Part shown: piece by piece, positions 1 to 64,000 of the stretch
Layout: each line of letters starts with the position of its first letter
Position numbering within the stretch: the first letter of the stretch is position 1
Assembly: GCA_028571685.1 (NCBI GenBank)
Contig: CM053143.1
Location: forward strand, 53,809,208-53,873,207
Origin: Heterohyrax brucei
Taxonomy: Eukaryota; Chordata; Mammalia; Hyracoidea; Procaviidae
Direction of reading: 5' to 3'
Length of the DNA stretch: 64,000 nt
Translations under genes and position numbers: made by a program
The notes under the pieces: model-generated
Database searches by the model: none
Told to the model about the DNA's origin: nothing
Seen by the model: only the letters and a program-made list of their open reading frames with translations

Positions 1-106
1 CAGCTACATCTAGACCTGTCATAGTTGGAGTGTGCCACACCCTCTGAGTATACACCATTCCCTTGGTAGAGTCCATACTCATCAGGTGACTGAGCAAGTT
101 AGAGTA

Positions 107-3100
107 TGTTGTTGTTAGGTACTGTTGAGGCAGTTCCAACTCACAGCAACCCTGTATAAAAACAGAATGTAACATTGCCCAGATCTGGGCCGTGCTCACA
201 ATTGTTATGCTTGAGCCCATTGTTGCAAACACTGTCTCAGTCCATCTTGTTGAGGATCTTCCTCTTCCATTATCCTCTGCTTTACAAGCATGACGCCCTT
301 CTCCAGAGACTGATCCCTCCCAACAACATGTCCAAAGTGTGTAAGATGTGATTTCACCATCCTTGCTTCTAAGGAGCACTCTAGTTGTACTTCCTCCAAG
401 ACAGATCTGTTTGTTGTTTTGGCAGTTCATGGTATATTCAATATTCTTCTCCAACACTACAATTCTAAGACATCATTTTTTTTCGGTTTTCCTTATTCAT
501 TGTTCAACTTTCTCATGTATATGATGCACTTGAAAACACTATGGCTTAGGTAAGGCACACCTTAGTCTTCAAGACAAGCAGCAGTATCCCAAAGCAATGC
601 ATCTTTTGATGTCTTGGCTGCGGCTTACATGGGGGTTGATTATGAATCCAAGTAAAATAAAACCCTTGACAACCTGTTTTTTTTCTACATTTATCATGAT
701 GCTAATCCTGATGCTGCTTATTAGTGAAGTTGTGAGAGTTTTTATATTCTTGATATTGAGGTGTAATCCATACTGAGGGCTGTGGTAATTGATATTCATC
801 AGTAGGCGTTTCAAGACTGCTTCACTTTCAGCAAACAAGATTGTGTCATCTGCATAATGCAGGCTTTTAATGAGTCTTCCTCCAATCTTGATGCCCCATT
901 CTTCTTCATATACTCCTTGGATTATTTGCTTAGCATACAGACTGAACAGGCACAGTCAAAGGATGCAGCCATGACACATACCTTTTCTAACTTCAAACCA
1001 TACAATGACCCTTGCTCTGCTTGAGCACAGGTAAGTGTTCTGGAATTCCCTTTCTCAACAATGTTTTCCATAACTTGTTATGATTCACACAATTGAATGC
1101 CTTGGCAAAGTCAATAAAACACAAATAAACTTCTTTCTGGTATTCTCTGCTTTTAGCCAGGACCCATCTGACACTAGCAGTGATATCACTAGTTCCGTGT
1201 CCTCATTTGAATTTGACCTGAATTTCTGGCAGTTTCATGTCTATATACCGCTGCAGCCACTTTTAAATCATCTTCAGCAAAATTTTACTTGTATATGATA
1301 TCAGTCATATTGTGCAGTAATTTCCACATTTTGCTGGATTACCTTTCTTGGAAATAGGTATAACTGTGGATCTCTTCCACTCAGTTGCCCATGTAGATGT
1401 CTTCTAAATTTCTTGGCATAGATGAGTGAGTACTTCCAGCACTGCATACATTTATTGAAACATCTCAACTGATACTCCATCAATTCCTAGAGGCTTACTT
1501 TTTATGAATACCTTCAGTGGAGCTTCAACTTCTTCCTTCAGTACCATCAGTTCCTTATCATCTCCTATCTCTTGAAATGGTTGAACATCAACAAATTCTT
1601 ATTGGTACAATAACTCTGTGTATTTCTTCCACCTTTGATGTTTTCTGAGTTGTTGAATATTTTTCCTGTAAAATCCTTCAGTATCGCAACTCAAGCCTTG
1701 AAATTTTTCCTCAGTTCTTTCAACTTGAGAAATGCAGAGCATGTCCTTATCTTTTGGTTTTCTATTTCCAGCTCTTTGCACATGTCACTATAATACTTTG
1801 TCTTTTTGAGCTTCTCTATAAAACGTTCTGTTTAGTTCTTATACTTAATCATTTCTTCCTTCTGCTTTAGCTAATTGATGTTCAAAAACAAGTTTCAGAA
1901 TCTCTTCTTACACACAATTTGGTTATTTCTTTCCCTCCTTTACTTTTAGTGACCTTGGGCTTTCTTCATGTATGATGTCCTTGATGTCATTCCACAACTC
2001 ATCTGATCTTCCGTCGTTAGTGTTCAGTGCAGCAAATATGTTCTTGAGATGGTGTCTAAACTCATGTGGCATACGTTCAGTGTCTTACTTTGGCTCTCAT
2101 GGACTTTTCTTAATTTTCTTCAATTTCAGTTTGAACTTGCATATAAGGAGTTGATTGTCTATGCTGCAGCTGGTACCTGGCATTGTTTTGACTGATGATA
2201 CTAAGGATTTTTATTATCTTTATTCCACAGATGTAGTCAATTTGATTCCTTTGTTTTCCATCTGGTGAGAACCATGTGTATAGTCACCATTTGCAGTGGT
2301 GAGAAGTCACCGGTCTGTCAAAATTCTATCCTGTGCTGTCTGGCATTGTTTCTGTCACCAAGTCCTTATTTTTCGGCTAACGATCCTTCTTTGTTTCCAA
2401 TTTTTGTATTCCAATCACCAGTAATTATCAACACATGTTGATTAATTTCAGACTGCAGAAGCTGGTAGAAATCTTCAATTTCTTCATCTTTGGCCTTAGT
2501 GTTTGTACATAAATTTGAATAATTGTTCTATTCACTAGTCTTCCCTGTAGGCTTATGGATACTACCCTATCATTGACAGTACTGTACATCAGGATAGATC
2601 TTGGAATGTTCTTTTTTAAGATGAATGCAATGTCAATTCTCTTCAAGTTGTCATTCCTGGTATAGCTGACCATACGATTGTCTGAATCAAAATGGCCAGT
2701 ACCAGTCCATTTCAGCTTACTACTGCCTATATTGATGTTTAAGTGTTTGGCTTCATTTTTGATGAATTCTATTTCTCCTAGATTTATATTTTGTACATTC
2801 CATCTTTCAATTATTTATGGAAGTTTGCATCTATTTCTCATTTTGAGTCATATCACACCAGCAAATGAATGTCTCAAAACCTTGACTCTGTCCATTTCTT
2901 TAAGGTTAACTCTGCTTTAAGGAAGTAGCTCTTCCCTAGTCATCTTCTGAGTGGCTTCCAACCTGGAGGGGCTCATCTTCTGACACTGTATCCACTGGTA
3001 TTCGCAAGGGCTTCTCTTGCTAACTCTTTCCAGAAGTAGACTGCCTGGTCCTTCTTCCTAGTCTGTCTTAGTCTGTAAGCTGAGCTGAAACCAGTCCACT

Positions 3101-3195
3101 GGAGTGACCCTGCTTATACCAGAATACTGGTAGTATAGCTTCCAGCATATCAGTAATATGCAAACCTCCGCACTATGACAGATTGACAGACATGT
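107..3195 (-). mobile_element. RTE-clade (BovB-like) LINE, near full length, antisense
   Basis: Read on the minus strand this starts with the 5' UTR end near 3,190, runs through an apurinic-endonuclease-like region (about 2,900-1,950) and a reverse-transcriptase region (about 1,600-800), and finishes with a 3' tail that appears on the plus strand as TGTTGTTGTTAGGTACTG at 107. The codons for a Y-A-D-D box lie on the minus strand near 838-863. Both length (about 3.1 kb) and order of parts match an autonomous RTE element. The frame is broken many times, so it is an old, dead copy. Related pieces elsewhere in the window confirm the family. RTE elements are the likely partners of AfroSINEs, whose 3' ends resemble this tail. 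Confidence 0.88.
2428..2673 (-). pseudogene. RTE endonuclease-domain fragment (decayed)
   Basis: An open stretch of 81 codons belongs to the N-terminal apurinic/apyrimidinic endonuclease-like domain of the RTE polyprotein. It begins MVSYTRNDNLKRIDIAF and contains a segment GRLVNRTIIQIY. The second RTE copy at 60,522-60,788 has the corresponding segment with an IQIY motif, which supports the assignment. In a living element this domain would nick target DNA to prime reverse transcription. The frame ends in stops on both sides and the rest of the protein lies in other frames, so this is a relic without function. The likely reverse-transcriptase part lies downstream on the same strand, around 800-1,600. 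Confidence 0.7.
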
Positions 3196-3227
3196 AGGGG
3201 AGTTGGGATAATAAAGTATTTGAATTT

Positions 3228-3420
3228 GCAGTTAAGTTGATGTCAACTTATTGCAATCATGTGTGTGTGTCAGAGTAGAACTGTGCTCCATAGATTTTTG
3301 TTAATGCCTAAATTTTCAGAAGTTTGAGTCCACCTAGGTATCTGTAGGTAGACTCAAGATCTCCCTTTCAGTTAGCAGTCTAGCAGATATTAGCCAAGTG
3401 CATTACCCAGGAAGTCTGTA
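3228..3420 (-). mobile_element. AfroSINE-type SINE, antisense
   Basis: The antisense SINE pattern is visible: AAGTTGATGTCAACT near 3,234 (decayed GTCGAGTCGATTCCGACT), then CAGAGTAGAACTGTGCTCC, and near 3,378 a GTTAGCAGTCTAGCAG segment, ending at TACCCAGG (the complement of the promoter-like head). Many CpG sites have decayed, so the copy is old. Confidence 0.75.
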
Positions 3421-3648
3421 AAGCATACAGGGTAGCCTTTGCATCTCATTGCAGGATTCTCTGATATTCACTACATGCATTAGAACTCCCTCCCAGGTTT
3501 GCTAAGTCTTCACTGGTTTTGCATCAGTTGAAAATTTTCAGTCCTATTTCTCCACATGTATTCACTCTTAGTGATATAATAATTACCTTATACCCGAACT
3601 CCATCATCATGCCTGTCTGGATAACCTATCATTAACAATCCCGAAGCT

Positions 3649-3650
<2 letters not shown>

Positions 3651-3685
<35 letters not shown>
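3651..3685. repeat. (AC)n microsatellite
   Basis: About 17 uninterrupted AC dinucleotides. No gene lies within a few hundred bases. The flanking stretches 3,421-3,650 and 3,686-3,779 show nothing recognisable. Confidence 0.95.
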
Positions 3686-3687
<2 letters not shown>

Positions 3688-3779
3688 TGTACATATACAA
3701 ATTTAGTATTTATTGTGCTTTAAGTGGAAGTCTACAATTCAAGTCACTTTGCCATATAAAATCATTCATGTGTACCACT

Positions 3780-4130
3780 ATGAATGTCATGAATGTAATT
3801 AAAATGTCTTCCTTTCAATATTTCCTTTATCCTCAGGTAAAGAAAAAAGTCATTGGGAGCCAGATCAGGTAAGTAGTGAGGGTGTTCCCATACAGTTTTT
3901 TTTGTTTATTGGCTAAAAACTAGCTCACAGACATCTATACAATTGAGTTCACGAACTTGCCACTGTGCCACGATGTGCAATGGTTATTCCAGAAAGCATT
4001 CTAAAATTGCCCTGAAGGGTGCACTAGGCACTGGAATTGGTGCATAACTTCCCAAGGACAGTACTTTGAAGATGACTATAATGATATTCAGCAGTGAGGT
4101 ATGTAGCACTTAGAACAATTATGTTCACAC
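3780..4130. mobile_element. Non-autonomous mariner-derived element, partial copy
   Basis: The left half (3,780-3,940) matches the mariner at 16,158-16,300 (AAAATGTCTTCC, then GTAAAGAAAAAAGTCATTG). The right half (about 3,980-4,130) is the inverted complement of the mariner terminus: GAAGGGTGCACTAGGCACTGG, then GATATTCAGCAGTGAGGTATG. The same fold-back layout is complete at 56,219-56,765. The left outer arm is missing here. No coding capacity. Confidence 0.7.
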
Positions 4131-4141
4131 ATTTAATTGCT

Positions 4142-4455
4142 GTATTTCACATATATTTGTCCTTTTACAACTAATTTCACCCAGCATAATGTCTTCTAGA
4201 TAATTGCATGTTATCAGAGGTTTCCAAGATCATTGTTTTCCTTTATCATTGCAAAATAGTCTATTGTGTGAATATACCATAGTTTGTTTATCCACTCATC
4301 TGTTGATAGATACTTAGGTTGATTCTATCTTATTACTATTGAGGACAGTGTTGCAGTAATCATTAGTATTCAAGTATCTGTTCATGTAACAGAGCTTATT
4401 TTTCTCTAGAATACATCCCAAGCACTGGGATTGCTGGACTGAGTCATAATATTTT
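4142..4455 (-). mobile_element. Old L1 ORF2 3' end, antisense fragment
   Basis: The plus strand reads as the complement of the L1 ORF2 C-terminus: CATAATGTCTTCTAG, then TTTATCATTGCAAAATAG, ATATACCATAGTTTGTTTATCC and GGATTGCTGGACTGAGTCA. The better-preserved L1s at 8,700-8,960 and 45,760-46,015 carry the same order of motifs. Heavily diverged, so of an older family. Confidence 0.8.
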
Positions 4456-4571
4456 TATCTACTGCTTGAATTACTAAATAGGCTGGCTTTCCCACACTTA
4501 GTCCTACCACTCTGTTCTCCCCATCAACAAAAGAATATTCATTCAAAAGCTTATAATAATGAAATCATAAC

Positions 4572-4745
4572 AGCACACACATATATAGCACTTAAAATAT
4601 GACAATTATTGTCTAGTATCATTTATATTAACATTGCATCCTAAAAGCTATCCTATAAATTCAATACTGTTATCACGTCCACTTTGTGAAGAAAGAAATT
4701 AAAATAGAGAGGAACTTCTTCAAGCTAGTATGTAGGAGAGACAAA
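4572..4745 (+). repeat. Probable MIR-type SINE remnant
   Basis: The string of landmarks fits an ancient MIR-class element: TATAGCACTTAAAATATGACA, then ATTTATATTAACATTGCATCC, then GAAGAAAGAAATTAAAATAGAG. Divergence is high and I cannot align it formally. The rest of 4,456-5,167 shows nothing else. Confidence 0.55.
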
Positions 4746-5167
4746 TATTTGAAAGTGAATTGGCAGTCTTTAGAGTACTTAATTCCTATGTTACTTAAAG
4801 TTGAAAAAAACAATGTCATAAAATGTCCTACGAGAGCTTACATGATGGGAACTTACAACCCACCATTGTGTGGTGTATTGGGATAATTGAGGCTGTCACT
4901 ATTGTTGGCTTAGAATACAGGTCTTTCATGTTTGATAAATATATTTCTGCTTTATGGCTTCTGGGATAGCACTGAATATCTTGTCCCCTCTTTCACCTCA
5001 TTGCTTTTGTCTCCGTGGACTTATAACTTTAAAAAGTATTTTATTTTTCACTTATTAGGGTATCAGAAAAAAAATGGCAAAAAAGACATATGTTCATTCT
5101 AGTATCTTTTCTCACAAGTCTATCAGCATTATTTCTCAGATGGCAAGCAGTCTGGTGAAAGATATAA

Positions 5168-5392
5168 AGTCAAGGTGACATCCTAACTCTTGAATCATTT
5201 AACGCGGTCTTTATAGCAGATTTTCCCGGTGCAATGCATCTTTTGATTTCTTGACTGCTGCTTCCATGGGATTTGATTGTGAACCCAAGTAAAGTGAAAT
5301 CTTTGACAACCTCAATTTTTTCTCCATTTACGACAATGTTGCTTACTGGTACAATTGGGAGGATTTTTGTTTTCAGTGTGTCTGTTAAGTTG
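5168..5392 (-). mobile_element. RTE fragment, antisense
   Basis: Matches the part of the antisense RTE at about 570-745: CAATGCATCTTTTGAT, then TTCCATGGGATTTGATTGTG, then TGACAACCTCAATTTTTTCTCC. It abuts the 5' end of a sense RTE, so two RTE pieces meet in opposite orientation. Confidence 0.8.
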
Positions 5393-7666
5393 TTCTAATA
5401 TGAGGGCTCTGTATTAATACGATACTGGAAGTTATGCCACTTCTATTCAAATACAAGTAGGGCCATCCTTGGTAGACAGGTTTCAGCTGGACTTCCAGAC
5501 TAAGACAGATTAGAAAGAGAGGCCTAGTAACCAAATTCTAGAAACAACTAGCCAGTGAAAATCATATGAATAGCAATGGGACATTGTTTAATAGTAGTGC
5601 TGAAAGACTTCCTCTCAAGTTGGAGGGAAATCCAAGTGCCAATAAAGGAGAGCTGCCTTCTTAAAGTAGAGTTGACTTTAATGATATGGATGGAGTCAAG
5701 CTTTGCTGATGTGTTAGGACTGAAACTGAAAAGAAACAAATGAAAATACCCATTAATAATTGGAACATGAAATGAATGAAGTGTGAATCTACAGTAACTG
5801 AAAATTGTCAAAAAAAGAAATGGAACATGTAAACACTGATATCCTAGACATTAGTGAGTTGAAATGGACTGTTATTGGCCATTTTGAATCAGACAATTAT
5901 ATGATCTATTCTGCTGGGAATGACAACTTGAAAAGGAAGGCATTGGATTCATTGTGAAAAAGAATATTTCAGTATCCTGAATTACAAAACAGACCATGGT
6001 AGAATAACACCCACAGACCTACGAGGAAGATGAACTAATATGACTATTATTCAGACTTATGTACCAAACACTGAGGACAAATACCAAGAAACTGAAATTT
6101 GTTGCCAACTTCTGCAGTCTGAAATTGATCAAATGTACAATCAGAATGCACTGATAATTATTGGTGATTGGAATGCATAAGTTGGAAACAGAGAAGAAGG
6201 ATTATTAGTTAAAAGATATGTCCTTGGTGATAGAAATGATGCTGAAGATCACATGATAGAATTTTACAAGACCAACAACTTCTTGGTTTTTATCAATATA
6301 AACAGTGACTATACATGACGAACTTTCTGGATGGAATATATCAGAATCACATCAACTACTTCAGGGGAAAGAGAAAATGGAGAAGCTCAATGCTGACTGT
6401 TAGAACAAGGCCAGCAGCTGACTGTGGAATATACCATCAATTGCTTGTAGGCAAGTTCAAGTCGCAGATGAAGAAAATTGGAGCAAGTCCATGATAACCA
6501 AAGTACAACTTTGAGTATGTGCCACGTGAATTTAGAGACCAACTCAAGAAGAAATTTGATGTTCTGAACTCTAATACCTGAAGATTAGATGAGTTGTGGT
6601 ATGATATCAAGGATATCAAATATGAAAAAAAAAGAGACCATTAACAAGGCAGAAGACACCAAAATGGATATCAGAAGACACTCTGAGACTCGATCTTGAT
6701 TGTCAATTAGCTAAAGCAAAAGGAAGAAACAAAGAAGCAAAAGAGTTTAAAAGAAGATCTCAAAGAGAAGCTCAAGAAAACAAAGTATTATGATGATGTG
6801 TACAAAGATGTGGAGATAGAAAACCAAAAAGGGAGAACAAGCAGGATGTTTCTCAATCAGAAAGAAGTACAGAAAGAATTCAAGCCTCAAGTTGCAATGT
6901 TAAAGGATTCTACAGAGAAAATACTAAACTATTCAGACAATGTTAAAAGGAGATCGAAGGAATACACAGAATCACTGTACCAAAAATAATTGGTTCACAT
7001 TTGACTGTAGTATATAATCAGAAACTGAAGAAACAGGCTTAAGCTGCAGTGAAGGCACTGGAATAAAACAAAGGTCAAGGAGTTAATGGAATACCAACTG
7101 AAGTGTTTCAACAGATGGATACAGTATTGGAAGTGATGACTCACTTATGCTAAGAAATTTTGAAAATACCTACCTGGTAAACCAACAAGAAGAGATCCAT
7201 ATTCTTGGCTTTTCCAAAACAAAGAGTGGTCCAACCAAGTACAGCAATTACTGAACAGTATCATTAATATCACACACAAGTAAAATTTTCCTGAAGATCT
7301 TTCTAAAGCATCTGTTGCAGTACCTCTAGGACAAGGAGCTGCCAGGAATTCAGGCAGCATTTAGAAGAGATAGTGGAATGAGAGATATCTTTACTGATGT
7401 TAGATTTATCCTAGCTGAAACCAGACAATAACAGAGGATGCATACCTGTGTTTTGTTGACTAGGCAAAAGCATTGAACGATGTGAATCAGCAAATGATGG
7501 GTAACATTGGGAAGAATGAGAGTTCAAGAACACTTAACTGTGCTTTTGAGGAACCTGTATATAGATTAAGAGGCAGTCATTTGAACACAATAGGGGATAC
7601 TACGTGGTTGAAATCAAGAAAGATGTGCCTCAGGTTTGTGTCCTTCCATCATGTTTATTCAATCTT
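5393..7666 (+). mobile_element. RTE-clade LINE, 5' part, split by an L1
   Basis: Sense RTE. The 5' UTR begins around 5,400 (GATACTGGAAGTTATGCC, then GACTAAGACAGATTAG). The endonuclease region runs from 5,820 to 6,650, and the reverse-transcriptase region starts near 7,050. At 7,652-7,666 the sequence TGTTTATTCAATCTT is followed at once by the poly-T tail of an antisense L1. The remaining 3' part of this RTE resumes at 14,763. All reading frames are interrupted by stops and frameshifts. The L1 therefore inserted after the RTE was already in place. Confidence 0.88.
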
Positions 7667-8699
7667 TTTTTTTTTAATTTAATATAACTAAGTGAAAATG
7701 TACATTCCCGTATAAATTTACATACCCACCTACACGCAGCTTCCACTGCTCTCCCTGCCCGGTGACAGCACACTATACCTCTCTGCTCCATACATGTCTC
7801 GTTCTCCCAACAGTCTCTTTTTTCCCTCCTCTCCACCCACTCTCCTTCCTCCAGTCAGAGGTCAGAAGGATGACATCCTATAGATGTATAGAACCATAAA
7901 GTGCATCCAATATATGATCACTGCATCACCAAGTCCAATCCATTCCAGTCCGAAGCGTGGGCCTTCGTTATGATTTACAGTCAAGGGCAGCATCAAGGTG
8001 AGGGGCCATGCTCCCAGGGGAACCCCAAAACCACTGGACCATCAATTGAGGTCTTTTAGTGGGGATCTCAGGGTGCACCCCTTTTTATTCTTCTGTTGCC
8101 AGTGAGACTCAACATAGTGAGCTCCATCGCAGCTATCACTGGTGGTGGCCTGGCACCAGCCATTTCTTCTGGTCGCAAGTCAATGTAGGCACCCACCGAT
8201 GTGGGTCTTTTTGTCTTCCGGGTTGTCTTTCCACCATGTCATTTTGGTCATCGGTGAGCATCCGTTCCTGCTGAGCTGGGACCATTTGCTGTGCCCTCGG
8301 ATGGCAGCTTGGCAGCTTTTAAGACCCCAGATGCCACTCACCAACGTGGGGTGCAGAGAGCCCTCTTAGCAAAACTCTAGTTGTGCCTCGATTTCGCCTA
8401 AGAGCATGGTCCCCCGCCGCCTGCACCAGCTACTCTATCCTTGCAATATTGGGTTAAGATGAAAGGAGTACTCCTTATGTTTCAGTCCACTTAATACTGT
8501 TCTTGTTTCTAATGTGTGCTATCGCTGCTTTCACCCAACCAGATACCTAGCAACTATCTAATCTAAACCCTACCCTCGCTCCCCTCCCTTGCAGCTGTCA
8601 AAGAGTCTTTTCTTCGGTACCCAAGTCTGTATTTGAAATCTTATCGTAGAGGTCTTATACAATATTTGTCCTTTTGTCGCTGACTACTTTCACTCAACA

Positions 8700-11600
8700 T
8701 AATGTCTTACAGTTGAAACCAGGTCGTGAGATGTTTCCTGAAGTCATCGTTGTTCTTTATCATTGCGTAGTGCTCATTGAGAATATGTACCATAGTTTAC
8801 CTATCCGTTCTGTTTTTGGGCATCTGGGTTGATTCCATCTTTTTGCTATCCTGGACTGTGCTGCGATAAACACTCTGGTGCATGCGTCCATTGGTGTGAA
8901 AGGCCTTGATTCTGTAGGATATATTCCAAGTAGTGGAATTACTGGGTCAAATGGTATATCAATATCCATTTTTTTAAGGAAGCGCCAGATTGCCTTCCAA
9001 AGAAGCTGGACCATTTTGCTACCCCACCAACAGTGTAGGAGGGTTCCACTTTCTCCACAACCTCTCCAGCATTTGTTGTTTTGTGTTTCTTGGATCATGG
9101 CCAACCTTGTTGGGGTGAGATAGTATCTCATTGTTGTCTTGATTTGAATCTGTTTAATAACTAAAGATCGTGAACATGTCCGCATGTGTTTTTTGGCTGC
9201 CTGGATCGCTTCTTTAGTGAAATGTCTGTCCATCTCCTTTGTCCATCGCTTAATTGGATGGTTTATATTTTTCTTGTTGATATTTTGTAGTATCTTATAG
9301 ATTATGGAGATCAGGCGTCGGTCTGACATAGAGTTGCCAAATATTTTTTCCCGTTCTGTAGGTGTTCTTTTAATTCTATTAATAAAGTCTTTGGATGAGC
9401 AAAAGTGTTTAATTCTTAATAGATCCCATTTATCTATTTTCTCTTCTGATGATTGTGGATTGTTTGACAGATTTTGGAGTCTGTCCACATTGTGTATTAA
9501 AAATTCCATTGTTGTTCCTACTGTTTCTTGGATGAGCTTTATCGTTTTAGGTTTGATATTTAGGTCTTTTATCCAGTTGGAGTTGGTTTTTGTATAAGGT
9601 GTAAGATATGGATCTTGATTCAGTTTATTGCAGATGGATAAACAATTTTGCCAGCACCATTTGTTGAAGAGACGGTTTTTACCCCAGTTTAATGTCTTAG
9701 GGCCTTTGTTGAATATCAACTGTTCGTAGGCAGATGGTGTCGTCTCTGGCATCTCAGTTCTGTTCCACTGATCGATCTGTCTGTTCTTATACCAGTACGA
9801 GGCTGTTCTGACCACTGTGGCAGTGTAATATGTTCTCAGGTCAGGTAATGAGAGGCCTCCTAGTGTGTTATTCTTCTTTAGTAGTACCTTGCATAACCGG
9901 GGCTTCTTCCCTTTCCAAACAAAATGGGTGATTTGTTTCTCCATCTCGTTAAAAAAAAGTCACTGGAACTTGTATTGGGATTGCATTATATAAATACATT
10001 GCTTTGGGTAAAATAGACATTTTCACAATGTTAAGTCTTCCTATCCATGAGCAGGGTAGGTTTTTCCATTTACCTAAGTCTCTCTTAGTTTCTTGTAGTA
10101 AGGGCTTGTAGTTCTCTTCGTAAAGTTCTGTTATTTCTCTGCTTAGATTAATTTCTAGGTACTTTATCTCCTTAGGGGCTATTGTAAATGGTATTGATTT
10201 GATAATTTCTTCCTTAACAGTCTCGTTGTTGGTATAAAGGAATCCTACTGATTTACTTATGTTTATCTTGTATCCTGAGACTTTGCTGAACTCTTCTATC
10301 AGTTTGAGTAGTTTACTTATAAATTCCTTGGGGTTCTCTGCATATACAATCATATCATCTGCAAACAGGGAGATTTTAACTTCCTCTTTGCCAATGCAGA
10401 TGTCCTTTATGTCTTGGTTTTGTCTAATTGCTCTAGCTAAAACTTCTAGCACAATGTTGAATAGAAGAGGTGAGAGTGGGCATCCTTGTCTAGTTCCTAA
10501 TCTCAAGGGAAAGTCTTTCAGTCTCTCTCCATTCAGGATGATGTGGGCAATTGGCTTTGTATAAATGGCCCTTATTGTGTTGAGGAATTTGCTGTCTGTG
10601 CCCATTTTGCTAAGAGTTTTTAGCATGAATGGGTGTTGGACTTTATCAAATGCCTTTTCTGTATCAACGGAGCAAAACAAGTGGTCTTTGTCTTTTGTTT
10701 TATTTATGTGGTTAATCACATTAATTGTTTTCCTGAACCAGCCTTGCATACCTGGTTTGAATCCCACTGGGTCATGATGGATTATTTTCTTGATATGTTG
10801 TTGTATTCTATTGGCAAGAATTTTGTTGAAGATTTTTACATCCAGATTCATGAGTGATATCGGTCTGTAGTTGCCTTTCTTTGTTGGGTCTTTCCCTGGC
10901 TTAGATATCAGGGTTATGCTGGCTTCATAGAATGAGTTTGGGAGTACTCCATCCTTTTCTATACTGTGAAATAGTTTCAGTAGTACCGGAGATAACTCTT
11001 CTCTAAATGCTTGGTAGAATTCTGCTGTGAAGCCATCTGGACCCGGACCTTTCTTGTTTGGCAGTGTTTTCATGATCTTTTCAATCTCTTCCTTTGTAAT
11101 GGATTTATTAAGTTGTTCTGCTTCACATTGTGATAATTTGGGTAGGTGGTATAAGTCAAGGAATTCGTCCTTTTTATTTCTGTTGCATCTGTGGTGACAA
11201 CCCCCCCCCCTCTCATTTCTAATTTGGGTTCTTTGTTTCCTTTCCTGCTTTTCTTTAGTAAGTTTAGCCAGTGGTTTGTCAATTTTGTTGATCTTCTCAA
11301 AAAAACAGCTTTTGGTCTTTTCAATTGTTTTTCTATTCTCTAATTCATTTAGCTCTGCTCTAATCTTTATGATCTCATTTCTTCTGGTGCCTGAGGGGTT
11401 CCTCTGTTGTTCTCTTTCTACTTCTTCAAGCTGTAGGGTTAGTTTCTTGATTTGGTTTCTTTCTTCCTTCCAGATGTGTGCATTTATGCAAATAAACAGA
11501 CCTCTGAGTACTGCTTTGGCTGTATCCTATAAGTTCTGGTAGGAAGTGTTTTCATTCTCATTGGAATCCATGAATTTCTTTAATTCATCCTTGATTTCCT

Positions 11601-12386
11601 CTATAACTCATGTTTTTTTGAGCAAGATGTTGTTCAGTTTCCAAGAGTTCCACTTTCTATCTATGATTTTTCTTCTATTGATTTCAACTTTTATGACTTT
11701 ATGATCTGAGAAAATGCTTTGCAGTAACTCAGTGGTATGGATTTTGTTGAGCATTGCATTATGGCCTATCAAATGGTCAATTCTGGAGAATGTTCCATGT
11801 GCACTGGAGAAGAAGGTGTAGTTGTCTGCTGATGGGTGGAAAGTTCTGTATCTATCAATGAGGTTTAGTTTGTTAATTGTGCAAATGAGGTCTTCTGTAT
11901 CTTTATTGACTTTTTTTCTAGATGATCTGTCTAGTATTGAGAGTGGAGTGTTGAAGTCTCTCACTATTATGATGGAGTCATCTAACTCTCTTTTGAGTGT
12001 AGTCAGCGTTTCTTCGACGTATTTAGCTGCTCTGAAATTAGGTGCATAAATATTTAATATAGTTAAGTCTTGCTTGTGTACTGAACCTTTCAGCAATAAA
12101 TAGTGTCCATCTTTGTCCACGATGGTGGATTTGAAATTAAAATTGATTTTGTCTGAGATTAGAATTGTCACCCCTGCTCTTCTTTGTTCATTGTTAGCTT
12201 GATATATATTCTTCCAACCTTTAATTTTCAGTTTGTTCCTATCTTTCAGCCTCAAGTGAGTTTCTTGTAGACAATATATGGATGGGTCATATCCTTTGAT
12301 CCAAGACGTCACTCGATCTTTACTGGAGCATTCAGTCCATTCGCATTCAATGTAATTATTGATAGGTATGTGTTCACTGCTGCCAT
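8700..12386 (-). pseudogene. L1 ORF2 (endonuclease / reverse transcriptase), broken
   Basis: ORF2 normally encodes endonuclease, reverse transcriptase and a C-terminal cysteine-rich part that together carry out target-primed reverse transcription. The endonuclease piece (12,312-11,608) has CLQETHLRLKDRNK, DFNTPLS and FSRIDHLIGHN motifs. The reverse-transcriptase piece (11,073-9,949) keeps [12 protein letters not shown] and an intact [12 protein letters not shown] catalytic box. The C-terminal piece (9,944-8,760) includes KCWRGCGESGTLLHCWWGS. Breaks seen: a small deletion near 12,310 just after the start, a deletion of about 65 bp near 11,170, a run of ten C at about 11,200, a frameshift at 9,945, and loss of frame near 8,760. 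The ATG is ATGGCAGCAGTGAACAC at 12,386. Confidence 0.9.
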
Positions 12387-12809
12387 TGTGATGTGTTTAT
12401 TTTTATGTTGATGTTTTCTCTGTTGTTCTTATTAGTCCGTTCTGGGACATTCTTTTTTGTGAGTTGATTTTTCACCTTTTTCAGAGCTGATTTTGTGGTT
12501 GTTGATGCTCCTGTGTTAAATTTCTTGAAATGATATGATATATCTTCGTTGTGCTTTACAGCTGCCCCTATGATACCCCTTAATAAACTATATATAAACC
12601 CAATTTTAATTACTACCAGTCTTGTCATCTTCCTCTCCATCTAGAAGGACTGTAACAACTGTAGTACATCCCTTTTTTTAATATGATGACACCATAGTTT
12701 TCATGATGATCACTGGATTGCTTCTTTCCTTATCAAAGCTGTGATTGGCTTTGAAGCCTTCCCTAACTGAGTAGAGTTTTGAGTAGTAAAGTCGTTCTAC
12801 AATATAAAG

Positions 12810-13769
12810 TTAGTGGTTTTGTTCTTCCAAGCCAGAGCCAAGAACTTCTTTCAATATTTCTTGTAGTTTTGGCTTGGTTTTCACAAAGTCTCTGAGTTTC
12901 TGTTTATCTGGCAATGTCTTAATTTCATTTTTGCATTTGAAAGATACTTTTGCGTGATACGTAATTCTTGGTTGGAAGTTCTTCTCCTTCAAGGCTTTGA
13001 ATGTGTCGTGCCACTGTCTCCATGCCAGCATGGTTTCTGCTGAGAAATCTGACGAGAGCCTACAGGGTTTCCCTCTGAATGTTAGCTTTGCTTTGATTCT
13101 TGCTGCCTTTAAGAGTTGCTGCTTATGTTTCATTTTGTTGAGCTTCATTAGAATATGTCTTGGAGTCTTTCTTTTGAGATCTATATTGGGTGGAGTACGA
13201 TATGCATCTGAGATGTCTGTATTCTCTTCCTTCATGATTTCTGGGAAGTTTTCTGTCAGCATCTCAGCAATGATAATCTCTGTGTTCTCAGATATCTCAC
13301 CCCATTCAGAGACTCCAATTAATCAAAGGTTGTTCCTCTTACTAGAGTCCCCCATGCTTCTTAATGTTTCTTAATTTTTCTTGTTTCTTTTTTCTGATTT
13401 CTGCTCGTAGATACTGGCTTCAGTAGCTCTGTCTTCCAAGTCAGAAATTCTTTTTTCTATTTGTTCCATTCTGTTTTCCTGGCTTTGCATGGAAGTTTCT
13501 ATGTCTTTGACTTTCTTCTTGATCTGTTGGATTTCAGAGTACTGGTGTTCCATCAGATCGCACATCTTGCTTAATTTTTCATTTTGTTTTCCTGTATTTT
13601 GTATAAGGTCTAGAAGGGCGTTGTATATCATCATTTTGCATTCACTTTCTGTTGTTTTCATAAAAGTTTCTTCATCTGGAAAACTACTTGGTTGCTTTGT
13701 TTGGGAGCCTTCTGAAGCCATGGCTGATTTCTTGTGTGCCACAAGTGTCTGTTGCTTTTTGGGACCAAT
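12810..13769 (-). pseudogene. L1 ORF1 (RNA-binding chaperone), broken
   Basis: ORF1 encodes the trimeric RNA-binding protein that packages L1 RNA. The N-terminal part (13,742-13,371) contains a coiled-coil-like heptad region, for example QYSEIQQIKKKVKDIETSMQ and MEQIEKRISDLEDRA. The C-terminal part (13,262-12,810) has the basic RNA-binding segment TPRHILMKLNKMKHKQQLLK and ends GSGLEEQNH. The normal start ATGGGACCC has become ATT at 13,769, and a stop or frameshift separates the two halves at about 13,370-13,260. The length of about 320 codons agrees with the copy at 32,918-33,876. Confidence 0.88.
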
Positions 13770-14762
13770 GTGAATATGTAGACGCTGGAAGAGGTACTTT
13801 GAGGTTGGACTGCAGATGTTTCTCTAGGCTGTCTTAAAATGTAAAGCAAAAGATATCTGACTACTTCACAAGTCAGTTAGGTTTTCATGTGTAGAGGTCC
13901 CTCTTCTCAACTGGCAAAGTAAGTGTCACTATATCCAACCCCAGATGATACAAACTAGTTCAGAATACAGCAATGCTACTGCCTTGTTGGCCTCTGCTGA
14001 CAGGGCCTAGCCTTAGACGACACTGCGTAGAGTACTGCTTTTCTGATAGAAAAGCTCTCTCCTGTGGGCAGGCTCTGGCTCCCAAGCTAAGAATTAGGTC
14101 CAGCTACGGCCACTGTATCCAAGTGGCGCCCTCCACACAGGCAGCAGACAGTGGGGTTAAAGGTGCCAAGAGGTAATGATTTCTCTGTTTCTGTTTCAGG
14201 AACCCCAAAGCAGGTTGCACTAGGTAAATTACTGCTTTTCTCTCAGAGAAGCACTGTCCTGTTTGCAGGCGCTGGCTCCCAGGCTAAGAATGAGGTCCTG
14301 CTAGAATCTCTGTATCCAACATGGCGTCCCGCACACTGACTGCAAAACTCCCTACAAACCCCGTTGAGGCAGATATAAAACGACAGGCTCAAAGTGGCTA
14401 GATTAACAGAGTCCTAAGCCTGGCTCTCATAATATGTGAATTTCACCTGCCTATCCCCCAGCAGTGCGTCTGCCTCTAGCCACTAGACAAGACCCTGCTC
14501 CACCTGCCGGCCAAGACAGAGGAAAAAAACAAGTCAGAATGGTGGGTGTAGCTTCAGTCCGTGAGAGCCAGGGCTAGCCAGGTGTGGGAGTCAGTGTAAG
14601 AGAGATTTTTCGCTCAGCGGTATGAAGTCCAAAGTAACAGCCCTGTGCCGTGTCCTGGGGCTGATTAGGTGACCAGAAGGCTCTGTTAGATTATCAGTTC
14701 AGGTCTTGGTTTCCAGAGGGATATAAGGAGACGTGTGCTTAGTCTGCCATCTTGACTCCGCC
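13770..14762 (-). promoter_or_regulatory. L1 5' UTR (internal promoter region) with two tandem units
   Basis: Upstream of ORF1 lies about 1 kb of non-coding L1 leader. In L1s this region carries the internal RNA polymerase II promoter. Two related units are visible on the plus strand, with GGCTCCCAAGCTAAGAATTAGG near 14,080 and GGCTCCCAGGCTAAGAATGAGG about 200 bp later, near 14,275. The same two units occur in the copy at 31,919-32,917. Confidence 0.75.
13973..14339 (+). other. Antisense open frames in L1 5' UTR
   Basis: Two overlapping open frames (13,973-14,176 and 14,151-14,339) run against the L1 sense strand. The first begins MLLPCWPLLTGPSL and matches the start of the long antisense frame at 32,742-32,110. 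The second contains AGAGSQAKNEVLLE, related to its later part. They probably descend from one longer frame broken here. No evidence that either is translated. Confidence 0.45.
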
Positions 14763-15585
14763 TACTCACTCAATCTTCATGCTGAACAAATAATCTGAGA
14801 AGCTGGGCAATATGAAGAACAGGTGTCACAATTTGTGTTATGCAGATGCACAACTTTGATTCCTGAAAATGAAGAGCTTAAGTAGTTACTGGTGAAATCA
14901 AAGAACACAGCTTTCAGTATGGATTTCAACTTAACATAACGAAAACAGAAATCCTCATATCTAGGCCAGTAAGCAACATCATGATAAATGGAGAAAAAAT
15001 TGTAGTTGTAAAGGAGTTCATTTTACTTGGATCCACAATCAACATGAATGGAAATGGCAATCAGGAAATCAAAAGCTGCATTGCGCTGGACAAATTGGTT
15101 GCAAAGGACATCTTCAAATTATTACCTTATAGTCTAAGATGCACCTGATCCAAGACATGGTGTTTTCAGGTGCTTCCTATGAATGTGAAAGCAGGATAAT
15201 GAGTAAGGTAGACAAAAGAATTCATGCCTTTGAATAGCACTGTTGGTGAAGAATATTCCATGTACCATGGACTGCCAAAAGAAGGTACAAATGTGTCTTG
15301 GAAGAAGTAAAATCAGAAATGATCCTTGGAAGCAACAGTAGACAGATTTCCTGTTATATACTTTGGACGTATTATCAGGAGAGATCAGTCCCCGGCGAAA
15401 GATACTATGCTTGGCAAAGTAGGTGGTTAGCAAAACAGTTGAAGGCCATCAGTGAGATGGATTGACATAGCAGCTATAACAACATGTTCAGGCATAGCAA
15501 AAGCTATGTGTCTGGGGTGTTTCTTTCTGCTGTAAGTAAGGTCACTATGAGTTTGAACTGACATGATGGCACCTAACAACAATCA
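14763..15585 (+). mobile_element. RTE-clade LINE, 3' part (continues from 7,666)
   Basis: The sequence resumes the interrupted RTE: CTGAACAAATAATCTGAGAAG at about 14,783, the reverse-transcriptase box region near 14,835-14,860 (TATGCAGATG, with the second Asp lost to a frameshift), then GAAATCCTCATATCTAGGCC and a 3' end GATGGCACCTAACAACAATC near 15,575. The final CACCTAACAACAA is the usual RTE 3' end, which is also seen at 26,268. Confidence 0.88.
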
Positions 15586-16157
15586 TATTAAATTTTATAA
15601 TTTGAAAAATAATGTTAGTGATTACTACTAACAGAAATTTCACTGCTACTGCCATACCTAGAAGCTTAATCTGTAGAGAGTCTAAAATAAGCTTCAGGAA
15701 AAAAATAAATAAAATAAAGATGTGATGTCATTGTTTTGTAAAAATAATTATCAATTTGAAAAAATAACTATTCAAATACCTTCACTTGCATTACCTCTTT
15801 TAGTTTGCTTCTAAAATTTACAAGGCATTTGAATTGCCTCTCATTTGTCCAGTAAATGTTCTTGTCTTGCAATATAACTAAAAACCTGGCAGAATTAGGC
15901 TTCTAGGAATAAACTATCAGTCATATACTGAATTGCTTTCCCCCAAAGGTAAGTGTAACAGTTTGGCTGGGCCATCCAAAAAGCCCACTGCTGCCAAGTT
16001 GATTCTGACTAATTTCCAGTATTTTGTGATTGTTCTCCATTTTGTAATTTTTCTGTGCTGTGGATCCTAATCTCTGTTTGTGATTAAAAGATTGGCTTAT
16101 GTTAAAGAGGCTTAGGGTGAGACTAATACCTTCCCCAAGGTCAAGTTCCTGTCATCA
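15586..16157. other. No gene; one possible SINE scrap
   Basis: AT-rich sequence without recognisable coding content. A 35-bp stretch near 15,977-16,012 (CCACTGCTGCCAAGTTGATT) resembles a decayed antisense AfroSINE end. Nothing else stands out. Confidence 0.5.
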
Positions 16158-17270
16158 TATTACCCTTTAGATATCCTGCATGTCATCAAAATGTCTTTCA
16201 CTATTTCCTTTATCTTCAGGTAAAGAAAAAAGTCTTTAGAAGCCAAATCAGGTGACTAGGGAGTGTGCTCCAATGCAGTTATTTGTTTGCTGGCTAAAAA
16301 CACCCTCTTACACAGTGCCACGTGAACGGGTGCATTGTCATGATGTAAGGGCTAAGAGCTGCTGGGCAAAAAGTTCAGGTCATTTTCATCCAACTTTTCC
16401 ACACAGCATTTTCAACACTTTCAAATAGTAAACTCGGTTAACTGTTCATCCAGTTGATACAAATTCATAATGAACAATCCCTGTGATATCAACAAAGGTT
16501 AGCAACTTGTTCTGACTCTTGATTTGGACTGACATAACTTTTTTTGGTCATGGAGAACTGGCTGATTTCCACTGTATACTTTGACACTTTGTTTCAGAGC
16601 TGTATTGATACACTCATGCTTTATCATCAGTGATAAAACAGCTCAAAATATCATCTTCCCTCTCCAAAAGGCCTTGGCAAACTTCGATTCTCCTTCACTT
16701 TTGTTCCTTGGTGAGCTCCTTCAGGACTATTTTTGCATACAACATTTTCTCATGCCAAGATTTTCAGTTGAGATTTTCCTGTTTCTCTATCAGTGTTTAC
16801 TTGATCTGCTATACTTCTCACACTCAGCCAATGATTTTGATGCTTAGTTTGATGAACTTTTGCAATGATTTTGTCAGTTCTGCTCAGTAGCTGGCTTCCC
16901 TGACCTCTCTTCATCAGTGATGCTTTTTCTTCCCTCAGAAAACCGTTTGATCCATTTGTACACTGCTGTTTTCTTCATGGCCTTAGCATCATAAACTTGG
17001 TCCAACATGTCCCTGATTTCATTTCCTCTCTTACTAAGTTTAACAAGAAATTGAATGTTCATGTGTTGATCTAATTTAAGCTCCAATAGTCTCATGATGG
17101 CACAAAAACATGTAACAACAATAATGAATACCACTCAGCAAGATACTGCCACGCATTGACACAAACACAGCTGTGAGACACTGATATATCAAGGTTATGA
17201 AACCTCACTGAGTTGTTTGTACAGTGCTTCCAGTGTCAGCACATGGTGACCAGTTTGTTAACTTGTCAGG
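16158..17270 (-). mobile_element. Tc1/mariner DNA transposon, 3'-truncated, antisense
   Basis: The minus strand runs from a terminus CCTGACAAGTTAAC at 17,270 through a transposase relic to about 16,158, where the element stops without its second inverted repeat. The missing terminus type is visible at 18,172 (GTCTGACAAGTTC) and 56,219, in related miniature elements. The internal segment 16,190-16,290 is shared with the miniature copies at 3,780 and 56,420. About 1.1 kb of an expected 1.3 kb remains. Confidence 0.85.
16200..17134 (-). pseudogene. Mariner transposase relic
   Basis: Mariner transposases cut and paste their own DNA with an N-terminal helix-turn-helix pair and a D,D34D catalytic domain. 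The first 86 codons (17,134-16,874) keep the DNA-binding part, including RGNEIRDMLDQVYDAKAMKK, YKWIKRFSEGRKSI and DEERSGKPAT. Further on, in other frames, are a catalytic-type FVDITGIVHYEFVS segment near 16,500-16,450 and LHHDNAPVH near 16,345-16,316, the third catalytic Asp in its usual setting. Frameshifts and stops separate these blocks and the C-terminus is gone. It cannot make an active enzyme. Confidence 0.85.
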
Positions 17271-18169
17271 CTTGATATGCCAGCTTAATAATGTTTATGC
17301 AAATAATTTTTAACTATATTTAATAATATCATTACCTCTTGAGTTTCATATGGATGGTGAGCGGTGGCAAGAAGTTAAGGAAGCAGTGATTCATCTAAGC
17401 CTTTTTTTTCTCCCAGATTTCTTTGAATCACTAAGATTTTGACAAAATCACTCACAATTAAGTACAAACACCTGTGGGGTGGCATCTCACACATTGCAAG
17501 GGTATTCTTTCCAGTAGGAAAAACCCTTCAAGTATAACTTAAAGAGAAAATACTGCTGAAGAAATCTGGATATCACAACTTTCAGAATATCAGAATCTTT
17601 ACTTGGGCAGAGGACCTTCCTATAACAGCTGTGGGCTCAACTCACTACTCCTTCACACACTCTGCTATATGTTAGAGACCATTCTTCTTCTATAGTCCTT
17701 ACTTCTTAATCCCAGACTGATGGAGTCCTCTACAGATGGTTCCCTGTCCCAAGGGAAAAATCAAATTCCACATATATACCTCCCTTGCTGTAATACCAAC
17801 ATATTTGTCTTATCATAAAATTTTAAAGTGCTTATTTCTATCCAGAGCTTAGCTGTTCAGATGTTTGGATTGCCAGAAAGGCAGTCTGCATTTTTAATGA
17901 CTTCAGTTTCTTTGGTTAACTAGATACTTTGTCATTTATAAAATGGTATCTTGGAAAGTATTACAGGGAAAAAATAGTTTATTCTCAATATATACAAGAC
18001 ATAACTCAAAGCTAATGATTGTTTTAAGGGACTTAGGAATACGTATCACAGAAAGAAAGAAAAAAATGCTCAACTCCAAATGCTATACAGTTAAAAACAT
18101 ACTCTTCTGCTTCACTGATGTAGTGGTGGGGGGTTAAACAATATTGGTTAAATCTAATCGATATATAAG
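17271..18169. other. No gene recognised
   Basis: About 900 bp of apparently unique, AT-rich DNA. Short open frames only (for example 17,943-18,137), with no similarity I recognise. Confidence 0.6.
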
Positions 18170-18412
18170 CTGTCTGACAAGTTCAGAAACTCATCTTAGA
18201 AAATGTGTGACATACCTCATTGCTAAATATCACCAGAGCCACCTTCCAAGTACACCCCTTGGGAAGCTGTGCCCTGACGTCCGTGCCTAGTCTACCCTTC
18301 AAAGCAATGTTCAACTCTTTTTTCTGGAATGGCTGTCTGAGCTGTAATTGTACTCTGTTTGGTAATTAAGTTTGCAAACTCACTGCTGAAAAGTGCTCTG
18401 AAGGGTGAATTA
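18170..18412. mobile_element. Non-autonomous mariner-derived element, short copy
   Basis: Begins with the mariner terminus GTCTGACAAGTTCAGAAACTC, then CATACCTCATTGCTAAATATC and CTAGTCTACCCTTCAAAGCAA, which are the left arm of the complete copy at 56,219. It then jumps to TAATTAAGTTTGCAAACTC and GCTCTGAAGGGTGAATT, which belong to the central and right-arm parts. Most of the right arm is absent. Confidence 0.75.
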
Positions 18413-18784
18413 AAAAAAAAAATAGTATTTTCTCAAATCCTCAATTTCTATTATTAGTTGCTTTCTATTAGCTGTGACATACAACAATTTAATGTATAAT
18501 AGAGGTAAACATTGTCCTTTTCTGTGCCATCTTTCCAACTGTGGTATGTTTGAGCACACTATAAAAATTCCTGTTTCCTGTAGACATTTTCTCAGACAAT
18601 TTTTCTAGAAGCTACTTCTCAATCTTCTTTGATAAAAGGTCTCCATCTTCAGTTCCCGTTTCCCAAAGAGACTGCCCTCTTCAATTCATTTTTTGCTTCC
18701 TGAAATCAAATCACTTGGAATTCTATTTCAGGTGCTTCTTGTATAACCAAAGTGCAAATTCTGACCATTGTATCACTTATCCCA
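18413..18784. other. No gene recognised
   Basis: AT-rich unique-looking sequence with homopolymer runs. No repeat or coding signal seen. Confidence 0.5.
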
Positions 18785-19152
18785 ATTGCTATTGTTGACA
18801 TTAGTTGACAGGAAGCCAGGTCATATTCCTGGTCTTGAGCCATGTTCACAATCTTTAGTATGGTTGAATTCTTTTTTGCCAGCACTGTGTATTTTGAGTA
18901 TCTTGCAATCTAGGTGGTTCATCTTCCAGCAGTATATTGGACAATATTCTGTTGTGATCCATAAGGTTTTTCTTTAATTATTCAAAGTAATTCGCCAAAT
19001 CTTTCCTTCCTGTTTATGTAAGTGTGAAGTCTCCACTGAAACCTGCCCACCATTAGCGACTCCGCTATATTTAAAATCCACTGGAATAACGCTTCTAGCA
19101 TCACAGCAGCACACAAGCCACCATGGGCCACAAACTGAAGGATGGTGATGGA
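18785..19152 (-). mobile_element. Internally deleted (non-autonomous) RTE, antisense
   Basis: Both ends of the RTE are present and nearly the whole coding region is absent. The 3' end is near 18,790 (ATTGTTGACATTAGTTGAC, then CCTGGTCTTGAGCCATG). The 5' UTR end is at 18,920-19,152 (CAGCAGTATATTGGACAATATTC, then CTTCTAGCATCACAGCAGCAC). Total length is about 370 bp. It looks like a member of a short RTE-derived family rather than a random truncation. Confidence 0.75.
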
Positions 19153-20054
19153 TCCTAAACCACGAGAAGCCTAAAGTCCAGGCCACCCTTGAGAGGAGGT
19201 AGGGAATTTTCAATGTATTTTTCAAGAGAATGTGATTAAAGAAAATCCTATTAACAAAATAATGGTACTCAAATGTGCTAACAGGAGGCAAATTTATTCT
19301 TTTTCCCTCTTCTTTAAACATCTTCTTGCATTTTTGCATTATTGCTGCTATCTTAAAAACAAATTAAGAAATATTTAAAAATGATTATTTGAGACCCTGA
19401 AAGAAGGAAGGTTAGAACAAAGAGTGTTGTAGTAGAAAAATTAAAATCAACTGGATCTACGGACATTTTTAAATTTTATTCGGTCATTGATGTTACCTGT
19501 GAAACTTCAAAAACAGTGGAATAAAAGAGTTGGTTACAATTTACTTTTGTGACAGAATTGGATCTTTCTAAAATAATATTTTCTTCTGATTATCTTTTTT
19601 CTCTGTGATCACATACATTCAACAGGAATCACATTTTATAGCTTATCTGAAAGCACATGCACATGGCTTACAAAGTATACCAGCAGAAATATCATGCAGA
19701 GATGTATGAAACACCCCAAAATGAAGAGCAAACGGAAATTGCTGAAGAACAATAGATTAAATGAATTTGAAGTAACAAAGCACCAGAATGCTTCATACAA
19801 GAGTAAGTGAACAAGAAAATGTTTTGTTTTCTTTTTCCCTTTGAAATTACTGACTAACTTTTACTCCTGAAAACCACGCAGTCTGTATGCACAAAAGTTT
19901 TCCTCTCCTCTGTTTAATTCAAAACTAGTTTTCTTTCAACCACATTTATTATTTTGGTTACAATGCCAGGCCTTTCTTTCCAGTTTATTATCCAATGAGT
20001 AAAAACAGTTTCTATTTATCATCTGATTACTAATTATCTGATCTCTGTTTCTAA
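19153..20054. other. No gene recognised
   Basis: About 900 bp without a repeat or coding signal that I recognise. Confidence 0.5.
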
Positions 20055-20240
20055 GGATTCCTGTTGATGAACTGGTTAAACACTTGGCTGCTAACTAAAA
20101 GATAGGTAATTTAACCCTACCAGCGACTTCGTGGAAGAAAAAATGGGCAGTCTACTCCAATAGAGATTACAGCCTAGGGAAACCCTATAGGGCAATTATA
20201 CTGTGTCATACAGTGTTGTAATAGAGGGACACAACAACAA
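20055..20240 (+). mobile_element. AfroSINE-type SINE, sense
   Basis: Head GATTCCTGTTGATGAACTGG and the promoter-like GGTTAAACACTTGGCTGCTAAC, then AGATTACAGCCTAGGGAAACC, CTATAGGGCAATTATACTG and a tail GACACAACAACAA that mimics the RTE 3' end. Moderately diverged. Confidence 0.8.
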
Positions 20241-20370
20241 TATTTTAATAAAACCGTTAACTTCTTTTATAAATATAATTAAAATTTTATTTTCAACAAG
20301 GAAAGCTGTCTACTGGGAAGGTTGTAACTAAGTCATCCTATCTACACAGTTAGTTTTCACTTATCCTGAT

Positions 20371-20397
20371 GGCCAAGCCAAGTGCCGTCGAGTCGGA
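20371..20397. mobile_element. Micro-insertion copy 1 (GCCAAGCC...GTCGAGTCGG type)
   Basis: A CpG-rich island GCCAAGCCAAGTGCCGTCG followed by AGTCGGAT sits in AT-rich unique DNA. It matches five other copies in the window. Here the flanks are complementary rather than duplicated: ATCCTGAT at 20,363-20,370 and ATCAGGAT at 20,401-20,408. At most a GAT direct repeat could be a target duplication. Confidence 0.75.
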
Positions 20398-21879
20398 TCT
20401 ATCAGGATTTTTTTTGATAGATTCCAAAATTGAAGCATGACAGAAATGTTCTACATCAAACCATTTAGTACATACCATGTAGCTTATACTCTGCTGAGTT
20501 CTTGCTTTTTAGAATGCCAAGGAGAGTACTGAATATACACTGCAGTGCATTAAACGTTAGTATTATGACTAAAACCAGTAGTTAACATGTAGTTCTTATC
20601 TGTAGATCCTTGGCTGAAATTTGAAAGTAGCAGACTGTATTGTCTCATGTAGAATTTTAAGAGATTTCTTTTTTGGGCCTGCTTACTGCATTAGGAAAGG
20701 GCTTATTCTCCCAATGTATTTAACGTATATTTGCAATTTCTTTCTTTTTCTTTTTTTCCTTTATTTTCATAATTATCTACTGAGTTAGTTGTTTATAGTA
20801 GGTACTTTTATAAAACTACTGCTATGCTCTTTATTTACTGATTTTAAACAAACTGTGGGTGGGCAAAATAATATTTTAAAGTCACTACCACGCCAGCTGG
20901 CCACCTTGGTGTCTCACTGTGGGTGTTCAGCTTCGTTCAGTTGCCATATGACACGAAACAGGGCTTTGACCCTTGCAGAACTTCTGCTTGTAAAAGTGAG
21001 CTAGACTATAAAACTCACAATGATTTCATCAACAGTGGGTCCTCCAATGATACATTCCGTGCTTTCAGTTATTTACTGTACATGGGTAGCAGAAAAATGT
21101 CCTGTCAAAGTCAGCAGTTTAAAAAGACTGGAAGTCAGTCACAGTTACTAGTGATTTCCTCTAGACACTACAATGTTATTATTATTTATTAATTATTAAT
21201 TACTACATTTTGTAATGCATACTGTACTAAGCTGATACTTTTTCAGGGTCCTTTAGACTTTGTATGCAGCCCTTCACCCTTTTCTGGCATTTTACAAGTA
21301 AACTCCTTCCTGCATCAATAGATATTAGAATATTGTTAGAATACACAATACCAAGATCAATTTTCGTAGTCTGGGTTTTCATGTTATTCTTCCTGGACTA
21401 TCTGGACCATATTTCTAAGCAATACCAATTATAATTATGAATCTCAAGTATTTAACTCTTTTTAAGGAAAATATGTAAGTAGAATTATGCCAATAAGCAG
21501 GGTACTGAAGGACAGGAAGTACCTGTGTTTTAAACATTCAAATCAGGGATAACCCATACTTGCCCTTTAATGTTAAGTAAATTTGGCCTCATGCTAAACA
21601 AATGAACCAACCTCTACTCGAAACAAATTCTCCATCACAATCACCTTCAGTTGCTTCATGTGCAGGGTTTAAATCACTGAAAGATTCTGAGCCTTTTATT
21701 TTCACTAATGTAAAGCTAAGTAAGAACCTTATGCACCTGTTTTGACTTAAAGATACAAGAACAGATCTTTTTTGTAATCTGGGGAATGCCTGCACTAGCA
21801 TTTTTTTAAATTAGTCTGTGTGTGCAGACACATAAAAAGCAGACTAAAGCAGTTAGGGTAAGAGTGTGATGATACTAGT
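20398..21879. other. Long stretch without recognised gene
   Basis: Unique-looking DNA. An open frame at 20,923-21,192 (89 codons, starting MFSFVQLPYDTKQGFDP) is somewhat richer in G+C than its surroundings. I recognise no domain in it and see no splice or regulatory context, so I do not call it a gene. 21,190-21,879 holds nothing recognisable. Confidence 0.5.
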
Positions 21880-22447
21880 TGCATTAGTCAGGATTTTTCA
21901 GAGGAACAGAATCAAGAGAAGACGGATATACATACGGATAGATATAGATCCAACAGACAAAGAGATTTTCAGGAATCGGTTAACCCAATTGTGGGGATAA
22001 TCCAGACTGAAGATGCTGGCAGGATATTTATGTTACAGTAACAAGGCAGGATTCCTTCTTTTGAGGAAACCTCTGTTTTTGTTCTTAAGACCTTCCGCTG
22101 ATTTAACAAGGCATAGTCACACAAAATGAAGGGTAATCTCCTTTATTTAGAGTCAACTGATTGGAAATCCTGGTGGCATAGTGGTTAACTGCTACTGCTG
22201 CTAACCAAGAGGTAGGCAGTTTGAATCAATCAGATGCTCCCTGGAAAGAAACTCTATGTGGCAGATCCACTCTGTCCGATAAGGCCACTGTGAGTCATAA
22301 TCAATTCATTGGCAATGGGTTGTTTTGTCAATTACAAATATCAATCACATCAACAAAATATCTTTACATCAATATCTAGACTAGTGTTTAATGAAATAAA
22401 TGGGTACCATGGCCTAGCCAAGTTGACTCATGAAATTAACCATCATA
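21880..22447 (-). mobile_element. MaLR-type LTR, antisense, with nested SINE
   Basis: The plus strand starts TGCATTAGTCAGGATTTTTC, then GAGGAACAGAATC, and ends GTTGACTCATGAAATTAACC before ATCATA. This is the complement of a MaLR-class (MLT/MST-like) LTR. CTAGT just before and CTAGC just after fit a 5-bp target duplication with one change. A SINE at 22,162-22,328 splits it. No internal region adjoins, so it is a solo LTR. Confidence 0.8.
22162..22328 (+). mobile_element. AfroSINE inside the MaLR LTR
   Basis: GGAAATCCTGGTGGCATAGTGG, then CTGCTAACCAAGAGGTAGGCAG, ACTCTGTCCGATAAGG and a 3' part CATTGGCAATGGGTTGTTTTG. This is the standard sense AfroSINE order. It interrupts the LTR, so it is the younger insertion. 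Confidence 0.88.
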
Positions 22448-23143
22448 CTAGCTTGTTCAACAAAGGCTAATAAACTAGCATTTGTCTAGCCAGGGCAAAG
22501 AAAAAAGATTTAGTAAATTAAAAACTTAAGTGCAATGTTCCTTTACATCAGCACAGAGAACATTCATATATTAAAAATCCTGAATAAACAATTTAAAATA
22601 TCATTCTGACTTACGTGTTGGAATAGTATGCTAAGAAAAGACAATATATGATTAAGTAGCATTCAACCAAATCTCCACCAAAGTGCTAGAATATGACACA
22701 GTGAGTGTTTATTTGAGTGCTGAGAATCTATGATGATAGAATCATAATTACAGAATCTATAAGATTAGATGATGACATATTCTATGCTTTCATAGCAGGT
22801 CCATGATGTTCTTAATCTTTTGGAAATACTGTTACTGAATATTCTCAAACAGTGAATGTCTGTTGATTGGAGCATCTATTTATTGGGAACGAAACAAAAA
22901 TGCAGAGGAATCTGAGTGATTCTGGTATATTTAGAGAGGCACTGGTATATTTTCAACTTTTTTTCTTAAGAGTCAGGTTTTCTTAGGACACCCTGAAGAC
23001 TTCATAAAATCACATTAGCTCACCAATAATCAATTCTTATGAAACTCATTAGCTTGAATAATTCGATAAATTATCCCAGTCATTTCAGGGTTTAATCTAA
23101 TAGAACAGTGAGATGTCAAAAGTACGAGAAGTACAACAGGTTT
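22448..23143. other. No gene recognised
   Basis: About 700 bp of AT-rich sequence with no repeat or coding signal that I recognise. Confidence 0.5.
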
Positions 23144-23155
23144 TTATTATGCCTA

Positions 23156-23316
23156 AAAAAAAGGGGGGGCTGTTGAGTTGATTCTGACTCATAGTGACCC
23201 TATAGAACAGAGTAGAACTGCTCTATTAAGTTTCCAAGGACTGCCTAGCAGATTAGAACTGCCAACCTTGTTGGTCAGCAGGCCTAGCACTTAACCACTC
23301 CACTGCCAGGGTTTCC
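23156..23316 (-). mobile_element. AfroSINE, antisense, with target duplication
   Basis: An A/G-rich start, then TGTTGAGTTGATTCTGACTC, CTATAGAACAGAGTAGAACTG and TTAACCACTCCACTGCCAGGG. The flanks TTATTATGCCTA (23,144-23,155) and TTATTGTGCCTA (23,317-23,328) match at 11 of 12 positions. A clean single SINE insertion. Confidence 0.92.
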
Positions 23317-23941
23317 TTATTGTGCCTAGTAACTATATAAAGATCTTAGTGCACTGAACATTAGTGAGATGGCTTAGGGTATATCAAACCATACTATAAA
23401 ATAGTTCACAGCTTCCTAAAACATCACTTTCTATTTTTAGGTCACTATTAGATAACATCTGGACTATAATGTGTTATTTACATCAAACAATCTTTGTAGA
23501 TTCCATCATATTACTGATAAAAGAAATGTAAAAACTCAAAGACATAATGAAGTTAAGAGGGGTTTCCTATTGTTGAATCAGGAAAAAGCTGATTCAATAC
23601 AGATGAATTATTTGCTGTGTAATGAGCACCTTCATTTCAGGAGGTAGCATATGTTTAAGAACCAATGATATTGAAGGAAGAAGGGCAACATTTACTGAAA
23701 GCACTGATGAAAAAGAAGGCTCCAGAAACTGATGAAATACCAATTAAGATGTTTCAATAAACAGAAGCAGTACTGGAGGTGCCCACTAATCTATGTCAAG
23801 AAATATGGAAGGCAGCTCCCTGGCCAACTGACTAGAAGACATCCAGATCTGTGGCTGTTCAAAACAAAGATGATCCAATAGAATGTAGAGATTATCAAAC
23901 AATATTTTGAATATCTCATGCAAATCAAACTTTTGCTAAAG

Positions 23942-24600
23942 TTCATGTTCTCCAGTCCTCAGCGTAGGGATCATGGTCTTTGGGAACATCTAGATCAACT
24001 TGCATACCACAGCACATAAAGAAAATTTTCTGTGTCTTACTTTGGTGAGTAGCATCTGGGGTCTTAAAATCTTGTAAAAGGCTGTTTGAGATCTGTCTAC
24101 TAGTCCATCTTACCTGGAGCAAAGGAGAATGAAGAAAACAAAAGATACAAGGGAAAGGTTAGTCCATGGGACTAACTGACCACAACTACCATAGGCTCCA
24201 CCAGACCGGATCCAGAATAATTAATGGTGCCAGGCTACCACTATTGATTGTTTGGACAGAGTTCACAATGGAGAGTACAGCACAAAGCAAGAGAAAAACA
24301 TAGAACAAAATTCAAACATACAAGAAAAGACTAGACTTACTAGTCTGACAAACTAGAAAAAAAACCCAAAGTATAGCCCTGAATACCCTTTTAGTTCAGT
24401 ACTGAAGTCACTTCTGAAGTTTACCCTTCAGCTAATGATTAGACAGGCTTCTAAAACAAGTAATAATACACATAGGTCATTCACTGAACAGGCATGTCAA
24501 TCGAAAAGCAAAGGAAGGCAGGAAGGAACAGGAAAACCTGAGTGAAGGGAAATGGGGAACTCAAGTTTAAGAAGAGGAGAATGCTGACACATTGAGGGAT
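23942..24600 (+). mobile_element. Old L1 3' UTR fragment inside the RTE
   Basis: The motifs GAAAAACATAGAACAAAATTC, ACTAGACTTACTAGTCTGAC and GATTAGACAGGCTTC are sense. The first two are the complement of the 3' UTR of the old antisense L1 around 40,810-41,000 (compare GTCAGACCAGCAAGTCAGG). The family differs from the younger L1s at 7.7 and 44.7 kb. No polyA tail is preserved and the boundaries are approximate. Confidence 0.7.
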
Positions 24601-24874
24601 TGTATTCAGAAGAGTATATAGAATGACAAGTATCTTCACTGATGTTGGATGGATCTTGGTTGAAAGTGGAGAATACAAGAAAGCTATTTACCTGTGTTTT
24701 ATTGAATACACAAAGTTATAATCCCTTATGTGCTTCGTAACAAATTATGGATTACTGTGGGAAGAATGAGGATTATAGAAGATGCTCATGAGGAACAGTT
24801 CCCAGACAAAGAGGCAGTTGTTTGAACAGAACAATTATCATGTTTTAAAATCAGGAAAGATGCTGGTAGGGGTT

Positions 24875-25399
24875 TGTTTTAGTCAGCTAGTGTTACTCTA
24901 ACAGAAATACCACAGAGTAGATGGCTTTAACAAAGGAAGGTTTATTCTTACATAGTCTGGTAGGCTGCAAGTCCATGTTCAGGGTGTCTGCTCCAGGGGA
25001 AGTCTTTCCCCTTTGTTGGCTCTGGAGGAAAGCCTGATGTTGCATCAGTCTTTGTCCAGGGAGCATCTTGGCGCAGGAACCTCGGGTCTGAAGGACGCGC
25101 TCTTCTCCCGGTGCTGCTTGCTTGGCAGTGTGATGTTCCTAATTCTCAGTCGGCTTCCCTTTCCTTTTATCTCTTGTAGGATGAAAGGATTAAGGGTGGG
25201 GCAAACCATACTCCAAGGAAATTCCCTTTACAGTGGAGCAGAGAGGTGATCTTATAAAGGGATTTACAGTCCCACCCTAATCCTTTAACATATGACATAG
25301 GAAAACCACAAAATGGAGGACAGTCACAAGATACTGGGAATCATGGCCCAGCCACACGGCCACACATATTTTTAGGGGGACACAATTCGATCCATGACA
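24875..25399 (-). mobile_element. Solo LTR (MaLR-type) with perfect 5-bp target duplication
   Basis: The plus strand begins TGTTTTAGTCAGCTAGTG and ends GATCCATGACA, giving TG...CA termini. GGGTT occurs immediately before (24,870-24,874) and after (25,400-25,404). The minus-strand sense reads TGTCATGGATCGAATTGTG, the usual start of MaLR-class LTRs, and ends with CTGTTAGAGTAACACTAGCTG close to the 3' edge. The 525-bp length fits one LTR. The flanks rejoin seamlessly as RTE sequence, so this is a solo LTR left by recombination. Confidence 0.92.
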
Positions 25400-25499
25400 G
25401 GGTTGCATCCTTTCACCATACTTATTCAATCAGTGTTCTGAGCAATTAAGCCAAGAAGTAGGATTATATGAGGAAGAATGTAGTATCACTTTTGTAGGA

Positions 25500-26263
25500 A
25501 GACTCCTGAACAACCTGCAACATACAATTTGCTCGCTGAAAGAGGAGTTGAAGAACTTACTAATGAAGATCAATGAATATAGTCTTCAGTATGGATTACA
25601 ATTCAGCATAAAAGAAAACAAAATCCTCACAACTAGACCAATAAGCAGCATGATAATAAGTGGAGAAAATATTCAATCTACCAAGGATTTCATTTTACGT
25701 TTTCCACAATTAACATCCATGGAAGTGGCAGTCAAGAAATCAAATGACAGTACTGCACTGGGAAAATCTGCTGCAAAAGACCTGTTTAATACGTTAAAAA
25801 GCAAAGACACCACTATGAAGACGATGATGCATCTCATCCAACTCATGACATTTTCAGTCACCTCACTTGCATGTAAAATTACACAATGAATAAGGAAGAT
25901 CTATGAGAAATTGGTGCCTTTAAGTTTTAGTGTTGAGTGAAGAATATCCAATATAATATGGACTGTCAGAAAAACACAACAATGTGTCTTGGTAGAAGTA
26001 TGGGCAGAATGTTCCCAGAAGCAAGGATGGTGAGGCTTATTCTCACAAACTTTGGCCATGTTATCAGAAGGGACCAGTGCCTAGAAAAGGTCATCATGTG
26101 TGTTAAAGCACAGGGTCAAAGAAAAATGAGAAGACTCTTAACAAGATGTATTGACACAGTGGCTGCAACGATTTGCTCTAAAATAGCAAAGATTGTGAGG
26201 ATGGTGCAAGATTGGGCAGTATTTTGTTCTGTTGCACATATGGTTACTGTGAGCAGGAAATAA
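25500..26263 (+). pseudogene. RTE reverse-transcriptase C-terminal relic
   Basis: Two open pieces, 25,548-25,889 and 25,937-26,263, represent the region just after the catalytic box and the C-terminus of the RTE polyprotein. The first has LMKINEYSLQYGLQFSIKEN and ISSMIISGENIQ; the second has FGHVIRRDQCLEKVIM. Equivalent segments occur in the antisense copy near 700-800 and 205-399 (FGHVVGRDQSLEKGVML). The catalytic Y-A-D-D itself is lost here: the sequence near 25,520 reads CATACAATTTGCTCGC. Not functional. Confidence 0.78.
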
Positions 26264-26285
26264 CTTGATGTCACCTAACAACAAA

Positions 26286-26773
26286 AGCAATGAGAACTTC
26301 AGTTTAATTTCCAAGGCTAATTTAGGGAGTTTGGTTCATGTCTTTGCTCATACGTAAGCACAGTTTTAAAAGGAACCTGTGACCAGGTCACATCATATCC
26401 TATATAAGGAGGGTAGGGCTCAAAGAGGTGAAAGTGGCAACATTTTACAGGTAAAATTGATTGGTAAATCTAGAGACATTTTTACTATGTTGGGGATTGG
26501 TGATTACAGCTTTGCTTGGTGTGATACTGTTGAATAAATGAATAAAATATGACAATGAAATTGCCACTTTTGGAAAGAATTGTATAAGCCAAAATAAATC
26601 AACAACAATAAAGCAAAGCAAAGTCAACAAAATATTGTGAAATGAAGTATAAAGAAAACTCCCAAATTTTGATCTTTCAGGTTACAGAATATACGAAGAA
26701 AGGATGTAAAATCATTGTAGATAGGAACTCCATTATTTCTATTGATTTTAACCCCTTTTCAAGCAACTTGCTT
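26286..26773. other. No gene recognised
   Basis: Just under 500 bp with no feature I recognise. Confidence 0.5.
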
Positions 26774-27331
26774 AGTACTATAGATTGAGTCTCAGTGCCC
26801 ACAAAGAAACATTGAAATCCTATGTGACCCTGTTTGGAACTAGGGTTTATGTTGTGTTAATGAAGTCATTACTTGAGAAGGGTGGATTTTAAGATTAATT
26901 GTTTCTGAGTTATGTCTCATAAAAAGAGAAACCCAACATGCTAATACACACAAGGGGTAGAAAGCATGAAGAATTATCTCATGAGCAAAGAAAGCAATTC
27001 CTGGGCCAGCAAGGATGAAACCCCGGTGGTGTAGTGGTTGGGTTCTGTGGCTGCTAAGCAAAAAAAGTTGCCGCCTTAAATCAATCAGGTACTCCTTGGA
27101 AACTCTATAGGGCAGCTCTACTCTGTCCTGTAAGGTCGTTATGATCTGGCAATGACTCCATAGCACTGGGTTTGGTTTTTGTGGTTTTAACGGCAAGGAA
27201 AGACCCTCCCCAAGCGCCAATGTCTTGAATTGGACACCTAACTTCCAAAATTGTGAGACAATGCATTTCTGCACTTTCAAACCACACATTTTGTGGTATT
27301 TTTGTCACAGTAGCTGTAGATAACTAAGACA
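26774..27331 (+). mobile_element. MaLR-type LTR, sense, with nested SINE
   Basis: Starts TAGTACTATAGATTGAGTC, continues GAAATCCTATGTGACCCTG and GATTAATTGTTTCTGAG, and ends TTGTGGTATTTTTGTCACAG then GATAACTAAGACA, the standard MaLR LTR 3' end. A SINE interrupts it at 27,017-27,188. No clear target duplication remains. Confidence 0.8.
27017..27188 (+). mobile_element. AfroSINE inside the MaLR LTR
   Basis: GAAACCCCGGTGGTGTAGTGG, then GCTGCTAAGCAAAAAAAGTTG, CTACTCTGTCCTGTAAGG and the tail CACTGGGTTTGGTTTTTG. The flanks CAGCAAGGAT and CGGCAAGGAA look like an imperfect target duplication. Confidence 0.88.
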
Positions 27332-27521
27332 CTAATAATTAGTAAAATTCATCACTGAGAAAGAAGAATGGCAAATTGCTTAGAAACAAATTGTTACGTT
27401 AGTTATGACTAAATATTCACCTGGTGTGGTCTTAGGATTAGTCTAGAATATTTCAAGCACTTTGATTAACACAATCAGCATCATCACTATGGGTAACTAC
27501 CATAGTGACAATAGAGTCACA

Positions 27522-27712
27522 TTATTGTTGTTGTTAGGTAGGTGCCTTCAGATTGATTTTTGACTCATAGTGACCCAAAGGGTTTTCTTCGCTGCAATCT
27601 TTATGGGAGCAGATCACCTAGTCATCCTCCCACAGAGTTACTGATGAGTTTGAATCACCAGCATTTGGTGGTACAGCTGAGAGCTTAATCGTTGTGTATG
27701 CAGGGCTCCTTT
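27522..27712 (-). mobile_element. AfroSINE-type SINE, antisense
   Basis: TTGTTGTTGTTAGGTAGGTGCC, then GATTTTTGACTCATAGTGACC, CAGATCACCTAGTC and GGTACAGCTGAGAGC. The GTTGTTGTTAGG start is the complement of the RTE-like 3' end. Confidence 0.8.
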
Positions 27713-27890
27713 GATTTATGTTAATGTATGCTTAAAACTAAAAGAAAAAATTTGATGAGAAGCAGGATATTTACATGGTCATATAGTATCTGCCCAAAAT
27801 ATACAAAGAAAAGTAGTAATTTCAAAATACGAATACCTAGCACATGACACTTTAACTAAGTGACCATAATTAACATCACTAGTAATGGGA

Positions 27891-28048
27891 CGGAAACCCT
27901 GATAGTATAGTGAGTAAGCTCTACAGTTTACCCAAACAGTCATAGTCTGAATGACCAACATTCCTTGGAAACACTGTGGGGGCAGTTCTATTCTGTCCTA
28001 TAGTGTCACCATGACTCCGAATCAACAGCAGTTGGTTTAGTATTGGGT
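27891..28048 (+). mobile_element. AfroSINE, sense, with target duplication
   Basis: CGGAAACCCTGATAGTATAG, then GTTCTATTCTGTCCTATAG and GACTCCGAATCAACAGCAG. The flanks CTAGTAATGGGA (27,879-27,890) and CTAGTGATGGGA (28,049-28,060) match at 11 of 12. Confidence 0.9.
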
Positions 28049-28245
28049 CTAGTGATGGGATGAATCAGTATTTGTACCTCTTTAATTAAATATACTCAGA
28101 AGAATACAAAGTCACTTCTGTTATATTCCATCAAATTATATCAGATAAATTTAAACCGAGAAACTTTCTACATTCCTCATAAGTATCAAAGTCATAAAAG
28201 ACAAAGACAGGCTGAAGATCTCTTCCAAAATAAGGAGATTATAAC

Positions 28246-28402
28246 TCCTAGGTGACACAAGCAATTTGTGGTAGGCTGCCAACTGAAAAGTTAGGGGGTT
28301 AAACTCAGTCAGTGTCTTTGAGGATGAAAGGTTTTGCAATCTACTCTTAAAAAGATTACAGCCAAGAAAAGCCTATGGTTCAGATCTACTTTGTAATAAC
28401 AG
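28246..28402 (+). mobile_element. AfroSINE-type SINE, sense, decayed
   Basis: CCTAGGTGACACAAGCAAT, then AACTGAAAAGTTAGGGGG, GATTACAGCCAAGAAAAGCC and CAGATCTACTTTGTAATAAC. The AGATTACAGCCAAGAAAA motif marks the same variant as the copy at 20,055. 28,403-28,684 shows nothing recognisable. Confidence 0.7.
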
Positions 28403-28684
28403 ATGTGTCACCTGTGGCAATTGATTCAAAGGTAACAGGTTTGGTGTTTGGCTTAAAGGGACTCACAACAGGTGACACTGAATTCAACCCATGACTAGAT
28501 AAAGACATTAGTTGGAAAACCGTCAAAATTTTGTTAAGGTCTTTGACTATGTAATTTTGCAATATCAAAGGTAACTTCCTAATCTTTATAACTGTACTGT
28601 GATTAAACAAGAGTACTCTTGTTTTCATGAGCTATAAATTCATTATGTCTATAATTCTCATATAGTCCAGAAAAAATAAAAAAA

Positions 28685-28719
28685 GTATATATATATATAT
28701 ATATATAACATATATAATA
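28685..28719. repeat. (TA)n microsatellite
   Basis: A run of about twelve TA units, then an interrupted continuation to about 28,719. Confidence 0.9.
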
Positions 28720-28834
28720 ACTTTTTCACATTGAGGGAATCTTTTAGGTGAAGCATATGCAATAATTCTGTATACTACCTTTACAATATATAGTAAATCT
28801 GTAATGATTTCAGAATGGTTTAGTTAGCTGCAAT

Positions 28835-29125
28835 CTTCTCAGTCCCTGACTCCTGACCAGCTCGTGCACAGTGGGATCATGGGATTAGAACTTTGTGATC
28901 TACAGAGTTTTCATTGGCTGGTTATTCTAAAGTAGATCACCAGGGATTCTTCCTAACTTATCTTAGTCTCGATGCTCAGATGTAACCTGTTCAGCCTCAT
29001 AGCAACATGTAAGCCTTACTAACAGAATAGTAATGGCTGCACTTGAGGTATATCCGCTGGGAATAGAACCCAAGTCTTACACAAGGAAGGTAGAAATTTT
29101 ACTACTCAACTACTTTTAATCTCAG
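28835..29125 (-). mobile_element. Composite RTE-tailed SINE with tRNA-like head, antisense
   Basis: From left to right: GGGATTAGAACTTTGTGATC, TTTTCATTGGCTGG, AAGTAGATCACCAGGGATTC and GAAGTAGATC-type RTE 5' UTR-like pieces. It ends with GGGAATAGAACCCAAGTCTT and GGTAGAAATTTTACTACTCAAC, which read as the complement of a decayed tRNA-Gly-like sequence (T-loop GAACCC-type core and anticodon-stem region). Many mutations have accumulated, so it is not a tRNA gene. Confidence 0.6.
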
Positions 29126-29207
29126 TTTTAAAATTAAGTGTCAAGCAATATAAGCAGTTCAGTCTCAAAATGCACCGTTCTCAGAAGTTACTAGTCAATT
29201 CTGAGTG

Positions 29208-29372
29208 ATCCCTGTTTAAATCTGTATGGCACAGTGGTTAAGTGTTCAGCAGCCAATCTAAAGGATGGCAGTTCAAATTCACCAGCCACTCCTTAGAAGC
29301 CTTAAGGCACAATTTTACTCTGTCCTATAGGGCCATTACAAGTTAGACTAACTCAAGATCAATAGCTTTTTT
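29208..29372 (+). mobile_element. AfroSINE, sense
   Basis: CTGTATGGCACAGTGGTTAAG, then CAGCAGCCAATCTAAAGGATG, CTCTGTCCTATAGGGCC and a tail CAATAGCTTTTTTTTT. Confidence 0.85.
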
Positions 29373-30492
29373 TTTTAAATAGTCACAGTCGCTTTACACA
29401 GTTTGTTGATTTGTTCCCAGTTAACACCTCACGTAGTTTTGTCAGTCATGGTTCATATGTTTCTGTTTCTATGAAACTTCATTCTGTTTATTGAATTTAT
29501 AAGAAATTCCTTTGGTTCAAAACAATTTGACCCTATCCAGAAAAACACATTTACCAAATGTTTTCTGATCTCCTTCATCTGTCTGCATTGAAACATCACC
29601 TTTGTCTGTTTAGGTCGAAGTGAAAAGAAGAGTTCTGGAAGACACAGGAATAATGAGTACATTTTGATAACGCCAAAGTCTCACATGTCTTTTTTCCCGT
29701 GACTGTTCTCACTGTCTTTCTAATATGTTCACTCCTTATTAGCACTGTTCTTACTTCCTGTTCCTTGAATCAACATTCAGCTAACGTTGTCTGCTCCCGG
29801 TACTCAAAGCTAATATCTGAAGAAGTACCTAAGAGTAGGTTAAAAAAAAAAAAAACAGCCAGTTGACAAGGCTATACATACAATATAGTTACTTGTTATT
29901 CAGCGAAGAGAGCATAAAACTAAAAGAATATTTAGATTGTGGTTCTGGTTTTCACATTTGTTGACTCCACCACTCTAAATGATTTCTTTTAAAATATGAA
30001 TCCTAATCTCCTTTATTACCTACAAACTGAAGAAAGTATCCATATTAGTGAGTTTTGAAAATTACATAGTAAAAGTGAAAATACTTTGAATTACATTCAA
30101 CGCTATGTAATTATTAACACTGGAGCCAAGTTTTATGTGCAGTTCAAAGTTAACTCTGGGGCAAATTCTCTAACTTTCAAATATGTATTAAGTTAAAAAA
30201 CAGAACACAGATTAAAGGGAAGGAAGAAGAGTCTTTCAGAGTACAATAAGAGCATAGTAACAAGGAGAATATTATCCCTGCTTTGTCTCCCACTAGAATA
30301 GTTCTGGCATAGGCCAAATCTCAGTTTCTATTCTCCCTCAGGTATCACAAATCTTTATCTTCATTATTACTACTGTATCATTTTTTTACTTCTCCATAAA
30401 CAATTGTACAATTAAAAAAGAAAATAAGTGAATAACAGCTTCTCTTCTAAATTCTATCAACTTAGAAATTATTAATATTATAACTTGTTTGG
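29373..30492. other. Long stretch without recognised gene
   Basis: More than 1 kb of AT-rich, unique-looking DNA with only short open frames (for example 29,662-29,453 minus). No repeat that I can name. Confidence 0.5.
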
Positions 30493-30650
30493 CTTTAGAG
30501 TTGACTAGACCTGAATTTCAATAGTGATTTGGCAGGTAAATAGCCAGTGTAGAGTTAAGGAGTCCCTAACTGCATGTAAATCATGTGTGAGCTCTGTGAA
30601 GACTAAATGAGATCCATTTTTATAATAGTATATCATGCTTTCTGATTTAA
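30493..30650 (+). repeat. MIR SINE remnant
   Basis: The order GGCTTTAGAGTTGACTAGACC, TGAATTTCAATAGTGATTTGG, CATGTGTGAGCTCTGTGAAG and ACTAAATGAGATCC matches the body of MIR. It is strongly diverged, as expected for an ancient mammalian repeat. Confidence 0.65.
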
Positions 30651-31534
30651 ACCTAACGTTAAATTGAGTTTCCTTGGAGCAGATTTGAGACAGTCTAAAA
30701 ATGAATACTTTACATATCGTAGTACAGTGTCTGATACACGATCATGTTCTTTAAGTTTTTTTTTTTTTTCCCCGCAAGTTATGTGAACTTATCTTCAACT
30801 AGACCATACACAAAAAAGACTCATGTATATGCCAGCAGAACAGTTAGAGGTGTACCTGGGACTCAGATGTTATATGTTATCACAATTCTTTCTTAATCTC
30901 TCTCTTCTCCTGTGCACTTCTTTATTCAGCTGCTAATCTTAGAAACTGGTTATTTTTGTATGTCAAGGAACATGACTAACAGCAATTGCTTTGCTTAGTG
31001 TATCACCATTTGCCAGTTGAAGGATACTATAAACCTGTTTACAGATCTACAGTTAAAAACACTGGGAAAGCTCATAATTGCCCAGTCTGGCTGAGTCTCA
31101 ATCCGGAGTCAACAATTTTTCTACTCAGAAGTGTGAAATTAAGACACAAAAGGAAGGTTTTCTATTCCCAGAAGAAAGGAGTGGAAAGAAAAGATGAGGA
31201 AGTGATATTTGCTGTGAAAATACGTGGTAGTTGCTGTCTTCGGAATGATTTCCAAAATATTTAAAAGCTAGACATTCTTGGGAATTGATCCACCAGAAGA
31301 GAGGTACTATGGAACAACTTATTGACACAAATTTTGGAGGCTCCAAGCTGGTTTAGGCAGTAATCCATTATTTGCAGGTTGGCTCTCATCCTTCCTTCAG
31401 ACTTTATTAAAATTTAAACTTCTAATTGAGGCTTTCTTTGGTCACTTTTATCTCCGTAGTAACATATTTAACTTAACTTTTTACAAAATGCCTTTAAAAA
31501 TTATTTTTTAATTATTAATAAGAAAAATCCCCCA
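30651..31534. other. No gene recognised
   Basis: About 880 bp. An open frame of 92 codons at 30,986-31,264 has no domain that I recognise and no promoter or splice context. Confidence 0.5.
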
Positions 31535-31640
31535 ACTAGAATGTAACTTCTATGAGGGTAAAGATATGGTTCTATAATACTGTGTACCTCTACAGCTTTG
31601 AAAAGTGCCAGTATAATAAATAAACATTGAATGAAAAAAT
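31535..31640 (+). repeat. L2/MIR-type 3' end remnant
   Basis: CTAGAATGTAACTTCTATGAGG, then TGTGTACCTCTACAGC and AATAAATAAACATTGAATGAA match the conserved 3' end shared by ancient L2 and MIR elements. The AATAAA inside it is therefore not taken as a host polyadenylation signal. Confidence 0.65.
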
Positions 31641-31918
31641 ATACCCTTTGTTTACATTATCATTGACACTGCTTTTTCTCATTATTATTAGAGTCCCAAA
31701 AGAGAATGATATTACACAGATGGCTTTATTCAGGAAGGTTCATTCACAGAAAATGACTAAGTTCCATGGAAAGCTGAAAATAAAGAAGTTATATGATAAG
31801 AATTTATCTCCATAGGGGAAGTTTTGTGATCTTTGTAAGTTAGAAAACATGTGTTCAGATCGGGTCATATTTTTAAATTTAAATACACAGAAATGTTTAT
31901 TTTCAAAATTACTCCTTT

Positions 31919-32917
31919 GGGGGCGGAGTCAAGATGGCAGACTAAGCACACGTCTCCTTATATCCCTCTAGAAACCAAGACCTGAATTGACAATCAAACA
32001 GAGCCTTCTGAGGACCTAATCAGCCTCAGGACATGGCACAGAGCTGTTAATTGGGACTTCATACCACTCAGCGAGAAACCTCCTCTCTTTCGCTGACTCC
32101 CGCTCCTGGCTAGCCCCGGCTTTCACGGACGGAAGGTAAACGCACCAGTTTGACTTTTTTTTCCTCTGTCTCGGCTGACAGGTGGAGCTGGGTCTTCCTG
32201 GCGGCTGGACTCAGACGCGCTGCTGAGGGGATAGGCAGGCGAAATTCCCATATTCTGAGAGCAAGGCTTGGGACTCTGTTAATCGAGCCATTTTGAGCCT
32301 TTCGTTTAGTAGCTGCCTCAGCGGGGTTTGCACTGACCTTTGCAGTCAGGGTGTGGGATGCCATGTTGGTACCGAGATTTGAGCGGGACCTCGTTCTTAG
32401 CCTGGGAGCCAGAGCCTGCAAATGGGACAGCGCTTCTCCGACAGAAAAGTAGTGATTTTGCACAGTGCTGCCTACATTGAGGGCCCTGCAACAGAAGCAC
32501 AGGGATCGCTGCCTCTGGGCACCTTTAGCCCCCTGTTTGCTGCCTGTGTGGAGGACGCCATCTTGGGTACGGTGGCCGCAGCTGGACCTAATTCTTAGCT
32601 TGAGAGCCAGAGCCTGACCACACGAGAGCACTTTTCTATCACAAAACCAGTACTCGACGCAGTGTTGGATAAGGCTAGGCCCTGTCAGCAGAGGCCAACA
32701 GGGCAGTAGCATTGCTGTATTCTGAACTAGTTTTGTTATCATCTGGTGTTGGATATAGTGGTGATTACTTTGTCAGATGAGAAGAGGGACCTCTACACCT
32801 GAAAACCTAACTGACTTGTGAACCGGTCAGATACCTTTTGCTTTACGTTTGAAGACAGCCTAGAGAAACATTTGCAATCAATCCTCACAGTACCTCTTCC
32901 AGCCTCTATATACTCAC
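31919..32917 (+). promoter_or_regulatory. L1 5' UTR, CpG-rich, two tandem units of about 198 bp
   Basis: This leader is the most CpG-rich part of the window (32,100-32,640). Two direct units are visible: GTTCTTAGCCTGGGAGCCAG at about 32,393 and ATTCTTAGCTTGAGAGCCAG at about 32,591, 198 bp apart. The GTGTGG...GCCAT...TTGG segment repeats with the same spacing (about 32,351 and 32,550). In L1s, such leader units act as internal promoters. The high CpG content and lower decay suggest a younger copy than the one at 14 kb. Confidence 0.75.
32110..32742 (-). other. 210-codon antisense open frame in L1 5' UTR
   Basis: An uninterrupted frame runs opposite to the L1 leader. It begins MITKLVQNTAMLLPCWPLLT and includes SCGQALALKLRIRSS and, one tandem unit later, SHLQALAPRLRTRSRS, so its internal repetition follows the DNA repeat. 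The same frame is partly open in the copies at 13,973-14,339 (plus) and 50,739-50,524 (minus). Primate L1s are known to have a short antisense ORF0 in the same place, but this protein does not look like it as far as I can tell. Translation is unproven, and GC-rich leader sequence favours chance open frames. Confidence 0.5.
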
Positions 32918-33876
32918 ATGGGACCCAAAAAGCAACAGACAATTGTGGCATACAAGCAATCACTCATGGCTTCAGAAGGCTCCCAAACAAAGCAACCAAG
33001 GAGTTTTCCAGATGAAGAAACTTTTATGAAAGCATCAGGAAGTGAATACAAATTGATTATATACAGGGCCCTTCTAGACCTTATACAAAATGCAGCAGAA
33101 CAAAATGAAAAATTAAGCAAGTTGTTCGATCTGATGGAACACCACTACTCTGAAATCCAACAGATTAAGAAGAAAATCAAAGACATAGAAACTTCCATGC
33201 AAAGCCAAGAAAACAGAATGGAACAAATGGAAAAAAGAATTTCTGACTTGGAAGACAGAGCTACTGATGCCAGTGTCTATGAGTAGAAATCAGAAAAAAG
33301 AAACAAGAAAAATGAAGAAACATTAAGAACCATGTGGGAATCTATTAAGAGGAACAACCTTTGATTAATTGGAGTCCCTGAACAGGGTGAGACATCTGAG
33401 ACCACAGAGAGTATTGTTGCTGAGCTGCTGAAAGAAAATTTCCCAGAAATCATGAAGGAAGAGAATATAGACATCTCAGCTGCATATCGTACGCCACCCA
33501 ATATAGATCTCAAAAGAAAGACTCCAAGACATATTATAATCAAGCTCAACAAAACGAAACATAAGCAGCAACTCTTAAAGGCAGCAAGAATCAAAGCAAA
33601 GCTAACATTCAGAGGGAAACCCTGTAGGCTCTCGTCAGATTTCTCAGAAGAACTATGCTGGCACAGAGACAGTGGCACGACACATTCAAAGTCTTGAAGG
33701 AGAAGAACTTCCAACCAAGAATTATATATCCTGCAAAACTATCTTTCAAATACGAAAATGAAATTAAGACATTCCCAGATAAACAGAAACTCAGAGATTT
33801 TGTAAAAACCAAACCCAAACTATAAGAAATACTGAAAGAAGTTCTTGGCTTTGGCTTAGAAGAGCAAAACCACTAA
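32918..33876 (+). pseudogene. L1 ORF1, broken
   Basis: Starts at the expected ATG (MGPKKQQTIVAYKQSLMASE). Residues from about 60 onward form a coiled-coil segment (HHYSEIQQIKKKIKDIETSM, then QMEKRISDLEDRATDAS). A stop at 33,284-33,286 ends this piece. After a frame change the C-terminal RNA-binding part follows (33,452-33,697: TPRHIIIKLNKTKHKQQLLK, LTFRGKPCRLSSDFS). Another frame change near 33,650 precedes the end at TAA 33,874-33,876. An in-frame deletion or insertion comparison with 12,810-13,769 shows the same domain order. The protein normally binds L1 RNA. Confidence 0.88.
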
Positions 33877-34083
33877 CTTTATATTTTAGAATGGCACACT
33901 ACTCAATACTCATTTAGGGAAGGCTCCAAAGTAAATCACAGCTTTGATTTGGAAAGAAGCAATCCAGTGATCATCATGAAAACTATGGTGTCATCATAAT
34001 AAAAGAGGGATGTACTACAGTCGTTATAGTCCTTCCAGATGGAGAGGAAGATGACAAGACTGGTAGTAATTAAAATTGGGTTT

Positions 34084-34111
34084 GCCAGCCAAGCCAAGTG
34101 CCGTCGAGTCA
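34084..34111. mobile_element. Micro-insertion copy 2, in L1 spacer
   Basis: Twenty-eight bp containing GCCAAGCCAAGTGCCGTCG sit between two GTTT copies (34,080-34,083 and 34,112-34,115). The same place in the L1s at 12,595 and 49,793 reads GTTTATATATAG-type and ACAAATAGTTTATTAAG-type sequence without insert. The insertion is therefore supported by empty paralogues. Confidence 0.85.
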
Positions 34112-34324
34112 GTTTACAAATAGTTTATTAAGGGGGTTCATAGGGGCAGCTGTAAACCACAACAAAGATGTATCATACCATTTCAAGAAATCTAACACAT
34201 GAGTCTCAACTACTATAAAACCAGCTCTGAAAAAGGTGAAAAATCAACTCACAAAAAAGAGTGTCCCAGAACAGACTAATAAGAACAACAGAGAAAACAT
34301 CAAAATAAAAATAAACATATCACA

Positions 34325-35409
34325 ATGGCAGCAGCGAACACATACCTATCAATAATTACATTGAATGTCAATGGACTGAATGCTCCAGTAAAGAGACACC
34401 GAGTGTCATCTTCGATCGAAAGACACGACCCATCCATATGTTGTCTACAAGAAACTCACTTGAGACCTAAAGACAGGAACAAACTGAAAATTAAAGGATG
34501 GAAGAATATTATCAAGCGAACAATGAACAAAGAAGAGCAGGGGTGGCAATTCCAATCTCAGACAAAATCAATTTTAATGTCAAATCCACCATTGTGGACA
34601 AAGATGGACACTATTTATTGCTGAAAGGTTCAGTACACAAGCAAGACTTAACTATATTAAACATTTATGCACCTAATGTCGGAGCACCTAAATATGTCGA
34701 AGAAACACTGACTATGCTCAAAAGAGAGTTAGATGACTCCACAGTAATAGTGGGAGACTTTAACACTGCACTCTCATCACTACACAGATCATCTAGAAAA
34801 AAGCTCAGTAAAGATACAGAAGACCTCATTGACACAATTAACCAACTAAACCTCATTGATATATACAGAACTTTCCACCCATCAGCAGACAACTACACCT
34901 TCTTCTCCAGTGCACATGGAACATTCTCCAGAATTGACCACGTGATAGGCCATAATGCAATGCTCAACAAAATCCATACCACTGAATTACTGCAAAGCAT
35001 CTTCTCAGATCATAAAGCCATCAAAGTTGAAATCAATAGCAGAAAAAACATAGATAGAAAGTGGAACTCTTGGAAACTGAACAACATCTTGCTCAAAAAC
35101 ACATGGGTTATAGAGGAAATCAGGGATCAATTAAAGAAATTCATGGATTCCAATGAGAACGAAATCACTTCCTACCAGAACCTATGGGATACAGCCAAAG
35201 CAGTGCTCAGAGGTCTGTTTATCTCCATAAATGCACACATCTGGAAGGAAGAAAGATACCAAATTAAGGAACTAACTCTACAGCTTGAACAAGTAGAAAA
35301 AGAACAACCAGAGGAACCCCTCGAGCACTAGAAGAAAGGAGATCATAAAGATTAGAGTAGAGCTAAATGAATTAGAGAATAGAAAAACAATTGAAAAATT
35401 GAAAAGATC
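34325..35409 (+). pseudogene. L1 ORF2 endonuclease part, truncated
   Basis: The endonuclease domain starts MAAANTYLSIITLNVNGLNA. It keeps CCLQETHLRPKDRNK, then after a frameshift near 34,507 (two bases lost) VGDFNTALSS, FSRIDHVIGHNAMLN and FSDHKAIKVEIN. These include the catalytic Glu, Asp-Asn and Ser-Asp-His residues expected in L1 endonucleases. Continuity ends in the spacer between endonuclease and reverse transcriptase (TLQLEQVEKEQPEEP), where the element itself stops. No reverse transcriptase is present, so it could not have mobilised itself after insertion. Confidence 0.9.
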
Positions 35410-35901
35410 AAAATTACTGTTTTGATCTGGATGACAGAATTCTAACATTCTAAATAGGAGTATCCATTGCACACGAGCACAAAAACGCACCCGGCCTTGT
35501 CTGTGGCTCTATGGAAGTTTGCACAGTGATAATGCAGTCAGAGTTGCACATGCGTCCCAGGCAGGAATTCGCAGTTCCCAGAGAGAATGGTCACTGGGAA
35601 AGTCTAAAGTACACAGCATGGAGCTTCAGCTCCATAGTTCCCTTCTAAGATTCCTTAGATTCCTTAGATTCCTTAGATTCCCTTCTACATCTGCTTTCTC
35701 AGAATTCAGTTTAGTGAACAGTGGGTGCTAGTTTGTCCTATTGTCTCAGCCCACATGTCATGGGATAGAGAAGAGAATTCAAACTTAAAATTAAATTGGG
35801 TTTCCTTGGAACATATTTGAGACATCCCAACAGTGTTAGTTATGTTAGTCCTCACTTTTTCTCCATTTTCTTTCATCTGAGGAAGTTAGAAATACAGTGT
35901 T
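35410..35901. repeat. Unique-looking stretch with 9-bp tandem repeat
   Basis: Unassigned DNA. At about 35,649-35,681 the unit ATTCCTTAG occurs nearly four times in a row. I recognise nothing else. Confidence 0.7.
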
Positions 35902-36211
35902 CTTTTTTTTAAATTAATGATTATTTATTTCTTTATTTGTTGTTTATTATGAGTGGGTGAAAATGTACATTCTCATATAAATTTACATGCTTACCTATAT
36001 GCAGCTTCCACTGCTCTCCCTGCCTGGTGACAGCACACTATTTTTCTCTGTTCCACATGTGTCTCATCCTCCCAACAGCCTCCTCTCCCCTCCTCTCCAT
36101 CCACTCTCCTTCCTCCAGCCAGAGGTCAGCAGGATGGTATCCTATAGATGCATAGAACCATAAAGTGCATCCCATATCTGGTCACTCTGTGTCACCAAAT
36201 TCAATCCATTC
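35902..36211 (-). mobile_element. 5'-truncated L1 3' end, antisense
   Basis: After a T-rich start come GGTGAAAATGTACATTCTC, CAGCTTCCACTGCTCTCCC and CCATAAAGTGCATCCC, then AATTCAATCCATTC. This equals the 3' UTR at 7,680-7,950 and 44,710-44,975. Only about 310 bp remain, a typical truncated copy. 36,212-36,518 shows nothing recognisable. Confidence 0.92.
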
Positions 36212-36518
36212 ATGGCAGCTGAGAGGGAATGGAAGGCAACTACAATAGTAAAATATCTCAGGTTTCCAGGCCCTGCAAGACCACTCAGTCAGCACCGTAT
36301 CCCAGTACCTGGTATGAGGTGAGAAACTCACGGTATCCATAGAGCTGCCAAGACTGAGCAATCCTGATTTAATCTCTTTTTACAACACATAAGATCAGTC
36401 TATAGGATTAAACTGATTCTTTAATTTGTACCAGTTGTTACCAATAGTGCAAGATTTTAGCACCAAATATTGATCTTAAGCTTATTATGACTTTTGTGTA
36501 AATTGGAAACATATCGAT

Positions 36519-36705
36519 TACCATCGAGTTGATTCCAACTCCTGATGATCCAATGTGTGCCAAACCAAACTGGGCTTTGCAGGGCTGTTTTTTCAGAAAT
36601 AGATTGCCAGGGATTTTTTTTCTTCCAGAGAGATTTTGTATGGATTCAAACTGCCAAATTTTTGGTTAGTAGCTGAGTATCTAAACATTTGTGCCATCCA
36701 GGGTC
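36519..36705 (-). mobile_element. AfroSINE-type SINE, antisense
   Basis: TACCATCGAGTTGATTCCAAC, then CTGATGATCCAATGTGTGCC, AGAAATAGATTGCCAGGG, TTTGGTTAGTAGCTGAG and GTGCCATCCAGGG. This is the longer SINE variant also seen at 3,228 and 39,098. 36,706-37,080 contains a short (AAAC)n run and nothing else recognised. Confidence 0.8.
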
Positions 36706-37080
36706 TCTCAAATCCTAAGCGTGATACTACTTTTTTCTTAGATAAAGGCTTCTGTTACATTAGAAAACAAACAAACAAACAAATTAAAAAACTCTAAGGG
36801 TAAGCCATTGTATACATGGCTACTGTTTCTTCAATATAAGCTTCAATTTCCTTATTAATTATCTGTCATGTATGGATATTGAGGAATTTATCATCACAAT
36901 TGCCACAGTCAAGGACAGCAAGGAAAACAAACAAATTTTAGGAGACCTATAAAATGTGATCTAAGAGGCAATTACTAAGCCTACTGCCAGTAACATAAAT
37001 AAAAGCAAAACTGCTCAGGTATAAATTGTTAAGAAAATTCTAAAATGCTAGTGATGAGTCCTTCAAAAACTAAAAAATGC

Positions 37081-37237
37081 AAACCAAGCCCACTACCATA
37101 AAGTCAATTTCAACTCCTAGCAACCCTGTAGGTAAGAGCTGAACTGCCCCATAGAGTTTCCAAGGAGCACCTGGAGGATTTGAGCTGCCAATCTTTTGGT
37201 CAGCAGCTGTAGCACTTAACCACTATGCCACCTGTGT
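37081..37237 (-). mobile_element. AfroSINE, antisense
   Basis: AAACCAAGCCCACTACCATAAAG, then CTGAACTGCCCCATAGAG, GATTTGAGCTGCCAATC and TTAACCACTATGCCACC. The leading AAACCAAGCCCACT is the complement of the 3' tail and is distinct from the micro-insertion core. 37,238-37,549 shows nothing recognisable. Confidence 0.85.
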
Positions 37238-37549
37238 TATGCCTTTTATACAATAGCAAATAACTTATTCTGAACTATCCAAATATTTGTTGAAATGTAG
37301 AACTTGTAAATGATGAACTTGGATTTTTAGCTGAGGTGATTTCAAAGCAAGATCTTAAAGGGCTGTTTGGTTTTTCCTTCCTGCTTGTAGTAAAAATGCA
37401 AGACGAAAGACAAGGACTTCAAAATGAACTGTGTGAGATGGAACAGAACTTGAAGATCTGAAAAATTGTGTTGTACAAAGTTGTACTAGAATTTTCATCA
37501 AAGACATGGCTACATAATCTTTCGTTAAAGAAGTTAAGGCTGTAACTGA

Positions 37550-38490
37550 TATATCTAACCAAACACCACCACAGAAAACTCACCAGCTTCCACTGAAGGG
37601 GACAGAGAAAGAATGAAAAAGAAAAAAAAAAACCCACTGCTTCTTAAAATTATACAGGCAGGAAAACAACCAAAGAAGGTGAATCCGATGTCCTCCAAGA
37701 AAAGATAAGGACCACCCTGGAGCAGCCTGGCGATCAGCAGAACTGCTGGAAAAAGCACAGAAAGCAGAGTAGCCTTGCTATTAAATATGGGGCCACAGCC
37801 TCGAGCTGTCAAAGGGTAGAATCACAGCCTCCTAGGTCTCAAAGAGTCAGATCCTCACCAACTTTCTTACAGAGTGTGGGGCTGCTATACAGCTTGGCCA
37901 AGAGGGTAGGACCGCCACCCAAGCTGTGAACAAGGGGCAGAAGAATAGGACCTTCCTGGCCTGAGAGGGTAGTATTGCCACCCAGACTGACTCAAGAAAC
38001 GAGGCTGCACAAAGCTGAGGTAGCAGAATTGTCATCCCAGAGGCACTGGAAGGTAGAGCTGAAGCCCAGGGCCAAAGGGCCTCCTGCAGAGACTATGGTG
38101 AGCACTCAGGATCTATAGGGGAAGATTGTCACAGCCTAGGTGGTCTTAGAGAAGAGATTTATTTTCAGGTCTTGAGAGCTCAAGTAAATTGTTTTGCTGA
38201 GTTTTGGAATTGCTGGGAGCCTCTTCTCCTGTTTGCGATGGAAGTATCTACCTTGTGCCTGTTCCACCATTGTTTTCGGAAGCAAATAACTTGCAGTCTA
38301 GATTTCATAGGTTCACAGAGAAAGAAGACTTTTGTCCCAGATTGGTATTCAAGTCTCACTACATTTGATTTAGATTTTTCAAAAGATGAGACTTTGAACT
38401 TAGAGTTGGTTTAAGACTTTTGGTATGATGTGATTTGTTGAATGTTTTACATGTGGCAAAAACATGAACTTGGGAGGTCAACAAGTCAGA
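37550..38490 (+). mobile_element. Probable MaLR internal region
   Basis: Non-coding or decayed sequence directly upstream of a MaLR-type LTR. It contains TTTGCTGAGTTTTGGAATTGC, CTGTTCCACCATTGTTTTCGG and GGTTCACAGAGAAAGAAGAC, which I associate with internal parts of MaLR elements. I rely on order and adjacency, not alignment. No retroviral frame is intact. The short frame at 38,172-38,414 has no recognisable domain. Confidence 0.55.
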
Positions 38491-38491
38491 T

Positions 38492-38852
38492 ACTACAGAC
38501 TGAATTATGTCTCCCCCCCCCTTTTTATCATAAATCCTAACCTCTATTCCTGTGGTTGGAAACCCTGGTGGTATAGGGGTTAAGTGCTATGGCTGCTAAC
38601 CAAAAAGTCAGCAGTTCAAATCTTCCAGGCATTCCTCGAAACCTCTACGAGGCAGTTCTACTCTGTCTATAGGGTCAATATAAGTTGGGATAGATTCCAT
38701 GGCTGTGGGTTTGGGGTTTTCTAATGCCTGTGGTCATAATTCCATTTGAGATTGCATTGTTTGTGTTATGTTAAAGAAGCAGGATTAGCATAAGGTTTGT
38801 CTTGTCAATATATTTTGAAATATGTAAAAAACAAATGAGAAGCAGAGATAGA
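38492..38852 (+). mobile_element. MaLR-type LTR, sense, 3'-truncated, with nested SINE
   Basis: Starts TACTACAGACTGAATTATGTC followed by a C run and CATAAATCCTAACCTCTATTC. After the SINE it continues AATTCCATTTGAGATTGC and GAAGCAGGATTAGCATAAGG. The usual end is not seen and the boundary near 38,852 is approximate. 38,853-39,097 is unassigned. Confidence 0.7.
38558..38723 (+). mobile_element. AfroSINE inside the MaLR LTR
   Basis: GGAAACCCTGGTGGTATAGG, then GCTGCTAACCAAAAAGTCAG, CTACTCTGTCTATAGGG and GCTGTGGGTTTGGGGTTTTC. The flanks ATTCCTGTGGTT (38,546-38,557) and ATGCCTGTGGTC (38,724-38,735) match at 10 of 12. Confidence 0.9.
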
Positions 38853-39097
38853 TGATTGTTTTCTATTTGTTTCTTGTCTGCATCCTTTTGAAAATAATAA
38901 AAACTACTTTCCTTGTGCTAATATGTATTTGACTCTGATGGAAGGATGTGCTGTCTTTGGAGCAATCCATATTAGTTATGAGGTTCCTTTTTTTTATGCC
39001 TTCCTAACCTGTGGCCACATTGCATCTTAGTTATGGTTCAGTCAAGCAGGTTCCAACAACATTGTCATGTAAAACATATACATGAATCTATGCTGAG

Positions 39098-39297
39098 ATG
39101 TTGTTGTTAGTGGCCGTCAAGTCTAGTAGGTTCATGGTGAGCCCATGTGTGCAGAGTATAACTTAGCTCCACAAAATTTTTTAAGACTATGATCTTTTAA
39201 AAGCAAATAACCAGTCTTGTCTTCTGAGGTACCTCTGGGTGGGTTGGAATCACCAGTTTTTAATCTAGGAGTCAAGTACATAGTCATTCATATGAGC
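39098..39297 (-). mobile_element. AfroSINE-type SINE, antisense
   Basis: ATGTTGTTGTTAGTGGCCGTC, then GTGAGCCCATGTGTGCAGAG, GTACCTCTGGGTGGGTTGG and AATCTAGGAGTCAAG. This is the longer variant. Confidence 0.75.
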
Positions 39298-39390
39298 TAT
39301 ATTGTTAAGTAAAATGAAAGCAAGATTAAGAACTATGTGACTTTCCTTTTACATAAATATTTAAAAATATTCTATGCATATATGACTACA

Positions 39391-39550
39391 AAAGGGTAAT
39401 CTTGGTTACATAGTGATTAAGCATTACGTCTGCTAGCCAAAAGATTGGCAGTTTGAAACACCAAGCACTCCTTGGAAAGTGTATGGGTCAGTTATGTTCT
39501 ATCTCAGAGGGTCACTGTGAGTCATAATTGACTCAGTGGCAATGGGTGGG
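39391..39550 (+). mobile_element. AfroSINE, sense
   Basis: GGTTACATAGTGATTAAGC, then CTGCTAGCCAAAAGATTGGC, GAGTCATAATTGACTCAG and TGGCAATGGGTGGG. The flanks TATGACTACA (39,381-39,390) and TATGATTATA (39,551-39,560) match at 8 of 10. Confidence 0.85.
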
Positions 39551-39771
39551 TATGATTATACACAGGTAGACTTTCACTGGATAGATAAATCATAAGATAC
39601 ATTAACCAGTTATGAATGAGTTATGCTTCTTGTTGCAGATAATTTTGTACTATATGACCTAAAAAAAAATAAACATAGAATGTGTATTCAAATAAATAGT
39701 CATTTATCAAAGATATTTAAATAACCATGCGTAACAAGTTAAAAATTTCTTATTTGAGGTATTATGGATAA

Positions 39772-39935
39772 ATCATGGATTTTGAAGTCAGGGACACTGG
39801 GTTCAATTACCAGCTCTACACAAATCTGGGGAATATATTCGGCTCTGATGAACTCATTTTTTTTTAATCTAAAATTGGGTTTATAAAAAAACAAAATCTC
39901 ATGGTTCTTGAGAGGAAGTAAATATGCTTACGCTC
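39772..39935 (+). repeat. MIR SINE remnant
   Basis: CATGGATTTTGAAGTCAGGG, then ACACTGGGTTCAATTACCAG, CTCTACACAAATCTGGGG and AATCTAAAATTGGG. Classic MIR order, diverged. Confidence 0.75.
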
Positions 39936-40544
39936 TCTTTACGTCAAAGCTGTTTTTACTTTTACTTTCCATAATAATGAGAGTTTTCATTGAAAGTTTT
40001 GTTAAAGAAGTGATACACTTAGCTAAAGGAAATTAATTTTGCTTTAGGTAAATTTTTAAATTCTCCATGTTCTTAATATAATTTATACCTTTTTAATGCA
40101 GTAGAGTTATCCAAACCAGTAATTACAATATATTTGGGGTATCTCAATTTCTTTAGAGATATAAAAGAACACATTTTTTGAAATTTTTTTCAGTGTTTCA
40201 TTTTGATGCCTTTAAACTTGACAAGAATTCCCATAAACATTTTCCCATATTCCAAAATTGTTTACATCTTGCACCATTTATCATTTTCTCTGCCAATCTA
40301 TTAACTTATTTACTATATATGTATATATATTTTCAACACTTTGAAATTTAAAGACATTATGCTCATTTGCTGCATAAAATTTTTGCATACATTAGAAGAA
40401 CATTCACTCACATAATCACACTTTACATAATTCTCAATACCACAACATTTCCCTGATACAATATTATTGTCTAATCTGCAATCCAAATTCAAATTTAATC
40501 AACTGGTAGATAATAGCTATTTTTATAATAGTCTTTTTAAATTG
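39936..40544. other. No gene recognised
   Basis: About 600 bp of AT-rich sequence with nothing recognisable. Confidence 0.5.
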
Positions 40545-42960
40545 TACTTTAGATGAAGATTTACAGAACAAACTTGCTTCTTACTAAACAAGTACTGCAC
40601 ACTGTTTTATGAACTTGGTTAATAACTCTACATGTCAACATTCTCCCTTCTCAACTTTGGGTTCTTTATTGCCATCTTTCCTATCCCCTCCTACCTTTTA
40701 GTCCTTTCCCCTGGACTGTTGTGCTGCTTAGTCTCATGTTGTTTTATGGGCTCGTTTAATCTTTGACTGCAGGGTAAACATCAGGAGTGACTTCATGACA
40801 CAACTAGAAGAGTGTTCAGGGACCACATTTTCAGGGTTTCTCCAGTCTTTGTCAGACCAGCAAGTCAGGTCTTTCTTTTTGAGTTAGAATTTTATTTTAC
40901 AGTTCTCTCCAGCTCTGTCTCAGATCCTCTGTTGTGTGTCAGTGGTGGTAGCCAGGCATTGTCTAGTTGTACTAGATCTGGTCTGCTGAAGGCCATTGCA
41001 GATCTTTCCAGTGTAGTCTTTCCCATGTTTCTTGTCCTAGACTACAGCTCACAGTCTTTTAAGCAGTCAGACATTACTTACCAAAACAGAATGTAGAACG
41101 TTTTCGTTATAAACTGTGCTATGCCAGGTGAACTAGACATTTCCCATGACCATGGTCCCCACAGCCTTCAGCCCAGCAACCCAGCCCCTCAGGAGTTTGA
41201 ATGTGTCTTTGGAACTTTCATCATCTTGTCTCATACAAGTTGTGCTGCCTTCCCTAGAACTGTGTACTGTCTTACCCTTCACCCAAGTTACCACTTAGCT
41301 ATTTTCTATTTGGTATTTTACCATCCCACTCCTCCTCTCCGTTAAACCATCCAGGATTGCTTCCTGATGGTTTGTGTGTAAACCTTTTCATGAATTTTTA
41401 TAGTAATGGTTTCATACAGCATTTGCTCTTTTGTGATTGACGTATTTTATTCAACATAGTAACTTCCAGTTTCATTCATGTAAGATGTTTTCCAGACTCA
41501 TCATTGCTTTTTATTGTTCCGTAGTACTTCACTGTGTATATGTACCACAAATTGTTTATCTGTTCATCTGCTGATGGGTATTTAGATTGTTTACATATTT
41601 TTGCTGCTGTGAACAATGCTACAATAAACATAGGTATGCATATGTGTACTCATGTGATAACTCTTATTTTGGTAGGATATATTCCTAGGAGTAGGATTGC
41701 TGAATCACATGGTATTTTTATTTGTAACTTTCTAAAGAATAGCCATGTTGTTGGGGAAAAGACAACCCAGAAGACAGAGAGACCCACATGAGCGGATGCC
41801 TACATCAACTTGGGACTGAGACCGGATGGTGCCCGGCCACCACAAGAGATAGCGGCGATGGAGCTCACAAAGTTGAGTCTAACTGGAAACACAACAATAA
41901 AAAGGGGTGCACCCTGATATCTCCATTAAAAGATGACAGTTGATGGTCCAGCAGTTTCAGGATTTCCCTGGGAGCATAGACTCTGGCCCTGATGCTGCCC
42001 TTGCCCATAAATCATAACAAAGGTCTACTCCTCGTACACAAATGGATTGGACTTGGCGACTCAGAGTGACCATATGTTGGGTGCACTTTATGATTCTATG
42101 CATCTATAGAACATCATCCTGCTGACCTCTGGCTGGAGGAAGTAGAGTGAGTGGAGAGGAGAGTAAAGGAGACTGTTGGTAAGATGAGACATGTATGGAG
42201 CAGAGAGGAATAGTGTGCTGTCGCAGGGCAGGGAGAGCAGTGGAAGCTGCATATAGGTGGGCATGCAAATTTATATGGGAATGTACATTTTCACTCTATA
42301 ATAATTAAAAAAAAAAAAGAATAACCATGTTGTTTTCAAACTGGTTGTATTGTTTTGCAGTCCTAATTTGTTACTTTGTGTTTTATTGGTGCCAATAATG
42401 ATGGAGTGAGACACTATCTCATTGTGGTTTGGATTTGCAGTTCTCTAACGACTAGTGATTGTGAACATTTCCTCACATGTGTCTGTTAGCTACTTGAATG
42501 CCTTCTTTGGCTAAGTATCTGTTTATTTCCTTTGCCTATTTTTTAATTGTGTTATTTATCGTTTTCTTGCAAAGTTGCTGGATTTGTTACAGCCATTTTT
42601 TCCCCCCAAAAGTCTATAGGTTCTCTTTTTAATCTTTTTTTGTGAAGTTATTTGATAAGCCTAGTGTTGACCTTTTAGTTCTGTGTGGTTGGTTATAGTT
42701 TGTATCCTGTTAATGCCATGTATTAGGACCTCTAGCATTGATTTTATCTTATTTTTTTTTCTTCTATGATCTTTATTGTTTTTGGTTTTATGTCTAGGTC
42801 TTTGATCTATTTTAAATTAGTTTCTGTGTATGGTACGAGGTATGGCTCTTATTTTTCTGCACGTAGACAACTGGTTTTGCCAGCAACACTCGTTAAAATA
42901 AAAATATTGTCTTTTCCTCATTTATAATAGACTTTGTAGCTCTTTTATCCCAGTTTCACA
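40545..42960 (-). mobile_element. Old L1, 3' part, antisense, with younger L1 nested
   Basis: The plus strand first shows a complement of an older-type L1 3' UTR (40,545-41,430), then the complement of the ORF2 C-terminus: CATTGCTTTTTATTGTTCCG, then GTACTTCACTGTGTATATG, AATGCTACAATAAACATAGG and GGATTGCTGAATCACATGG. A sense L1 3' end interrupts at 41,753-42,318. The old L1 then continues to about 42,960 (CTCATTGTGGTTTGG, TTTGATCTATTTTAAATTAG, ACTGGTTTTGCCAGCAACAC). No open frame of note remains. Confidence 0.87.
41753..42318 (+). mobile_element. 5'-truncated young L1 3' UTR, sense, with target duplication
   Basis: About 565 bp of the same 3' UTR as the L1s at 7.7 and 44.7 kb (GACCGGATGGTGCCCGGCC, then GATTCTATGCATCTATAG), ending in ATTAAAAAAAAAAAA. 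The flanks AAAGAATAGCCATGTTGTT (41,734-41,752) and AAAGAATAACCATGTTGTT (42,316-42,334) differ at one of 19 positions. It is a textbook truncated insertion into the old L1. Confidence 0.95.
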
Positions 42961-43968
42961 GTCTAATCCAAGACCACACAGTGCACTCAGTTTTCAACTC
43001 TGTAGTAGTTCCTCAAACTTTGTCTTTTAGATCTTAACATGTTTAATGATTATATGTCACTTATTTTACAGAATGTCCTTTTACTCAAGTTTGCATGGAG
43101 TTACATCACAATTATATTTTTAAGTTATGTATTTTAGGTAAAAAAAACCACTGACTCAATAGTATGTTTTTCTTAATCCATTATATCAAAAAGCACAATT
43201 TGTTCCAATAATGTAGACTTTAACTGTTATTGTGTTGTTACAGTGACATCTGACAGATTTCTTCACTGTAAAGTGATTCTTTAAATATAATTTATTTGTA
43301 GAGAGATATTTTGTAATAATGTAAATATGCTAGTTGTAGCCAATCTTTCATCAGCTTGATTTAGCATCTATTGATGATTTTGTAACTTCATCATTACTTC
43401 ATATCTTTTGGACATGAATATAAGAGACAACTTGTCAGTCTCTGCCATTCATTTGTTCATTCATTATGTTATTTCCCTTATTATGGACTCAGTAATTTTA
43501 TTCAGTAAACCTGAGTTAACATTAATTCAATGAGTTATTGTATTCATTGATGCTCAAATTGTCCCAGGTCTGGCCAATAAACAAGGGCTTTGAGCAGACA
43601 CCTCTGTCTTTTCATTATCCTCACCTTCTACTCAGTGCTACTTACTTTGTAGCACTGGAAGACCTTTCAGGGTCATCTAGTATTCTGCTTCTCCAAGAAC
43701 TTGAATCAACCTTTGCTGTTTATAATTCTAGTTAGTAGTGTACAAATTTTGGAGAACAAGATCTGGGTACCAGATGGACTCAGTTTTGTGTATTTGCTTC
43801 TACAACTTTGTGTCAAACTGAGATAGAAAATATATGAATGAATATGAACATGCATATTTACGTTTCAATGCAAAAATATAAGATACATTCCATTCTAACC
43901 TCTTTCCATATTTGTAACTGAGAATTTTGCTGTTGATGTGGAGAGAGATATATTATAAGAAAAAAGAA
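42961..43968. other. No gene recognised
   Basis: About 1 kb of AT-rich unique-looking DNA. A short frame at 43,538-43,735 has no domain that I recognise. Confidence 0.5.
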
Positions 43969-44053
43969 AAACACTGCCATTGAGATGATTTGGACTTTTG
44001 GCAACCCTGTGTGTTACTGAGTAGAATTACTCCAGATAGTTTTTCTTTTAGTT
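43969..44053 (-). mobile_element. AfroSINE fragment, antisense
   Basis: AACACTGCCATTGAGATGATTTGG, shortened here, and GAGTAGAATTACTCCAG match the first third of an antisense SINE. A further piece, GCTGAGTGGGTTTGAACTG at 44,671, may be its continuation after about 600 bp of foreign sequence; the L1 at 44,698 then cuts it off. Confidence 0.55.
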
Positions 44054-44665
44054 AAAAAAAAAAAGCAAGTTTTATTCAGCATATATTCAAAAAGACACAG
44101 GTTGGGAAATGACAAGCATGTAGCCAATGCCATGTTTACCCCAGTTCAAGGAATATTACAAAGCAGGTAAGAATGGGAAAAGGAAAAAGTATGCTACCCA
44201 GGCATGTCTGCCCCAATACAAGGGCCATTATAGAGCAATAAGTGTACATTAATATTACAAATGGACAAAATTATTGAAAACTTCACATTTGCACAGATTA
44301 GCTAGAAACTGTGCTCTAACATTTTGATTTGTCATTTTTAACAATCTTTGGTACAGGTTTTAGTGAAGACAGTCTAATCAATTTTCTATTCATTAAATGC
44401 TAATAGAAAAAAAGAGTGGAAAATCCTTTGTTTTCTGTTTTATGATTTGTTTATGTGAAAGATTCCTTAGATGATAATTTCCTACATTATTTTAGCTGTA
44501 GTCTTGATGCATCAGGGCTGAGTTGCTGTGTCCTTTTAAGTACTTGTAAGTTCTGGCTCCAGCTGGATCACATTTTAGTACAAGGAATAATGACTCTTAT
44601 ATTATCTTCTAGATTACAATAGAATTTGATACTCCCCCAACCTCCTGTCCACTCTTTCTTCCGCA
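44054..44665. other. Unassigned insert between two SINE pieces
   Basis: About 610 bp, starting after an A run, with no repeat that I recognise. It may be an insertion into the SINE or the SINE pieces may be unrelated. Confidence 0.4.
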
Positions 44666-47600
44666 GTACTGCTGAGTGGGTTTGAACTGTGAACTTTATT
44701 TTATTTTTAATTAACATAACTGAGTGAAAATGTACATTCACGTATAAATTTACATGTTCACCTACATGCAGCTTCCACTGCCCACCCTGTCCGGTGACTG
44801 CACACTATTCCTCTCTGCTCCATACATGTCTCATCCTCCCAACAGTTTCCTTTCCCCTCCTCTTCGTCCACTCCCCTTCCTCCAGCCAGAGGTCAGCAAG
44901 ATGATATCCTATAGATGTATAGAACCATAAAGTGCTTCCAATATGTGGTCATTCTGCATTGCCAAATCCAATCCATTGCTGTCCAAAGAGTGGAACTTTG
45001 TTATAATTTATGGGAAAGGGCAGCATCTGGGCCGGGGGCCATGCTCTCAGAGGAACCCCAAAACTGCTGGGCCATCAGTTGAGGATTTTTTAGTGGAGAT
45101 CTCATGATGTACCCCTTTTTATTCTTGTGTTGCCAGTGAGACTCCTCTCTGTGAGCTCCATCGTGGCTATCACTGGTGGTGGCCGGGCACCATTCGGTTC
45201 TTCCGGTCCCAAGTCAATGTAGGCACCCACTCTTGTGGGTCTCTCTGTCTTCTCAGTTGTCTTTACCACGTGTCATTTTGGTCCTCGGTGCGCATCCGTT
45301 CCTGCTGAGTTGGGACCATTTGCTGTGTCCTCGGATGGCAGCTTGGCAGCTTTTAAGACTCCAGACGCCACTCACCAATGTAGGGTGCAGGGAGCTCTCT
45401 TAGCAAAATGCTAGTTGTGCCAATTGGCCTGGAATTCACCTAAGAGCATGGTCCCCAGCCCCTCGCCCCAGCTTCTCTATCCTTGCAGTATTGAGTTAAG
45501 ATGGAAGGAGTACTCAAGTTATGCTGAAGTCCACTTAATGTTGTTCTTGTTTCCAATGTGTGCTGTCACTGCTTTCTCCCAACTAGATTTCTAGTAACTA
45601 TCTAAACTAAACCCTCCCCCCTTCACCTTTCCTCCTTCCCCTCCCTTGCAGCTGTCAAAGAATCTTTTCTTCTATACACAAGTCTGTTTTTGAGATCTTA
45701 TCGTAGAGGTCTCATACAATATTTGTCCCTTTGTCACTGGCTATTTTCACTCAACATAATGTCTTCCAGTTGAAACCAGGTTAGGAGATGTTTCCTGGAA
45801 TCATCGTTATTCTTTATCATTGCATAGTGTTCCATTGAGTATATGTACCATAGTTTACCAATCCATTCTTCTACTGTTGGGCATCTGGGTTGATTCCATC
45901 TTTTTGCTATGGTGGACTGTGCTGCGATAAACATTCTGGTGCATGTGTCCATTGGTGTGAAAGGCCTTGATTCTGTAGGATATATTCCAAGTAGTGGAAC
46001 TACTGGGTCAAATGGTATATCAATATCCATTTTTTTTAGGAAGCACCAGATTGCCTTCCAAAGAGGCTGGACCATTTTGCAACCCCACCAAAAGTGTAAG
46101 AGGTTTCCATTTTCTCCACAGCCTCTCCAGCATTTGTTGTTTTGTGTTTTCTGGATCATGGCCAATCTTGTTGGGGTGAGATGGTATTTCATTGTTGTCT
46201 TGATTTGAATTTCTTTAATAAGTAAAGATCGTGAACATGTCCGCATGTGTTTTTTGGCTGCCTAGATCTCCTCTTTAGTGAAGTGTCTGTCCATCTCCTT
46301 TGCCCATCACTTAATTGGATGGTTTATCTTCTTCTTATTGATATTTTGTAGTATCTTATAGATTATGGAGATCAGGCGTCGGTCTGACATACAGTTGCCA
46401 AATATTTTTCCCATTCTGCAGGTGTTCTTTTAATTCTAGTAATAAAGTCTTTGGATGAGCAAAAGTGTTTGATTCTTAATAGTTCCCATTTATCTATTTT
46501 CTCTTCTGTTGATTGAGATTTCTTTGACAGATTTTGGAGTCTGTCCTCATTGTGTATTAAAACTTCCATTGTTGTTCGTAACTTTTATTGGATGAGCTTT
46601 ATTGTTTTAGGTTGGATATTTAGGTCTTTTATCCAGTTGGAGTTGGTTTTTGTATAAGGTGTAAGATATGGATCTTGATTCAGTTTATTGCAGATGGATA
46701 ACCAATTTTGCCAACACCATTTGTTGAAGAGACTGTTTTTACCCCAGTTTAATGTCTTAGGGCCTTTGTTGAATATCAACTGTTCATAGGCAGATGGTGT
46801 CATCTCTGGGGTCTCAGTTCTGATCCATTGATCAATCTGTCTGTTCTTGTACCAGTACCAGGCTGTTTTGACCACTGTGGCAGTGTAGTGTGTTCTAAGG
46901 TCAGGCAATGAGAGCCTCCCAGTGTGTTCTTCTTCTTTAGTAGTATCTTGCATAACGGGGCTTCTTCCCTTTTCAAACAAAATTGGTGATTTGTTTCTCT
47001 ATCTCACTACAAAATGGTGCTGGAACTTGTATTTGGATTGTATTATATAAATAAATTACTTTGGGTAAAATAGACATTTTCACAATGTTAAGTCTTCCTA
47101 CCCAGGAGCAGGGTAGGTTTTTCCATTTATCTAAGACTCTCTTAGTTTCTTGTAGTAAGGGCTTGTAGTTCTCTTTGTAAAGATCTGTTGTTTCTCTGGT
47201 TAGATTAATTCCTAGGTACTTTATCTTCTTAGGGGCTATCATAAATGGTATTGATTTGATAATTTCCTCCTTAACTGTCTCGTTGTTGGTATAAAGGAAT
47301 CCTACTGATTTACTTATGTTTACCTTGTATCCTGAGACTTTGCTCAACTCTTCTATCAGTTTGAGTAGCTTACTTATAGTTTCCTTGGGGTTCTTTGCAT
47401 ATACAGTAATATCACCTGCAAACAGGGAGATTTTAACTTCCTCTTTGCCGATGCAGATGCTCTTTATTTCTTGGTCTTGTCTAATTGCTCTGGCTAGAAC
47501 TTCTAGCACAATGCTGTATAGGAGAGGTGACAGTGGACATCCTTGTCTAGTTCCTGATCTCAAGGGAAAGTCTTTCAGTCTCTCTCCACCATCTCCAGGA

Positions 47601-48050
47601 TGATGTGGGCAATCAGCTTTGTTTAATGTGTTGAGGAATTTGCTGTCTATGCCCATTTTGCTAAGGGTTTTTAGCATGAATGGGTGTTGGACTTTATCAA
47701 ATGCGTTTTCGGAGTCAATGGACAAAATCAGGTGATCCTTTTCTTTTGTGTTATTTATGTGGTTAATCACATTAATTGTTTTTCTGATGTTGAACCAGCC
47801 TTTCATCCCTGGTATGAATCCCACTTGGTCATGATGGATTATTTTCTTGATATGTTGTTGTATTCTGTTAGCAAGAATTTTGTTGAAGATTTTTGCATCT
47901 AGGTTCATGAGTGATATTGGTCTGTAGTTCTCTGTCTTTGTTGGATCTTTCCCTGGCTTAGGTCTCAGGGTTATGCTGGCTTCATAGAATGAGTTTGGGA
48001 GTACTCCATCCCTTTCTATACTGTGAAATAGTCTCAGTAGTATTGGGGAT

Positions 48051-48080
48051 CCGACTCGACGGCACTTGGCTTGGCTTGGC
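48051..48080. mobile_element. Micro-insertion copy 3, with perfect 12-bp duplication
   Basis: Thirty bp, CCGACTCGACGGCAC followed by three TTGGC units, lie between two identical AGTATTGGGGAT copies (48,039-48,050 and 48,081-48,092). The L1 at 10,978-10,995 has a single uninterrupted site. The insert plus duplication is 42 bp and keeps the ORF2 frame. Confidence 0.93.
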
Positions 48081-48913
48081 AGTATTGGGGATAATTCTTC
48101 TCTAAATGCTTGGTAGAATTCTGCCGTGAAGCCATCTGGGCCCGGACTTTTTTGGTTGGCAGTGTTTTGATGACCTTTTCAATTTCTTCCTTTGTGATGG
48201 GTTTATTAAGTTGTTCTGCTTCACGTTGTGATAATTTGGGTAGGTGGTATGAGTCAAGGAATTTGTCCATTTCCCCTAGGTTTTCAATTTTGTTAAAGTA
48301 CAGTCTTTCATAGTATTCTGTTATGATGTTTTTGATTTCTGTTGCATCTGTGGTGACAACTCACCTCTCCTTTCTAATTTGGGTTATTTGTTTCCTTTCC
48401 TTCTTTTCTTTAGTAAGTTTAGCCAGTGGTTTATCAATTTTGTTGATCTTTTCAAAAAACCAGCTTTTGGTCTTTTCAATTTTTTCAGTTGTTTTTCTAT
48501 TCTCTAATTCATTTAGCTCTGCTCTAATCTTTACGATCTCATTTCTTGTGGTGCCCGAGGGGTTCCTTTGTTGTTCTCTTTCTGCTTGTTCAAGCTGTAG
48601 AGTTAGTTCCTTGATTTGGTTTCTTTCTTCCTTCCAGATGTGTGCATTTATGGAGATAAACAGACCTCTGAGCACTGCTTTGGCTGTATCCTATGGGTTC
48701 TGGTAGGGAGTGTTTTTGTTCTCATTGGAATCCATGAATTTCTTTAATTCATCCTTGATTTCTTCTATAACCCATGTTTTTTTAAGCAAGATGTTGTTCA
48801 GTTTCCAGGAGTGCCACTTTCTATCTATATTTTCTCTGCTATTGATTTTAACTTTTATGGCTTTATGATCTGAGAAGATGCTTTTCAGTAATTCAGTGGT
48901 ATGGATTTTGTTG

Positions 48914-48938
48914 CCAAGCCAAGCGCCGTCAGATCGGA
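48914..48938. mobile_element. Micro-insertion copy 4, in ORF2 endonuclease
   Basis: Twenty-five bp, CCAAGCCAAGCGCCGTCAG then ATCGGA, between GTTG copies (48,910-48,913 and 48,939-48,942). The L1s at 11,738-11,760 and 34,960-34,985 lack it. It shifts the ORF2 frame by 29 bp. The core has three changed bases against other copies. Confidence 0.88.
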
Positions 48939-49917
48939 GTTGAGCATTGCGTTATGGCCTATCACGTGGTCAATTCTGGAGAATATTCCAGGTGCACTGG
49001 AGAAGAAGGTGTAGTTGTCTGCTGATGGGTGGAAAGTTCTGTATATATCAATGAGGTTTAGTTGGTTAATTGTGTCAATGAGGTCTTCTGTATCTTTACT
49101 GAGCTTTTTTCTGGATGATCTATCTACTAATGAGAGTGGAGTGTTAAAGTCTCCCACTATTATTGTGGAGTCATCTAACTCTCTTTTGAGCGTATTCAGT
49201 GTTTCTTCGACATATTTAGGTGCTCTGACATTAGGTGCATAAATGTTTAATATAGTTAAGTCTTGCTTATGTACTGAACCTTTCAGCAATAAATAGTGTC
49301 TGTCTTTGTCCACGAATGTGGATTTGACATTAAAATTGATTTTGTCTGAGATTAGAATTGCCAACCCTGCTCTTCTTTGTTCATTGTTAGCTTGATATAT
49401 ATTCTTCCAACCTTTAATTTTCATTTTGTTCCTGTCTTTAGGTCTCAAGTGAGTTTCTTGTAGACAGCATATGGATGGGTCGTGTCTTTTGATCCAAGAT
49501 GACACTTGGTGTCTCTTTACTGGAGCATTGAGTCCATTGACATTCAATGTAATTATTGATAGGTATGTGTTCACTGCTGCCATTGTGATATGTTTATTTT
49601 TATGTTGATGTTTTCTCTGTTGTTCTTATTAGTCTGTTCTGGGACATTCTTTTTTTGTGAGTTGATTTTTCACCTTTTTCAGAGCTGGTTTTATAGTTGT
49701 TGAGACTCGTGTGTTAGATTTCTTGAACTGGTATGATACGTCTTTGTTGTACTTTACAGCTGCCCCTATGAACCCCCTTAATAAACTATTTGTAAACCCA
49801 ATTTTAATTACTACCAGTCTTGTCATCTTCCTCTCCATCTGCTTGACTCCACCCCCCTGAACTGGGAACTTTTAAGTTTGTAGTCCTACACAAATCATTT
49901 GCATTACTTAGAAAACT

Positions 49918-50062
49918 CTTAGATTGATAGATACATATATAGGGAGATAAAGAGATAGATGACGATAAACAGGATAAACAGATAGAGGGAGGGATAGAGA
50001 GGCAGGCAGAGAGAGAGAGACAGAGATTGGAAGATATGGAGATACGCAGATATATAGACAGA
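49918..50062. repeat. GA/GATA-rich simple sequence
   Basis: Purine-rich low-complexity tract with GATAGAT and GAGAGAGAGA runs, lying in the short gap between two head-to-head L1s. Confidence 0.85.
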
Positions 50063-50523
50063 CATGGAGGTGTTGTCAAGATGGTGGACTAGACACACGT
50101 CTCCTTAACTCCCTCTGAAAACCTAGGTTGATAATTAATGGAGTCTTCTGGGCACCCAGTGAGCCCTAGGACACAGCATAGGACTGTCAATTTGGACTAC
50201 ATGCCACTGAACAGGATACTGCTTCTCTTTTGCTGACCACCACCCTTGTTAAATGGCCAGCTCTCATGGATTGAAGATAACCGATGTTTTTAACTTTTTT
50301 TCTTTGCCTTAGCTGGCAGGTGGCACTTGGGCTTAACTGTCAACAAATCTTAGCTGCACTGCTGATGTGATATGCAGGTGGATTAGCTGCATTTTGAGAG
50401 CCCAGCTCTGGAGTCTGAGCACCACGGCCCCACCAACCTCTCTTTCCAAACCTCCAACATTGGTTTTACTCTTTCACAGCAGGCAGGAGAGCTTGTGTGG
50501 GATACCTTCTTGTTTGACTGGCC

Positions 50524-50739
50524 TCAGGAGAAGCTAATTCCCATGCTGGAATGCAGTGCCAGACTCAGGAGTGCTTTCCGAACAGAACAGCTGTGTTTAG
50601 CACACTGTAGCCTTACAGGTGGGGCCAACAACTGGTGATAGCAGGGCAATAGTCTGTTTGCACTTTCAACTATATTACAGCATCTGAGGATGGATACAGA
50701 GGCACCTCCATTGCCAGGTAGAAAGAAGGGCTTGTACAT
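50524..50739 (-). other. Antisense open frame in L1 5' UTR (third copy)
   Basis: Seventy-one codons with RLLPCYHQLLAPP and CSVRKALLSLAL, which line up by position with MLLPCWPLLTGPS and CDRKVLSCGQAL of the frame at 32,742-32,110. Diverged and unproven. Confidence 0.4.
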
Positions 50740-51105
50740 CTGACAGCCTCACTGATTTTGGAAGCTGCCATACAGCCTTTTCCTTTCATATTATGACTAC
50801 CTAGAGAAATAACTGCAGTGCATCCTGATAGCATCTCTTCCAGCCTTTACTGATCCATATCATAGGGTCAGCTGACAGCCCCCAGTGACTTCATAAGTAA
50901 GGCTGGGTCTTTGCCAACCAGGAGGTGGAATCTGCTACCCTGGAGATTCCACTGGGCCCAGCCCACTGGAGTACACTTGTGTGACTGGTGATCTCCTTCC
51001 TTCTCAGGCTGTGTCTCAAATCTTGTCAACACAACACCAAAGGAACTAAACAACCTCTAGATGTCCCAAAAGCAACAAACCTTGGCCGGACACTTAAAGA
51101 ACATA

Positions 51106-51263
51106 AGTGGAGAGGAGGGGCAAGGAAACTGTTGGGAGGATGAAACATATATAGAGCAGGGAGGAATGGTGTGCTGTCACTGGGCAGGGAGAACAGTAGA
51201 AGCTGCACATAGGTGGGCATGTAAATTTGTACAGGAAGGTACATTTTTACTCAGTCATAATAA
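51106..51263 (+). mobile_element. 5'-truncated L1 3' end nested in ORF1
   Basis: AGTGGAGAGGAGGGGCAAGG, then GGAATGGTGTGCTGTCACTGG, GTAGAAGCTGCACATAGG and CATTTTTACTCAGTCATAAT with a short A-rich end. Equals the last 160 bp of the younger L1 3' UTR. The host ORF1 resumes after it. Confidence 0.9.
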
Positions 51264-51860
51264 AAAAATTAAAACAACAAGAAAAAGCCATCTACAGCTC
51301 CAAAAAACTCCCAAAAGAAAGAACCAAAGAACTTCCCAGATGAAGAAGTCTTTCTGAAACTACTGAAGGTTGAGTACAAAAGGATTATTATAGAGCCCTC
51401 CTAGACAGCATACAAAATGAAGCAGAGTAAGAGGAAAAATTAAGCAAGCTGTTCGAGCTGAGGGAACATCAGAATTCTGAAATCCAACAGGTAAGTAACA
51501 AAACCAAAAAATAGAAAATTCAATTCAAAGCCAAGAAAACAGAATTGAACAACTGGAAAACAGACTTTCTGATTTGGAAGACAGAGCTACTGACTCCAGC
51601 ATCTATGAGAAGAAATCAGAAAAGAAACAAGAAAAAAGAAGAAGCATTAAGAAACATGCGGGACTCTCAAGAGGAACAATATATGATCAATTAGAGTCCC
51701 TGAACAGGGAGGGACACCTGAAAGCACAGAGGGTATTGTCATTGAGCTGTTGACAGAAAACTTCCCTGAAATTACAAAAGAAGAAGAAAGATGTGTATCA
51801 AACACCACACAATATAGACCCCAAAAGAATACACCAAAACATATTATAATCAAGCTTAAC

Positions 51861-51880
51861 TCGACGGCACTTGGCTTGGC
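51861..51880. mobile_element. Micro-insertion copy 5, in frame in ORF1
   Basis: Twenty bp TCGACGGCACTTGGCTTGGC between TAAC copies (51,857-51,860 and 51,881-51,884). The L1s at 13,125-13,145 and 33,541-33,556 have the empty site. The total of 24 bp preserves the reading frame. Confidence 0.88.
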
Positions 51881-53537
51881 TAACAAAATGAAACATAAGG
51901 AGAAACTTTTAAAGGCAGCGAGACTCAAAGCAAAGCTAGCGTTTGGAAGGAAACTCTGCATGCTTTCATCTGACTTCTCAGTAGAAACGATGTTGGCATG
52001 GAGGAAGTGGGATGACACATTCCAAGCCTTGAAGGAGAAAAACTTCCAGCCAAGAATTACATATCCCGCAAAAATGTCTTTCAAATATGAAAATGAAATT
52101 AAGACTTTCACAGATAAACAGAAACTCACAGGCTTTGTAAAAACGAAACCAAAGCTAAAGAAATACTGAGAAAAGTTCTTAACTTAAGAGAACAAAATCA
52201 TTAATTCTGTGTTTTAGGAGGCAGTACAGGACACATCATCCTGAAACCTACTCAGTAATGGAAGCCACAAAACTCAATCAAAGCCATAATACTAAAATAA
52301 GTGATCTAGTGTTCATATCGTGAAAACTATGATATCATCATATTAAAAAGAGGTCCGTACTACAGTAGTCATAGTCTTTCTAGATGGAGAGGAAGTTAAT
52401 AAGTTATGTAGAAGTTAAAACTAGGTTTAAATATAGATTATTAAGGGAAGCATCTCATAACCTGGTTTCAGTTGGAAGGCATTATGTTGATTGAAATTAG
52501 TCAGTGGCACAAGGACAAATATTGTATGAGACCTCTACTATAAGGACTTAGATACAGAGAAAACTCTTTGATGGCTGCAGGAGAGCGGACGGAGGAAGGA
52601 AAAGGGCTGGTTAAAGATTAGATGGTTCATAGAAATTTGGTTGGGTGTAATCAGTGACAGCACACATTAAAAAGATCAGTTTAACTGGTCTTCAACATAA
52701 CATGAATATTCTTCCAATCTTAACCCAATATTTCAAGGACAGGGTACCTGGGGCGAGGGCCTAGGGACCATGCTCTCAGGGGATATCAAAGCCAATTGGC
52801 ATAACTAGCATATTGCTAAGAGAGTCTTCTGTACCCTATACTGGTGAGCAGCATCTGGGGTCTTAAAAGCTAACAAGCTGCTATCTGAAGTACACCAAAT
52901 GGTCCCAATGCAGCAGGAACAGGTGATCATCAAGGACCAAAATGACATGGGGGAAAGAGAACCCACAAGACAGAAAGACTCACATGAATGGGTGACTACA
53001 TCAGCACGTGACCAGAAGAACCAGATGGTGCCTGGCCACCACCAGTGACAGCTGTGATGGGGCTTACAAAGTTGATCCTCAGTGGCACCATGAGAATAAA
53101 AACAGGTGCACCCTGAGAACTCAGCTAAAAGGCCACAATTGATGGTCCAAGGCCAAGGGGTTCCCCTGGGAGCATGGGGCTGCAAGTCCTGATGCTGCCC
53201 CTGTTCATAAATCATTACTGAGGTCAATTCCTCAAACAGGAATAGATTGGAATCAGCGACACAGAGTGACCATATCATGTGTGCCCTTTATTGTTCTGTA
53301 CATCTACAGGATGTCGTCCTACTGGTCTCTTACTAGAGTAGAGAGAAGGAGTGAAGGAGAGGGGACAGGAGATTGTTAAAAGGATATGATGTGTATAGAA
53401 CAGAAAAGAGAACTGTTCTGTCACTGGGAAAGGAGAGCAGTAGCAGCTACACACAGGCAGGCAAGCAAATTTAAATTGGATTGTATGCTTGCACTCAATC
53501 ACAATAAATAAATAAAATATATATATAAATATGGATG

Positions 53538-53561
53538 CCAGCCAAGTGTCATCGAATCGGA
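53538..53561. mobile_element. Micro-insertion copy 6, decayed
   Basis: CCAGCCAAGTGTCATCGAATC then GGA lies between ATG copies, just after the L1 tail. Two CpG sites of the core have decayed to TG/CA, so this copy is older. The 3-bp duplication is too short to prove insertion. Confidence 0.65.
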
Positions 53562-54030
53562 ATGTATATTTTTATGCAAATAATTTCCATCTTCTATTTT
53601 CCCTTGCCAACGACTCCTTCCTCCCAGAAGTTACTTTCATAAGTGCCACTATGCTAATTTTTATATGTACTATAAAAAGTAATGTTAATAATGTAGTGCA
53701 TTTACAAAAATACCTCTCAGGAGACATAGCAGTTGTCAAACAAATGTAGAAAGTGCACAGTATTTGTGTAAAAAACAGGGTAATTTGCTGAAGCTATGAA
53801 ATAGATAGTAGTTATGAGATGAGTAACACATACTTCTGCAAAAGGCAAACTTATTAAATCAAGTTCAATATTTGTATATAACTACTTTTAAATAGAAATC
53901 AAAACAATACAATTCATAAATCACTGCAAAGCTTATGAGGCAGAGTTCTCTGTCTTTTACAGTCTCTGTGTGTCAGAATCACCTTGATAACAGTAAGTTT
54001 GGTCTGGTTACTTTAACCTGTATTCTAAGT
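53562..54030. other. No gene recognised
   Basis: Roughly 470 bp of AT-rich sequence with nothing recognisable. Confidence 0.5.
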
Positions 54031-54232
54031 AGCTCTGGTGGCACAGTGGTTAAGTTTGTATCAGTCAGTGAGTTTTAACCCACCAGTTTCTCTGAGGAAT
54101 AAAGAAGTGACAGTCTGCTTTGGTAAAGACTCCAGCCTTGGAGACCCTATAGGACTGTTCTAGTCTATCCTATAGGGTTGAATGTACCAGAATTGACTTG
54201 GTGGCAATGAGTTTGGTTTTGTTTTGGTTAAC
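54031..54232 (+). mobile_element. AfroSINE, sense
   Basis: AGCTCTGGTGGCACAGTGG, then GTAAAGACTCCAGCCTTGG, TCTATCCTATAGGG and GAATTGACTTGGTGGCAATG with TTTGGTTTTG tail. Confidence 0.85.
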
Positions 54233-54499
54233 ATACAGATATGATGAGGTTTGAATAATGTGCAGGCTCCTCCACTATCAGAGCTGAAACATCACCAACA
54301 CTTCATAGTGTCCTGGGATCCTTTGCAAATGAGTAAATCCCACTGTCCTGCCAAGTGGCAACAACTGTTGGGATTTCTTTTTATATGTATTTGTTCTTAC
54401 CTCTTCTTGAATCCTACATAGATAGAAATATCATATATTTGCTAGTCAGGCTTCCATAACTTACCATGTTTTCAAACTCACTCACGATGTTGTAGATTT

Positions 54500-55430
54500 C
54501 AGTAGTGTATTTATTTTTACTTCTTATTGGTCCTCTGTTATATAACAAATCACAATTTCTACCCATTTTTGTTATTGATAGACTTTTTGGTTGTTTACAT
54601 TTCTTACTATTTTGAATAAAGATGATAATAATATTATAAGTATTTTGATTGGTATATACTTTTGTTTCTCTTAGGTAAATATATGAGTTAAATTGATAAG
54701 TAACTTTTTATTTTCTCCAAGTTGGTTGCATCATGTTACACTTCTAACAGCAAGTTGCTACAGTATTTACTACCAGGATTTGATCTTGTAAATCATTTTA
54801 ATTTTAATCATTTTTTTGTAGTGGTAGATTACTATGATTTTAATACATACTTCCATAATGACTGTTCATATAACTGAACGCATATTGAAATAATAATTGG
54901 TCATTTAAAATACTATTTTGTAGCTTGCCTATTAAATTCTTTAACACTTTTTTTAATTGAGCTATTCTTTTAATGATTGAAGAGTATATATGTGTTCCTA
55001 TGTCTGTGTATATGTGTATATGCTTATTCAAGATGCAAAGACATTATCAGTTATTTTCTGCTAACTTGTGGATTAATTAGTTCTTAATTTTCTGAACCCT
55101 GCCTTTATCTAAAACGTCGTTTCATGTTTGATGAAATCTTAACATCATAGTATTAAAATAAATATTTATTTATTTGACAAAATCCAATGCCCTTCTCTGC
55201 ATCAAGTGGTAAAATCAAGTGGTTCTTGTCTTTTGTATTATTTAGGTGTTTCATTACGTTGAGTGCATTTGTAATGTTAAACCATCACTGCATTCTTAGA
55301 ATGAATATCACTTGGTCCTGGTGAATTATATTTTTATGTGTTGTTGAACTCTATTGGTGAGAATTTTGTTGAAGTTTTTTTGCACCTAAGTTCATGAGAG
55401 ATTGGTCTGTAATTTTCCTCTTTGAATGGC
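54500..55430 (-). mobile_element. Old L1 ORF2 pieces, antisense
   Basis: 54,585-54,780 (TTGGTTGTTTACATTTC, CTTCTAACAGCAAG) resembles the complement of the ORF2 C-terminus. 55,185-55,430 (TTTGTATTATTTAGGTG, AATGAATATCACTTGGTCCTGG, GAGAATTTTGTTGAAG) resembles the complement of the reverse-transcriptase region. Very diverged; the link between the two parts is inferred. 54,233-54,499 is unassigned. Confidence 0.65.
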
Positions 55431-56218
55431 TTGTGGCTGACAGCCTTTAGTGGATGTGAGGAAGATATATTCCCTTATACTTCAGCCTAGGCAAAGGAAC
55501 TGTTTCTGCCCTTAGTTTCCAGCTAAGGTGAGCTGGCAGATAATTTTATTTATTTAAAACCCCCTCCCCCTGACTGCTTGCTAAATTGTTCTATTTTTGA
55601 GTCTAGGAGAATGGTTCAGAGTATGAGTAAGTATTCTTACTTCTGGCTCAGGTAATAGCATCAGACTCTAGAATCAGTCACAGTTCAAAGTGGAATAGAA
55701 GTACTGTGAAGAGGGAGAGAGGTTTTTCCCGAAAAAAATCCTTGGGTGGTAGCTTAGAGCCAATCTACTTACATTTTGGCTATCAAATGCTGTTTTCCAC
55801 CTTTCAGGAGGCATGAGTCAGCACTCTGCTGCTCAGTGTCTCCTGCTGGGGCAGATACTTTCCAAAAGCCACTGATCTGCTCACCAAGATCCACTAACCT
55901 TCAGTGACACTGATTCCCACTGTGTCACATCTAAGCAGTCTTAAGTACTTCTATACACATTCCATTTCTTCTTGATCAGATTCCTCAGCTTTCCCTTTGA
56001 TGTTCCGGATTCTTATAATGTCATATATCTCCTTGTATTATAAAGTGCTTAGCAGACACAGGGTACTAACATTTTTACCATATACCACATCTTCTAAAAA
56101 CAAATATTGTATATGTTATAGAACAAATAAATGCATGAATGAACTTTACTGTTTCAACAATCAATGGTAAAATTATGTTGAACTACCACAACAAAAAGTA
56201 GACTCACAAAATAAAAGG
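55431..56218. other. No gene recognised
   Basis: About 790 bp, somewhat richer in G+C between 55,480 and 55,930. Possibly part of an old LTR, but I cannot name it. Confidence 0.4.
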
Positions 56219-56765
56219 TCTGACAATTTTGCTTGTGAACTCATCCTAGAAGAAGTGCTACATACCTAATTGCTGAATATCACCATGGTCACCTTTGAAG
56301 TACTCCCCTTTGTAAGCTGTGTACTGATGCAAGTGCCTAGTCTACCATTCAAAGCAATTTTGGAACTCTTTCTTGAATAGACATCAGAGCTGTTGTTGTA
56401 TCACCCTTGAAGTCCTGCATGTCAAAAACAAGTCTTCAATATTTCTTTTGTCTTCAAGTAAAAAAAAAAAAGTCATTGGGGGCCAGATAGCTGAGTAGGG
56501 ATGATGTTCCCATACAGTTTTTTGTTTACTGGCTAAAAACTCTCTCACAGACAACTCTACAATTAAGTACATAAGCTTGCTACCATGCCACCATGCACAG
56601 TGGTCATTCCAGAAACAATTACAAAATTGCTTTGAAGGGTGGACTAGGCACTGGCATCAGTGCACAGCTTCCCAAAGAGGAGTACTTCAAAAATGACCAT
56701 AGTGATATTCAACAATAAGGTATGTAGTGCTTAGAACAATTAAGTTTGCAGACTTATTTGTCAGA
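56219..56765. mobile_element. Complete fold-back mariner-derived element
   Basis: The left arm begins TCTGACAATTTTGCTTGTG and goes through CTAGTCTACCATTCAAAGC to about 56,388. The right arm (about 56,600-56,765) is its inverted complement, with GAAGGGTGGACTAGGCACTGG and ending ATTTGTCAGA. The centre (56,400-56,560) is mariner sequence in antisense (GTCATTGGGGGCCAGATAG, then TTTACTGGCTAAAAACTC). Arms of about 165 bp are far longer than mariner termini. No coding capacity. Other partial copies lie at 3,780 and 18,170. Confidence 0.85.
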
Positions 56766-56784
56766 ATTTGTATGCTTTTTAAGT

Positions 56785-57000
56785 GTTAAAAGGCAAGGAT
56801 ATCACTTTGACGAATAAGATATACCAGAGCAAACTCATGATATTTTAAATCATCTCATATTCATGCAAAAGCTAGATAATGAATAAGAAAAACTGAAGAA
56901 TTAATGCATTTGAATGATGGTGTTGACAAAGAATGTTGAATGTACAGTGGCTGTAGAATGAACTAATGTGTCTTGGAAGAAATCAGAATGATGCTTAGAA
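56785..57000 (+). mobile_element. RTE 3' fragment, sense
   Basis: Matches the segment 25,790-26,000 of the sense RTE (CTCATGATATTTTAAATC, then GATGGTGTTGACAAAGAATG, TAATGTGTCTTGGAAG). It is followed immediately by an antisense RTE piece. Confidence 0.78.
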
Positions 57001-57014
57001 TTTTTTCTTTTTCT

Positions 57015-57289
57015 TTTTTTTCAGTCTTCCTTATTCATTGTCCATCTTTTATTTGTATACAAGGCAGTTGAAATGACCATAGTTTGGGTCAGGTGCACCT
57101 TAGTCCGTAAAGTGACATCTTACAGAGATCTCTTACAGAAGATTTTCCCTGTGTCATCTGCTCTCTTGACTGCTGCTTTCATGGGAATTGACTGTGGATC
57201 CAAATAGTATGAAATCTTTTACAACTTTCCTCTGTTGCTTATTTGTCCAGTTGGGAGAATTAGTTTTCATATAAAAATGATATTATTGA
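57015..57289 (-). mobile_element. RTE fragment, antisense
   Basis: TCAGTCTTCCTTATTCATTG, then GACTGCTGCTTTCATGGG and GTTGGGAGAATTAGTTTTC. It lacks about 25 bp present in the copies at 670-710 and 5,310-5,340. Confidence 0.82.
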
Positions 57290-57348
57290 ACTTCTCTATG
57301 AAGGTTTTTATTGAAGTCATCTGGATAAGCTTGTACTCATTGTCTATA

Positions 57349-57909
57349 TGCTCTGATGGTTAAAGTTATATGTCACCTTGGATGGGTCATGATTCTCAGT
57401 TGTTTGGTAGTTATAATGCAGTCTAGCAGCTATGTAATGATATAATCATCACCCTAAAGAGATCTGATACAATGCTGTGACCTCCGAGATGAAATCTGCT
57501 GTGAGTAGCCAAGGAGGTGTGACCTCCATCCAGCGTAGGCTGGAATTTCTGGCAAATCTTGCTGGCCTTTGCTTACTCTGGATCCTTCACCTGTATGCTG
57601 TTCACTTGACCTCCAGTTCTAGGTATTTGAATTAGCAGCTTACCTGGAAATCTTGAGATTTGTCTGCCTCCACAGCCTCTGAGACACTGGTCTGCTGTCC
57701 AATCTAATGATCTTGAGTTCTTCAGTCCCCACAGCTATGTGAGTCAGGAATTAGGGAGAAGAAGCTTTCAGCCTGACCTATAGACTTGGGAGTTTCAAAC
57801 CTCTACAACGGTATGAGCCATTTCCTTGACATAAATTTCTCTCTCACTGTTTCTCTCTGTCTGATACACTTCACTGGTTTTGATTCTATTCAGAACCCAC
57901 CCTAAGACA
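57349..57909 (+). mobile_element. Probable LTR (MaLR-like), sense
   Basis: Begins TGCTCTGATGGTTAAAG, continues GTCACCTTGGATGGGTC and GAGCCATTTCCTTGACATAAAT, and ends AGAACCCACCCTAAGACA. The TG...CA ends, the 560-bp length and the CTAAGACA terminus fit a MaLR-like LTR. Flanking pentamers do not match, so no target duplication is visible. The classification is from memory of similar sequences. Confidence 0.6.
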
Positions 57910-58010
57910 GGTGACTTCATACATTCTTTATCATGTATATCCACACTTTTGTTGCTTTCTTGGAAGACACATTACACACTTACATTGCGAAACAAACATA
58001 TTTTTCATTA

Positions 58011-58087
58011 TAAATAATATGAAAATTTTACAACTTTCCTCTGTTGATTATTGGTCCATTTGGGAGGATTAGTTTTCATAAAATGAT
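58011..58087 (-). mobile_element. Small RTE fragment, antisense, duplicate of 57,202-57,289
   Basis: ACAACTTTCCTCTGTTGATT, then GGTCCATTTGGGAGGATTAG. It shares with 57,202-57,289 the same internal deletion relative to other RTE copies, suggesting local duplication. 58,088-58,444 and 57,910-58,010 show nothing recognisable. Confidence 0.75.
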
Positions 58088-58444
58088 TACCATTTTATAG
58101 AATAATATAAAACACTGTGTCCCATGGAACAGAAAATAAAATACAAAATTCACCTGATTCGTAAGTGAAAATTTTCTGCATTAGATAAATATTAACATTT
58201 AGACTATTTTTGACATTTGCTTTGGTAGTATTACATTAAATTATAATCCATATAGTATTGTACTGCGTGTACACTACACTGAATCCATATTTCTGCCAAA
58301 CATATTTTAAAAATTAAGTTATAATATTATAGAAAATAAGACATAACTCTATACATGAGTGCTATGCAGTTAAAAAATTGTTGGGTGCTATCATTTCAGT
58401 TCTTACTCAGAAATTCCAGTGACAACAGAATAAATCATTGTCTG

Positions 58445-59365
58445 ACTCTAGTCATCCTCTCAACTTTACAGTGTTTGAGCCCACTGTTGCAGTGACTGTG
58501 CCAATCATCTCATCTTATTCTTTTCTGATAATGCTTTACTGTACCAAAAATGATACCATTCTCCAGGGACTGGTCCCTCTTGATACTGTGTCCAAAGTAC
58601 TTGACCCAAAGTTTCACCATCTATGCTTCTAAGGAGTATTCTGGCTATGCAGATTGTCTCATTCACTTGGAAGGTCATGGTATATTCAGTACTCTTTATC
58701 AATACCATAAATGGAAGACATAAGTTCTCCTTAGGTCTTCCTTATTCATTGTTGAGCATTCACATTGATACGATGTGATTGAAAACACCAGGGCTTCAGT
58801 CAGACGTACCTCAGCCCATAAAATGACATCTTTGCTTTTTAACGCTTTAAAACCGTCTTTTGCAGTCGATTTGCCCATGCAGTAAGTCATTCTGCTTCCA
58901 TTGGTATTGGTTGCTGATTGAAGTCAAATGAAACTTTGATAACTTCAGTCTTCTATTTATCGTGATGTTGCTAATCGTCCCCATTATGAGGATTTTTGTT
59001 CTGTTTATGCAGAGGTGAAATCCATACTGAAGGCTGTATTGTAGTCTTTGATCTCTATAAGTAACTACTTCAAGTTCTTCAATTCTCCTCATTTTCAGCA
59101 TGCAAGATTGTGTCATCTGAATATTGAAAGTTGTTAATAAATCTGTCTCCAATCTTAATGTTCTGTTCTTTTGGCACTGTATTCATAAAGTTTTTACTGA
59201 CCAGTGTTTTCCAGAAGTAGATCATCAGCTCCTTCTTTCTAGTTTGTTTCACTCTGGAGACCTCACTGAAACTTGTTCAACATGGGTAGCTCTGCTGGTA
59301 TTCAAAATACCGGTGGCATAGCTTCCACACACACAGGCCACCAGAGTACAACAAACTTGTGAGTG
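58445..59365 (-). mobile_element. Internally deleted RTE, antisense
   Basis: 58,445-59,160 is the complement of the RTE 3' third (GAGCCCACTGTTGCAGTG, CTCCAGGGACTGGTCCCTC, and GATTGTGTCATCTGAATATTG, the mutated Y-A-D-D region). Near 59,165 it jumps to the 5' UTR end (TTTTCCAGAAGTAGATCATC, then AATACCGGTGGCATAGCTTCC). The endonuclease and most of the reverse transcriptase are absent. Confidence 0.82.
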
Positions 59366-60081
59366 TTGGAGTTAAAAATTAAGTTGGTGGAATTTGTTGT
59401 AATGGTCAGTTATTCAAGTTCCCTTGCTTTTGTGCATCATTTGGGATGAGAGTTCTCATTGGTTCTTTACTAAGACATGCAGAAGACCATACCCTTGTGT
59501 TTCTGTCATGGCAAAGAATATCTTTGGCCTTTCTGGATGCCATTGGTGGATAAGGAGAGCTGAATGTACAAGATCATTCTCTCAAAATAGTTCAGATACC
59601 TGTTATCTATTAATGCAATCTGCCCTTTTCCCAAATCCATCATGTTGGATCCAGCTACATATTGAGTAAACTTAGCAAGAATTAACATCCACAGCCCTCT
59701 AATTCCTCTTACATGTTAGAATACTCCCAAGACAGCCAATGAGATAAGGACTTTCATTACATCGGAAGGGACTGTTGGAGATGGAAATCAAGGAAAATGT
59801 TGAAGTATAGTAGCCTCACAGCTTAAATGATCTTTCAGGTGGTCACTTTCATGAAGCTGAGTACACTTTGTTTCTAGCTGGCCCATTTTCATGCACTGGA
59901 GCTGATTTCAGTATCACTTAGTGTCTTAATAATTCCGGTCAACCCAGGTGCTCATTTTTCCTTATATTCTGTCTGCCCAGCATCTGTGGGTTTTTGCTTT
60001 GGACAACTAGTGCCCTGTTTTGTTGATGTTCTAAGAACGTACTTACTTCACTCATTGGGTAAACTTTTCCTGAACTTCATC
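59366..60081. other. No gene recognised
   Basis: About 700 bp. Short open frames (59,424-59,669 and its complement) show no domain that I recognise. Confidence 0.5.
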
Positions 60082-62125
60082 CATGGTGGACAAGTTTTAG
60101 TGGAGTTGCCAGATAAGATACACTAGAAACAAGCACATTGTAATCTACTTCCAAAATAGATTGCCCAGTGAAATCTTTAAGGATAGTAGCAGAGCATTGT
60201 CCGATACTGTTCTAAGGGATGAATCCCTCAGGTTGGAAGACACTCAATATATGACTTGGTAAGAACTGCCTTCTGAAAGTACAGTTGAATTTAAGGAAGT
60301 AGATGAAGAAAAAATTCCAAGACATTCAATTAAGGATGTGTCATGACTTAAAAATGAGAGAAAACAGCTACAAATATGAATTAGTAATCAGAATGTGAAA
60401 TTCACTAAATATGAATCAATGAAAATTTAAAGTAATCGACAACAAAACACAAAAAGCTTGATATTGCAGTCATCAAAGAGCTGAAATAGACTAGTACTGG
60501 CTATTTGAATCAAACATTCATATGGTCTACTATGCTATGAATGGCAAGTTGAGGAGAAATGGTGTTATATTCTTCCTCAAAAAGAACTTTTCAAGATCCA
60601 CCATCCTGAACTATAATAATGTCACTCATAGGATGGATAACATCCATGTATTACAAGGAACACCAGTTAATACAGTAAGAATTCAAATTTACATCTCAGC
60701 CATGAATGGCAAGATGAAAAAATTTAACACTTTTATCAAATTCTGCTGTATGAAATTGATCAAACATGCAATCAAGATGCATTGCTAGTTATTGGTGATT
60801 GGAATATGAAAGTTGGAAACAAATTAGGAGGTACAGAACTTGGAAAATATGACCTCAGTGATGCAAATGATGCCAGAAATCACGTGATAGAATTTTACAA
60901 GACGATGACTTATTTATGACATACAGCTTTTTTCAACTATGTAGATGGTGATGCTAAGTGGCCGTTGTCAGATAGAATACACAGGAATCAAATTTACTAC
61001 TTCTATAGAAAGAGACAATGGAGAATCTCAATATTGTCAGTTGGAACAAGGCAATATCTGAACACAGAACACAATTTCTCATACGGAAGTTCAAACTGAA
61101 ACTGAAGAAAATTTGAAAAAGCCCATAAGAGCCAAACATGAACTTGAGTATATCCTGCTTGAATTTAAAGACCATCTCAGGAATCGATCTGACACAACGA
61201 ACACTAACAACTGCAAAGCAGACAAACTGTGGGCTGATGTTAAGGATATTATACATGAAGAAAACAAAAAGTCATTAACCAGACAGAAAAGAAAGGAAAG
61301 TCCAAGAGGAATCTCAGAACACACTCTGAAACTTGCTCTTGAATGTAGAACAACTACAGTAAATATAAGAAACAATGAAGTAAAAGAACTGGACAGAAGA
61401 TTTCAAAGGGTGGCTTGAGAAGACAAAGTATAACAAAATGTGCAAAGGCTTGGATTTAGAAAGCCAAAAAGAAAGAATGCATTCTGTGTTTCTCAAGCTG
61501 AAAGAACTGAAGAAAAAAATTCAAGCCTCAGGTTGCAATACTGAAGGATTCTGTGAACAAAATATTGAACAACACAGAAGACATCAAAAGAGGATGGAAG
61601 AGATATATGAATTGAGTTGTATCCCCCGTAAACAACCTGTGATACTTAGATTACACAACTTTGCTGAAAATAAAGAGGACTTGAAGGGCTTACTAATGAA
61701 GATCAAAGACTAAGCCTTCAGTATGGGTTGTGGGCTACACCTTGAGGTAAAGGAAACAAAAATCCTCAAAACTATACCAATAAGCATTATCATGATAGGT
61801 GGAGGAAACAGTCAACTTGTCAAGGATTTCATTTTTCTTGGCTCCACATTCAACCCTATGCAGGCAAGAAATCTAACGATATATTGAAATGGGCAAATCT
61901 ATTGAAAAAGAATTCTGTAAAGTGTGAAAAAGCAAAGATATTTCTTTAATAATTAAGATGACTCTGACTCCAAGCAGTGTTATTTTCAGTCACCTCATAT
62001 GTGCACTAAAGGTGACAGCAACTAAGGAAGACCAAAGAAAAACTGATGCTTTGAATTATTCTGTTGGCGAACAATATTGAACACACCATGAACTGGCAGA
62101 AGAAAAATCTGTGCTGCAACAACAA
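60082..62125 (+). mobile_element. RTE-clade LINE, sense, core deleted and 3' truncated
   Basis: 5' part from GGTGGACAAGTTTTAGTGG at about 60,085. Endonuclease pieces follow (open at 60,522-60,788: MVYYAMNGKLRRNGVIFFL) and a linker (61,113-61,418). Near 61,620 it jumps past the catalytic core to GAAAATAAAGAGGACTTGAAGG. It ends near 62,125 without the usual CACCTAACAACAA tail. Confidence 0.85.
60522..60788 (+). pseudogene. RTE endonuclease fragment (decayed)
   Basis: Eighty-eight codons matching the antisense fragment at 2,673-2,428 along its whole length (FLKKNFSRSTILNYNNV against ILKKNIPRSILMYSTV; TVRIQIY against RTIIQIY). It is part of the endonuclease-like N-terminal domain of the RTE polyprotein. 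Stops on both sides; not functional. Confidence 0.75.
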
Positions 62126-64000
62126 TAAATCGAGGGAAGACCTACCTCAATTTGATTTTTTTTAATTAACTTTATTCTTAAAATATACATATATGTACCA
62201 ATAAATGAAAGGTAGTTAAATAGGTGAAATTTTCAATGACTTAAAATGTAAGCTTTAAAAAGGAAAAAGAAAAAAAATCTCTCTTTACTAGTACTTCTTA
62301 TAGTGAGATGATCTTGCTACCTATATTGAAAAAAATATGAAATTAGGGAAGACAATTTTATCACCAGTAATGAGTGACATAGACATTTGATATAATTAGT
62401 TTTTCCTAGACTTTGATCCTGTTGACCAAGAGGAGTTCTGAAAGTGGATTTAAAATCACATCATGAAATCTGAACTGTATTTTTGCCATATCCATGGCAT
62501 TTAACAGAGTCAAAATATACACATTAATACCTTAATAACATTGAATATCTGTCACTAATTTTTTAACTCAAATCATGACTTAAATATGTTAAGTCTTACA
62601 TCGATTATAGAACATTATACTATCTTTAATTTATACCAATAACAGATGTGAAAACTATTAGTGATGAAAATTCAATAGGGAATATTTTGACTGCACCTAA
62701 CGTATTCTTATACATAGGTATTTCTAATATTCTAGCTTCATATGTAAAATAACTACAGACTCTTCTGTGGAAATTCATAGTATTGTATAAACTTACTTTA
62801 TACTTATAAAAGCAAAATATTACTCATTTCAGAACTCTGGACATGAATCTTTGTCACTGGAAAATGATGTCAGATGAAAGATTAAGTAGGTATATACTCC
62901 CTTGGGATACTTTCACAAAGCTGGTATTTATTTCTAGACCCCCCACACTATGTAAAGATATAGATTTAGTAAACAAACCATTTCTGATCTCGGCAAGGAA
63001 CTTAACAGGGATTTTAAAAGTCAAACACACAGGAGCCATGCTTGACTGTGGTGGTAAAAGTAACATCTGCCTGAAAGTTTTAAACAACAGACTTTTCAAA
63101 TCATTTTAAAAGTCACAGTAGGAGAAATGACAACCATAAGCAATACCTCAGCCAGATCGGGGACATAAAAGCTGGAAGAAGTCAGTTGCACTCATGTACT
63201 GAACTCTGCTCCATTAGGAAGAAACAAGAAGGATAAGTTAATTTAAAGTTCTTATTCATCTCTGTTTACCTAGATATTTTGTGCTGATTCTGGACTTCAC
63301 TAATAAATATAAACAGACTTTAAAGAAACAAAATAATTGAGTATTACAAATAATTTTTCAAAGTCAACAGAATACCATTCAATGTACATTAATGACATTT
63401 CAAGACCAAATCTTATTGTTAAATAGTGCTTGTAAGCAGATTTTAAAGGGACATGTACAAATTAATATTGTCCTTGATGTTAAGGATGTAAGAAGAAATC
63501 CAAGAATGGAATGAGCAAACAAAAATCTGGAAATTCAAGGCTCAGATATAATCCATGCTATGTAAGCATTTTGAAACTCATTTAAATGTATTCCATTTTA
63601 TACACTGTGCCTTCAAAATAAAGAAAAACAATTTTTTCTTAATCCAATTATAAATACATTACTACCATATCTGTAATGGTACACTAAGCCTATGTTATTA
63701 TGGCTAGATAATTCACTTGATTAAAGCACTGTAAATAAGACTTAAGACACAGCACAGACAGCAAGTTATTATGCAGTTCTCTTGTAGGTTTCAATAAAAA
63801 GAAATATTTTTTCATATCACCATAAATAAGTTCTGTGTTCAGTTCTCAGAAATATAGATCACACTGGTAGCAAAAACTATGTGGAAAATGATAAATAAGG
63901 AAGAACATATGGAGGATTATAGTGGGAGGAAGTAAAAGAGACTACTGTGGTCCTCAGTAAACTTAAAAAAAAATAATGTAGTTAATAATGCATTCCCTTT
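62126..64000. other. Final stretch without recognised gene or repeat
   Basis: About 1.9 kb of AT-rich DNA. An 88-codon frame at 62,843-63,109 has no domain that I know. No repeat family is recognised. Confidence 0.5.

Follow-up and report, generated by a model that had tools for sequence, protein, structure and literature searches.

Repeat annotation has a detection limit, and the length distributions of retroposons are normally known only for copies above it. The nearest work to the insertions described here is that of Gilbert et al. (2008), which reportedly addressed RTE1_LA target sites. AfroSINEs are assigned RTE partners, RTE1_LA in elephant and RTE1_Pca in hyrax (PMC3747384), and the young SINE considered here resembles that family in its tRNA-type head, RTE-type 3' end and short-repeat tail. 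Unlike the older AfroSINE of the host genome, it has a (TTGGC)n tail, and most of its copies stop less than 50 nt from the 3' end. Insertions of Bov-B and plant RTEs, as described in PMC13295347, are alike in that a run of T precedes an A/T target start by ~10 nt, and in their microsatellite-like 3' end; many truncated copies there are shorter than 1 kb, whereas the typical product here is ~30 nt. Tailless retropseudogenes are also short, truncated retroposed RNAs, but they are tied to L1 and have no tail (PMC5322556), whereas the present copies retain 3' end and tail and lack the 5' side. A tailless retropseudogene, with its 3' part or tail lost, was rejected as a candidate because the 3' terminus of the copies is that of the element itself, followed by the tail, copies without the core lying outside the reach of the search. 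The 5'-truncated R2 copies of cockroach are similar in that incomplete first-strand synthesis is integrated; that work calls ~100 b a relatively very short segment (PMC7650587), whereas most copies here are below 50. A literature search, with subscription papers mostly outside its coverage, returned no title or abstract describing such ultra-short SINE insertions.

Judged by their sequence, the inserts are no separate tiny element but consist of the extreme 3' end of a young tRNA-SINE that resembles AfroSINEs and has an RTE-type end and a (TTGGC)n tail, in agreement with the origin from the RTE/AfroSINE 3' end proposed in the first-pass annotation. In the full copies L026, L115 and L123, a tRNA-type head is joined to the identical 3' end and can be read through, and the head is found in 71 of the first 100 body copies listed, out of 4,448; judged by eye, this head is probably tRNA-derived. 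TTGGC-like repeats, a short-repeat, microsatellite-like 3' tail, follow the core in most copies read, and longer tails are rare (141 of 41,769 cores are followed by TTGGCTTGGCTTGG, and 6 by two further units). No partner RTE LINE with the young SINE's 3' end was found among 100 listed copies inspected by eye. Diverged AfroSINEs are present in the window, that is, the whole 64,000-nucleotide stretch of Heterohyrax brucei DNA that was analysed, as matched to an AfroSINE consensus. A DNA transposon or MITE was rejected as well: it needs two constant ends with terminal inverted repeats, and here one end is constant and the other variable.

The window contains exactly six copies of the core at ≤3 mismatches (four exact, two with two mismatches), at the places reported earlier; shuffled windows gave a mean of 0.61 core matches, and six or more were reached in 0 of 100 shuffles. 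Copy 1 (20372..20399, minus strand) comprises the last 23 nt of the SINE 3' end and one TTGGC, with 28/28 identity to the 3' end as read from long copies; its flanks (at 20,371) form an inverted repeat, AATCCTGAT/ATCAGGAT, and not a direct one, and a search for a spanning insert-free paralogue found none. Copy 2 (34084..34110, minus) has 18 nt of element and 9 nt of tail with ~4-5 nt duplicated, and has insert-free paralogues in the window (one, 89% over 201 columns) and in L036 and L053. Copy 3 (48051..48080, plus) has 20 nt of element (24 counting GGAT, which is common to the duplication) and two TTGGC units, lies inside an open frame with an RVT_1 match (46973-48178, minus), and has insert-free paralogues in the window, L036 and L039; sequence and paralogue comparison place its target duplication AGTATTGGGGAT at 48039..48050 (left) and 48081..48092 (right). 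Copy 4 (48913..48938, minus; decayed) has ~21 nt of element and TTGGC with ~3 nt duplicated, and an insert-free paralogue in the window at 94.5% identity. Copy 5 (51859..51880, plus) has 17 nt of element and TTGGC with 2-3 nt duplicated, lies inside an L1 ORF1-like frame (51687-52169), and has insert-free paralogues in L036 and L053. Copy 6 (53537..53561, minus; decayed) has ~21 nt of element and TGGC, and the sole spanning match in the paralogue search was the site itself. The earlier description of empty paralogous sites is thus borne out for four of the six (34,093; 48,057; 48,918; 51,862). Of these, 48,057, 48,918 and 51,862 lie within open frames matching L1-type Pfam domains, and 34,093 is ~0.4 kb past the end of an L1 RBD-like frame. 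Of the 4-, 12-, 4- and 4-bp direct duplications claimed, the 12-bp one at 48,051 is seen as a direct duplication in the sequence itself; the other three are short (2-5 nt by paralogue) and ambiguous by 1-2 nt. The statement that all six end within a few bases of each other is correct within the window, the element part being 17-24 nt, but not across the genome, whose copies show a broad, declining continuum of lengths.

Exact matches to the 14-letter core number 41,769 in the host genome, against one for the reversed control. An elephant host was rejected on P53 family counts: among 13 candidates scored there were 10 matches, nine of them at three loci and one, on C10, interrupted by internal stops, whereas 19 TP53 retrogenes are given for the African elephant (PMC5061548). 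Lengths were measured for 99 distinct copies taken from the first 100 places listed (sample 1; median 27 nt, 85/99 below 50 nt) and in 60 copies from 16 contigs (sample 2; median 30.5 nt, 51/60 below 50 nt), by a measure that halts at decay and to which chance matches add a letter or so. Left out of sample 1 were L009 (a cut copy, replaced by L029), the L004 repeats of L003 copies, and L057, since its 120 letters are identical to L056; 100 places therefore correspond to 99 copies. Among the 85 short copies, an internal change in L020 and L041 is preceded upstream by SINE body, and L087 sits as a short insert within an older SINE, so that the stricter count is 83. Copies range continuously from ~8 nt up to the full SINE, which rules out an ultra-short retroposon of fixed length, one of the two readings offered at first; the other, a different kind of templated insertion, is likewise unsupported, given this grading into full SINEs and an RTE insertion signature where a duplication is visible. 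A smooth spread up to full SINE length without a 20-30 nt peak had been named as a refuting result, and this is partly what was observed: the continuity is there and a peak as such is not, but the strong skew to below 50 nt makes the distribution far from ordinary, as had been suspected, and renders ordinary truncation inadequate as a description. Shortened and body-bearing copies did not differ demonstrably in age (non-CpG mismatch 20/784 versus 6/154, p 0.42; CpG mismatch 44/224 versus 13/44, p 0.16) in a comparison that excluded L020, L079 and L087 and drew on no more than 11 body copies, picked by hand.

Copies of this genome's older AfroSINE are nearly always longer than those of the young family. 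The body is present in 19/20 and the head in 18/20 of the older copies sampled, versus 13/99 and 4/60 (body) and 8/99 and 3/60 (head) in the young samples. In a far-half test, a score of at least 6 was reached by 93/100 old copies, 60/99 and 34/60 young copies and 54/594 random sequences; at a score of at least 5 the counts were 96, 64 and 39, and 183. These two tests supersede a global-score comparison of upstream 20-mers (old 94/100, young 91/99 and 50/60), which does not separate the families because the near half, common to both, enters the score.

The account that we consider probable, with good confidence, is RTE-type target-primed reverse transcription acting on AfroSINE-type RNA (or partner LINE RNA) and for the most part aborting before ~50 nt have been copied. 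The template would end in ...GGGTCGCCATGAGTCGGATCCGACTCGACGGCACTTGGC(TTGGC)n; an endonuclease would nick an RTE-type target, where an A/T start is preceded, 10-13 nt upstream, by a T-rich stretch; cDNA synthesis would begin within the TTGGC tail, and most reactions would end within the first ~50 nt, during copying of two predicted 3'-terminal hairpins, the short cDNA then being joined as any LINE product. Its observed basis comprises the 3'-end identity, the tail, the duplications in part of the copies with the Tn-TA signature there, the lengths, the stop hotspot and the contrast with the older SINE. The reverse transcriptase, the template or a host factor would presumably have changed between the old and young SINE generations. 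An alternative that we regard as unlikely, though the strongest of those considered, is that the partner RTE LINE itself undergoes ordinary 5' truncation, SINE RNA being the source of the long copies only. LINEs are normally truncated (PMC3747384), and the origin of copies below ~50 nt is indistinguishable; however, of the first 100 copies listed that hold CTACCCTGGCCCCTA, 76 go on as SINE and the other 24 show no common alternative sequence by eye, and a drop-off of ~5% per nt would still be far from ordinary. No alternative upstream consensus was seen by eye among the 100 copies listed, although this inspection would overlook a LINE whose shared part is confined to the last ~40 nt.

Close to the 3' end the rate of stops is ~5% per nucleotide, and both samples show a hotspot 18-19 nt above the core (23/122 versus 121/2656 elsewhere; Fisher p 3.7e-6 in the sample of first sighting and 1.5e-3 in the second). 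The near-identical duplicates L008, L085 and L086 were excluded from this hazard count and from the combined signature count. The hotspot coincides with the foot of a large predicted hairpin (-39.7 kcal/mol, z -2.48; as stable in 6/200 shuffles), whereas the predicted terminal hairpin of 44 nt, taken by itself, has no unusual stability (z -0.91). When five long real copies were folded, the same foot was closed in L019, L065 and L115; L123 lacked the closing helix but kept the hairpin; L026 folded differently. Among 100 copies listed (of 6,041) that reach ~54 nt, 76 continue past the next 20 nt. The link between hairpin and stops is positional and relies on prediction; the hairpins, perhaps held by ORF2 protein as a recognition structure, may cause stops, but stops are frequent also 3' of the large hairpin, and the hairpins are therefore not the sole cause. 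The older SINE has a related terminal palindrome by eye, yet is rarely truncated. The hotspot could instead mark the end of a discrete small RNA, a processed 3' SINE fragment of 15-50 nt copied to its end each time, and copies past the hotspot region do mostly run on; this is quite improbable, as a processed RNA predicts few sharp ends and the 5' ends are scattered over many positions from 8 nt up.

Tabulating the flanking duplications, as had been proposed, revealed insertion with target duplication in part of the copies: a duplication score of at least 8 was found in 25/99 copies of sample 1, against 7/990 with swapped flanks, and in 41/165 copies overall, a total that includes nine copies chosen as long (L120-L128) and not among the 99. 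Visible target duplications in short copies measure 8-14 bp; in the remaining 124 copies none is visible or it is short, and L056 appears blunt against paralogues. Where a duplication is visible, the copies show Tn-TA, the signature that has been described for RTE endonucleases. In the 37 copies below 50 nt having a duplication, which formed the test set (copies without one fall outside it), TTT is present at -16..-9 in 18/37 versus 61/333 control windows, position -11 is A or T in 36/37, position -1 is T in 20/37, and position 0 is A or T in 29/37. Since most copies have a short duplication or none visible, part of them may have been joined by another route. Patching of double-strand breaks from an RNA template, a route proposed for telomerase-RNA fragments (PMC8537989), would account for the 124/165 copies without a score of at least 8 and for the 1-5 nt overlap between duplication end and element start in 20/37 copies, with ~1/4 expected for random joins by a rough, uncomputed estimate. 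As an explanation of the family it is nonetheless very improbable: duplications far exceed the swapped-flank control, and insertion without an endonuclease target, which is how we framed break patching, is not seen in copies with a duplication, where the target is of the RTE type. Retention of the 3' end is no evidence against it, because the search pattern demanded that end. An assembly or library artefact can practically be dismissed, as there are tens of thousands of sites, duplications flank the inserts, inserts are common to duplicated loci (L005/L029; L084-L086), and decayed copies exist, such as copies 4 and 6 of the window; the inserts are not a sequencing adapter, as first argued.

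Aborted target-primed reverse transcription remains the preferred reading: copying of the young SINE would in most cases stop soon after it begins, and the genome would have gained its very many miniature insertions in this way. Since the mode of the young family lies at a few dozen letters, RTE/SINE counts and mutational load may be understated several-fold. The ~5% per nt drop-off and the positioned hotspot offer thousands of natural stops at which the limits set by template structure on target-primed reverse transcription could be tested. Evolutionary markers might be had from the short inserts that have empty paralogues. A broader proposal, which we advance tentatively and hold at somewhat less than even chances, is that retroposition has an abortive phase akin to abortive transcription initiation, in which the RTE enzyme has to copy through its own 3' recognition hairpins and, in this lineage, often fails there, most insertions are 10-50 nt scars, and the switch of SINE generation turned the regime on. 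If this is true, such scars would be the commonest product of the system by far, would elude standard repeat annotation, and would be an unseen source of small insertions within genes.

The first-pass annotation had described six tiny inserts in the window, and a search for their 14-letter core, GCCAAGTGCCGTCG, with up to 3 mismatches returned six matches at those places (20,371; 34,084; 48,051; 48,914; 51,861; 53,538) against 0.61 expected. In the source genome (G000; 3.49 Gb, 62 contigs) the exact core occurs 20,935 + 20,834 times and its reversed control 0 + 1 times. The genome mean is about 0.77 per 64 kb; the window holds four exact copies and so is locally dense. Over 0-15.3 Mb of contig C1 the density is about 6.5 per Mb, half the 12 per Mb averaged over the genome; the core is unevenly distributed. 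The L1-type frames 46973-48178 (RVT_1 match) and 51687-52169 (L1 ORF1 domains) each contain an insert; both stay open across it and read it as extra residues. Several L1-type frames in 33365-52169 are still open over 110-401 codons, which suggests that these L1s are rather young.

Sample 1 consists of the 99 distinct copies found at the first 100 core places listed, which lie at 0.2-15.3 Mb of contig C1. In the opposite orientation, each reads ...CGACGGCACTTGGC, followed in most by TTGGC-like repeats, and upstream they match a single parent, GGCGCTCCTTGAATACTCTGGGGGTCAGTTCTACCCTGGCCCCTAGGGTCGCCATGAGTCGGATCCGACT, over varying distances. The whole SINE with its tRNA-like head is present in a few copies (L026, L115, L123). 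The proposed origin from an AfroSINE/RTE 3' end with a TTGGC tail is upheld as regards the shared 3' end, the tail and the full SINE copies. The parent resembles AfroSINE, diverged copies of which occur inside the window (68-85% identity in longer matches). The inserts are 3' stumps of reverse transcripts of a SINE (or its partner LINE) made by RTE-type machinery, and 5' truncation in target-primed reverse transcription is already known as a general kind of event.

Length was measured from the element start to the first TTGGC. In sample 1 the median is 27 nt, with 69/99 copies below 33 nt and 85/99 below 50 nt (83 without L020 and L041, in which an internal change has SINE body upstream of it). 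Sample 2 (60 of 141 longer-tail copies, contigs C1-C16) has a median of 30.5 nt, with 51/60 below 50 nt. A third sample used an anchor without the core requirement and a CpG-tolerant score; of 478 copies, the first 100 listed include 18 that are <14 nt and 49 that are <21 nt, so the series extends down to 8-9 nt, and a few of the shortest may be decayed longer copies. A 33-letter CpG-tolerant version has 7,786 matches genome-wide (18.6% of the core count); of the first 100 cores in the core listing, 15 are among these matches, in agreement with the sample.

Empty paralogous sites, also claimed at first pass, were confirmed by insert-free paralogues for 4/6 window sites, and occur at several other loci (e.g. 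L049, L067, L056). Spanning matches were found in 40/93 queries, including the site itself (53,541) and insert-bearing duplicates (L005, L084-L086), and many of these matches were too diverged to inform. Near-identical loci sharing an insert (L084-L086 at C1 14.06-14.24 Mb, L056/L057, L005/L029) are local duplications, some close together. A duplication score of at least 8 was reached by 25/99 sample 1 copies vs 7/990 with swapped flanks, and by 41/165 overall, nine of the 165 having been picked for being long. Around copy 1 (20372..20399, minus strand), 20360-20410 holds a centred inverted repeat (AATCCTGAT / ATCAGGAT) instead of direct repeats.

Among 37 copies <50 nt registered on the duplication start, T is found at -13, -12, -11 and -10 in 20, 20, 25 and 18 copies, respectively. 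Position -11 is A or T in 36/37 and position 0 in 29/37, and T occupies -1 in 20/37. TTT falls within -16..-9 in 18/37 copies vs 61/333 control windows, and the duplication end overlaps the element start by 1-5 nt in 20/37. This pattern resembles the Tn-TA signature that PMC13295347 describes for RTE-clade LINEs and their SINEs, where an elephant RTE with a similar pattern is also cited (Gilbert et al. 2008). L056 and L180, of differing lengths, seemingly occupy the same L1 position (GGTCTTTT/ATCC) and are apparently independent hits on one preferred target. At the 5' junction of L164 the start of the element is partly repeated (CATGAGTCAGATCC then CATGAGTCAGATCCGACT), as though synthesis had restarted.

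In 156 copies, the hazard of a stop is about 5% per nucleotide within 48 nt above the core. The single clear hotspot lies 18-19 nt above it (23/122 at-risk positions vs 121/2656); it was first noticed in sample 1 (p 3.7e-6; scan test 0/500 simulations) and appears again in sample 2 (p 1.5e-3; scan 16/500). The large hairpin predicted at the end of the parent (14 bp and a closing helix of 4 bp) has its foot at this point, adjoining a small palindromic hairpin, GAGTCGGATCCGACTC. Five long genomic copies were also folded: the predicted foot is the same in L019, L065 and L115, L123 has the hairpin but lacks the closing helix, and L026 folds differently. A 3' stem-loop bound by L2-clade LINE proteins is described in passages of PMC4176376. 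Copies that get to about 54 nt usually continue: among 6,041 of them, 76 of the first 100 listed extend through the following 20 nt, and among 4,448 body copies, 71 of the first 100 listed have the head; loss is thus concentrated at the 3' end.

The older AfroSINE of the same genome, with the 3' end GGCAGTGGGTTTGG, was sampled as 20 copies out of 695 exact 19-mers. The presence of old AfroSINEs points to an afrotherian host, probably not an elephant. When the 99th percentile of 201 control stretches sets the thresholds, the older family has SINE body in 19/20 and head in 18/20, compared with body in 13/99 and 4/60 and head in 8/99 and 3/60 of the young family (samples 1 and 2). An initial scoring scheme gave no discrimination between the two families. 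A test of the far 10 nt agrees (old 93/100, the first 100 listed of 20,000, vs young 60/99 and 34/60; random 54/594). No description of such a short-copy regime was found in the titles, abstracts and passages searched. About 85% of the sampled young SINE-end copies are <50 nt, whereas the older SINE is seldom so short; the enzyme, the template structure or a host factor may be the cause.
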